Position numbers and translations under genes: made by a program
Notes under the pieces: generated by a model
Seen by the model: only the letters and a program-made list of their open reading frames with translations
Told to the model about the DNA's origin: nothing
Databases searched by the model: none
Shown here: positions 1-43,102 of the stretch, in pieces
Numbering within the stretch: position 1 is the stretch's first letter
How the letters are laid out: the number at the start of each line of letters is the position of its first letter
NCBI GenBank assembly: GCA_035709005.1
Contig: DASTFB010000110.1
Location: 1-43,102, forward strand
DNA length: 43,102 bases
Direction of reading: 5' to 3'
Origin: Candidatus Methylomirabilota bacterium
GTDB lineage: Bacteria; Methylomirabilota; Methylomirabilia; Rokubacteriales; CSP1-6

Positions 1-369
1 ATCGCTCGCATAGCGAGTGCTGCGAGTGGGTCACCGCTCATGGCCGCGCTCCACGGGCTGAAGATTCCCCTTGACAAGGGACACTATAAATGGTGTTTTT
101 CCGGTCCCGTGCTCTCGACATCCCCGACGAGGTGAGAGGCATGTTGAAAAACGGCCTGCGCAACGCAGCAGCCTGCGCCGACGCGCCTCTTACCCTACAC
201 CCTGACCGGGAGCGCCGCTATCGTACTCAAGGGGCGGGCGCCGCTCACCGTCCACCCGCCCCACATCGAGATGGCCCCAACCCATGGTGACCACGAGCCA
301 TGGCCGGCCCCGGCTTTCCGTCACCATGCCTCGTCAGGACCCTTCGCCCTCCGGGTCGAGGAGGTCTCC
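1..369. other. Non-coding left edge and porin leader
   Basis: No convincing gene is seen in these 369 bases. The first bases contain a short inverted repeat (CTCGC-ATA-GCGAG), and a perfect TTGACA sits at 71-76. The A/T-rich hexamer after it (TATAAA, 85-90) is only 8 bases away, too close for an ordinary sigma-70 pair, so no promoter is called. An 8-bp inverted repeat at 231-262 is listed separately. The stretch ends in GAGGAGG at 358-364, the ribosome binding site of the porin gene. Confidence 0.6.
231..262 (+). promoter_or_regulatory. Inverted repeat in the porin 5' leader
   Basis: GGGGCGGG at 231-238 pairs perfectly with CCCGCCCC at 255-262 across a 16-base loop, about 110 bases before the porin start codon. 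No T-run follows, so it is not a standard intrinsic terminator. It could fold in the leader transcript or be the end of an upstream transcription unit. Function is unknown. Confidence 0.4.
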
Positions 370-1791
370 ATGAGACCGTTTTTCGGCGTGGTCGTGGCCT
401 TACTGGTGGCTCTGCTGCCAACCGCTCCCGTCCGGGCTCAGCAGGAGCAGGCGAACGCGGAGCGGATCCGAGAACTGGAGCGCGAGTTGGAGAGGATCCG
501 GACGGAGTTGGAAGCGCTCAAGGCGCAACAACAGGCGGCGCCGACCCCTCCACCGCAGGCGGCGCCGACCCCTTCACCGCCGAAAGAGCCGGCGAGATGG
601 CCCCTCAGGTTCGGCGCCAGCGTGACGTTCCGTTACGACAGCACCGAAGTGGAGGATCAGACCGATCTGTTCCAGGACGAGAACGAGATCAATGGTTTTC
701 GTACCCGGATCCGGCTTTTGGTGGACTACAATCTCGACGGCGCGGCAGGCGCGGGGCTGCGGCTGTCGACGGGTGAAGATCCGAACCCCGCCTCGCCCTT
801 CATTCGCCTGGGCGACGTCTTCGTGAGCAAATCGTTCAACCTGGATCAAGCCTTCATCCTCACCCGCCCGCTGAAGTTCTTCGGGGAGCCCTACGACGTC
901 CTCAAGCCCGTCGAGAATCTCTCCCTGACGTTCGGAAAGATGCCCCTGCCCTTCTGGCGCGGGGACCGTGGCACCTGGCGCAGCGAAATCATCTGGGATG
1001 ACGACATCAACCCCGAGGGAGCCTTACTGAAGTTTCCCATCCCCACCGGCCTGCCCTTTCTCAAGCTCGAGAACACCTTCGGCTACTTCATCGTGAGCGA
1101 GGTCACCGATGTGCGGTTCGCGGGCCTGACGAACGACACCTACCTCCTCGCCAACCAGTTCAAGCTTCAGGTCGATCCGGTGACCCTGGCCATGGCTGTC
1201 TACGATTACAACAATCTCAATGCCGGGCTCAGGGCGCCCAGCTTCGTCCCGGGGCAGGGCGCGTTCCTTTCCCCCGGAACGAGCGCCCTGCTCATGCGGC
1301 CGGGCCTTCAGGCGACCAACAACCGCATCAACTTCGGACCCGGCGCCGAGGGGTTCGTGGAGGAGGATTTCACCATCCTCAACCTCACCGGTCAGGCGTA
1401 TCTGCCCATCCCTCCCCGCTGGGTCGACCCCGTCGGATTCGCTTTGCTGGAGCCCTTCGTGGCGGGGGACTGGGTGAAGAACACGAGCGTGGACCGGGAC
1501 GATGAAGGGTACGGGTTGACGGTGGGGCTCCGGGGCGCCGGAAAGCGATTCCTGGACGGCCTCTTCAACGTTTGGTTCACGTACCGCGATGTCGACGCCG
1601 ATGCGACGATCGCGACCTTCGCCGACTCGGACCTCGGCGCGGGGACGGCGTATCGCGGCTACGAACTGGGGGTCAACTACCGCATCCTTCCGGATCTGAT
1701 GATTGTGTTTTCTTACCTCAACTTCGAGGGATTCCCGAGAAAAGACAACGGCGTGGAGCGCTGGTTCGTCGATTTGGTGTGGACCTACTGA
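370..1791 (+). CDS. Putative outer-membrane porin with N-terminal coiled coil
   Basis: A 473-residue exported protein. The ATG at 370 is chosen because GAGGAGG lies 5 bases upstream and a clean signal peptide follows (MRPFF, hydrophobic core, cleavage after VRA near residue 23). The open frame extends further upstream, but without a ribosome site. Residues about 24-60 form a charged heptad-like segment (ERIRELERELERIRTELEALK), then a Pro/Ala-rich linker with a repeated APTP motif, then a long region of alternating beta-strand character rich in Tyr, Phe, Asp and Gly, ending in WFVDLVWTY. This is the layout of the putative-porin (Porin_5-like) family of trimeric outer-membrane barrels, whose coiled coil lies in the periplasm. 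Substrate is unknown. The next gene, a di-haem oxidoreductase 69 bases downstream, may be co-transcribed. Confidence 0.75.
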   Translation: MRPFFGVVVALLVALLPTAPVRAQQEQANAERIRELERELERIRTELEALKAQQQAAPTPPPQAAPTPSPPKEPARWPLRFGASVTFRYDSTEVEDQTDLFQDENEINGFRTRIRLLVDYNLDGAAGAGLRLSTGEDPNPASPFIRLGDVFVSKSFNLDQAFILTRPLKFFGEPYDVLKPVENLSLTFGKMPLPFWRGDRGTWRSEIIWDDDINPEGALLKFPIPTGLPFLKLENTFGYFIVSEVTDVRFAGLTNDTYLLANQFKLQVDPVTLAMAVYDYNNLNAGLRAPSFVPGQGAFLSPGTSALLMRPGLQATNNRINFGPGAEGFVEEDFTILNLTGQAYLPIPPRWVDPVGFALLEPFVAGDWVKNTSVDRDDEGYGLTVGLRGAGKRFLDGLFNVWFTYRDVDADATIATFADSDLGAGTAYRGYELGVNYRILPDLMIVFSYLNFEGFPRKDNGVERWFVDLVWTY

Positions 1792-1860
1792 CGGACTCGC
1801 CGGCGATGGCGACGGCGGTTCCGTGCGACCACCCGGCCGGTCGGGCCGGGGGAGGGGACC

Positions 1861-3819
1861 ATGAAAGCGCTACGGGGTGACATGCGGCGGAGCGTGTGGC
1901 TCGTGGCGGGACTGCTCACTTCGCTGATCCTCGCTGGATGCAGTGACAGCGGGGGAAGCATCACCGAAGACCCTAACACCGTCGGCGACCGTGATCTCTC
2001 CGGCATCGCCGGTCCCCCCGACCCGGCCCAAACCCAGCCCGTCGAGCGCGTGCCGCGCGGGACCTTCGGGACGGCGAACACCGCGGCCGCCCTGGCCTAC
2101 CCGAGCTTGAGTTCCGACGAGCGGGGCGTCTTCGACCGCGCCCTGTCGTTTTTCATCACCGACCGCACCCCGGACGATGGACTGGGCCCGATCTTCAACC
2201 AGCCCATCTGCCTGGGTTGCCACCGGAACTCGGAACAACTCGTGGGACTTGCCCCGGTCACGACTCCGACGCCGGCTTCCCGCGCGGCCCGGTCCGGACT
2301 GACGAACCACGCCCTGATCACGAAGGCCTCGGCGGCGAACACCCTGGATCCCGAGCACCCGCCGACCGCAGCCTTTACGCTCTTCGGGACCTTCTTCCCG
2401 GCCTCGGGCGGGTTCGATCCGCTGAGCTTCTTCGGCGGGCCGATCCAGCACGTGCGGGCCACCTTCGACTGCGCGACCGACATCATTCCCGATGAGTCGA
2501 TCGACCCCACCCTGCGGGGCGGCATCGACCCCGCCACGGGCCTCAGCGCCCTGGGCGGGCGGCGGGCGGTGGGAGAACGGGCGGCGCCACCTTACATCGG
2601 CCGCGGGCTGATGGAGGCCATTTTCGCCGGCGACATCGTCTTCAATGATGCGCTGAACCCGGGCCTGGGCCTCCGGGAAGATCCCAGCGACACTCAAGGT
2701 CACAGCTCGTCGCTGGCCGCAGCCTCGGTCACCAACCCGGAATGTCCCGGAGACTGCATCTCCGGCCGGCACAATGAAAACCACGCCGATGCCGCCTTCA
2801 TCGGGGGTGATCCCGTCGTCCGGCTTTCGCGCTTCGGGCTGCGCGCGGCGGGCCCCACGCTGTTTCAGTTCATGATCGGGGGCACGCAGGGGGAAGTCGG
2901 GCTCACGAGTCCGTTCGCTCCCTTCGAGCAGAACAACAATCTGAACGTCGGCCGGAACTGCGACGTCGCTCCGGATCCGGAACTCAGGGCCGAGGAGGTG
3001 ACAAATCTCCGCAGCCTGATCCGAATGATCTCGCTCCCCGACCTCGATGCGTGCTTGCTCGTCGGCGGAGGTGGCTGTGCGAGCATCGAGAACGGAGCGG
3101 TGCTGTTCGGTGTCGACCTGGCTGCATTCCGGAGCCGGTTGATCCCGGGCATGGTCCCCGTCGGTGATCCGAACGGGATCAACCAGGCCGACCGCCAGTT
3201 GAACTGCGTCGGCTGCCACACCCCGATCATGCGGACAGGCCAGTCGCCGGCCCGGGTCGGGGCCGGGCATCTGAGCAACAGGTGGTTTCCGATCTTCTCG
3301 GACCTGCTCATCCACAATATGGGGCAGCTTCCCCAGGGGCGTTCCAATCCAGTCCCGCCGACTCCCTTTTCTCTGCTGGCGGGTACCGTCGAGATCTCGC
3401 GGAATCTCGCCGACTTCGCCCTCCCGGGCCAGGGGCTGGCCTTCGGCACCGAGTGGAGAACGCCACCCCTCATGGGGATCGGCCTGATCGGTCCGCCGTT
3501 CCTGCACGATGGGCGGGTCTTCCTGTCCACGTTCTCCCGTGGCGGGATCCGTGGCCGCACGGTTCAGACCAGTACGGCCGGGACGAACATCCCTCTGATC
3601 GTGGATAGCTTCGACAACGCGCTCCTCGCTGCCATCGAGCTGCATGATCTGCCCCAACCGGGCGCCGGCTGCCCGGTGCCTCCCGGGGGAAGCGACGCCG
3701 ACGTCTGCCCTCCGCTGGCCAGCGGCAATCGCAGCGAGGCGCGGAACGTGATGCAGCGGTGGCGCGTTTTGACCCCGGCACAGCAGCAGGACGTGCTGAA
3801 CTTCCTGAAGGCGCTTTGA
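1861..3819 (+). CDS. Di-haem c-type oxidoreductase (DHOR/DUF1111 family), lipoprotein-like
   Basis: A 652-residue protein with two c-type haem-binding motifs: CLGCH (residues 117-121) and CVGCH (449-453). Between them, RFGLRAAGPTLFQF followed by GEVGLTS (about 324-350) matches the FGWK-A-P-T...G-DMGITS signature of the di-haem oxidoreductase family known as DUF1111, putative thiol oxidoreductases or peroxidases. The N-terminus has a hydrophobic stretch ending LILAGC (Cys27), a lipobox, so the protein is probably lipid-anchored and faces the periplasm. GGGGAGGGG lies just before the ATG at 1861; a second ATG at 1882 would give a more typical lipoprotein signal. Family members often occur with imelysin-type metal-uptake genes, but none is present here. 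The partner may be the upstream porin. Electron donor and substrate are unknown. Confidence 0.85.
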   Translation: MKALRGDMRRSVWLVAGLLTSLILAGCSDSGGSITEDPNTVGDRDLSGIAGPPDPAQTQPVERVPRGTFGTANTAAALAYPSLSSDERGVFDRALSFFITDRTPDDGLGPIFNQPICLGCHRNSEQLVGLAPVTTPTPASRAARSGLTNHALITKASAANTLDPEHPPTAAFTLFGTFFPASGGFDPLSFFGGPIQHVRATFDCATDIIPDESIDPTLRGGIDPATGLSALGGRRAVGERAAPPYIGRGLMEAIFAGDIVFNDALNPGLGLREDPSDTQGHSSSLAAASVTNPECPGDCISGRHNENHADAAFIGGDPVVRLSRFGLRAAGPTLFQFMIGGTQGEVGLTSPFAPFEQNNNLNVGRNCDVAPDPELRAEEVTNLRSLIRMISLPDLDACLLVGGGGCASIENGAVLFGVDLAAFRSRLIPGMVPVGDPNGINQADRQLNCVGCHTPIMRTGQSPARVGAGHLSNRWFPIFSDLLIHNMGQLPQGRSNPVPPTPFSLLAGTVEISRNLADFALPGQGLAFGTEWRTPPLMGIGLIGPPFLHDGRVFLSTFSRGGIRGRTVQTSTAGTNIPLIVDSFDNALLAAIELHDLPQPGAGCPVPPGGSDADVCPPLASGNRSEARNVMQRWRVLTPAQQQDVLNFLKAL

Positions 3820-3868
3820 TACCGGGAGCACATCGGCCCAGGGTTGGCGACCCGGCAGGAGCGGGTTA

Positions 3869-3893
3869 GCCCGGGCGGCAGCGCCGTCCGGGC
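3869..3893. terminator. Strong GC hairpin between the di-haem gene and the DoxX-like gene
   Basis: An 11-bp stem (3869-3879 with 3883-3893, one G-U pair, 3-base loop AGC) lies 50 bases after the di-haem gene stop and 46 before the next start. It has no T-run, so it is either a weak or factor-assisted terminator or a leader structure that tunes expression of the next gene. Confidence 0.45.
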
Positions 3894-3939
3894 CCTCGCC
3901 ACGCCGGCGTTCTTCGATCCCTGGAGGTCGTCACTTCGG

Positions 3940-5151
3940 ATGAAGGCCGCAGTCCTTCGGCTCCACCACGGGCAGGCCTGGGCCATCGCCGGGCTCATGG
4001 TCCTGCTGCCCGGCCTGGCCCTCGCCCACGAGCGGTTCATCAAACACGACATCCTCCGGCCGCTCCACCGCGAGTTCTTCCGCCGCCTCGACCCGAACAT
4101 GCTCGACGTCGCCGTGCGCATCGCCGCGCTCCTGGCCGTGATGCTGTTCATCTGGTTCCTGCGAAACCCGCTCGACAACTTCATCGAAAATCGGCTCCTG
4201 TGGCGGCTGCAAGGCCGGGCCAAGCGGTGGGTGCACCTCATCGCCTCGTTCGTCACCGACAAGCCGGTCGACCACCCGTGGTTCAAGAAGGTCGGCGAGT
4301 GGGTCGTCATCCTGTTCCTTCGGAGTCCGGCGCTCGTGCTCATGTTCTCGGCGGTCAACGACTCGCTGGTCATGCCCAGCTACCCGCTGGAGCCCTCGAC
4401 CGCGCTGGTCTTCAAGTACGCGCAGGTCGTCATGGCCATGGGGATCATCACCCAGGCGTTCCTCCCGTTCGGCGGGGCGACGATCTTCGGGACCTTCGTC
4501 TATCTGCTCTATGCGTTCGACTGGAAAATCGCCGTGGACGTGCTGCCGGTGCTCACGGCCGCCGTGATCTACGTCTCGTCCCCCTGGTATTCCCACAAGC
4601 AGATCATCACCAGTGTCACTCCTCGCCAGATGCGCTGGGTGCGCCTCACCCTGGGCTTCGGATTCGTGGCCCTGGGCTGGATGAAGCTCTACAACCACGA
4701 TCTGACCGCGGGCGTGGCCGACAATTACCCGAGCGTCCTGGAAGACCCGCTGATCAAGATGTTCTACGCCGGCACCGATCCGGCGTACCACCGGGAGGCC
4801 TGGATCGTGGCTTTCGGGCTGACGGAAGTCCTCACCGGCTTCCTCATCATGGTGGGAGCCTTCACCCGGGTCTGGTCCGTGATGATGGTCTACGTGTTCA
4901 CGAAGCTGATGGTGATCGATTTCGGCTGGGCGGAGATTCCTCACCTCTACCCGATCGGCGCGTTTCTGGTCGTCATGTTCTCCAATAGCCACTCGGACGA
5001 GTTCTACCAGATCGAGGAAATGGAGGAGTACCAGGCCCGGAAAGGCAAGACGGGCTTCCAGATTCTGATCGCGCTCGTCGGATCCGTTTTGATCGCTGCG
5101 CTCGTCATCTTCCCCATGCTGTATCTGCTGACCCGGGTCGAGCACCCGTGA
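3940..5151 (+). CDS. DoxX-like polytopic membrane protein
   Basis: 403 residues when started at the ATG at 3940, which follows GGAGG at 3923-3927. The frame is open upstream but with no ribosome site and unlikely protein. An N-terminal hydrophobic segment ends in GLALAHERF and may be cleaved or anchor the protein. At least seven further hydrophobic segments follow (for example VAVRIAALLAVMLFIWFL, VVMAMGIITQAFLPFGG, WIVAFGLTEVLTGFLIMVGA, LYPIGAFLVVMF and a C-terminal helix). The second half, with a Gly-rich helix, WMKLYNHD and GLTEVLTGFLIMVGAFTR, resembles the DoxX/DoxD-like fold. DoxD/DoxX proteins include thiosulfate:quinone oxidoreductase subunits, but most members have no known function, and nothing here supports thiosulfate use. 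The stop overlaps the GTG of the next gene by 4 bases, implying coupled translation. Confidence 0.65.
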   Translation: MKAAVLRLHHGQAWAIAGLMVLLPGLALAHERFIKHDILRPLHREFFRRLDPNMLDVAVRIAALLAVMLFIWFLRNPLDNFIENRLLWRLQGRAKRWVHLIASFVTDKPVDHPWFKKVGEWVVILFLRSPALVLMFSAVNDSLVMPSYPLEPSTALVFKYAQVVMAMGIITQAFLPFGGATIFGTFVYLLYAFDWKIAVDVLPVLTAAVIYVSSPWYSHKQIITSVTPRQMRWVRLTLGFGFVALGWMKLYNHDLTAGVADNYPSVLEDPLIKMFYAGTDPAYHREAWIVAFGLTEVLTGFLIMVGAFTRVWSVMMVYVFTKLMVIDFGWAEIPHLYPIGAFLVVMFSNSHSDEFYQIEEMEEYQARKGKTGFQILIALVGSVLIAALVIFPMLYLLTRVEHP

Positions 5152-5837
5152 ACGACGCGCAGGAGTCCTCGGTGCGTTTCAGCAACGCCAGGCAAATCAT
5201 CGCCATGACGGTCGCCTGGGCGCTCGTGCTCATCCTCACCGACCTGTTCTTCAGCAAGCAACTGTTCGCCCCCAGTCCGGAGGCGCTGGCGAAGTTCACC
5301 AGGCCGGAGGTCAGGGTGTGGATCGACCATGTCGGTTGTCGCGGGGCGCTGGAGGACGTGCGTCGGGCGATGGAGGACCTGGGGTGGGCGGGCAAGGTCG
5401 AGGTGGTGGGCGAGGGCGATGCCGGGAGTCCACCATCGCGTTCCTCCTGCGGCAGGGGATTCGTCCTGAATGCGGCGGACGTGCAGCAGGCCGACTTCAT
5501 CGGGCTCACCAGCGCGCTCCGGAAGGCCGGGGCGGTTCCGGGAGCGATCGAGTTCGGAGGTGTCCCCCATTTCGCACTGAGAGCCGAAGTGGCGGAGCTC
5601 GTCGGCTGCCCGGAGTGTACGTTCGCGGCCCGACAGGCGATGACCCCGGAGCGCGATCCCCGGCTCGGCGGCACCTTGCAGTGGCTGGACAGCGCGAGGG
5701 TGAGCGCGGAGGAGGGGACGATCACCGCCTATGTTCGCTTCGGCTACGTGGCGGACGTGCGGGAGATGCTCCAGAAGCTGGAGCAAGCAGGCTTCGCGCC
5801 TCGGTCCCTCCGCATCGAGATCGGCCCCCGGGCATAA
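5148..5837 (+). CDS. Membrane-anchored protein of unknown function with Cys motifs
   Basis: 229 residues starting at GTG 5148, which overlaps the stop of the DoxX-like gene (GTGA), so the two are translationally coupled. One N-terminal membrane helix (about residues 17-37) is followed by a soluble, probably periplasmic part. I do not recognise the family. Two stretches look like beta-alpha-beta modules of heavy-metal-associated (ferredoxin-like) type: VRVWIDHVGCRGALEDVRRAMEDLG near residues 56-80, where VGC replaces the usual CxxC, and ITAYVRFGYVADVREMLQKLEQAGF near the C-terminus. A CPEC motif lies between them. Metal or redox binding is a guess from these cysteines. The linkage to the DoxX-like protein suggests the two act together. 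Confidence 0.55.
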   Translation: MNDAQESSVRFSNARQIIAMTVAWALVLILTDLFFSKQLFAPSPEALAKFTRPEVRVWIDHVGCRGALEDVRRAMEDLGWAGKVEVVGEGDAGSPPSRSSCGRGFVLNAADVQQADFIGLTSALRKAGAVPGAIEFGGVPHFALRAEVAELVGCPECTFAARQAMTPERDPRLGGTLQWLDSARVSAEEGTITAYVRFGYVADVREMLQKLEQAGFAPRSLRIEIGPRA

Positions 5838-5854
5838 GAGAGGAGAACGTGGCG

Positions 5855-6838
5855 ATGAGCCGGATCATGGGAGCCGTCGGTGTCCTCGTGTTGGCCGCGT
5901 GCTTGTCCGTCGTCGGGGAGGCGGCTGCAGCGGAGCTCCAGACGGGCGCGCGGCCGGCGCAACAGGACGATCGGTCCCGCGCCGCGCGACCCGAGGCGGG
6001 CAGGGTCGCAGTCAAGCTTCCCACCCCGACTGCGTACGCCGTCCTGCGCCACCCGGACGGCCGGGGCACACTGCACGCGACCGGGGAGGCGGTCTTCCAT
6101 CCGGGTCGATCGAGCCCGATCGTGACGGTCGTGGTCGAGCGCGTCACCGCCGACCGCCTGACGCTGCGGAACACCGCGACGGACGTCCGGCATGTCGTCA
6201 AGAGAGGTCAACCGCTGCCGGGGCTGGGCGGATTGATCTTCGTCAGGGCGGCGGTGATCGAGGAGCTCGAATACTGGTACCGGGCCGTCGACGGCACGCC
6301 GAAGCTCGACCGGTCCGTCATCGCGCTGGAGGCGTCGCGCGCTCGCGTGGAGGTCGAAGTGCACCGTCGTCGAGGCGGCCGCACGGATCATCTCGACGAC
6401 TACCGTTCGCAGGGAGACTTCAGCCCGTTGCGCGACCCCATCGAAACATTGTCGATGATCCCGGTGGAACGCACAGGCCCCACCACCTATGCGGTTCGGG
6501 AGGGCTACTGGCTGGCCATCCAGTGGGCCACGAGCCGGATCGCGACCACGATTCGCCCGTCGTTCTTCCTGGAGGGAGGGCCGGGCGTCTCGATCGCCTC
6601 GCAGGTGGCGGCGGGAGATCTCAATGCCCGCGGGTTCGTCGTGACCGATCCCAGGCTGGTCGGCCGGCTGGGCCTCGAGGCCGGCGACATCATCCGGCGT
6701 GTCAACGGGCAGCCCGTCGACGGCATGGCCGGGCCCCAGCAGCTCATGTCGCAGGCCCGGAGGACCCGCCCCTCGACCGTCGCGGTAGAAGTGGAGCGGC
6801 GCGGCAAATCCTTCACCCTGACCTATCGGCTCAGGTAG
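5855..6838 (+). CDS. Exported PDZ-domain protein (GspC-like architecture)
   Basis: 327 residues from ATG 5855, preceded by AGGAG at 5841-5845; a GTG two codons earlier (5849) is possible but too close to that site. A signal peptide or anchor (MGAVGVLVLAACLSVVGEAAAA) leads into a region of unknown fold containing PIVTVVVERVTADRLTLRN and RGQPLPGLGGLI. A C-terminal PDZ domain follows: GFVVTDPRLVGRLGLEAGDIIRRVNGQPVDG and the closing strand, about residues 250-327. This order recalls type II secretion GspC, where a periplasmic homology region precedes PDZ, but no other secretion genes are nearby, so the role is uncertain. It lies 17 bases after the previous gene and probably belongs to the same operon. 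Confidence 0.65.
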   Translation: MSRIMGAVGVLVLAACLSVVGEAAAAELQTGARPAQQDDRSRAARPEAGRVAVKLPTPTAYAVLRHPDGRGTLHATGEAVFHPGRSSPIVTVVVERVTADRLTLRNTATDVRHVVKRGQPLPGLGGLIFVRAAVIEELEYWYRAVDGTPKLDRSVIALEASRARVEVEVHRRRGGRTDHLDDYRSQGDFSPLRDPIETLSMIPVERTGPTTYAVREGYWLAIQWATSRIATTIRPSFFLEGGPGVSIASQVAAGDLNARGFVVTDPRLVGRLGLEAGDIIRRVNGQPVDGMAGPQQLMSQARRTRPSTVAVEVERRGKSFTLTYRLR

Positions 6839-6858
6839 GAGGCGTACGATCGCCTCCT
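6837..6858. terminator. Perfect 8-bp hairpin over the stop codon of the PDZ gene
   Basis: AGGAGGCG at 6837-6844 pairs with CGCCTCCT at 6851-6858 around a 6-base loop, and its left arm begins inside the TAG stop codon. No T-run follows. Its position at the end of a co-directional gene group suggests a transcript end or an RNA-stabilising 3' stem-loop. Confidence 0.5.
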
Positions 6859-6918
6859 CGGAGTCGGTCCGGAGGGAGGGCGAGCAGAAGGGTGAGTTCT
6901 GCGATACTATGACCGCTC

Positions 6919-8532
6919 GTGGCCGGGTCGCGACGCACCAAGATTCTCATCCTCGGAGGCGGCTGCGCCGGGGTCTACGCAGCCATGGCGCTGGAAAAGC
7001 ACCTCGGCCGAGACGCCGAAGTCGAGATCGGCCTGGTCAGCCGGGACAACTACCTCGTGTTCCAGCCGCTGTTGCCCGAGGTGATCTCCGGCAGCATCGG
7101 TATTCTGGACACCATCGCGCCGATTCGTCGCCTCTGCCCGAACACCAACCTCTACGTCCGCACGGTCGAGGGCATCGATCTGGAGAAGCGCGTCGTGACG
7201 ACCAGCTCGGGATTCCGCCCTCGCCCGTATCAGCTGGAATACGACCACCTGGTGCTCGCTCTGGGGAGTATCACGGACTTCGCCAGCCAGCCCGGGCTCC
7301 GCGAGCACGCGTTTCCGTTCAAGTACCTGGGCGATGCTCTCGTGCTCCGCAACCACATCATCCATGCTCTCGAAGAGGCCGATATCGAGCAGGACCCCCA
7401 GCTCCGTCAGGCGCTCCTGACGTTCGTGGTGGCCGGCGGGGGCTTTTCCGGTGTCGAGGTGGTGGCCCAGATCAACGACTTCGTCCGCAAGGTGGCGGGG
7501 AGCTTTCGCCACATCGAGAGGGACCGGATCCATGTGGTGCTGCTCGCGGGGGCGCGGATCCTGCCCGAGCTTCCCGAGGACCTGGCCGCTTTCGCGCACC
7601 AGGTGCTCCAGCGCAACGGCGTGGAGATTCGTTTGAACACGCGCCTGGCCGGGGCGACGGCCGACTCGGCGCTGCTGCAGCGGGGCGAGAAAATCCCCAC
7701 CAAGACACTGGTAAGCACCGTTCCTTCCGCGCCCAACCCGCTCCTCGCCGCGCTCGCATGCAAGAAGGATCGCGACCGCATCGTCGTGAACGACTATCTG
7801 GCGGTGCCGGACTTCCCCGGAGTCTGGGCCATCGGGGACTGTGCCTGGGTTCTGGATCGCCACACCGGGCAGCCTTGCCCGCCGACCGCCCAGCACGCGA
7901 CGCGCCAGGCCGTCTGCTGCGCCAACAACATCCTGGCGACACTCCGCGGTCGGGCGCCGCAGCCGTTCTCCTTCAAAGCCCTCGGAAAGTTGGGTGGCCT
8001 CGGCCATCATTCGGCGGTCGCCGAGATTCTCGACCTGAAGCTCTCCGGGTTCTTCGCCTGGCTCCTCTGGCGGCTGATCTACCTGATGAAGCTTCCAGGC
8101 CTCGATCGAAAGGTGAGGGTGGCAACCGACTGGTTCCTCGACCTCCTCCTCAAGCCTGACATCGTCCAGCTCCGGACCCACGACGCACCGGCCGTCGGCC
8201 GCGAGCACTTCGAGCCCCGGGAGACCATCTTCGAGCAGGGCGACCGCGGGGATCGCCTCTACATCGTCGTGGACGGTGAGGTGGAAGTGGTGAAGCGGGA
8301 CGCGGGCGGCAGCGAGGTCGTCCTCGCGGTGCTGGGCCCCGGGGACTGCTTCGGCGAGATGGCGCTGGTCAGCGACCTGCCACGAATGGCGTCCGCACGC
8401 AGCCGAACGAGCGTTAACCTTCTGACCGTGGACCGCACCGCGTTCTCCGCGCTCTTCGGCGCCCTGCCCCCGCTCCGCGGCCTGTTCCAGCAACTCATCG
8501 AGCAACGGAGCGCCGCCGTCGCCGAGCGATAA
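6919..8532 (+). CDS. Type II NADH dehydrogenase fused to a cyclic-nucleotide-binding domain
   Basis: 537 residues. Residues 1-420 form an NDH-2-type flavoprotein that passes electrons from NADH to quinone without pumping protons. They include the FAD-binding GGGCAGVY (13-20), NAD-binding VVAGGGFSGVE (170-180), FAD-contact GVWAIGDCAW (301-310) and the quinone-side PTAQHATRQA (322-331). Residues about 425-530 are a complete cNMP-binding domain (FEQGDRGDRLYIVVDGEVEVV) with phosphate-binding cassette FGEMALVSDLPRMASARS. Glu480 and Arg489 are the residues that in CAP-type domains contact ribose and phosphate, so ligand binding looks intact. The GTG at 6919 is the only start before the FAD motif: an in-frame TGA lies 7 bases upstream (6910-6912). 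No ribosome site is visible, and the message may be leaderless. Such fusions are known from databases; the regulatory effect is not. Confidence 0.88.
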   Translation: MAGSRRTKILILGGGCAGVYAAMALEKHLGRDAEVEIGLVSRDNYLVFQPLLPEVISGSIGILDTIAPIRRLCPNTNLYVRTVEGIDLEKRVVTTSSGFRPRPYQLEYDHLVLALGSITDFASQPGLREHAFPFKYLGDALVLRNHIIHALEEADIEQDPQLRQALLTFVVAGGGFSGVEVVAQINDFVRKVAGSFRHIERDRIHVVLLAGARILPELPEDLAAFAHQVLQRNGVEIRLNTRLAGATADSALLQRGEKIPTKTLVSTVPSAPNPLLAALACKKDRDRIVVNDYLAVPDFPGVWAIGDCAWVLDRHTGQPCPPTAQHATRQAVCCANNILATLRGRAPQPFSFKALGKLGGLGHHSAVAEILDLKLSGFFAWLLWRLIYLMKLPGLDRKVRVATDWFLDLLLKPDIVQLRTHDAPAVGREHFEPRETIFEQGDRGDRLYIVVDGEVEVVKRDAGGSEVVLAVLGPGDCFGEMALVSDLPRMASARSRTSVNLLTVDRTAFSALFGALPPLRGLFQQLIEQRSAAVAER

Positions 8533-8692
8533 CGGTTCGCGATACGGCCGCAGAGCCCCCGGATGCCGGCGGCGCCGTGTGGCGCGACGGACCTTGCGTT
8601 ATCTCCTCGGGCCCGGCCATGTCGACGAGCGGTGTTCGTGTGCTCGTCCCGGGCGACAAAGCATGCGCTCTCTACAGTCATCTCGAATGGTG

Positions 8693-8721
8693 TTGTCAAA
8701 GCGCTCGACCTTATGTAATGT
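8693..8721 (+). promoter_or_regulatory. Candidate sigma-70 promoter of the pentose-phosphate operon
   Basis: TTGTCA (8693-8698), a 17-base spacer and TAATGT (8716-8721): five and four matches to the -35 and -10 consensus. It is one of the few AT-rich spots in the gap and lies about 195 bases before the first operon gene, implying a leader of some 190 nucleotides. Confidence 0.5.
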
Positions 8722-8776
8722 AGCGCCCTCGCTCGAAACGGGAGGATCGGCCCGACGCCCGTTGGGGAGGGCCGCA

Positions 8777-8902
8777 ATGAAGGGATGGTCGGTCGCCCAG
8801 GGTGTTTCTTCCCTCGTGTCTCTTCCTTGCTGTCTCGCCGAGTGTGTTGCCCGCAGTCGGGTGCCCGCCACCCAGACCGGTCCGGCCTGGGAGCGCAGGT
8901 GA
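8777..8902 (+). CDS. Possible 41-residue leader peptide upstream of transketolase
   Basis: An ATG at 8777 preceded by GGGGAGG (8764-8770) opens a 41-codon frame: MKGWSVAQGVSSLVSLPCCL, then AECVARSRVP and a C-terminus rich in Thr, Gln and Arg. The TGA stop (8900-8902) abuts the ribosome site of the transketolase gene, so translation of this frame could influence operon translation. I do not recognise the peptide. In GC-rich DNA a frame this short can arise by chance; only the ribosome site and stop position favour it. Confidence 0.3.
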   Translation: MKGWSVAQGVSSLVSLPCCLAECVARSRVPATQTGPAWERR

Positions 8903-8916
8903 AAGGAGCTTGAACG

Positions 8917-9756
8917 ATGGCCTCTGAGAACATCGACGTCGCCGCAATCGCCACCCGGGCCCGCAATCTCCGGCGCCTCGTCATCGAGATGCTCGCGGCG
9001 GCCGCCTCGGGCCACCCTGGCGGGAGCCTTTCGGCGGCGGACATCATCGCCTGCCTCTATTTCGGGGTCATGCGCCACCGGCCGCAGGAGCCCTTCTGGG
9101 TGGATCGAGACAGGCTGGTCCTCTCGAAAGGGCACGCGTGCCCGGTCTTCTACGCGGCGCTCGCCGAGGCCGGCTACATCACTCACGATCTTCTGACCTC
9201 GCTGCGCCGGCTCGGCTCACCCCTGCAGGGCCATCCCGACCGGCGAAAGCTCGGACTGGTCGAGGCCTCCACCGGGTCGCTCGGCATCGGGCTGTCGATG
9301 GGCATCGGGATGGCGATCGCCGCCCGCCTGCGCGGAAGCCCCTGCCGGACCTATGTCATGCTCGGCGACGGCGAGTGCGAAGAGGGGCAGATCTGGGAAG
9401 CGGCAATGTACGCGCCGCACATCAAGCTCGGAAATCTCTGCGCGATCATCGATTTCAACCGTCTCCAGCTCGACGCGCGCGTCGACGAGATCACGGATCT
9501 CCAGCCGCTCGCGGACAAGTGGCGCGCGTTCAACTGGCATGTGCTGGAGATCGACGGGCACGATTACGACCAGATCCTGGACGCCTTCGCGAAGGCCGAG
9601 CGGGTCACGGAGCGTCCCACCGTCATCATCGCGGCGACCGTGAAGGGCAAGGGAGTGTCGTACATGGAGAACCAGCTCAAGTACCACGGCACTGTCCCCG
9701 ACAAGCCGGAGGATGTTCTCAAGGCCCTGGCCGAGCTGAGCGGGGGCAGGTCATGA
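8917..9756 (+). CDS. tktN: Transketolase, N-terminal (thiamine diphosphate-binding) subunit
   Basis: 279 residues: the first half of a split transketolase, which moves two-carbon ketol units between sugar phosphates in the non-oxidative pentose-phosphate pathway. Visible signatures are GHPGGSLSAADI near residue 31, SKGHACPVFYAAL, and the thiamine-diphosphate/Mg site GDGECEEGQIWEAA (GDG at 150-152) ending in DFNRLQ with Asn181. The ATG at 8917 has AAAGGAG 8 bases upstream. It is the first gene of the sugar-phosphate operon, and its TGA overlaps the ATG of the C-terminal subunit (ATGA), keeping the two halves in equal amounts. Confidence 0.93.
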   Translation: MASENIDVAAIATRARNLRRLVIEMLAAAASGHPGGSLSAADIIACLYFGVMRHRPQEPFWVDRDRLVLSKGHACPVFYAALAEAGYITHDLLTSLRRLGSPLQGHPDRRKLGLVEASTGSLGIGLSMGIGMAIAARLRGSPCRTYVMLGDGECEEGQIWEAAMYAPHIKLGNLCAIIDFNRLQLDARVDEITDLQPLADKWRAFNWHVLEIDGHDYDQILDAFAKAERVTERPTVIIAATVKGKGVSYMENQLKYHGTVPDKPEDVLKALAELSGGRS

Positions 9757-10742
9757 TCCGCCGCTGGACGTCACCGCTGGAGCCCGGCCTGGCCACGCGC
9801 GAGGCGTACGGCCGGACGCTCGCCGAGCTCGGCGAGGAGAACCCGCGCATCGTCGTGCTCGACGCCGACCTCTCAAAGTCGACCTACACCTCGCTCTTCG
9901 GCAAGAAGTTCAAGGACCGGTTCTTCGACGTGGGGATTGCCGAGGCCAACATGTGCTCGATGGCCGCGGGTCTCGCGGCGGGGGGCTTCATTCCGTTCGC
10001 TTCGAGCTTCGCGTCCTTCCTGATGTGCAAGGGCTACGAACAGCTCCGCGTCTGCTGCGCCTACATGGAGTTCAACGTGAACTTCGTGGGCAGCCACGGC
10101 GGAATCACACTCGGTGAGGACGGGCCGTCGCAGCAGTCGATCGAGGACGTCGCGCTGGCCTGTTCGTTGCCCGGCTTCACGGTGGCCGTGCCGGCGGATG
10201 AAGTGTCGACCGCGGCGTTGGTGCGGGCCGCGGCCGAGCACTACGGTCCGGTCTACATCCGGGTCGGGCGACCGCGTGCGCCCAAGATCTATGCGGCCGG
10301 CGAGCGGTTCTCCTTCGGCCGGGCCAAGACCCTCTCGTACGGGCGCGACGTCACGGTGGTCGCGAACGGCCTGATGGTCGGGGTCGCGTGTGAGGCTGCC
10401 GAGCTCGCCGAGCGCCGTGGCATCGACGTGCGGGTGATCGACTGCCATACCGCCAAGCCACTCGATGAGGCGACCATCGAGATCGCCGCCGCCGAGACCG
10501 GGGCGATCGTCGTGGCCGAGGAGCATCTGTCGCGGCCGGGACTGGGCAGCCTCGTCGCTCAGGCCGTCACCCATAGGCACCCTGTTCCCATGGAGTTTGT
10601 CGGGATGCCGGACGTGTTCGCCGAGTCCGGAACGCCCGAGGAGCTTCTCCGGGTCTACGGTCTCACGGCGGAACACATTCTCGGGGCCATCGATCGCGTC
10701 CTCACCCGGAAGGTCACGGGTGCGGCGGTCGTGGCCCACTAG
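9753..10742 (+). CDS. tktC: Transketolase, C-terminal subunit
   Basis: 329 residues beginning at the ATG that overlaps the stop of the N-terminal subunit. It carries the pyrimidine-binding and C-terminal domains. FFDVGIAEANMCSMAAGLA contains the glutamate (Glu64) that activates thiamine diphosphate in this family, followed by PFASSFASFL, GSHGGITLGEDGPSQQSIED and the C-terminal domain (VVAEEHLSRPGLGSLVAQ). It must pair with the N-terminal subunit to form an active transketolase. The open frame extends far upstream inside tktN, but that part is only an overlapping reading. The fusion gene tal-pgi follows after 9 bases. Confidence 0.93.
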   Translation: MIRRWTSPLEPGLATREAYGRTLAELGEENPRIVVLDADLSKSTYTSLFGKKFKDRFFDVGIAEANMCSMAAGLAAGGFIPFASSFASFLMCKGYEQLRVCCAYMEFNVNFVGSHGGITLGEDGPSQQSIEDVALACSLPGFTVAVPADEVSTAALVRAAAEHYGPVYIRVGRPRAPKIYAAGERFSFGRAKTLSYGRDVTVVANGLMVGVACEAAELAERRGIDVRVIDCHTAKPLDEATIEIAAAETGAIVVAEEHLSRPGLGSLVAQAVTHRHPVPMEFVGMPDVFAESGTPEELLRVYGLTAEHILGAIDRVLTRKVTGAAVVAH

Positions 10743-10751
10743 GAGGGCGAG

Positions 10752-13607
10752 ATGGCGCTCACCGACCTCCGACACTACGGCCAGAGCGTCTGGTACGACT
10801 ACATCAGTCGACACCTGCTGGCCTCTGGCGAGTTGTTGCGGATGATCACGGAAGACGGCCTGGGGGGCGTGACGTCCAATCCCACCATCCTCGAAGCGAG
10901 TGTGAACTACGGCAATGCGTACGACGAGGAGATCGCCATCCTCGCCCGGCGCGGGATGTCGGTCCAGGAGATCTACACCCGCATCGTGGTCGCCGATATC
11001 GCCGAGGCAGCGGATGTGTTGCACCCGGTCTATGATGCGACGAACGGGGCCGATGGCTACGTCAGCCTCGAGGTGTCCCCGGCCCTCGCGCACGACGCGG
11101 ATGGCACCGTGGCGGAGGGGATCGCTCTGTGGAAGCTGCTCAACCACGACAACGTGATGATCAAGGTTCCCGGCACGGACGCCGGCTTCGATGCGGCCCG
11201 CCGCCTCATCGCCGAGGGCGTGAACGTCAACATCACCACGCTGTTCTCCGTGGCGGACTATGAGGCGGCCGTGCAGGCCTACCTCGATGGGCTGAAGGAC
11301 CGCACGGCGAAGGGGCTGGACGTCTCGAAGGTTGCGTCCGTAGCCAGCTTCTTCGTGAGCCGTGTGGACACCGCGGTGGACAAGGCCCTGGACCGGATGA
11401 TCACCGCGGCGCGCGCCGCGGGCGACAAGGGGCGCCTGGAGGCGTTGAAGGGGAAGGCGGCGATCGCCAACACGAAGCTGGTGTACCAGCGCTTCCAGCA
11501 GCTCTTCTCGAGCCCCGAGTTCCAGAAGCTCGAGTCGTTGCGCGCGCGTCGGCAGCGGCCGCTGTGGGCGTCAACGGGGACCAAGAATCCCAAATACAGC
11601 GACGTGCTCTACATCGAGGAGCTGGTCGGGGCCGACACCGTGAATACGATGCCGCCTGGCGCCCTCAACGCCTTCCGTGACCACGGCAAGGCGCGCCCCA
11701 CGATCACCAGCGACGTGGACGCTGCGCGCAATGTGTTCAGCGAGCTGGCGAAGGCGGGCGTCGACACGTCGGCGATCCTGAAGCAGCTCAAGGCCGATGC
11801 CGTTACCACGTTCGCCGATTCCTTCACCCTGCTCCTGCTCGGCATCGACACCAAACGCAAGGCGGCGCTGCTGCGGGGCCGTTACGAGGTCGCGGGCGCG
11901 GGTCTCGGCAAGGCGCTGGATCGATTCAATATCGAGTTCCAGCTGTCCGGCTTCGCCAGAGGCCTCTGGTCCAAGAAGGCCGAGCTCTGGTCGGACGACC
12001 CGGACGAGCAGAAGCGCATCGCCAACCGCCTGGGCTGGCTCGAGGTCCCCGAGCTGATGGCCAAGAGTCTGGGCCGCCTCACGCGCTTCGCCGAAGGCGT
12101 GCGCAAGGACGGCATCAAGCACGTCGTGCTGCTGGGCATGGGCGGCTCGAGCCTCGCGCCCGAGGTGATGCGCGCCGTGCTCGGCGTCCAGCCCGGGGCG
12201 CCGGCCTTCGCCATGCTCGACTCGACCGATCCAGGGGCGATCGATGCGGTGGAGCATTCGCTGGCAATCAGGGAAACCCTCTTTCTCGTCGCGAGCAAGT
12301 CGGGGACGACGATCGAGCCCAACACGCTGGCCGCCTATTTCAAGCGGAAGCTGGAGGCCGCGGGAGTCAAGCAACCGGGCCGTCACCTGGTAGCGATCAC
12401 CGACGAGGGAACGCAGCTGCACGAGCTCGCCCAGCAGGAAGGCTACCGTGACATCTTCGTGAACCCGTCGGACATCGGTGGGCGCTACTCGGCGCTGTCC
12501 TTTTTCGGGATGGTGCCGGCTGCGCTCATGGGTCTCGACGTCAGCGGGCTGCTGGCGTGGGGGCGAGGCATGGCGCTCCTGTGCGGCCCGACGAACGCCA
12601 TCGGGCAGAACCCGGGCGTGGCGCTGGGGATCGTCATGGGTAGCGCGGCCCGGGCAGGACGGGACAAGCTCACGCTCATCACCGGCCCGCGGCTCAGATC
12701 GTTCGGCCTCTGGGTCGAGCAGCTCATTGCCGAGTCCACCGGCAAGAAGGGCACAGGCATCGTCCCCATTGCCGGCGAAGCGCTCGGTACGCCGGAGGTC
12801 TACGGCAATGACCGGTTGTTCGTACGGCTGCGCCTGCATGGAGGCGATCCCGAGGAGCACGACCGCGACGGCAAGGTCGAGCGGCTTCGAGCGGCCGGCC
12901 ACCCCATCGTGACCATCCGGCTCGTCGAGCCCCTCGGGATCGGCGCCGAGTTCCTGCGCTGGGAGATCGCGACGGCGACGGCCGGGGCCATTCTCGGGAT
13001 CAATCCCTTCGACGAGCCGAACGTGCAGCAGGCCAAGGACGCCACCAAGGTGCTCCTCAAGCAGTATCTGGCGGAGCGGAGCCTGGCCGCGCCGGGGCCC
13101 CAGTTCACCGTCGACGACGTGAGCCTCACCTTCAACAAGGTCGTTCTCGACAAGATCGGTCAGGAGCACCGGGCTACGGGCCCGGCCCTGCGGGCGTTTG
13201 TAGACCTCATCCAGCCCGGTGATTACGTGGGGCTGCTCGCCTATCTGCCCCCCCGGCCGGACGTGGAGAGCCGACTCGAGCGTGTCCGCGGAGCGTTCAG
13301 GAGCAGCAAGCGGGTGGCGACCACCCTGGGGTTCGGGCCGCGCTACCTCCATTCCACGGGACAACTCCACAAGGGGGGCATGAACAGCGGTCAGTTCGTC
13401 GTGATCACCGCGGACCCCAAGCAGGATCTCACGATTCCCGGCGAGGCGTTCTCGTTCGGCGTGCTCGAACTGGCGCAGGCGCTCGGGGACTTCGCCTCGC
13501 TGGAGGCGGCGGGTCGTCGCGCGCTCCGTCTCCATCTTCCCGCCGCCGATCCAGCGGCACTCGACCGAGCCTGCGGCCTCCTCGAGGCCGCGCTCGGGCA
13601 CAAGTAG
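10752..13607 (+). CDS. tal-pgi: Bifunctional transaldolase / glucose-6-phosphate isomerase
   Basis: 951 residues, a fusion of two enzymes. Residues 1 to about 370 are transaldolase, which transfers a dihydroxyacetone unit: GGVTSNPTILEAS near 38 and NVMIKVPGTDAG with the Schiff-base lysine Lys138. From about residue 385 the protein is glucose-6-phosphate isomerase: GMGGSSLAPEV (from 462), SKSGTTIEP (515-523) and GGRYSALSFFG. The roughly 180-residue tail (LLAYLPPRP, TLGFGPRYLHSTGQLHKGG) belongs to the isomerase part of this fusion type. The enzyme joins the exit of the non-oxidative branch (fructose-6-P) to glucose-6-P, the entry of the oxidative branch encoded just downstream. GAGGGCGAG precedes the ATG. 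Similar fusions are known in several phyla. Confidence 0.93.
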   Translation: MALTDLRHYGQSVWYDYISRHLLASGELLRMITEDGLGGVTSNPTILEASVNYGNAYDEEIAILARRGMSVQEIYTRIVVADIAEAADVLHPVYDATNGADGYVSLEVSPALAHDADGTVAEGIALWKLLNHDNVMIKVPGTDAGFDAARRLIAEGVNVNITTLFSVADYEAAVQAYLDGLKDRTAKGLDVSKVASVASFFVSRVDTAVDKALDRMITAARAAGDKGRLEALKGKAAIANTKLVYQRFQQLFSSPEFQKLESLRARRQRPLWASTGTKNPKYSDVLYIEELVGADTVNTMPPGALNAFRDHGKARPTITSDVDAARNVFSELAKAGVDTSAILKQLKADAVTTFADSFTLLLLGIDTKRKAALLRGRYEVAGAGLGKALDRFNIEFQLSGFARGLWSKKAELWSDDPDEQKRIANRLGWLEVPELMAKSLGRLTRFAEGVRKDGIKHVVLLGMGGSSLAPEVMRAVLGVQPGAPAFAMLDSTDPGAIDAVEHSLAIRETLFLVASKSGTTIEPNTLAAYFKRKLEAAGVKQPGRHLVAITDEGTQLHELAQQEGYRDIFVNPSDIGGRYSALSFFGMVPAALMGLDVSGLLAWGRGMALLCGPTNAIGQNPGVALGIVMGSAARAGRDKLTLITGPRLRSFGLWVEQLIAESTGKKGTGIVPIAGEALGTPEVYGNDRLFVRLRLHGGDPEEHDRDGKVERLRAAGHPIVTIRLVEPLGIGAEFLRWEIATATAGAILGINPFDEPNVQQAKDATKVLLKQYLAERSLAAPGPQFTVDDVSLTFNKVVLDKIGQEHRATGPALRAFVDLIQPGDYVGLLAYLPPRPDVESRLERVRGAFRSSKRVATTLGFGPRYLHSTGQLHKGGMNSGQFVVITADPKQDLTIPGEAFSFGVLELAQALGDFASLEAAGRRALRLHLPAADPAALDRACGLLEAALGHK

Positions 13608-13617
13608 GAGGAGACCG

Positions 13618-14514
13618 ATGGAACTGGGGTTTGTCGGACTCGGCAGGATGGGCATGAACATGGTGCGCCGGCTGCAGCGGGACAAGCATCGCGTCGTGAC
13701 CTACGACCGGTCGCCGGACACCGTGAAGGAGTCGATGCAGGAGGGCGCCGTTGGCGCCACCTCCCTGAAGGACATGGTCGCCAGGCTGACACCGCCCCGG
13801 GCGGTGTGGGTCATGGTACCGGCCGGGCCGCCGACCGAAAGTACGGTCAGCGAGCTGGTGGACATCCTGCAGGCCGATGACGTGATCATCGACGGAGGGA
13901 ACTCCTACTACAAGGACGACGCGCGAAGGGCCGAGGCGCTGAAGGGCAAGGGCCTTCACTACGTCGACGCGGGCACCAGCGGTGGGATCTGGGGGCTGAA
14001 GGTGGGCTACTGCCTGATGATCGGCGGCGAGGAGGCGATCTTCCGGCGCCTGGAGCCCATCTTCAAAACGCTGGCTCCCGAGAGCGGTTACGCCTACATG
14101 GGCTCGGCCGGCGCGGGCCACTACGTCAAGATGATCCACAACGGCATCGAGTACGGCATGATGCAGGCGTACGCCGAGGGGTTCGAGCTGCTCCACAAAA
14201 GCAGCTTCAAGCTGGACCTTCCCAAGATCGCCGACCTGTGGATGCAGGGGAGCGTCGTCCGGTCCTGGCTCCTGGAGCTCGCCGGCTCGGCCCTGCAAGA
14301 CGATCCCAGGCTCGAGAAGATCAAGGGGCACGTGGACGATTCGGGCGAGGGCCGCTGGACGGTGCTGGACGCGATCGAGAAAGACGTGCCGGCCATGGTG
14401 CTGACTTCGTCCCTCTTCACGCGGTTCCGTTCGCGGCAGGAGGAGTCGTTCGCCGACAAGATGCTGGCGGCGCTCCGTAACGCTTTCGGTGGGCACGCCG
14501 TCAAGAAGGCGTAG
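13618..14514 (+). CDS. gnd: 6-phosphogluconate dehydrogenase, decarboxylating (short type)
   Basis: 298 residues, the short class of 6-phosphogluconate dehydrogenase (the NADP class has about 470). It oxidises and decarboxylates 6-phosphogluconate to ribulose-5-P. The Rossmann motif GFVGLGRMGMNM starts at residue 4; VIDGGNSYYKDD and DAGTSGGIWGLKVGYCLMIGG bind substrate; KMIHNGIEYGMMQ supplies the catalytic Lys171 and Asn175. The second beta strand ends in VVTYDRS, with an acidic Asp30 where NADP-specific forms carry Asn-Arg-Thr. In this family an acidic residue there points to NAD+, which fits the known preference of short-type members. AGGAGG lies just upstream of the ATG, 10 bases after tal-pgi. 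Confidence 0.92.
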   Translation: MELGFVGLGRMGMNMVRRLQRDKHRVVTYDRSPDTVKESMQEGAVGATSLKDMVARLTPPRAVWVMVPAGPPTESTVSELVDILQADDVIIDGGNSYYKDDARRAEALKGKGLHYVDAGTSGGIWGLKVGYCLMIGGEEAIFRRLEPIFKTLAPESGYAYMGSAGAGHYVKMIHNGIEYGMMQAYAEGFELLHKSSFKLDLPKIADLWMQGSVVRSWLLELAGSALQDDPRLEKIKGHVDDSGEGRWTVLDAIEKDVPAMVLTSSLFTRFRSRQEESFADKMLAALRNAFGGHAVKKA

Positions 14515-14529
14515 CGAGGGGATACGTCC

Positions 14530-16071
14530 ATGGTCGAGGTGCGCGCGCCGAACCCTCTCACGGCAGGACTCGCGCAGAACCTGATCCCCCAGCCCTGCAC
14601 GCTGGTGATCTTCGGTGGGGCCGGGGATCTGAGCGCTCGTAAGCTGCTGCCGGCTCTCTATAATTTGTCGGTCGACGGGTTACTGCCGGCCAACTTCGCG
14701 ACGGTCGGCTTCGCCCGCGAGGAAATGGACGACGCGGCCTTCCGCGCTCACGCCCGAAAGGGCATCGAGCGCTTCTCGCGCCGTCCTCTCGACGAAGCGC
14801 ACTGGGGGCAGTTTTCGCGATCGCTCTTCTACGTGCCCGGGATCTTCACGGACGCCCAGGCCTATGCTCAGCTCAGGCGGCGGCTGGAAAAGGTCGAGGC
14901 GGAGTTTGGGATTCCGGGAAATCGGGTCTTCTACCTCTCGATCCCGCCGAGCTTGATCGCCGCGTGCCTCCAGCAGCTGCGCGCGGGGGGGTTCGTGGCG
15001 GACCCGCACGAGGGGCCGATCTCCCGGGTGATCGTGGAGAAACCGGTCGGACGCGATCTGGCGAGCGCGCGTGAGATCAACGCCACGCTGGCCCAGACCT
15101 TCGATGAGTCGCAGACCTTCAGGATCGATCACTATCTCGGCAAGGAAACGGTCCAGAACATCCTCGTGCTTCGATTCGGGAACTCGGTGCTCGAGCCGCT
15201 GTGGAACGCGAAGTACGTGGATCACGTCCAGCTCACGGTCGCGGAGGAAGAGGGCGTCGGAGTCCGCGCCGGCTACTACGAAGAAGCGGGCGCGCTGCGC
15301 GACATGGTGCAGAACCACATTCTCCAGGTCCTGGCCCTCATCGCCATGGAGCCCCCCTGGTCGCTGGATGCCGAGAACGTCCGGGATGCGAAGCTGAACC
15401 TGCTGCGGTGCCTGCGGCCGCTGCGGGGGAGCGACGTGGATCGGCAGGTGGTGCGGGCCCAGTACGGTCCCGGTTACCTGCACGGCGAAGAGGTGCCGGG
15501 CTATCGGCGTGAGGACGGGGTGCGCCGGGATTCGACGACCGAGACGTACGTCGCCCTGAAGCTCTTCATCGACAACTGGCGCTGGGCGGGGGTGCCCTTC
15601 TACGTTCGAACGGGCAAGCGCCTGCCCAAGCGCGTCACCGAGGCGGCGATCCAGTTCAAGCCGGTGCCCGAGATCCTGTTCAACACCAGCCGGGATGCCC
15701 CGCTCGACCCGAACGTCCTGGCGCTCCGCATTCAGCCGGACGAAGGCTTCTCGATGCGCCTGTCGTCCAAGCTGCCCGGCCCCAAGGTACGGATCTACCC
15801 CGTCAAGATGGACTTCCGATACGGGGCCACCTTCGGGGACTCCTCGCTGGAGGCGTACGAGCGTCTGCTGCTCGACGTCATGGCCGGGGACGCGACCCTG
15901 TTCATGCGTCGGGACGCCGTGGAGGCGGCGTGGGCGTGGGTGACCGGCATGCTCGAGGCCTGGGAAGCGAGTCGCTCGCGCTATCTGCCCGAGTACCCGG
16001 CGGGCAACTGGGGCCCGGTCGAGGCCGATCGACTCATCGAGGCCGACGGCCGCACGTGGAGGACCCTCTGA
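14530..16071 (+). CDS. zwf: Glucose-6-phosphate 1-dehydrogenase
   Basis: 513 residues, full length for the family. It catalyses the first step of the oxidative pentose-phosphate pathway, glucose-6-P to 6-phosphogluconolactone with reduction of NAD(P)+. The cofactor motif FGGAGDLSARKLLPALY starts near residue 28, EKPVGRDL lies near 178, and the substrate signature RIDHYLGKE spans 198-206 with Asp200, His201 and Lys205. The C-terminal half has the usual YVRTGKRLPKRVTE and FRYGATFGDSSLEAYERLLLDVMAGDATLF. Its last 16 bases overlap opcA, whose product is needed for full activity of this enzyme in cyanobacteria. Confidence 0.95.
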   Translation: MVEVRAPNPLTAGLAQNLIPQPCTLVIFGGAGDLSARKLLPALYNLSVDGLLPANFATVGFAREEMDDAAFRAHARKGIERFSRRPLDEAHWGQFSRSLFYVPGIFTDAQAYAQLRRRLEKVEAEFGIPGNRVFYLSIPPSLIAACLQQLRAGGFVADPHEGPISRVIVEKPVGRDLASAREINATLAQTFDESQTFRIDHYLGKETVQNILVLRFGNSVLEPLWNAKYVDHVQLTVAEEEGVGVRAGYYEEAGALRDMVQNHILQVLALIAMEPPWSLDAENVRDAKLNLLRCLRPLRGSDVDRQVVRAQYGPGYLHGEEVPGYRREDGVRRDSTTETYVALKLFIDNWRWAGVPFYVRTGKRLPKRVTEAAIQFKPVPEILFNTSRDAPLDPNVLALRIQPDEGFSMRLSSKLPGPKVRIYPVKMDFRYGATFGDSSLEAYERLLLDVMAGDATLFMRRDAVEAAWAWVTGMLEAWEASRSRYLPEYPAGNWGPVEADRLIEADGRTWRTL

Positions 16072-17174
16072 CGTCGGCGGCCGTGGTGGCGCGCGGGCCG
16101 GAGGCAGTGGGCCTCCGGGCGGTCGAGCAGGAGTTGGGGCGGCCGTGGTCATCGCCCGACGCCCTGGCCGGGGCGCCGAGCGCGCGGGCCCTGATGGGCA
16201 ATCTCGTGATCGTTTGCCGGCGCGAGGAGGAGAAGGCGGACGTCGAGGAAGAGCTCGCGACGATCGTCTCGCAGTATCCGTCGCGCGTCCTCCTGCTCGT
16301 CGCCGATGCGGGGAGCCAGTCGGCAGAGATCGACGCCTCGGTCACGGTTTACCGCCGGGCGGGAGAAGCGTCCCAGCCAGCCTGCGGCGAGTGCGTGACC
16401 ATCCGCGCGGGCAGCCACGCCATCGCGCGCCTGCCCTCCGCGGTTCGCGCGCTGCTGCTCGGCGACTTGCCGACGACGCTCTGGTGGGTCACGCCCGAGG
16501 CGCCGCCGCTGGCGGGCGAGCTGTTCGTCCAGCTCGCCGAGCTGGCCGGCCAGGTGATCTACGACAGTTTTGCCTGGACCGATCCGCTCAGGCAACTGGT
16601 CGTTGTCGCGAACTGGGTGGGCGGCGGCCGCCAGCCGGTGACCTCGGATCTCGCGTGGCGGCGCCCAAAGCTCTGGCATCGCATCATCGCCCAGTCGCTC
16701 GACCCCGGGCTAGCGCCGGGCGCTTTCGAGGCGATCAGCGCGGTGGCTGTCGAGCACGGCCCGCACGCGCTCACGCAGGCCTGGCTCCTCGCGGGATGGC
16801 TGGGGTTCCGCCTCGGATGGGTCCCGCGGGGCGGGAAGGTGCTGCCGGGCCCCGAGGTCTCGTGGGCATTCCAGTCGGCGCAGGGCGCGCCCCGCGTGGA
16901 GATCAGGCGCCTCGCCACGGGTGCCACCGATGTCCAGTCCGTCCGGGTCGTGACCAAGGTGAACGGGCGGCCGGTCACATTCCGGTTCACGCGAGAGGGA
17001 CCGGGCCAGGTCACCGTGTTCGCCGAGGGGCTTGCCGATCGAACCCTGGGGCTGGCCGGCCCCGTGCAGAGCCGCGCCGCGCTCGTGGCGCGCCAACTCC
17101 CCGATCTCGCACGCGACCGACTCTTCGAGTCAAGCCTCGCGCTCGCGCGGACGATGGCCGAGACTGTTCTGTGA
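16056..17174 (+). CDS. opcA: Glucose-6-phosphate dehydrogenase assembly protein OpcA
   Basis: About 372 residues from GTG 16056, inside the end of zwf. This start gives a protein of normal family length; the longer open frame merely runs back through zwf. OpcA activates and helps assemble glucose-6-phosphate dehydrogenase and is best known in cyanobacteria and actinobacteria. Visible family features are MGNLVIVCR near the N-terminus, PSRVLLLVAD, IRAGSHAIARLPSAVRALLLGDLPTTLWWV, and YDSFAWTDPLRQL. In cyanobacteria OpcA mediates redox control through thioredoxin; whether that holds here cannot be read from the sequence. The coupling to zwf supports the assignment. Confidence 0.88.
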   Translation: MEDPLTSAAVVARGPEAVGLRAVEQELGRPWSSPDALAGAPSARALMGNLVIVCRREEEKADVEEELATIVSQYPSRVLLLVADAGSQSAEIDASVTVYRRAGEASQPACGECVTIRAGSHAIARLPSAVRALLLGDLPTTLWWVTPEAPPLAGELFVQLAELAGQVIYDSFAWTDPLRQLVVVANWVGGGRQPVTSDLAWRRPKLWHRIIAQSLDPGLAPGAFEAISAVAVEHGPHALTQAWLLAGWLGFRLGWVPRGGKVLPGPEVSWAFQSAQGAPRVEIRRLATGATDVQSVRVVTKVNGRPVTFRFTREGPGQVTVFAEGLADRTLGLAGPVQSRAALVARQLPDLARDRLFESSLALARTMAETVL

Positions 17175-17181
17175 CACCGCC

Positions 17182-17937
17182 ATGAGTGCGGTTCGGATCC
17201 TGCCCGACGCCGAGACGTTGAGCCGCGCGGCGGCGCGGGAGTTCGTGGAGCTCAGTCAGCGGGCCGTCGTGGCCCGTGGACGCTTCGGCGTGGCGCTCGC
17301 GGGAGGCGTCACGCCGCGCCGCATCTACGAGCTGCTCGCCGAGCCCGAGCATCACGATCAGGTGGACTGGGCCCGCGTCGAGGTCTTCTGGGGTGACGAA
17401 CGTCCCGTGCCGCCCGAGCACCCGGACTCGAACTACGGGATGGCCGCCGCGGCCTTGCTCACGAAGGTCGACCTGCGGCCGGAGCAGATTCATCGGATTC
17501 AGGCCGAGCGGCCGAACCGCCAGGCGGCGGCGTGCGACTACCAGGTCGAGATTGGCCGGGTCCTCGGGGTGAGCCCGGACGGGTCCCCCCCGGTATTCGA
17601 CCTGATCCTGCTCGGGCTGGGAGCCGACGGCCACACCGCGTCGCTGTTCCCGAACACCGAGGCCCTGCGCGAGCGGCACCGCCACGTGGTGGCAAACCTC
17701 GTCCCGAAGCTCGGATCCGAGCGGATCACGCTCACCTTCCCGGTCATCAACCAGGCCAGCGATATCCTGGTCGTCGTGACGGGCGCCGAGAAGGCAGGGA
17801 CCCTCCGGGCGGTGCTGGAAGGGCCGCGTGACGTCGAACGACTGCCCTCACAATCCCTCAACCCGGTGGCGGGGCGGCTCACGTGGCTGGTCGACCGAGC
17901 GGCAGCGAGCGAGCTGACCCCCTCAGGTGGCGCATGA
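17182..17937 (+). CDS. pgl: 6-phosphogluconolactonase
   Basis: 251 residues from ATG 17182, 7 bases after the opcA stop. It hydrolyses 6-phosphoglucono-lactone to 6-phosphogluconate. The SugP_isomerase-type signatures are present: FGVALAGGVTPRRIYELL, VEVFWGDERPVPPEHPDSNYGMA, and the active-site loop LILLGLGADGHTASLFPNT. With zwf, opcA and gnd it completes the oxidative branch. No clear ribosome site precedes it, so it is probably translated by coupling. Its stop overlaps the ATG of fbp (ATGA). Confidence 0.93.
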   Translation: MSAVRILPDAETLSRAAAREFVELSQRAVVARGRFGVALAGGVTPRRIYELLAEPEHHDQVDWARVEVFWGDERPVPPEHPDSNYGMAAAALLTKVDLRPEQIHRIQAERPNRQAAACDYQVEIGRVLGVSPDGSPPVFDLILLGLGADGHTASLFPNTEALRERHRHVVANLVPKLGSERITLTFPVINQASDILVVVTGAEKAGTLRAVLEGPRDVERLPSQSLNPVAGRLTWLVDRAAASELTPSGGA

Positions 17938-18932
17938 ACGAGATCAGCGCGCGCTTCGAACAGCACCTGCGAACAGACGCCGGAATCGGCGACCTGGCCC
18001 TCGTGTTGAACCAGATCGCCGTAGCCGGCAAGCTCCTCGCCCGGGAGTTGTCGCGGGCCAGCCTGATGGGCCGCCTCGGCACGACCGGTGAGGTGAACGT
18101 GCAGGGGGAGGTGGTCAAGAAGCTCGACGTCTGGGGCAACGACGTGATGGTCGGGGCGCTCAAGGCCAGCGGGGTCGTCTGCACGATGGTCTCCGAGGAA
18201 ATGGACGAGCCGCTGCACGTCGCCGATCGCTGCGCCGCAGGCAAGTACGTGGTGTGCTTCGACCCGGTCGACGGGTCCTCCAACCTGGACATCAACGGCA
18301 TCGTGGGCACGATCTTCTCCATCCGCCGCCAGCATGGACACGGAGGCGATCACGTCGCGCCGGACGCGATGCAGCCGGGGACGGCCCAGGTCGCGGCCGG
18401 CTACGTCATGTACGGGCCGAGCACGATGCTGGTCTACACGGCGGGGGCCGGTGTTCATGCCTTCACGCTCGATCCGACGATCGGCGAGTTCGTGCAGTCG
18501 TACCGAAAAATTCAGATTCCAAATCGCGGGCGCATTTACAGCGTGAACGAGGCGCACGCGCCGGCCTGGCAGCCGGGCATTCTCCGGTACATCGACTACC
18601 TGCGAGCCCGGGATCCGGCCACGGGACGCCCCTACACCGGGCGCTATGTGGGCTCGATGGTCGCCGACGTGCACCGCACGCTGCTCGAGGGGGGCATCTT
18701 CCTCTACCCCGCGGAGGTCGGCGCCGACGGAAAGGCAACCGGGAAGCTGAGACTCCAGTACGAAGCCGCGCCGATGGCGTTTGTCATCGAGCAGGCCGGT
18801 GGTAAGGCGAGCACAGGACGCGAGCGAATCCAGGACATCCGCCCCGGCTCCGTGCACCAGCGGATTCCGCTGGCCATCGGCAGCGCGGAGGACGTGGCCG
18901 TTGCAGAGGAGTTCGTGGCGGGTCGTCGCTGA
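17934..18932 (+). CDS. fbp: Class I fructose-1,6-bisphosphatase
   Basis: 332 residues from ATG 17934, which overlaps the pgl stop; the frame is open further upstream but the overlap defines the start. It removes the 1-phosphate of fructose-1,6-bisphosphate, the irreversible step of gluconeogenesis. The metal and substrate signature CFDPVDGSSNLDINGIVGTIFSI is intact, as are GYVMYGPSTMLVYT, RYVGSMVADVHRTLLEGGIFLYP and KLRLQYEAAPMAFVIEQAGG. In this operon it recycles triose phosphates back to fructose-6-P together with the aldolase that follows 14 bases later. FBPase in an otherwise catabolic cluster supports cyclic rather than linear flux. Confidence 0.94.
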   Translation: MNEISARFEQHLRTDAGIGDLALVLNQIAVAGKLLARELSRASLMGRLGTTGEVNVQGEVVKKLDVWGNDVMVGALKASGVVCTMVSEEMDEPLHVADRCAAGKYVVCFDPVDGSSNLDINGIVGTIFSIRRQHGHGGDHVAPDAMQPGTAQVAAGYVMYGPSTMLVYTAGAGVHAFTLDPTIGEFVQSYRKIQIPNRGRIYSVNEAHAPAWQPGILRYIDYLRARDPATGRPYTGRYVGSMVADVHRTLLEGGIFLYPAEVGADGKATGKLRLQYEAAPMAFVIEQAGGKASTGRERIQDIRPGSVHQRIPLAIGSAEDVAVAEEFVAGRR

Positions 18933-18946
18933 CACGGGGGCTGCTC

Positions 18947-19864
18947 ATGAGCGATCGGGTCAAAGAGATCATCAGCTGGTACGGCGCCGACAATCCCGGC
19001 ACTCTCACGAATCTCGCCTGTTTGATGAATCACGGCCGGCTGGCCGGCACGGGCCGGATGGTCATCCTGCCCGTGGACCAGGGCTTCGAGCACGGGCCAG
19101 CCCGGAGCTTCGCGCCGAATCCGCCGGCCTACGACCCGCGGTACCACTTCGAACTGGCGATCGAGTCCGGATGCAACGCGTATGCGGCGCCCCTGGGCTT
19201 CCTCGAGGCCGGGGCGCGCGAGTTCGCCGGGGAGGTGCCGCTGATTCTCAAGCTCAACGATCACGACGTCCTACTCGAGGAGCCGGATCCGACTCAGGCT
19301 CTGACCGGCAGTGTGGGCGACGCGCTGCGCCTCGGCTGCGTCGGCGTCGGGTTCACGATTTACCCGGGGTCGATTCATCGGCTCGAGATGTACAGCCAGA
19401 TCCGGGCGCTCGCCGAGGAGGCCAAGCGCTACGGTCTCGTCGTGGTGATCTGGTCCTACCCGCGCGGCTCAGGGCTCTCGAAGGCGGGTGAGACGGCGAT
19501 CGACGTCACCGCGTACGCGGCGCACATCGCGGCGCAGCTCGGTGCCCACATCATCAAGGTGAAGCTACCGACGGCCCACACTGAGCAGGAGGCCGCCAAG
19601 AAGGTGTACGAGAAGGAACGAGTCCCGGTGGGCACACTGGCCGAGCGCGTGCGTCATGTCGTCCAGTCCACCTTCAACGGGCGTCGGGTGGTGATCTTCT
19701 CGGGCGGGCCGACGCAGGAGCGCGACGAGGTGGTCTTCGAGGAGGCCCGAGCGATCCGCGACGGTGGGGGCTTCGGCTCGATCATCGGTCGGAACTCGTT
19801 TCAGCGCAAGAAGCCGGAAGCCCTGGCGTTCCTGAGGACGATCATGGAGATCTACGCGAAGTGA
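18947..19864 (+). CDS. fba: Class I fructose-bisphosphate aldolase (DhnA/FbaB type)
   Basis: 305 residues. A DhnA/FbaB-type aldolase that interconverts fructose-1,6-bisphosphate with dihydroxyacetone phosphate and glyceraldehyde-3-phosphate through a Schiff base. The signatures VILPVDQGFEHGP (near 39), GCVGVGFTIYPGS (near 130), HIIKVKLPTAH with candidate Schiff-base lysines Lys204/Lys206, and IFSGGP near the phosphate-binding end are all visible. It is flanked by fbp and glk; its TGA overlaps the GTG of glk. With FBPase it would run in the condensing direction to return trioses to the hexose pool. Confidence 0.92.
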   Translation: MSDRVKEIISWYGADNPGTLTNLACLMNHGRLAGTGRMVILPVDQGFEHGPARSFAPNPPAYDPRYHFELAIESGCNAYAAPLGFLEAGAREFAGEVPLILKLNDHDVLLEEPDPTQALTGSVGDALRLGCVGVGFTIYPGSIHRLEMYSQIRALAEEAKRYGLVVVIWSYPRGSGLSKAGETAIDVTAYAAHIAAQLGAHIIKVKLPTAHTEQEAAKKVYEKERVPVGTLAERVRHVVQSTFNGRRVVIFSGGPTQERDEVVFEEARAIRDGGGFGSIIGRNSFQRKKPEALAFLRTIMEIYAK

Positions 19865-20853
19865 CGACGATCCTGGCCGGAGACGTCGGCGGCACGAAGA
19901 CGGTGGTGGCGCTCTTCGAAGAGGCGGAGGGCGCGCTCCGGCTGGTGCGCGACATGACGCTGCCGAGCCGCGAGTTCCCCGGTCTGGAACCGATCATTCG
20001 CCACTTCCTCGAGGCCGGCCCTACGCCGACGGTCGACGCAGCTTGTTTCGGCGTGGCCGGTGCGGTCATCGACGGACGATGCGAGGCGACGAACCTGCCC
20101 TGGGCGCTCGAGGAAAAGAGCCTGCTGGACACCATCCCGACGCCCCGGGCGATGCTCCTCAACGACCTCGAGGCTGCTGCCTGGGGGGTGATGGAGCTGC
20201 CCCCCAGGGACCTGCTGACACTGCAGGTCGGCGCCCCCCGGACGGGGAACATGGCGCTCATCGCCGCTGGCACGGGGCTCGGGGAAGCCCTGATCGTTTG
20301 CGACGGCATGCGTCGGATCGTGGTCGCGTCAGAGGGCGGTCACGCCGACTTCGCCCCCCGTACCGAGCGCCAGAGCGAGCTGCTTGCCTACCTCCGTGGC
20401 GAGTTCGGTCATGTCAGCTACGAGCGCCTGCTCTCCGGGCCCGGGCTGTTCAACATCTACCGCTTTCTGCGCGAGAGGAGCGGCGCGGCCGAGCCGCGGT
20501 GGCTCACTGAGCGCATGGACCGCCTGGGCAGTAGCGCCGCCATCTCGGAGGTCGCGCTCGCCGGCGAGCATCCACTTTGCGTCGAGGCGCTCGACCTGTT
20601 CGCCTCGATCTACGGTGCCGAGGCCGGGAACCTGGCTCTCAGGGCGCTCGCCGTGGGCGGCGTCTACGTCGGCGGGGGGATCGCGCCCAAGATCCGGACG
20701 AAGCTCGCCGGCGGCAGCTTCATCGCGGCATTCCGCGACAAGGGCCGCTTCGCTGGTCTGATGGAGTCGATCCCGGTGCGTCTGGCGCTCGATCCGCGAG
20801 CCCCGCTGCTCGGGGCGGCCCGCGTCGCCAGCGACGCGCACCTCGCGCGATAG
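19861..20853 (+). CDS. glk: Glucokinase (Glk family)
   Basis: 330 residues from GTG 19861, overlapping the aldolase stop. It phosphorylates free glucose to glucose-6-P. The ATP-binding DVGGTKTVVALF lies at residues 8-19; DAACFGVAGAVIDGRCEATNLPW and LLNDLEAAAWG are the glucose-side motifs; GTGLGEALI and EGGHADFAPRTERQSELLAYLRGEFGHVSYERLLSGPGL are diagnostic of the proteobacterial-type Glk family rather than ROK kinases. It is the last gene of the operon and feeds glucose, possibly from the glycosidases downstream, into the pathway. Confidence 0.93.
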   Translation: MTTILAGDVGGTKTVVALFEEAEGALRLVRDMTLPSREFPGLEPIIRHFLEAGPTPTVDAACFGVAGAVIDGRCEATNLPWALEEKSLLDTIPTPRAMLLNDLEAAAWGVMELPPRDLLTLQVGAPRTGNMALIAAGTGLGEALIVCDGMRRIVVASEGGHADFAPRTERQSELLAYLRGEFGHVSYERLLSGPGLFNIYRFLRERSGAAEPRWLTERMDRLGSSAAISEVALAGEHPLCVEALDLFASIYGAEAGNLALRALAVGGVYVGGGIAPKIRTKLAGGSFIAAFRDKGRFAGLMESIPVRLALDPRAPLLGAARVASDAHLAR

Positions 20854-20910
20854 CGCCCGGCCGATCGTCCCCTGTTCGCCCCAGGCCCGCGACCGGGATC
20901 AGCCCTTGAC

Positions 20911-20983
20911 GCTCCGCGGAGCCTCCTTTTCTCGCGGGCGCCGACGCGCCGGGCCCGAGTTCCGGCGGAGGCGACCTCCGCCG
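20911..20983. terminator. Palindrome and 9-bp hairpin after glk
   Basis: The spacer after glk holds a 12-base palindrome GCTCCGCGGAGC at 20911-20922 followed by CTCCTTTT, and a perfect 9-bp stem-loop at 20963-20983 (CGGCGGAGG, loop CGA, CCTCCGCCG). Neither is a textbook terminator with a long T-run, but together they mark the likely end of the operon just before the next promoter. The second could instead be an operator, as it ends only 4 bases before the -35 box. Confidence 0.5.
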
Positions 20984-20986
20984 CGC

Positions 20987-21016
20987 TTGACAATGATCGT
21001 TGGCGTCTCTAGTAAT
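20987..21016 (+). promoter_or_regulatory. Candidate sigma-70 promoter of the glycosidase genes
   Basis: A perfect -35 box TTGACA (20987-20992) is followed after 18 bases by AGTAAT (21011-21016), the best -10 in reach. It sits between the hairpin after glk and the GH63-like gene, giving a leader of about 90 nucleotides. The perfect -35 in this GC-rich context makes it a good candidate. Confidence 0.55.
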
Positions 21017-21113
21017 CGACCTCCGGAGGCACTCATGACGCATCAGCAACTGAACGGCCGCAACGGCGCTCGTCATCGGCATGAGGTTGAGCGCCCGGAA
21101 GGGATGCTCCCCG

Positions 21114-23768
21114 ATGGCCGCCCGTTCTGAAGAGGAAAAGCGCCTCGCCGAGGCGCGCGCGCGGACAGCGCACTGGAAGCGGTGGGGCCCCTACCTGGCG
21201 GAGCGTCAGTGGGGAACGGTCCGCGAAGATTACTCCCCGCACGGCACCGCGTGGGACTACTTCCCGCACGACCACGCGCGGCGGCGGGCGTATCGCTGGG
21301 GCGAGGACGGCCTGCTCGGGATCTCCGACAATCACCAGTACCTGTGCTTCGCGCTAGCCCTCTGGAACGAGAAGGACCCTTTTCTCAAAGAGCGGCTATT
21401 CGGACTGTCGGCCCCCCAGGGCAACCACGGCGAGGACGTCAAGGAGTACTATTTCTACCTCGACTCGACGCCGACCCACTCCTACATGCGCGCGCTCTAC
21501 AAATATCCCCAGGCCGAGTTCCCGTATGCCTGGCTCGTGGAAGAGAACGCGCGGCGAGGCCGCGAGGACCCGGAGTTCGAGCTGCTCGATACCGGGATCT
21601 TCGACGACGACCGCTATTTCGACGTGTTCGCCGAGTATGCGAAGGCCGCGCCCAACGACGTGCTGGTCCGCCTGACCGTGGTCAATCGCGGGCCGGAGAC
21701 GGCCCCGCTCCACCTCCTGCCGACGCTTTGGTTCCGGAACACGTGGGCGTGGGACCGCGACGCCGAGCGACCGAGCCTCGGCTTCGGCGGCACGGTAGGC
21801 GGCGCCGGGCACCTGCGCGCCGAACACCCCGCCCTCACCGGGCTCTACCGCCTCTTCTACGAGGGCAACCCCGAACTGCTCTTCACCGAGAACGAGACGA
21901 ACTTCCGGCGGCTGTACGGCACCGAGAATGCCCAGCGCTTCGTGAAGGACGCCTGCCACGACGCCGTCATTCACCGCCGGGCGTCAGCCGTCAACCCTGT
22001 GCCGGAGGGCACCAAGGCCGCGCTTCATTATTCGTTTCGCATCCCGCCCGGTCAGGCCGTCGTCGTGCGCCTCCGGCTCACCGACCGCTATCCGGAGGGT
22101 AACCCGTTCGGCGCCCTCTTCGACGCGGTGTACGCGCAGCGCCAAGAGGAGGCGGATGCCTTCTACGCCTCGGTCATCCCCCAGAAGCTCAGCGCTGACG
22201 CGCGAAGCGTCATGCGTCAGGCTCTGGCGGGGATGCTGTGGTCCAAGCAATGGTATCACTACGACGTGCGCCGTTGGTTGGACGGCGACCCCACACAGCC
22301 GCCGCCGTCCCCGGACCGCAAGCGGGCCCGTAACCGCGATTGGGCCCACCTCTACAACGACGATGTCATCTCGATGCCCGACAAGTGGGAGTACCCGTGG
22401 TATGCGGCCTGGGACCTCGCATTTCACACCGTGGCGCTCGCGCTGGTGGACCCGGATTTCGCCAAGGAGCAGCTCGTCCTGTTCCTGCGCGAGTGGTACA
22501 TGCATCCGAACGGCCAGATCCCGGCCTACGAGTGGGCGTTCTCCGACGTCAACCCGCCCGTGCACGCCTGGGCCGCCTGGCGCATCTATAAGATCGAGCG
22601 GCGAATCCGCGGCCGCGCCGACCCTGAGTTCCTCGAACGCGTCTTCCACAAACTGCTCCTGAACTTCACCTGGTGGATCAACCGCAAGGACCCGGAAGGG
22701 AAGAACGTCTTCCAGGGCGGGTTCCTCGGGCTCGACAACATCGGCGTCTTCGACCGGAGCGCGCCGCTGCCTACCGGCGGAACGATCGAGCAGTCCGACG
22801 GCACGGCCTGGGTCGGCATGTACTGCCTCAACATGCTCGCCATGGCCCTCGAGCTGGCGCGCGACAACCCCGCCTACGAGGACGTCGCGTCGAAGTTCTT
22901 CGAACACTTCGTCTACATCGCGTACGCCATGAACAACATCGCCGGGGAGGGGATCCAGCTCTGGGACCGAGAGGACGGGTTCTTCTACGACGTGCTCCAC
23001 TTTCCCGACGGCTTCGTCTGCCCGCTGAAGATCCGCTCGATGGTAGGGCTGATCCCCCTCCTCGCCGTCGAGACCCTCGAGCCCGAGATCATGACGGCGT
23101 TGCCGCGCTTCTCACGCCGGATGATGTGGTTCCTCAAGAACCGGCCGGATCTGCAACACCACGTCGTCCGGCAGGACACGCCCGACGGGACCACCCGCCG
23201 GCTGCTCGCGCTCGTCACCGACGTGCGGCTCGCGAGCGCGCTGCAGTACATGCTGGACGAACGGGAGTTCCTCGCCCCCCACGGGATCCGGTCGCTCTCC
23301 GAGTACCACCGCGATCACCCCTACGTCTTCCGCGTGCACGACCAGGAGTATCGGGTCCAGTACGACCCGGCGGAATCGACGACCTCGTGCTTCGGTGGCA
23401 ACTCGAACTGGCGCGGCCCGATCTGGTTCCCGGTGAACTTCTTGTTGATCGAGGCGCTCCAGAAATTCGACCACTTCTATGGCCACCGCTTCAAGGTCGA
23501 GTTCCCGACGGGGTCTGGCCGACTGCTCACGCTCTGGGAAGTCGCCGCCGAGATCTCCCGGCGGCTGACCCACCTCTTCCTGCTCGGGCCGGATGGCCGC
23601 CGGCCCGTCCACGGCAGCGCGGAGAAGTTTCAGAGGGATCCGCACTGGCGCGACCTCGTTCTCTTTTACGAGTACTTCCGGGGCGACAGCGGTGCCGGGC
23701 TCGGCGCCAGCCATCAGACGGGCTGGACCGGCCTCGTGGCCAAGCTCCTCCAGCAGAGCGGCGAGTAG
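21114..23768 (+). CDS. MGH1-like / GH63-type glycoside hydrolase
   Basis: 884 residues from ATG 21114, preceded by GGAAGGGA at 21097-21104; an ATG at 21081 has no ribosome site. There is no signal peptide, so the enzyme is cytoplasmic. It matches the large glucosidase family with an MGH1-like (alpha/alpha)6-barrel related to GH63: an N-terminal beta-rich domain ([28 protein letters not shown] near residues 45-75) and a C-terminal barrel with [21 protein letters not shown] (near 425) and [23 protein letters not shown] (near 465). It ends with a catalytic-half motif, [19 protein letters not shown]. Family members act on alpha-glucosides or on mannosyl-/glucosylglycerate. The substrate is not determined; glk upstream and GH15 downstream favour glucose release from a cytoplasmic storage or solute sugar. 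Confidence 0.82.
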
Positions 23769-23926
23769 CGTTGCCGGGCCGCGACGATGGCGATCACCAC
23801 GAACACGCGCTCAGCGGCGTCCCGGCCGCGGTGGCCTGGGGACACCAGCCGCCGAGTCCTGGCGCGTCGATGCCTGCTCTGGCGGGCGAGGGGGCCCGTG
23901 ACCGAGCCCTGTAGGAGAGGCGGACT

Positions 23927-25762
23927 ATGGCGTATCAGCCCATCGAGAACTACGGCATCATCGGGGACCTCCACACGGTGGCCCTGGTCGGCGTGGACGG
24001 ATCCATCGACTGGCTCTGTCTCCCGCGGTTCGACTCGCCAAGCGTGTTCGCCGCCATCCTTGACGACACGAAAGGTGGACATTTTCGGATCGCGCCCGTG
24101 TACGGGGACGTGAGGCGGAAGCAGCTTTACTGGCCGGACACCAACGTTCTGATCACGCGCTTCCTCTCGCCCAACGGGGTGGCGGAGCTCACCGACTACA
24201 TGCCGGTGGGGCGGGGGCCCGACGGAGACGGCCACCACCGAGTGGTGCGCCGTGTCACGGCTGTCCGGGGGAGCATCCCCTTCCGGATCGAGTGCTATCC
24301 GGCCTTCAACTACGCCCGCGATCCGCACGACACCTACGTGAGCACAGGGGGGGCGGTGTTCCGCTCGGCAGGTCTCAGTCTCGGCCTCGCCACACCGATC
24401 CCGCTCAAGGCCGACGACCGTGGCGTGGCCGCGGAGTTCACCCTCCACGACAACGAGAGCGCCACCTTCGTCCTCCAGCAAGTCCCGGCCGGGGTCGGCT
24501 GCGGGGTCAGCCTCTCCGAGACGGAGTCGGAGATGCTGTTCGAAGCGACGGTCGAGTACTGGCGACGGTGGATTGCCAAGTGTACCTATACCGGGCGCTG
24601 GCGGGAGATCGTTCGCCGCTCGGCGCTGGCGCTCAAGCTCCTCACGTACGAGCCCACCGGCGCGATCGTGGCGGCGCCGACGTGCAGCCTTCCCGAGTGC
24701 CTGGGCGGCGAGCGGAACTGGGACTATCGGTACACCTGGATCCGCGACGCGGCGTTCACCGTCTACGGGCTCCTCAGGCTCGGCTTCACCGAGGAGGCGG
24801 CTCGCTTCATGGGATGGATCGAGGCCCGCTGCCACGAACTGAATCCAGACGGATCGCTCCAGATCATGTACGGGATCGACGGGCGCCACACCCTCACCGA
24901 GGAAAGCCTCGATCACCTGGATGGCTACCGGGGCTCTCGTCCCGTGCGCATCGGCAATGGCGCGTACAGCCAACTCCAGCTGGATATCTATGGGGAGCTG
25001 ATGGACTCCGTCTACCTCTACAACAAGCACGGCAGCCCGATCTCCTACGACTTCTGGGTTCATCTCCGCCGGCTCACCAACTGGGTCTGCGACAACTGGC
25101 AGCGCCAGGACGATGGGGTCTGGGAGTCCCGTGGTGGCCGGCAGCACTTCGTCTACTCCAAGCTCATGTGCTGGGTCGCGGTGGATCGCGCCTTGCGTCT
25201 CGCCGACAAGCGCTCGTTCCCGGCCGACCGCGAGCGGTGGTCGAAGACCCGCGACCAGATTTACGAGGAGATCATGACCGAGGGGTGGAGCCCGGGCCGA
25301 CAGGCCTTCGTCCAGCATTACGGCAGCGCCAGCCTGGACGCCGCGAATCTCATCATGCCCCTCGTGTTCTTTCTGTCGCCGACCGATGGCCGCATGCTGA
25401 GGACCCTGGAGGCCATTCTCGCGCCCCCCGAGCGCGGGGGGCTCGTCTCCAACAGCCTCGTCTACCGCTACAACGTGAACGAGACGCCCGATGGGCTCAC
25501 TGGCGAGGAAGGGACCTTCAACATCTGCACGTTCTGGTTAGTCGAGGCCATGACGCGGGCAGGGCGGAATGACCGCGCGCTGCTCGAGCGGGCACGCCTC
25601 ATGTTCGAGCAAATGCTCGGCTACGCCAGTCACCTGGGCCTGTACGCCGAGGAAACGGGCCCGACCGGCGAGGGGCTGGGGAACTTCCCCCAGGCCTTCA
25701 CACACCTGGCGGTGATCAGCGCGGCCTACAACCTGGACCGGGCGCTCGGCGCCCGCGGGTAG
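23927..25762 (+). CDS. GH15 family glycosidase (glucoamylase/trehalase type)
   Basis: 611 residues with AGGAGAGG upstream of ATG 23927. The N-terminal beta domain ([45 protein letters not shown]) is the trehalase/glucoamylase-associated N-domain. The catalytic (alpha/alpha)6 barrel shows [19 protein letters not shown] near residue 264 and [22 protein letters not shown] near 526, the region of the catalytic glutamates. There is no signal peptide, so it is intracellular. GH15 enzymes of this form include glucoamylases and bacterial trehalases; the sequence alone does not separate them. Either would liberate glucose for glk. The 158-base gap before it contains nothing recognisable beyond the ribosome site. 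Confidence 0.9.
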
Positions 25763-25862
25763 CGCGATCGATCAACGACAACTGGCCACGGCTCTGCTGG
25801 CCACCGTTCTCGTCGCGCCAGCGTGCCGGGCGCCGGCCCAGATCTTCGCGGAGCGCGCGCTC

Positions 25863-26582
25863 GTGTCTAGGATGCGCGCGGAGATCGTCCCTGGCGCGCC
25901 CTTCGACCATGTGGTGTTCTGGCCGCCTGGCCCGGCCTCGCGAACCCTGCACGTTTACATCGACGGCGATGGCACCCCGTGGGTCCAGGGCCGCCCCGCC
26001 CACGACCCGACGCCCCGCAATCCGCTCATGCTGCGCCTGATGAACCTCGATCCGAACCCGCGTGTCTACCTCGGCCGGCCGTGTTATCACGGGCTCGCCA
26101 CAAGACCGCCCTGCTCGGCCGCAATGTGGACCCGAGAGCGCTACTCGGAGCGGGTGGTCGTGAGCATGGCCGCCGCGCTCCGCCAGGTGATCGGCAAGCG
26201 AGGGGTCACCCGGGTCGCCTGGTTCGGCTACAGCGGGGGAGGGACTCTGGTCCTGCTGCTGGCTCCGCGATTCGCCGAGACGGCCGCCGTCGTCACCGTA
26301 GCGGGCAACCTCGACATCGACGCGTGGGCGGACCTGCACGGCTACTCTCGCCTCGTCGGATCGCTGAACCCCGCCACGCACTCCTGGGCCTTCAGCCAGG
26401 TGTACGAGCGCCATTACGTCGGCGGTGTCGATCGGATCGTGCCGAGGACCATCGTCGACCGAGCCGGGGTCCGGCCGGAGACGGTGACGGTGATCCCGAC
26501 CTATGACCACGTCTGCTGCTGGGAGACGATCTGGCCGGCTGTCGTGTCGCAGGTCACGCAGGCGCTGGGGCCGGAACGCTGA
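25863..26582 (+). CDS. Alpha/beta hydrolase-fold protein, N-terminus unclear
   Basis: 239 residues if started at GTG 25863. It has an alpha/beta hydrolase nucleophile elbow FGYSGGGTLVLLLAPRF (Ser124 in GYSGGG), an early strand with a charged loop (HVYIDGDGTPW), and a late TYDHVCCWETIW whose His may complete the triad. The substrate is unknown. The same frame is open upstream to 25716 and encodes what looks like an export signal (LATALLATVLVAPACRAPAQ, residues -28 to -9 relative to the GTG), including a lipobox-like VAPAC, but no ATG, GTG or TTG precedes it. The true start is therefore uncertain: a rare start codon such as ATC at 25767, an assembly error, or a gene that has lost its start. It converges on the caspase gene, leaving 9 bases between them. 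Confidence 0.6.
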   Translation: MSRMRAEIVPGAPFDHVVFWPPGPASRTLHVYIDGDGTPWVQGRPAHDPTPRNPLMLRLMNLDPNPRVYLGRPCYHGLATRPPCSAAMWTRERYSERVVVSMAAALRQVIGKRGVTRVAWFGYSGGGTLVLLLAPRFAETAAVVTVAGNLDIDAWADLHGYSRLVGSLNPATHSWAFSQVYERHYVGGVDRIVPRTIVDRAGVRPETVTVIPTYDHVCCWETIWPAVVSQVTQALGPER

Positions 26583-26591
26583 CCCAGCAGC

Positions 26592-28715
26592 TCAGGGGGC
26601 TTGCTTCTCGTCGATACGGTTCGAAGCCCGAACGAAGAAGAAGTCCCCCGACTCGTGACCCGCGAACTTGATCGGCGCGTACTCGGGAACCTGTTGAACG
26701 TCCACCCCGTGTGCGACCGAGGTGACCCTCAGCCGTAGCAGCTGGAACAGTTCCTGGCCCGACAGCACGCCCACGTTGCTCCGGAGCAGCTCGAGGAAGA
26801 TCTGGGCGAAGGCCGAGTGCGGACCGCCGGCGCTGTCGATGACGGGCTCCACGCCGCCGGAGGTCATCACCATTCGCGAGCGCTTTTCCGCCATGAGCTG
26901 CAGCAGCTTGGCGAACTTCTCGTTGCTGATCCCTGGTTCCAGCTGGCCCAGGACCGACCGCGTGAGAGTGCCGGCGTAGCAGGAGTCGGCGACCACCAGC
27001 AGCTGCCGAACCGCCATCGCGTTCAGGATGTCGGTGATCGCGATGTTGGAGATCCAGTTCGCCGAGCTGTTGGGCTCGGCGTCGACCGGGAGCCAGTGCC
27101 CACGCTGGTTGCGCTGGTCCAGCTCGCCGTGTCCGGCGTAATAGATCAAGAAATTGTCCTTGTCCGTGAGCCGCTCGCGGATCTGGTTGAGGGTGGACAG
27201 GGTCTGGTAGCGGTCCGCGTTGAGCAGGAGCGTGACCTCGAAGCCGTACTGACTCTCGAGGACGCGCGCCACCTCGCGGGCGTCGTTGACCGCCGTCTTC
27301 AGCTTCCGCAGGTGCCGGTACTCGTTGTTCCCGATGACCAGCGCCCGGTAGTTGCCGACGGCGATCTTGGGCGGCCGGGGCCGGCCGATCCGGTCGCGTC
27401 TTCCGTCGGGGGCGGGGGAGGTGGCCCTGTTCGCCACGACAAACTCGAGCACGGCCTTCAGGCCCGCCCGGTCGACGGCGACGATCCGGACGCGCTCGGA
27501 GGGCTGCCGGACGGCGACATCACTCCTGAAGAGGTTGCCGCCCTTGAGCGCCTCCTCCCGGCCGTTGACGGTGACCGACAGCAGACCGTCAGCGCTGGTG
27601 ACGCGGCCGACGACGGTGATCCGCTCGCCGGCCACCGGCACCCGGGCCTCGGGGAGCGTGGCCGTCGCGCTCCGGGTGAGCACCAGCTCCGGCTCGATCA
27701 GCTCGATCTGGGGCGGCGTCCCGGCCGTCCGCCTTCGCAGACGCTCGAGCTCGGAGCGCCGGGCGGCCGATTCCGATTCCAGTCGCGCCAGCGTCGCCCG
27801 CAGCTCCCCCAGCTCGCGGTCTTTGCCGACGAGCCGCGCCTCGCCCTCGGCGACCAACCGCTCGAGGTCGCGAAGCTCCGCCGTGGCCGCCTTCCCCTTG
27901 GCTCGCGAGGCCTCGAGCTCCTTGCGCATCCGCGCGACGTCCGTGCGCTCCCGTTCAGCCTCGCTCCCCCGCTGCTCGAGCTGCTGGCGCAGGGCCTTCA
28001 CGTCAGAGAGCGTGCGGTTCAGTTCGTCCTGCTTGGTCTGCAGGTCACGCTTCAGCCCCGCGACCTGTTCCCGGAGCTGTTGCACCTCGGCCGCCGCCCC
28101 GCTGGTGGGGGCGGTGATCTGGAAGTCGACATCCGGCAAGCCTGCGGCGCGGCGATACCACTGCAGGGCCTGGGAGGGATCCTTGGGAACGCCGAGCCCC
28201 CGTTCGTACAGGTTGCCGAGGTTGATGGCGGCGCGCGAGTGGCCCTGCGCGGCGGCACGCCGGTACCACTCCGCGGCCGCCCCGTAATCGGGCGGCACGC
28301 CGAGGCCTTTCTCGAAGATCTCGCCGACGTACGTTTGGGCATCCGCGTCGCCCTGTTGCGCGGGCGCGAGCCAGACCTTCAACGCGGTCGCGTAGTTGGC
28401 CCGGTCGAACGCGACGTACTCGCCGCCGCGGATCTCGCAGTCCCGGGCCGATGTCTTGACCGGCCGGCGGGGGGCGAGGAAGGTCAAGCGACTCCCGAGG
28501 CGTCGGACCTGCCCCGGGAGCAGGCAGTCGATGATGAGGAATTCGTCGACCTTGGCTGTTCCGGTCTGCTTGGCGACGGCCTCGTCCACGCCTCGCGGGG
28601 CTCCCGGAAGACCGGTGCCGACCAGCGCGAGCACCAAGGCCAACGCCGTCACCGCCCGGCCCCCTCGCCATCGTGGGGATCGCTCTCTCAAACCGCGTGC
28701 CGTCCGCTCATGCAT
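26592..28715 (-). CDS. Caspase-like (C14) protease with Sel1 repeats, coiled coil and export signal
   Basis: 707 residues. An Arg-rich N-terminus and hydrophobic helix (AVTALALVLALVGTGLPGAP) form a signal peptide or anchor. Two Sel1-type repeats lie at about residues 125-190 (GEIFEKGLGVPPDYGAAAEWYRRAAAQGHSRAAINLGNLYERGLGV). Residues 208-330 are a long charged coiled coil, 335-430 an Ig-like beta domain, and 453-697 a caspase-fold peptidase. The caspase domain contains ALVIGNNEYRHLRKLKTAVNDAREVARVL, catalytic His529 in YYAGHGE and Cys579 in VADSCYAGTL. Such proteases cut after Arg, Lys or Asp depending on subfamily; the preference here cannot be read. The protein likely works outside the cytoplasm. 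It follows the autotransporter-barrel gene by 29 bases on the same strand, so the two probably form an operon. Confidence 0.88.
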   Translation of the reverse strand: MHERTARGLRERSPRWRGGRAVTALALVLALVGTGLPGAPRGVDEAVAKQTGTAKVDEFLIIDCLLPGQVRRLGSRLTFLAPRRPVKTSARDCEIRGGEYVAFDRANYATALKVWLAPAQQGDADAQTYVGEIFEKGLGVPPDYGAAAEWYRRAAAQGHSRAAINLGNLYERGLGVPKDPSQALQWYRRAAGLPDVDFQITAPTSGAAAEVQQLREQVAGLKRDLQTKQDELNRTLSDVKALRQQLEQRGSEAERERTDVARMRKELEASRAKGKAATAELRDLERLVAEGEARLVGKDRELGELRATLARLESESAARRSELERLRRRTAGTPPQIELIEPELVLTRSATATLPEARVPVAGERITVVGRVTSADGLLSVTVNGREEALKGGNLFRSDVAVRQPSERVRIVAVDRAGLKAVLEFVVANRATSPAPDGRRDRIGRPRPPKIAVGNYRALVIGNNEYRHLRKLKTAVNDAREVARVLESQYGFEVTLLLNADRYQTLSTLNQIRERLTDKDNFLIYYAGHGELDQRNQRGHWLPVDAEPNSSANWISNIAITDILNAMAVRQLLVVADSCYAGTLTRSVLGQLEPGISNEKFAKLLQLMAEKRSRMVMTSGGVEPVIDSAGGPHSAFAQIFLELLRSNVGVLSGQELFQLLRLRVTSVAHGVDVQQVPEYAPIKFAGHESGDFFFVRASNRIDEKQAP

Positions 28716-28744
28716 GACATAACCCCAACAACGCCCGCGTATGA

Positions 28745-30139
28745 CTAGAACTCCATCCGGACCCCGCCGGTGAAGGCGTGGTGAGTCACATCCCGTAATC
28801 CTAGCACTGTCTCATAATTCACGAACGCCGACACGCCTCGGCTGAACACGGCTGACGCGCCGGCGGCCACCGCGACGTAGTCGCGGTCGGGATCATCGGT
28901 GGGGATCGCAAAGAACGTGTTGAAGGGGTCGTTCGCATACTTCGCCGTGATCGTCGTGCCGTTGTTCTCGAATTCGTGCCGCCATTCCGACCGTATCTGG
29001 GGGACGAGGACCCCGAAGGGGACACTGAAGGCCATCGACGCCTGCGCCCCCACGGCGGTCACCAGCGACTCCACGTCCTGCTCGCCCACGTCGAGGTCGA
29101 GCCCTTCCGCGCCGCGCTCGCGATAGCGATCGACCTGGAGGTTGAGATACTCGGCCCGCACCAGGGGGGTGATGGTCACCCGGCCGACCGGGATCTCGTA
29201 GCCGACGCCCAGGTTGACCGTGTACTGGTCGCCGTCCGTCTCCCCTCGGGCGGTGCGGTCGAACGTCGCGTACACGATCCGCCGGGTCGTGTCGTAGTCG
29301 ATGAACTCGTAGCTGCCGTGGGCGTCGACGAAAAACCTGCCGAGGTAGTAGGTCCCGTACAGCGAAGCCCCGTAGGCCTGGCTGTCGACTTCGCCCAAGC
29401 CGAGATCGATGTCGACATCGGTCTGCGAGTAGTGGAAGGCGAGGCCGAGGACCAGGCTGTCAGTGACGCGGTAATCGGCGCCCGCCGTGAACCCGAACCG
29501 GTCGAAGTCGAATCCTTCTTCGCGGGAGGTGCGGTCCCTGTCGCCGAAATCGTATTCCCCGTTCAGGAAGATGCCGAGGCGCCCGAAGGGGCCGCGGTCG
29601 GCGCTGGCCCCGCCACCGCTCTCGGTCAAGCCGAGCAGGCGCCCTGCGGAGACCATAGCCTGGTCGACGCCGATCTTCAGGCCGCTGAGGCTGAGGCCAC
29701 TGGCCCCCGCCCGCACCGCGCGCAGGCGGGCCCCGATCGCCCGGGCTGGAGTCGTCCCCGTCTCGACCGACAGCGTCCCCAGGGTGCTCGCCTCCTCGGG
29801 CGCGACCGCCCCCAGGGCATCGGCCAGCTCGGCATTCGAGAGGCCGAGGGAAAGGTTGGTCGGCATATCCCCCTGGAGCTCGTTCGCGGTCTGGCGCATC
29901 TCGCTGCAGCGGTCCAGAAGGTCGATCTGGACCGGGTTCAGCGTGGACCTCGCCGCGGCGAGCCTCGGACAGACGATGTCGATGGCGGCCGCCATGGCGA
30001 ACTGAAACGGCGTCAACCCGGGCACCAGCCGCAGCTCGCCCCCCTCACCGAGGGCGGGCCAGCTTACCACGACGATCCACGCGGTCAGCAGGATCGCTGC
30101 GCGACGGGTTCTCACGAAGGGTCGCCCTCGCCCCAGCAT
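28745..30139 (-). CDS. Autotransporter-type outer-membrane beta-barrel protein
   Basis: 464 residues. A signal peptide (RRAAILLTAWIVVVSWPALG) is followed by a short helical passenger region containing CPRLAAARSTLNPVQIDLLDRCSEM, with two cysteines that could pair, and then PEEASTLGTLSVETGTTPARAIGARLRAVRAG. From about residue 185 a 12-14-strand barrel follows (GIFLNGEYDFGDRDRT, LVLGLAFHYSQTDVDIDLG, SQAYGASLYGTYYLG), ending in HAFTGGVRMEF. A C-terminal Phe and alternating aromatic residues are the usual signal for BAM-mediated insertion. The passenger is very short, so it may be a barrel with a plug or sensor role rather than a secreted toxin or protease. GAGGAG precedes the ATG at 30139. It lies divergent from the FecR-like/cyclase pair. 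Confidence 0.85.
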   Translation of the reverse strand: MLGRGRPFVRTRRAAILLTAWIVVVSWPALGEGGELRLVPGLTPFQFAMAAAIDIVCPRLAAARSTLNPVQIDLLDRCSEMRQTANELQGDMPTNLSLGLSNAELADALGAVAPEEASTLGTLSVETGTTPARAIGARLRAVRAGASGLSLSGLKIGVDQAMVSAGRLLGLTESGGGASADRGPFGRLGIFLNGEYDFGDRDRTSREEGFDFDRFGFTAGADYRVTDSLVLGLAFHYSQTDVDIDLGLGEVDSQAYGASLYGTYYLGRFFVDAHGSYEFIDYDTTRRIVYATFDRTARGETDGDQYTVNLGVGYEIPVGRVTITPLVRAEYLNLQVDRYRERGAEGLDLDVGEQDVESLVTAVGAQASMAFSVPFGVLVPQIRSEWRHEFENNGTTITAKYANDPFNTFFAIPTDDPDRDYVAVAAGASAVFSRGVSAFVNYETVLGLRDVTHHAFTGGVRMEF

Positions 30140-30296
30140 CGTCCGGTCTCCTCGCCGATGATCGTGAGCACCATCTACTGTTCCGCGTCCCTGAAAGCTC
30201 AGGAAATCTACTATGAAGCCTGCCCCACCGCAACAGTGGTCTTCCTGCCGGCGCCGTCGCCTGAACGCCCTTTTAGTCGCCTGAACGCCCTTTTAA
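30140..30296. promoter_or_regulatory. Divergent control region of the barrel/caspase and FecR/cyclase operons
   Basis: 157 bases between two divergent starts. It contains a small inverted repeat (CCTGA-AAGC-TCAGG, 30190-30203) and a perfect 20-bp tandem duplication at 30256-30295 that abuts the TTG start of the FecR-like gene. A weak minus-strand promoter can be drawn (TTGCGG, 17 bases, TAGATT), but neither direction has a convincing sigma-70 match. Confidence 0.5.
30256..30295. repeat. Perfect 20-bp tandem repeat, two copies
   Basis: Positions 30256-30275 and 30276-30295 are identical. Each unit begins GTCGCCTGAACG and ends CCCTTTTA. The repeat lies directly before the possible TTG start of the FecR-like gene. 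Two head-to-tail copies in a divergent promoter region could be paired binding sites for a regulator or a recent slippage duplication. Confidence 0.9.
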
Positions 30297-30989
30297 TTGT
30301 CGGCGTTTCGTCGCAGAATAGGCCTTGTGCGCGGCACGCGGTTCTGGCCCCTCTCCCTCATGCTCGGCACGATGCTGACCGTGCTGGTTGCCGTCGCCCC
30401 GGCCCAGCTCCGGCAGGCGGCGGGCTTCGTTCTCGAGGTCTCCGGGCCCAGCACGCCCGCCCTCATTCCGTACACCGAGATCGCGGACCAGACCACGATC
30501 CGCCTCGGCCCCCGGAGCCGCCTCGTGTTCGTTCATTACCGCACCTGCCGCACGGTGACGCTCGTGGGGGGCCAGCTGACCGCCGGTGTCGAGGGGTATC
30601 GTGTCTCCGGTGGCACGCAATCCAAGAAGGACACGCCGTGCCCTCGCGCCATCAAGCTCGTGGCCGCGGGCGAGACCGCCGGCGTCCTGCTCCGAAGCGG
30701 GGCCGAGGTGCGGCTGCCGGTGGAGCCCGCGTTCGTCGTCGTCGGCCCGCGAGCCGGCGATGTCGCGTCGGTCCGGATCACGCGCGGCGACGAGACGTTG
30801 GTCGAGGCTGCGCTCGAGAACCGGCGCTTCCGCTGGCCGAGCGGCAGCCGCGCGCTCCGCCCCGGCACGCAGTACGACCTCGTGTTCACCTTCAAGGAGC
30901 AGGGGACCAAGCCGCGCACGCTCGCGTTCCTGACCGATCCAGGCGGTACGGTCGTCGAGCCGCGACTCACGCTGATCACCGTGGAGTAG
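30297..30989 (+). CDS. Exported FecR-like domain protein
   Basis: 230 residues from TTG 30297, or 220 from GTG 30327; neither has a good ribosome site. A signal peptide or anchor (FWPLSLMLGTMLTVLVAVAPAQ) precedes a FecR-like beta domain: PYTEIADQTTIRLGPRSRLVFVHYRTCRTVTLVGGQLTAGVEGYRVSGG, about residues 60-110. The C-terminal half (VRITRGDETLVEAALENRRFRWPSGSRALRPGTQYDLVF) is beta-rich, Ig-like. FecR domains occur in anti-sigma factors and in unrelated periplasmic proteins; no sigma factor or TonB receptor is nearby, so the anti-sigma role is unlikely. It sits 21 bases before the CHASE2 cyclase gene and may present a periplasmic signal to its CHASE2 domain. Confidence 0.75.
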   Translation: MSAFRRRIGLVRGTRFWPLSLMLGTMLTVLVAVAPAQLRQAAGFVLEVSGPSTPALIPYTEIADQTTIRLGPRSRLVFVHYRTCRTVTLVGGQLTAGVEGYRVSGGTQSKKDTPCPRAIKLVAAGETAGVLLRSGAEVRLPVEPAFVVVGPRAGDVASVRITRGDETLVEAALENRRFRWPSGSRALRPGTQYDLVFTFKEQGTKPRTLAFLTDPGGTVVEPRLTLITVE

Positions 30990-31010
30990 GGCCCCGGCAG
31001 GCCTGCCTGG

Positions 31011-33098
31011 ATGTCCGCGAGGCGCCGGTATCGGGAGCTCGCCACGCTCGCGTACGCGCTCGCGGCGCTCGTCCTGCCCCTGCTGGCCGATGGCCCGACC
31101 GCACCCGACGGTCCCCTCCTCGACGTCCTGGTGGCGGCGCGGGCCGCCCTGGCCGGGCCGGCGGCGAGCCTGGACGAGCCGTCGTCGGTCGCCGTCATCG
31201 CGCTCGACGAGGGAAGCCTCTTTCGCTCGGAGCTCAGCGCCTACCCCAGGGTGTTGCTCGCCCCGGTCTGGGCTCCGATCCTGGACGGCCTTGCCGCTGC
31301 CGACGTACGGGCGGTGGGCTTCGACATCATCCTCGCCTGGAGCGCCAGCGTGCTGGCGCCCCAGTTCGATCGCCCCTTGCTCGAGGCCCTGGCGCGCCAC
31401 GGGGAGCACGTCGTGCTGGCGCGCTCGGCGGCGACGCTTCCGGCGCGCCCGTACCTGGCGGCGCTGCGCTTCGACGAACGCGCCCTTGGCGTGGTCGACC
31501 TCGTCGCTGATCCCGACGGGAGTTACCGCCGCGTGCCCTCGAGCCACCCGACGGAAGCGGGTGAATCCCACCCGAGCTTCGTGGCGGCGCTGCTCCGTCG
31601 GTCCGGGGCCACGATGCCGGCTTCCCTCGTGCTCGCCCCGCGCCGCCACCCCGAAGGGGTCCCCACCTACGCGCTGGCGGACGTCTACCGTTGTGCGCGC
31701 GAGGCGCCCGAGGCACTGGTCCAGGCGTTCCGGGGCAAAGTCGTCCTAGCCGGGACCGTGCTCCCCGAGGAGGACCGCAAGATGTCCACCGGCCGCTTCC
31801 TCAAGCCGCCGACAGCGCCGGGGCCCCTGCTCCATCCCTGTGGACTGCGCCGCCTCCCGGCCTCGGCACCGCACAGCGCGTCCGTTCCGGGCGTCTCTCT
31901 GCACGCTGCGGCAGTGGCCGCCGTGCTTGAAGGCCGTGTCACCGCCACGGCGGGGCCTCTGGTGGTTGCGGCCGCCGCAGCCCTCGCCGCGGCGGGTGGC
32001 GCCGTAGCCGGGCTCCTGCTCTCTCCGTGGATCGCTGCCCTCGCGGTCGTCGTGGGCGCGCTCGCCATCATGGCGTCCGCCATCGCCGCGCTGGCGCGTG
32101 ACCTGTGGATCCCGGTGGCAGTGCCTCTCCTGGTCCTGGTCGGCGCCCCACCGCTCGCGTACGTCGTCAGGTACTTCGTGGAGGAACGCGCCCGCCTGCG
32201 ACTCCAGCGTGCGTTCGGCCACTACGTGAGCCCGACGCTGGTCGCGCGCCTGGCGCAGGACCCTTCGGCGCTCCGACTCGGCGGGGAGCGTCGCGAGGTC
32301 ACTGTGATGTTCGCTGACCTCTCGGGCTTCACGGCCCTGTCGGGCAAGGTCGAGCCGGAGGTGCTGGTGCGGCTCACCAACGAGTACCTCGGCTACATCG
32401 CCGACGCGGTCGAGGCGACCGGCGGATACGTGGACAAGTTCATCGGGGACGCGGTGATGGCGATCTGGGGCGCCCCCCTGGCGCATCCCGAGCACGCCGC
32501 CAGCGGCGTCCGCGCGGCGCTGGCGGCCGCCGCCCGCGTCGAGGACGCGCGGCAGGCGGCTACGGCGCGGGGCGAGCCGGGCTTTTCCGTCAAAATAGCG
32601 CTGAACTCCGGCGAGGTGATCGTCGGCAACGTCGGCACCGATCGGCGCTACAACTACACCGCTGTAGGCGAGACGGTGAACCTCGCGTCCCGCCTCGAGA
32701 GCGTCCCGGGACTCTACGGCTGCAAGGTCGTGCTCGGCCCCTCCACGGCGGCCCTGGCGGGCAAGGCTTTTCTCGTGCGTGAGCTCGACTGGATCAAGGT
32801 CAAGGGCGCCGACCTACCGCTCACAATCTTCGAGCCTCTCGGCGAGCGCGCCCAGGCCGACCCCGCACTCGTCGAGCGCGCGCGGCGCTTCGCAGAAGCC
32901 CTCGAGCATTACCGGGCCATGCGCTTCGAGGTGGCACGATGCATTTGGGAGGAGCTCGCTCGCGCCGAACAGAACGCCGGGGAAGCTCCACGACAGCTGC
33001 CGACGCCCGCCGCCGTGATGGCGGCGCGGGCCCGTGCCTACGCGGCGGCGCTGCCGCCGGCCCCTTGGGACGGCGTCTGGGTCCTCAGCGGGAAGTGA
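31011..33098 (+). CDS. CHASE2-domain class III adenylate cyclase
   Basis: 695 residues. After an N-terminal hydrophobic helix the extracytoplasmic CHASE2 domain begins (SVAVIALDEGSLFRSELSAYPRVLLAPVWAPILDGLAAADVRAVGFDIILA, about 59-110). Three membrane helices follow around residues 318-390. The cytoplasmic cyclase domain spans about 425-610. Metal-binding Asp436 (VMFADLSGFTAL) and Asp480 (FIGDAVMAIWG) are present, and the purine-selecting pair Lys476 and Thr550 (NYTAVGETVNLASRLE) is the adenylate, not guanylate, pattern. The product is therefore probably cAMP. A 12-base palindrome GGCAGGCCTGCC (30996-31007) lies just before the start and may mask translation. This is the only cyclic-nucleotide synthase in the window; a matching cNMP domain occurs on the NDH-2 fusion. 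Confidence 0.9.
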   Translation: MSARRRYRELATLAYALAALVLPLLADGPTAPDGPLLDVLVAARAALAGPAASLDEPSSVAVIALDEGSLFRSELSAYPRVLLAPVWAPILDGLAAADVRAVGFDIILAWSASVLAPQFDRPLLEALARHGEHVVLARSAATLPARPYLAALRFDERALGVVDLVADPDGSYRRVPSSHPTEAGESHPSFVAALLRRSGATMPASLVLAPRRHPEGVPTYALADVYRCAREAPEALVQAFRGKVVLAGTVLPEEDRKMSTGRFLKPPTAPGPLLHPCGLRRLPASAPHSASVPGVSLHAAAVAAVLEGRVTATAGPLVVAAAAALAAAGGAVAGLLLSPWIAALAVVVGALAIMASAIAALARDLWIPVAVPLLVLVGAPPLAYVVRYFVEERARLRLQRAFGHYVSPTLVARLAQDPSALRLGGERREVTVMFADLSGFTALSGKVEPEVLVRLTNEYLGYIADAVEATGGYVDKFIGDAVMAIWGAPLAHPEHAASGVRAALAAAARVEDARQAATARGEPGFSVKIALNSGEVIVGNVGTDRRYNYTAVGETVNLASRLESVPGLYGCKVVLGPSTAALAGKAFLVRELDWIKVKGADLPLTIFEPLGERAQADPALVERARRFAEALEHYRAMRFEVARCIWEELARAEQNAGEAPRQLPTPAAVMAARARAYAAALPPAPWDGVWVLSGK

Positions 33099-33104
33099 CC
33101 TGAG

Positions 33105-33129
33105 ACGCTACGGGCTTCGCCGTCAGCGT
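33105..33129. terminator. Hairpin after the cyclase gene
   Basis: ACGCTACGG pairs with CCGTCAGCGT (one bulged base) around loop GCTTCG, starting 7 bases after the cyclase stop. Only two T residues follow. It is the best candidate for the end of the FecR/cyclase transcript. Confidence 0.5.
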
Positions 33130-33394
33130 TGGGAGGATAGGTAACACACGGCCCCGCCACAGCCTCACGGCCTGAGCCATGCGCAGATCACCGTCGACGG
33201 CAGCCTCAGCCCCGCGAGCCGCTGACCTGACCTCCGACCGTTCTTCACGCGCTACTCCACACTCGAGGTGGTCGCGCTCCCCTGCCCCACTAGGGGCTGG
33301 GTATTTGACTCACCCTGCCCCCCACCCCTATACTTGTCAAGTCTGTCGGGCATTTGCGGCTCACATTCGCCCTGACGAAGGGATGACATAGGCG
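33130..33394 (+). other. Spacer and leader before rny
   Basis: No gene is seen here. The stretch contains the rny promoter at 33305-33334 and, in the predicted leader, a stem-loop (GTCGGGC 33345-33351 with GCCC-T-GAC 33369-33376, one bulge). A minimal start-stop frame ATG-ACA-TAG at 33383-33391, directly behind AAGGG, ends 3 bases before the rny start. Confidence 0.5.
33305..33334 (+). promoter_or_regulatory. Sigma-70 promoter of the rny operon
   Basis: TTGACT (33305-33310), an 18-base C-rich spacer and TATACT (33329-33334): five of six matches in each box. It is the strongest promoter match in the window, with a predicted leader of about 50 nucleotides before the rny start. Confidence 0.75.
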
Positions 33395-34954
33395 ATGGAA
33401 CCCATCATCTGGCTCTTGGTCCCGATCGCGATCCTCCTCGCCGGCCTGCTCGGGTACTTCCTGCACAAAGGGTTCAGTGAGCGCAAGCTGGGTGACGCCA
33501 GCCTGCGCGCCAAGCGGGTTCTCGACGATGCCGAGCGCGATGCCACCGCGCGGCAGCGGGCCGCCGAGCTCGAAGCCAAGGAGATCGTCCTGCGGGCGCG
33601 CACCGAGCTCGACACCCAGGCGCGCCAGCGCGAGCGGGAGCTGAGCCAGATCGAGCAGCGCGTCCTGGGCAAGGAGGAGCTGCTGGCCCGCAAGCTGGAG
33701 GAGATGGACCGCCGGCTCACCGACTACACGGCGAAGGAGAAGAGCCTGAGCCAGCGGGAGCGCGGCGTCGAGGAGAAGGAGCACCGAGTGGCCAACGCGG
33801 TCGAAGAGCAGCGCCGCCGGCTCGAGGTCATCGCCGGGCTGACCGCCGAGGAGGCCCGGCGGCAGCTGGTGGCCCAGATGGAGGAGGAGGCGCGGCGGGA
33901 AGCCGCCCTGATCGCCATGCGGCTGGAGGAGCAGGCCCGGGAGACGGCCCGCGAGAAGGCCAAGGAAGTCCTGGCCACCACGATCCAGCGCCTGGCTCCC
34001 GACTACACGGTGGAGACCTCGGTGTCGGTGGTCGACCTGCCCTCCGACGACATGAAGGGCCGCATCATCGGTCGCGAGGGACGCAACATCCGCGCGCTCG
34101 AGATGCTGACCGGCGTGGACCTCATCGTGGACGACACGCCAGAGGCGGTGCTGATCTCGGCCTACGATCCCTACCGGCGGGAGATCGCCCGGCGGGCGCT
34201 GGGCATCCTGATCGTCGACGGCCGCATCCACCCGGCGCGGATCGAGGAGGTCGTAGAGAAGGTCAAGAAGGAGATGGAGCAGCACCTCAAGGAGGAGGGC
34301 GAGAAGGCCTGCTTCGAGGTCGGCGTGCACGGCCTGCACCCCGAGCTGGTCAAGCTGGTGGGGCGGATGAAGTTCCGCACCTCGTACGGCCAGAACTGCC
34401 TGCAGCACTCCAAGGAGGTGGCCTGGCTGTCCGGGATGATGGCCGCGGAGATCAAGGCCGACGTCAAGCTGGCCAAGCGGATGGGGCTGCTCCACGACAT
34501 CGGCAAGGCCCTCACCCACGAGCAGGAGGGCAGCCACCCCGAGCTGAGCCTGCAGGTGCTGACGAAGTACAACGAGAGCCCCGAGGTCATCAACGCCGCC
34601 CTCTGCGGCCACGAGAACGTCGAGCCCCAGACCACCGAGGCTGTGCTGGTGGAGGCGGCCGACGGCATCTCGGCGGCGCGCCCGGGGGCCCGGCGCGACG
34701 TGCTGGAATCGTACATCAAGCGGCTGGCCAAGCTGGAGGAGATCGCCCTGAGCTACCGCGGGGTGGAGATGTGCTACGCCATCCAGGCGGGGCGCGAGCT
34801 GCGGGTGCTCACCAAGGCCGACGTCATCTCGGATCTGGACGCCCACCAGCTGGCCCGGGACATCACCAAGCGCATCGAGACCGAGATGCAGTATCCGGGA
34901 CACATCAAGGTCGTCGTCATCCGGGAGACGCGCGCCGTCGAGGTGGCCAAGTAG
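33395..34954 (+). CDS. rny: Ribonuclease Y
   Basis: 519 residues, usual length. An N-terminal membrane anchor (PIIWLLVPIAILLAGLLGYFLHKGF) leads into a long coiled coil (to about residue 200), a KH RNA-binding domain with GRIIGREGRNIRALEMLTGVDL (from 222), and an HD phosphodiesterase domain with the metal pair His367-Asp368 in LLHDIGKALTHE. RNase Y is the membrane-bound endoribonuclease that starts mRNA decay in many bacteria lacking RNase E. It begins a run of core genes; ymdB follows by 4 bases, a pairing seen in many phyla. It has its own strong promoter. Confidence 0.96.
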   Translation: MEPIIWLLVPIAILLAGLLGYFLHKGFSERKLGDASLRAKRVLDDAERDATARQRAAELEAKEIVLRARTELDTQARQRERELSQIEQRVLGKEELLARKLEEMDRRLTDYTAKEKSLSQRERGVEEKEHRVANAVEEQRRRLEVIAGLTAEEARRQLVAQMEEEARREAALIAMRLEEQARETAREKAKEVLATTIQRLAPDYTVETSVSVVDLPSDDMKGRIIGREGRNIRALEMLTGVDLIVDDTPEAVLISAYDPYRREIARRALGILIVDGRIHPARIEEVVEKVKKEMEQHLKEEGEKACFEVGVHGLHPELVKLVGRMKFRTSYGQNCLQHSKEVAWLSGMMAAEIKADVKLAKRMGLLHDIGKALTHEQEGSHPELSLQVLTKYNESPEVINAALCGHENVEPQTTEAVLVEAADGISAARPGARRDVLESYIKRLAKLEEIALSYRGVEMCYAIQAGRELRVLTKADVISDLDAHQLARDITKRIETEMQYPGHIKVVVIRETRAVEVAK

Positions 34955-34958
34955 TGAC

Positions 34959-35735
34959 ATGAACGTCCTCATGATCGGCGACGTTTTCGGCGAGCCCGGG
35001 CGGACCGCCCTGGCCACGCTGCTGCCGCGGCTGCGCGAGCAGCACCACGTGGACTTCACGGTCGTGAACGTCGAGAATGCGGCGTCCGGCTTCGGGGTGA
35101 CGCCGCAGATCGCCCGCGGCGTGCTGGACCTGGGCGTGGACGTGATGACGTCCGGCAACCACATCTGGGACCGCCGGGAGATCATCGACTACATCGCGCG
35201 GGAGAACCTGCTGCTGCGGCCGGCCAACTACCCGCCGGGCACCCCCGGGGTGGGCCACGTGACGGTGAAGGCCGGGCCGCATCGGGTCACCGTCATCAAC
35301 CTGATGGGCCGCGTGTTCATGAACCCGATCGACTGCCCGTTCAAGAAGGCCGACGAGATCCTGGCCGACGTGGGCAAGGACACGCCCATCATCCTGGTCG
35401 ACATGCACGCGGAGGCCACGTCCGAGTCGGTGGCCATGGGCTGGTACCTGGATGGGCGCGTCAGCGCGGTGGTGGGCACACACCGTCACGTGCAGACGGC
35501 GGACGAGCGCGTCCTGCCCGGGGGGACGGCCTACATCACCGACCTGGGCATGACGGGGCCTATCGACTCCGTCATCGGCGTCGACAAGGACCTGATCCTG
35601 CAGCGGTTCCTCACCCAGATGCCGATCCGCTTCGAGCCGGCCCGGGGGCCGGCCATGCTCTGCGGTGTGCTGATCACGATCGACCCCGAGAACGGCCGCG
35701 CCTCGAATATCCAACGCCTTCGCGTCCCCGCGTGA
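34959..35735 (+). CDS. ymdB: YmdB-type metallophosphoesterase (TIGR00282 family)
   Basis: 258 residues, full length. Metal-binding motifs of the family are visible: MIGDVFGEPGRTAL at the N-terminus, VNVENAASGFGVTP, SGNHIWDRREI, and DMHAEATSESVAMGWYLDGRVSAVVGTHRHVQTAD with TDLGMTGP. The Bacillus member hydrolyses 2',3'-cyclic nucleotides and affects biofilm choice. The location directly after rny fits a link to RNA turnover. The start has no strong ribosome site; GAGGTGG in the end of rny is about 13 bases away. Confidence 0.92.
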   Translation: MNVLMIGDVFGEPGRTALATLLPRLREQHHVDFTVVNVENAASGFGVTPQIARGVLDLGVDVMTSGNHIWDRREIIDYIARENLLLRPANYPPGTPGVGHVTVKAGPHRVTVINLMGRVFMNPIDCPFKKADEILADVGKDTPIILVDMHAEATSESVAMGWYLDGRVSAVVGTHRHVQTADERVLPGGTAYITDLGMTGPIDSVIGVDKDLILQRFLTQMPIRFEPARGPAMLCGVLITIDPENGRASNIQRLRVPA

Positions 35736-35748
35736 CCGCCGAAATCCG

Positions 35749-36597
35749 TTGATCCTGGACGGTCGGGTCGTCGCCGAGAAAGTCCTGGGAGAGGTCCGTG
35801 ACGGCGTGCAGCGGCTGCGCGCCGCCACCGGGCGGGCGCCCACGCTGGCCGTGGTGCTGGTCGGGGATTTCGCGCCGTCCCGCATCTACGTCGCGAACAA
35901 GAAGAAGATGAGCGATTCCGTCGGCATCGCCACCCGCGACGCTATCTATCCCGAGGGGCTGTCGCGACAAGCGCTGCTCCGGACGCTCCGCGAGCTCAAC
36001 GACGACCCCGGCGTGCACGGCATCCTGCTCCAGCTGCCCCTGCCGCCGGGCCTCGACGAATCCGAGGCGATCGGGGCGATCTCTCCCGACAAGGACGTCG
36101 ACGGGCTCACGCCGGTGAACCTGGGGCGGCTGCTGGCCGGCGAGCCCGGGCTCGTGCCGTGCACGCCGGCCGGGTGCCTGCAGATCCTCGACCACTACGG
36201 CGCCGAGCTGAAGGGGGCCGAGGCCGTCGTGGTCGGCCGCTCACGGCTGGTGGGCAAGCCGCTGGCCCAGCTGCTCCTGGCGCGCCACGCCACGGTGACG
36301 ATGTGCCACACGCGCACCCGGGAGCTCGCCGCCCACACTCGCCGGGCCGACGTCCTCTGCGTGGCGGCCGGCCGACCGGGCACGATCACGGGCGACATGG
36401 TCAAGCCCGGCGCCTGGGTGATCGACGTGGGGATCAATCGCCTGCCCACGGGCAAGCTCGCTGGCGACGTCGACTTTCCCTCGGTGTCCGCGCGCGCTCA
36501 CGCCGTGACGCCGGTCCCCGGCGGCGTCGGCCCCATGACCGTCGCTATGCTGATGCGCAACACACTGCTCGCGGCGGAGCGCCAGCTCGCGCGATGA
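35749..36597 (+). CDS. folD: Methylenetetrahydrofolate dehydrogenase / cyclohydrolase FolD
   Basis: 282 residues. It interconverts 5,10-methylene-, methenyl- and 10-formyl-tetrahydrofolate with NADP+. Start is TTG 35749 (protein ILDGRVVAEKVLGEV); no ATG or GTG is available in frame close by. Catalytic Tyr47 and Lys51 form the YxxxK motif in SRIYVANKKK; GILLQLPLP, KDVDGLTPVNLG, VVVGRSRLVGKPLAQLL and PVPGGVGPMTVAMLM are the family signatures. It follows ymdB by 13 bases, so co-transcription from the rny promoter is likely. A repeat-rich spacer follows it. Confidence 0.95.
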   Translation: MILDGRVVAEKVLGEVRDGVQRLRAATGRAPTLAVVLVGDFAPSRIYVANKKKMSDSVGIATRDAIYPEGLSRQALLRTLRELNDDPGVHGILLQLPLPPGLDESEAIGAISPDKDVDGLTPVNLGRLLAGEPGLVPCTPAGCLQILDHYGAELKGAEAVVVGRSRLVGKPLAQLLLARHATVTMCHTRTRELAAHTRRADVLCVAAGRPGTITGDMVKPGAWVIDVGINRLPTGKLAGDVDFPSVSARAHAVTPVPGGVGPMTVAMLMRNTLLAAERQLAR

Positions 36598-36916
36598 ACG
36601 CGGCTCGCGCGGTGAACGCAGCCCAGTGGCGGGGAGGGCAGGGGGTGGGCGATACCACGCCGTCGGCGTTCATCAGACCCGCCGCGGCTGGGCTCCATCT
36701 GACACGGGGCGGCCCTTCGCCAGGCGAGGGAAACGGGTCTCGCCACCCCCTGCTCTCCCCACCACCGGGCTGCTTCACCAGGCGTCCAGCCGTCGCAACG
36801 CCAGGGAAACGGGTCTCGCCACCCCCCTGCCACCCCCTCCCCGCCGCCGCTCCACCACGGGGTGTTTGTCATCGCGATGCCGATGACTCGCGCAGGTCGC
36901 GCGCAGGAAACGAAGG
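36598..36916. other. Repeat-rich 319-base spacer between folD and xseA
   Basis: No credible gene. The stretch is strongly C/G-biased in blocks, with two near-identical direct repeats (36727-36753 and 36803-36830) and a diverged inverted copy of part of them at 36639-36657. It ends with the xseA ribosome site AGGAAA at 36905-36910. Confidence 0.7.
36639..36830. repeat. REP-like cluster: two direct copies and one inverted, diverged copy
   Basis: A 24-base identity starting AGGGAAACGGGTCTCG and ending CCACCCCC occurs at 36727-36750 and 36803-36826. The copies continue to TGC with one extra C in the second, giving 27 and 28 bases. GCAGGGGGTGGGCGATACC at 36639-36657 resembles the reverse complement of the 3' part, so the transcript could fold. 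Spacing between direct copies is 76 bases. This is the look of an intergenic REP/BIME-type element. Confidence 0.75.
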
Positions 36917-38206
36917 ATGACGGCCGAGCGCGCGGTGATGACGGTGTCGCAGCTGACCGAGCGCTTGCGCGCGGTGGTGGAGGAGCGCTTTCCCGCGGTC
37001 TGGGTCGAAGGCGAGATCTCCAACTTCCGCTTCTACAACTCCGGGCACGCCTACTTCACCCTCAAGGACGAGACGGCGCAGCTCCGCGCCGTGCTCTTCC
37101 GCACCCGGCTGCGCCGGCTCCGCTTCGAGCCCGGCGACGGCCAGCACGTCCTGGCGTTCGGCAGCCTCGAGGTCTACGTCCAGCGGGGTGAGTACCAGCT
37201 GGTGGTGGAGCTGCTGGAGCCGCGAGGCCTGGGAGCGCTGCAGCTCGCGTTCGAGCAGCTCAAGAAGCGGCTGCAGGCCGAGGGCCTCTTCGACGCCGGG
37301 CGCAAGCGCCCGCTGCCGCGCTTTCCGCGGAAGATCGGCATCGTGACGTCGCCCAGCGGGGCCGCCCTCCGCGACATGCTGCGCATCATCGGCCGGCGCT
37401 TCGCGGGGCTGGGCATTTTGATCGCGCCGTGCCGGGTGCAAGGCGACGGCGCGGCCGGCGAGATCGTCGACGGCATCGCCTCGCTCAACGCCATGGGCGA
37501 CGTCGACGTCATCATCGTGGGCCGCGGCGGCGGGTCGCTGGAAGACCTCTGGGCGTTCAACGAAGAGTCGGTGGCCCGGGCCATCGCCGCCTCCAAGGCG
37601 CCGGTCATCGCGGCGGTGGGCCACGAGGTGGACTTCACCATCGCCGACTTCGTGGCCGACCTGCGGGCGGCCACGCCATCGGCGGCGGCCGAGCTGGTGG
37701 TGCGCGAGAAGGCCGCCGTGGCCGAGTCGCTCGAGCTGCTGCGCTCCCGGATGCAGCGGGCGGCCACCCGGCCCCTGCGCGATCTGGTCCGGCGCGTGGA
37801 CGAGCTGCAGGGGCGGCTCCAGCATGCCGGACGCGGCTCCCACCGGCGGGCCAGACACCGCATCGAGCTGCTGGTCGCCCGCCTGCGCGCGGCCAGCCCG
37901 TTCGCCCGGCTGCGGGCCGACCGTCACCGGCTGGAGCGCCTCGAGGGCCGGATGCGCGAGGCGGTGAGTCGCCGAACCGTGGAGCGGCGGCACCGGCTGG
38001 CCGGGGCCGTCGGGCGGCTCGACTCGCTGTCCCCGCTGGCGGTGCTCGGACGTGGCTACAGCCTCACGCGCACGAGAGATGGGCGCATCGTCCGGACGGC
38101 CAGGGAGGTGCGGCCGGGCGATCCGCTGAGCGTGCTGCTGCACCAGGGCCGCCTCGACTGCCGCGTGGAGCGGGCGAGGGAGGACGATGAGCGACCTCAA
38201 GTTTGA
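36917..38206 (+). CDS. xseA: Exodeoxyribonuclease VII large subunit
   Basis: 429 residues. N-terminal OB-fold (SQLTERLRAVVEERFPAVWVEGEISNFRFYNSGHAYFTLKDETAQLRAVLFR) is followed by the catalytic domain: FPRKIGIVTSPSGAALRDMLRIIGRRF, VDVIIVGRGGGSLEDLWAFNEESVARAI and APVIAAVGHEVDFTIADFVADLRAATPSAAAE. An Arg-rich helical region and the C-terminal LAVLGRGYSLTRTRDGRIV close the protein. Exonuclease VII degrades single-stranded DNA from both ends together with XseB. ATG 36917 has AGGAAA upstream. It overlaps xseB by 20 bases. Confidence 0.96.
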   Translation: MTAERAVMTVSQLTERLRAVVEERFPAVWVEGEISNFRFYNSGHAYFTLKDETAQLRAVLFRTRLRRLRFEPGDGQHVLAFGSLEVYVQRGEYQLVVELLEPRGLGALQLAFEQLKKRLQAEGLFDAGRKRPLPRFPRKIGIVTSPSGAALRDMLRIIGRRFAGLGILIAPCRVQGDGAAGEIVDGIASLNAMGDVDVIIVGRGGGSLEDLWAFNEESVARAIAASKAPVIAAVGHEVDFTIADFVADLRAATPSAAAELVVREKAAVAESLELLRSRMQRAATRPLRDLVRRVDELQGRLQHAGRGSHRRARHRIELLVARLRAASPFARLRADRHRLERLEGRMREAVSRRTVERRHRLAGAVGRLDSLSPLAVLGRGYSLTRTRDGRIVRTAREVRPGDPLSVLLHQGRLDCRVERAREDDERPQV

Positions 38207-38429
38207 GGACTGCCTGGCCCGGCTCGAGCAGATCGTCAACGCGCTGGAGTCCGGCAACCTGCCGCTGGAGGAGTCGCTCCGGGTGTTCGAGGAAGGGGTC
38301 GCCCTGTCCCGGCGCTGCGCCCGGTACCTCGACGAGGCCGAGCGCAAGATCGAGATCCTGACCAGGGACGAGGCCGGTGGGGTGAGCCCGCGGCCGTTCA
38401 CCGAGTGGGAGAGCGAGCCCGAGCGGTGA
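38187..38429 (+). CDS. xseB: Exodeoxyribonuclease VII small subunit
   Basis: 80 residues, normal size. LKFEDCLARLEQIVNALESGNLPLEESLRVFEEGVALSRRCARYLDEAERKIEIL is the characteristic two-helix family sequence. Several copies wrap around XseA in the holoenzyme. The gene starts inside the end of xseA, and its TGA overlaps the GTG of ispA, so the three are coupled. Confidence 0.95.
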   Translation: MSDLKFEDCLARLEQIVNALESGNLPLEESLRVFEEGVALSRRCARYLDEAERKIEILTRDEAGGVSPRPFTEWESEPER

Positions 38430-39322
38430 GCGGCTTCGATCTCAAGGCCTATCTGGACGAGCGCCGCGCCCTGGTCGATGCGGCGCTGGCCCGATGCCTC
38501 CCGGCCGAAGACGCTCCGCCCGCCACGATCCACCGGGCCATGCGCTACAGTGTGCTGGCCGGCGGCAAGCGGCTGCGTCCCATCCTCGTCATCGCCGGAG
38601 CCGAGGCCGTGGGCGGCCGGGCCGAGGCCGTGCTGCCCACCGCGTGCGCGCTCGAGCTGATCCACACCTACTCCCTGATCCACGACGATCTGCCGGCGAT
38701 GGATGACGATGACTACCGTCGCGGTCGCCCCACCAACCACAAAGTGTTCGGCGAGGCGATGGCCATCCTGGCCGGCGACGCGCTGCTCACGCTGGCCTTC
38801 CAGCTCGTCGCCAGCAACGTGACTCAGGTACGCGAGCCGGAGGTGATCTGCGACGTGGTGGCGGAGATCGCCAGCGCCGCCGGCACGGCGGGCATGGTGG
38901 GCGGCCAGGTGGTCGACATCGAGTCCGAGGGGCGCGCCGTCACGGCCGAGACGCTCGACTACATCCACGCCCACAAGACGGCGGCGCTCATCCGGGCCTC
39001 GCTGCGGGTCGGGGCGATGCTGGGCGGCGCCCGGGCCGAGCATCTTGCCGCCATCAGCACGGCCGGGGGCAGCCTGGGTCTGGCCTTCCAGATCGTCGAT
39101 GATATCCTCGACGTCGAGGGCAGCCTGGAGGAGCTCGGAAAGACGGCGGGGAGCGACGAGCGCAAGGGCAAGGCTACCTATCCGGCGATCCATGGCCTCG
39201 AGGCCTCCCGCCGGCGCGCGCGGGCCCTGATCGAAGAGACCCGGGCGGCGCTGAAACCGCTCGGTCCCAGGGCCGAGCCCATCGGCGCGCTCGCCGAGTT
39301 CGTGCTCGAAAGGAGATCCTGA
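38426..39322 (+). CDS. ispA: Polyprenyl (farnesyl/geranyl) diphosphate synthase
   Basis: 298 residues from GTG 38426 (overlap GTGA with xseB); the longer frame is just read-through of xseB. It condenses isopentenyl diphosphate with allylic diphosphates to short-chain prenyl diphosphates. The first Asp-rich motif, HDDLPAMDDDD (residues 86-96), has the two-residue insertion and small residues before it typical of bacterial FPP/GGPP synthases; the second, DDILD, is at 225-229. AGGKRLRP, GDALLTLAFQL and the KTAALIRAS lysine are also present. In many bacteria dxs follows ispA; here eno does. Confidence 0.94.
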   Translation: MSGFDLKAYLDERRALVDAALARCLPAEDAPPATIHRAMRYSVLAGGKRLRPILVIAGAEAVGGRAEAVLPTACALELIHTYSLIHDDLPAMDDDDYRRGRPTNHKVFGEAMAILAGDALLTLAFQLVASNVTQVREPEVICDVVAEIASAAGTAGMVGGQVVDIESEGRAVTAETLDYIHAHKTAALIRASLRVGAMLGGARAEHLAAISTAGGSLGLAFQIVDDILDVEGSLEELGKTAGSDERKGKATYPAIHGLEASRRRARALIEETRAALKPLGPRAEPIGALAEFVLERRS

Positions 39323-40890
<1,568 letters not shown>

Positions 40891-40906
40891 CCTTCGACTC
40901 GTCACC

Positions 40907-42409
40907 ATGGAATGGCTCTGGACGGCGCTCTTCGCTCTCTGCTCGTTCTTCAACGGCCGGGCGGCGTTCAAGCTCCTGCTCGACTGGACGGGCATGGTCA
41001 GGACGTGTCGCTGGGTGGCGGAGGCCTATGCCCGGCTCGACGCGCTGCCCGACGAGGCGACGCTGGAGCGGACGCCGGCGGTGCCGGTCTTCGTCCACGT
41101 GGTGCCGGCCTGGGAGGAGCCGCGCATCGCCGCCACGCTGCGCGCGCTGCTCGGCTCGCGCTATCCGCACGGCAAGCTGCACGTGGTGGTGGTGACCCGG
41201 GAGGACGAGGAGCGCGAGCCCCACCCCGGAATGGAGGCGCCCACCGCCGACCTGGTGCGCCGGCTGCGCGCCGAGCTGCCGCCGTACCAGCAGAAGATGC
41301 TGTCGGTCGTCGCCATGCCGGGCGCGCGGCGCAAGGCGGATCAGCTCAACTGGGCGCTGCGCCCCGCGTTCCTCGCCGCCCTCCTCAACGGCTCGTACGA
41401 TCCCGGCCACACCTACGTGGGCGTGAGCGACGCCGACTCCATCCCCGACCCCGACACCTATCGATGGATCGCCGCCGACGTGATCGCCGGTGGCGGCAGC
41501 CCCGCCTATCAGGGCGTCACGCTGTCGCTGGCCAACTTCGCCCAGCTGAACCACCGGTCCCGGGTCTGCGCGATGCAGCAATCGTCGATCTTCATCCGCG
41601 TCTCGATCGCGCGGCTCATCAACGAGAAGCGGCGCGTGGCGCTCTTCGCCGCCCTGGCGCGGGGGGCGCCGCGGCTGGCCCGGTGCCTGCGGCCGCTGTT
41701 CGAGCTGTGCTTCCGGCGCTCGCAGATCTGTCTCGGCCACAACCAGTTCGTGCGTCTGGACGTGCTCCAGGCCCTGGGCGGCTTTCCCACCTCGGGGGCC
41801 ACGGAGGACTCGACGCTCGGCTACGCGCTGGGCGCGCGGGGCATCCTGCTCACGCCCATGCCCCTGCTCGAGCTCACCGATCTGCCCGAGACGACGGAGA
41901 AGATGGTGCGCCAGAACGCGCGCTGGTACCAGGGCGTGCTGGACGATGTGAGCTTCCTCTGGCGGACGTGGCGCCGGGCGCCGTCCGCCTACAACCTCGG
42001 GCAGCTCATCCGGCACGTGGGCAACAAGGTCGTGGAGTGGCCCGCCGCGGCCGTCGTCTATCCCACCGCCGGCTTTTTGGGCTGGCACCTCGCCTACGGC
42101 TTCGGCGAGCTGCCGTGGCTGCTCGCGCTCGGCGTCGCGCTGCCCTCGATGTCGCTCGGGCTCACGGTCTGGGTGGGCGGCATCGTCACCCAGGACCTCA
42201 TCGAGGAGCTGGCGCCACACTTCCCCCGCGCCGTCGACGTCACGCGCACCTCGCTGCGGGCCAAGCTCTGGGGGATCTTCCGCTGCCAGACCTACTGGCT
42301 GCTGGCGACGCGGGGGGCCTGGCGGGTGCTGTGGACGGTCGCCCGGCGGCGTCGCTACGAGGCCGGCAAGACCGACCGCGTGCTCATATCGTCCGGGGCC
42401 CGCGGATGA
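40907..42409 (+). CDS. Membrane GT2 glycosyltransferase, cellulose-synthase-like
   Basis: 500 residues. An N-terminal hydrophobic segment precedes a GT-A fold: VHVVPAWEEPRIAATLRALL, the metal-binding DAD at 175-177 in VSDADSIPDPDTY, the acceptor motif TED at 299-301, and QNARW at 336-340, a QxxRW-type motif found in processive beta-glycosyltransferases. Two C-terminal membrane helices (AAVVYPTAGFLGWHLAYGF, LALGVALPSMSLGLTVWVGG) follow. It may make or extend an envelope polysaccharide; donor sugar and product are unknown, and no PilZ domain or partner subunit is seen. Its TGA overlaps the start of a small exported protein gene. Confidence 0.85.
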   Translation: MEWLWTALFALCSFFNGRAAFKLLLDWTGMVRTCRWVAEAYARLDALPDEATLERTPAVPVFVHVVPAWEEPRIAATLRALLGSRYPHGKLHVVVVTREDEEREPHPGMEAPTADLVRRLRAELPPYQQKMLSVVAMPGARRKADQLNWALRPAFLAALLNGSYDPGHTYVGVSDADSIPDPDTYRWIAADVIAGGGSPAYQGVTLSLANFAQLNHRSRVCAMQQSSIFIRVSIARLINEKRRVALFAALARGAPRLARCLRPLFELCFRRSQICLGHNQFVRLDVLQALGGFPTSGATEDSTLGYALGARGILLTPMPLLELTDLPETTEKMVRQNARWYQGVLDDVSFLWRTWRRAPSAYNLGQLIRHVGNKVVEWPAAAVVYPTAGFLGWHLAYGFGELPWLLALGVALPSMSLGLTVWVGGIVTQDLIEELAPHFPRAVDVTRTSLRAKLWGIFRCQTYWLLATRGAWRVLWTVARRRRYEAGKTDRVLISSGARG

Positions 42410-42669
42410 GACGTGCGGCCACGCCCAGCCTGATTCTGGCGGGGATCCTCAGCACCGGCTGTGGGATGACGCTGGCGCAGGAGAGCGAGCCCGCCGCGGC
42501 CGTCGGCCGCGTCGAGATGGTCGACGTCAAGGACAGCGTCGTCGTCGCCGAGTTCCCGGAGGGCACGCGGCTGATCCATGTCGACACGAGGCAGGCCGCC
42601 CGCTACCGACCCGGTGATGAGATCCGCCTCGACCGGGCCGGTCGGCCACTGCCCCCCCGGCCGTACTGA
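42406..42669 (+). CDS. Small exported protein downstream of the glycosyltransferase
   Basis: 87 residues from ATG 42406, which overlaps the stop of the GT2 gene. The signal region (SLILAGILSTGCGMTLAQES) offers either a poor lipobox ending at STGC or signal peptidase I cleavage after TLA. The mature part is a compact beta-rich stretch (RVEMVDVKDSVVVAEFPEGTRLIHVDTRQAARYRPGDEIRLDRAGRPLPP) that resembles small periplasmic domains but matches no family I can name. The coupling suggests a role with the glycosyltransferase. Confidence 0.7.
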   Translation: MRRAATPSLILAGILSTGCGMTLAQESEPAAAVGRVEMVDVKDSVVVAEFPEGTRLIHVDTRQAARYRPGDEIRLDRAGRPLPPRPY

Positions 42670-43102
42670 CGTCTCGGCCACCATGACCGACGCCTGGGCA
42701 TCAGTGTTCGACCGCATGCTGGCGCGGCTCGAGACCACCGGCAGGACGGTGACCGAAGGCTTTCCCCACTACGCGGATCCGGCGACTTCGACGACCCCGC
42801 CATCCCGGCGACGGACCGGGACACGTCCGCCACCGCCATCGTCGCCGCCGCCCTGCTCAAGCTGGGCGCGCTCCTGCCGGACGAGCCATCGCAGCCTGCA
42901 AGGTCTCGGAGCCGCCCCGCAAGCCTCCGTGGCACAGCGAACGTGCGACAGTCCCGCCCATGAGACCCGGATTACCGAGACGGACCGCAATGTCAGCTTG
43001 CGTCGGTGATCCGAGAACCCCGCATCCAATATGCCGACGACCCTGGCACCACGCCTGCATTGACGACGCGGCGAGCCGCTGGCGCATTGGGCGCCTCGGC
43101 TC
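42670..43102. other. Right edge: decayed sequence
   Basis: Apart from the GH88-like remnant starting at 42683, these 433 bases contain no intact gene. After about 42890 I see only short, low-quality frames on both strands, and nothing recognisable up to the window end. Confidence 0.6.
42683..42963 (+). pseudogene. Remnant of a GH88-like (unsaturated glucuronyl hydrolase-type) gene
   Basis: An ATG at 42683 opens with MTDAWASVFDRMLARLET followed by EGFPHYADP, the N-terminus typical of GH88-like hydrolases. At about 42780 the frame shifts and the next frame reads GDFDDPAIPATDRDTSATAIVAAALLKLGALLPDEP (from 42781). This matches the late active-site region of the same family, where RDTSATAI corresponds to the conserved RD-S-A-A-I segment. 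In an intact gene a few hundred residues separate these two blocks. The gene has therefore lost its middle, with a change of frame, and the C-terminus after LPDEP is not recognisable either. It is not expected to make an active enzyme. Family assignment rests on motif memory, not a search. Confidence 0.65.

Follow-up and report, generated by a model that had tools for sequence, protein, structure and literature searches.

Can the entry of reducing power into a respiratory chain be adjusted directly by a cyclic nucleotide? The question is raised by one gene of a soil bacterium, lying in the window, as we call the whole analysed stretch of 43,102 nucleotides (contig DASTFB010000110.1 of the Candidatus Methylomirabilota bacterium assembly GCA_035709005.1). 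An initial annotation had read the product as an NADH dehydrogenase fused to a ligand-competent cyclic nucleotide (cNMP)-binding domain and had proposed control of NADH oxidation by cAMP. The gene has these features:

6919..8532, + strand: NDH-2-like flavoprotein with a C-terminal cNMP-binding domain (open reading frame, 537 aa, GTG start)
6940..7911, + strand: Pyr_redox_2, two-dinucleotide-binding flavoprotein domain, residues 8-331 (Pfam, 5e-38)
6955..6972, + strand: FAD GxGxxG motif GGGCAG, residues 13-18 (alignment)
7435..7458, + strand: second motif GGGFSGVE (GxGxxGxE), residues 173-180, with the NDH-2 catalytic Glu, E180 (compared with PMC5299459)
7543..7548, + strand: site of the missing acidic NADH-selecting residue, Leu209-Ala210 (deleted in the window copy)
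7714..7725, + strand: STVP, residues 266-269, where NDH-2 has WxxG (compared with PMC5299459)
7888..7905, + strand: quinone-site motif AQHATR (AQxAxR variant), residues 324-329 (alignment)
7984..8139, + strand: NDH2_C membrane-anchoring region, residues 356-407 (Pfam, 9e-8)
8104..8190, + strand: linker, approximately residues 396-424, pLDDT <50 (predicted model)
8203..8457, + strand: cNMP-binding domain, residues 429-513 (Pfam, 9e-25)
8350..8400, + strand: phosphate-binding cassette FGEMALVSDLPRMASAR, with Glu480 at 8356-8358 and Arg489 at 8383-8385

The composition of the protein is as first annotated. The Pyr_redox_2, NDH2_C and cNMP_binding matches each exceed their own Pfam cut-offs, the last (PF00027) at 86.9 bits against a gathering score of 27.5. 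When residues 5-401 of the predicted model (mean pLDDT 81.7) were compared with solved structures (Foldseek and VIA-align), NDH-2s ranked first at Z 41-43 over ~380 residues, and the next fold families, FSP1, sulfide:quinone reductase and flavocytochrome c, followed at Z ~31; a fold search with residues 4-412 also listed NDH-2 chains. With the bacterial enzymes of Caldalkalibacillus thermarum (4nwz) and Staphylococcus aureus (5na1) the fusion shares the fold (Z 41-42), the FAD and second dinucleotide motifs, a quinone motif of the AQxAxR kind and a C-terminal membrane region; it differs from them in its cNMP-binding tail and in lacking both WxxG and the acidic NADH-selecting residue. The cNMP domain is well formed in the model at residues 426-536, including two C-terminal helices.

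The two missing elements bear on the electron donor. WxxG occurs in 99-100% of 1762 NDH-2s, its Trp lying near the adenine of NADH (PMC5299459). That Trp is found in none of the 49 fusions, as against 46 of 53 non-fused relatives, and its loss tracks gain of the tail; because WxxG is absent, we call the protein NDH-2-like rather than file it as a plain NDH-2. The acidic residue corresponds to E272 of Ndi1, proposed to exclude NADPH (PMC11670749); among the fusions its site holds His in 42, Glu in two and another residue or a deletion in five. A bacterial NDH-2 that prefers NADPH is known, S. aureus NDH-2B (PMC11302666), and it is a possible donor model for the fusion, although it has no sensor domain. 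Given this precedent and the loss of both residues (the acidic one in 47 of 49), the donor is better called NAD(P)H than the NADH of the initial annotation, and in the fusions it may be NADPH or both nucleotides.

The same two losses could be taken further, to mean that the flavoprotein half has ceased to act as a pyridine-nucleotide dehydrogenase and draws on some other electron donor under cyclic-nucleotide control. We think this very unlikely, since GxGxxGxE is retained, the catalytic Glu (E180) is present in 49 of 49 fusions, the sugar-dehydrogenase neighbours described below point plainly to NAD(P)H as donor, and NDH-2B illustrates that NDH-2s can switch to NADPH. The YD and GD pairs of NDH-2 fall at Y108 D109 and G306 D307 of the window protein. 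For the acceptor side, NDH-2 quinone motifs are AQxAxQ, AQxAxR or APxAxQ; the fusion has AQxAxR, the form that occurs in 15% of NDH-2s (PMC5299459).

We turn to the ligand site of the tail. Its conservation is strong: Glu480 is present in 49 of 49 fusions and Arg489 in 47, with His in the other two, F478 and G479 are invariant across the alignment (n=49), and all four rank among the best-conserved positions of the cNMP domain. Glu480 and Arg489 thus hold the places in the cassette first assigned to them, and their retention in the relatives means that the cassette match is not chance. In the window cassette, GDCFGEMALVSDLPRMASAR, they stand 9 residues from each other, the spacing of PKA-type sites. 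Such conservation is expected if the ligand site is under selection, and it supports the reading of an NDH-2-type flavoenzyme whose cNMP domain is ligand-competent.

A competent site may nevertheless serve something other than catalysis. The tail could bind its nucleotide and serve in localisation or oligomerisation, for instance by docking to a partner such as the stand-alone cNMP protein encoded alongside, with no allosteric effect on catalysis. The linker is long and of low confidence (pLDDT <50), so that the model shows no readable coupling path or contact between the domains, and stand-alone cNMP-domain genes do adjoin the fusion at seven loci: L145 (8686-9249), L146, L154 (11432-11998), L157, L167, L168 and L172. 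We nonetheless regard a pure localisation module as improbable, because ligand-contact residues kept in 47 to 49 of 49 fusions, together with the cyclase pairing presented below, favour sensing, whatever the effect of that sensing. At L145, L154 and L160 there are also related genes nearby, one of them with a CxxCH cytochrome-c-like sequence.

The fusion is far from confined to this contig. Full-length homologues (66-68% identity) occur in records titled Candidatus Rokuibacteriota, close fusions are found in ~20 of 95 genomes of its own phylum, and others in a second phylum (records titled Acidobacteria) and in the phylum of locus L007 (titled Deltaproteobacteria). Two carriers are cultured, Gemmatirosa kalamazoonensis and Rhodobacter sp. 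CZR27; both have the fusion on their replicons, where it is annotated only as 'FAD-dependent oxidoreductase' (WP_096787383.1 in Rhodobacter). In a tree built from the NDH-2 domain only (102 rows), the 49 sampled fusions form one clade (SH-aLRT 99) requiring one change, so that among the sequences sampled the fusion has a single origin, and an old one. A branch that includes L007 and Gemmatirosa has added a CBS pair after the cNMP domain (NDH2-cNMP-CBS-CBS; L007:5989-8004, L163:7944-10016, L188 and L201), suggesting a second nucleotide sensor within the same enzyme. A Shinella plasmid match (H11/L164) that looked full-length by TBLASTN was not counted as a fusion, its frame stopping at 440 aa without a cNMP domain.

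If the tail senses a cyclic nucleotide, a cyclase might be expected to keep company with it. The surroundings of the window gene are as follows:

8917..16071, + strand: pentose-phosphate genes (transketolase N and C, transaldolase-PGI fusion, 6PGDH, G6PDH)
17883..25762, + strand: sugar genes (FBPase, DeoC/LacD-type aldolase, glucokinase, MGH1/GH63-type glucosidase, GH15)
31011..33098, + strand: CHASE2 class III nucleotidyl cyclase, ~22.5 kb beyond the end of the window gene, with Lys at its base-specifying site

A cyclase in the same window had been offered as a partner. It is indeed present, but lying more than 20 kb off and being one of 17 in its genome it carries little weight alone, and we dropped it as evidence of partnership. 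The family is more informative. In five genomes a class III cyclase gene lies upstream of the fusion on the same strand, with gaps of 22 bp (L152), ~80-110 bp (L157) and ~76 bp (L005), and abutting it at L156 and L158. Counting cyclases within 2.5 kb of a fusion, we observed five against 0.34 expected (Poisson 3e-5; 22 fusions, 19 genomes); because four of the five linked loci have an orthologous cyclase, the conservative count is two events, for which P = 0.046. In the genome of the window, a second copy of the fusion, on contig C1, has a cyclase ~640 bp downstream in convergent orientation, 71-76% identical and orthologous to the linked cyclases. The cyclase beside the L005 fusion is the sole class III cyclase of a 4.4 Mb genome; genome G230, too, has just one, on the fusion's own contig at a distance of 10.7 kb, and G319 carries one 1.9 kb from its fusion. 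Most fusions lack a cyclase gene within 2.5 kb, and a class III search found none in nine of 14 fusion genomes of the L007 phylum, where some assemblies are small. Taken together, gene positions support a partnership of cyclase genes with the fusion at the level of the family. Other cNMP-domain proteins of the window's genome also lie ~6-10 kb from class III cyclases (G000: C106, C14 and C104), and local pairing of cyclase and sensor may be general there.

The linked cyclases offer a clue to the ligand. Class III guanylyl cyclases have Glu instead of Lys at the base site and a varied second residue other than Asp (PMC4215837), and in the guanylyl cyclase Cya2 one Glu-to-Lys change leads to ATP use (PMC5995499). 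At these two sites the cyclase beside the C1 fusion has E/S, and those at L152, L156 and L158 have E/A; these four look like guanylyl cyclases. The L005 cyclase has K/D, the adenylyl type, and the window cyclase K/E, and neither matches the guanylyl-cyclase pattern; among eleven cyclases examined in the window's genome, Glu is at the base site in the C1 cyclase only. The initial assumption of cAMP as ligand may therefore not hold throughout: cyclase base-site residues make cGMP the likely ligand for the C1 lineage, and cAMP the likely one at L005. The residue following the cassette Arg is T or S beside cyclases of guanylyl type, N beside the adenylyl type (L005) and M in the window copy, which hints that this position reflects ligand choice, in numbers too small to use.

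The second recurrent neighbourhood is that of sugar oxidation. The window gene does lie just before the pentose-phosphate operon, as first annotated, with the first such gene 385 bp on. In the same phylum the neighbours of fusions include glucokinase, 6PGDH, FBPase, G6PDH, GMC oxidoreductase, glycogen debranching enzyme and GH63; in the second phylum a debranching enzyme or a transketolase adjoins the fusion, and in Rhodobacter a GMC oxidoreductase is 3 kb from it. At L132:3361-8593 the genes for GMC oxidoreductase, glycogen debranching enzyme and the fusion protein form a single run, overlapping or without gaps, with variants of this run at L147, L148 and L153; it looks like a conserved polysaccharide-to-respiration operon. 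Two side observations concern the window itself. A single protein of 951 aa (window:10752-13607) joins transaldolase to phosphoglucose isomerase, and on the 5' side of the fusion (window:271-6838) are genes for a porin, a di-haem oxidoreductase, a DoxX-like protein, a 229-aa protein without a family and a PDZ protein, the last ending 80 bp before the fusion.

The genome of the window encodes three NDH-2/cNMP fusions, the window copy and those at C1:30973-32562 and C104:2676-4253, and, on C87, at least one tail-less NDH-2 relative. On the same strand, the C104 copy is followed by a gene for a type II/III secretion secretin (L133:615-2582), an odd partner. The window copy has five radical changes at sites at least 95% conserved in the family (F16C, E184Q, R233N, G286D and G372D); the C1 copy has none of them. 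By motif alignment E184 corresponds to the E176 of PMC5299459, which that paper places in a carboxylate wire. On account of these five changes the window copy may be altered or weakened. A stronger version of this reading is that it is a decaying or sub-functional paralogue, one of three, and that the C1 copy, with its cyclase and its GMC and debranching genes, is the working member. We consider decay unlikely, though the least unlikely of the alternatives weighed here: the reading frame is intact, the cNMP domain is well kept, and orthologues of the window copy in two genomes, at 79% identity, are also near glucokinase, FBPase and G6PDH genes.

We therefore return to the explanation that we lean towards and hold to be rather probable as a whole, namely that the fusion is an NDH-2-type NAD(P)H:quinone oxidoreductase whose cyclic-nucleotide-sensing tail adjusts the entry of sugar-derived reductant. 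The sequences of the family show a fusion of single origin with a near-invariant ligand site and recurrent cyclase and sugar-oxidation neighbours. The enzyme would be membrane-associated and of a single subunit, and would reoxidise the reduced pyridine nucleotide (NADH, NADPH or both) supplied by the glucose and oxidative pentose-phosphate module, with quinone as electron acceptor. A cGMP or cAMP molecule bound by the tail would alter the activity of the enzyme, in one direction or the other, or its membrane docking, and a cyclase signal would thereby set the rate at which sugar-derived reductant enters respiration. We infer activity for the window copy in particular as well. More tentatively, and with less than even confidence, we propose a widespread bacterial family of NAD(P)H:quinone dehydrogenases that cyclic nucleotides gate directly (for the C1 lineage, cGMP from a dedicated guanylyl cyclase), in which the paired-CBS branch would let entry into respiration integrate second-messenger and possibly adenylate signals.

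Cyclic nucleotides in bacteria are mostly thought to work through CRP-type regulators. A metabolic enzyme whose fused cNMP domain belongs to the same family as that of the fusion is the mycobacterial Pat (Rv0998 / MSMEG_5458), a cNMP-dependent lysine acetyltransferase; its sensor is N-terminal and, unlike the fusion, it is not a respiratory enzyme. The match of the Pat family (NF058543) to the window protein spans the cNMP part only. The nearest working analogue is plant NDB1, which Ca2+ activates by way of an inserted EF-hand (PMC4587368). As proposed for the fusion, the plant external NAD(P)H dehydrogenases NDB1 and NDB2 (PMC4587368) join a single-subunit quinone reductase to a domain sensing a second messenger; theirs responds to Ca2+, is inserted in a loop and is eukaryotic, whereas the fusion is bacterial with a C-terminal cNMP domain. 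The likeness would be one of principle, the fusion being no member of the NDB1 family. Ligand-regulated NDH-2 is already known in NDB1; in the open-licence PMC papers searched we found no description of a cNMP domain joined to NDH-2 or to another oxidoreductase, a weak kind of absence.

Our sequence comparisons suggest that bacteria can tune respiration directly by a second messenger through this fusion family. If true, direct and fast cyclic-nucleotide control of a respiratory dehydrogenase would couple a second messenger to electron flow without transcription. The idea is testable in the cyclase-linked homologues, in the genome that has just one class III cyclase and in the cultured Rhodobacter homologue. 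It would also help to account for the 17 class III cyclases and 11 cNMP-domain proteins encoded in the genome from which the window comes.
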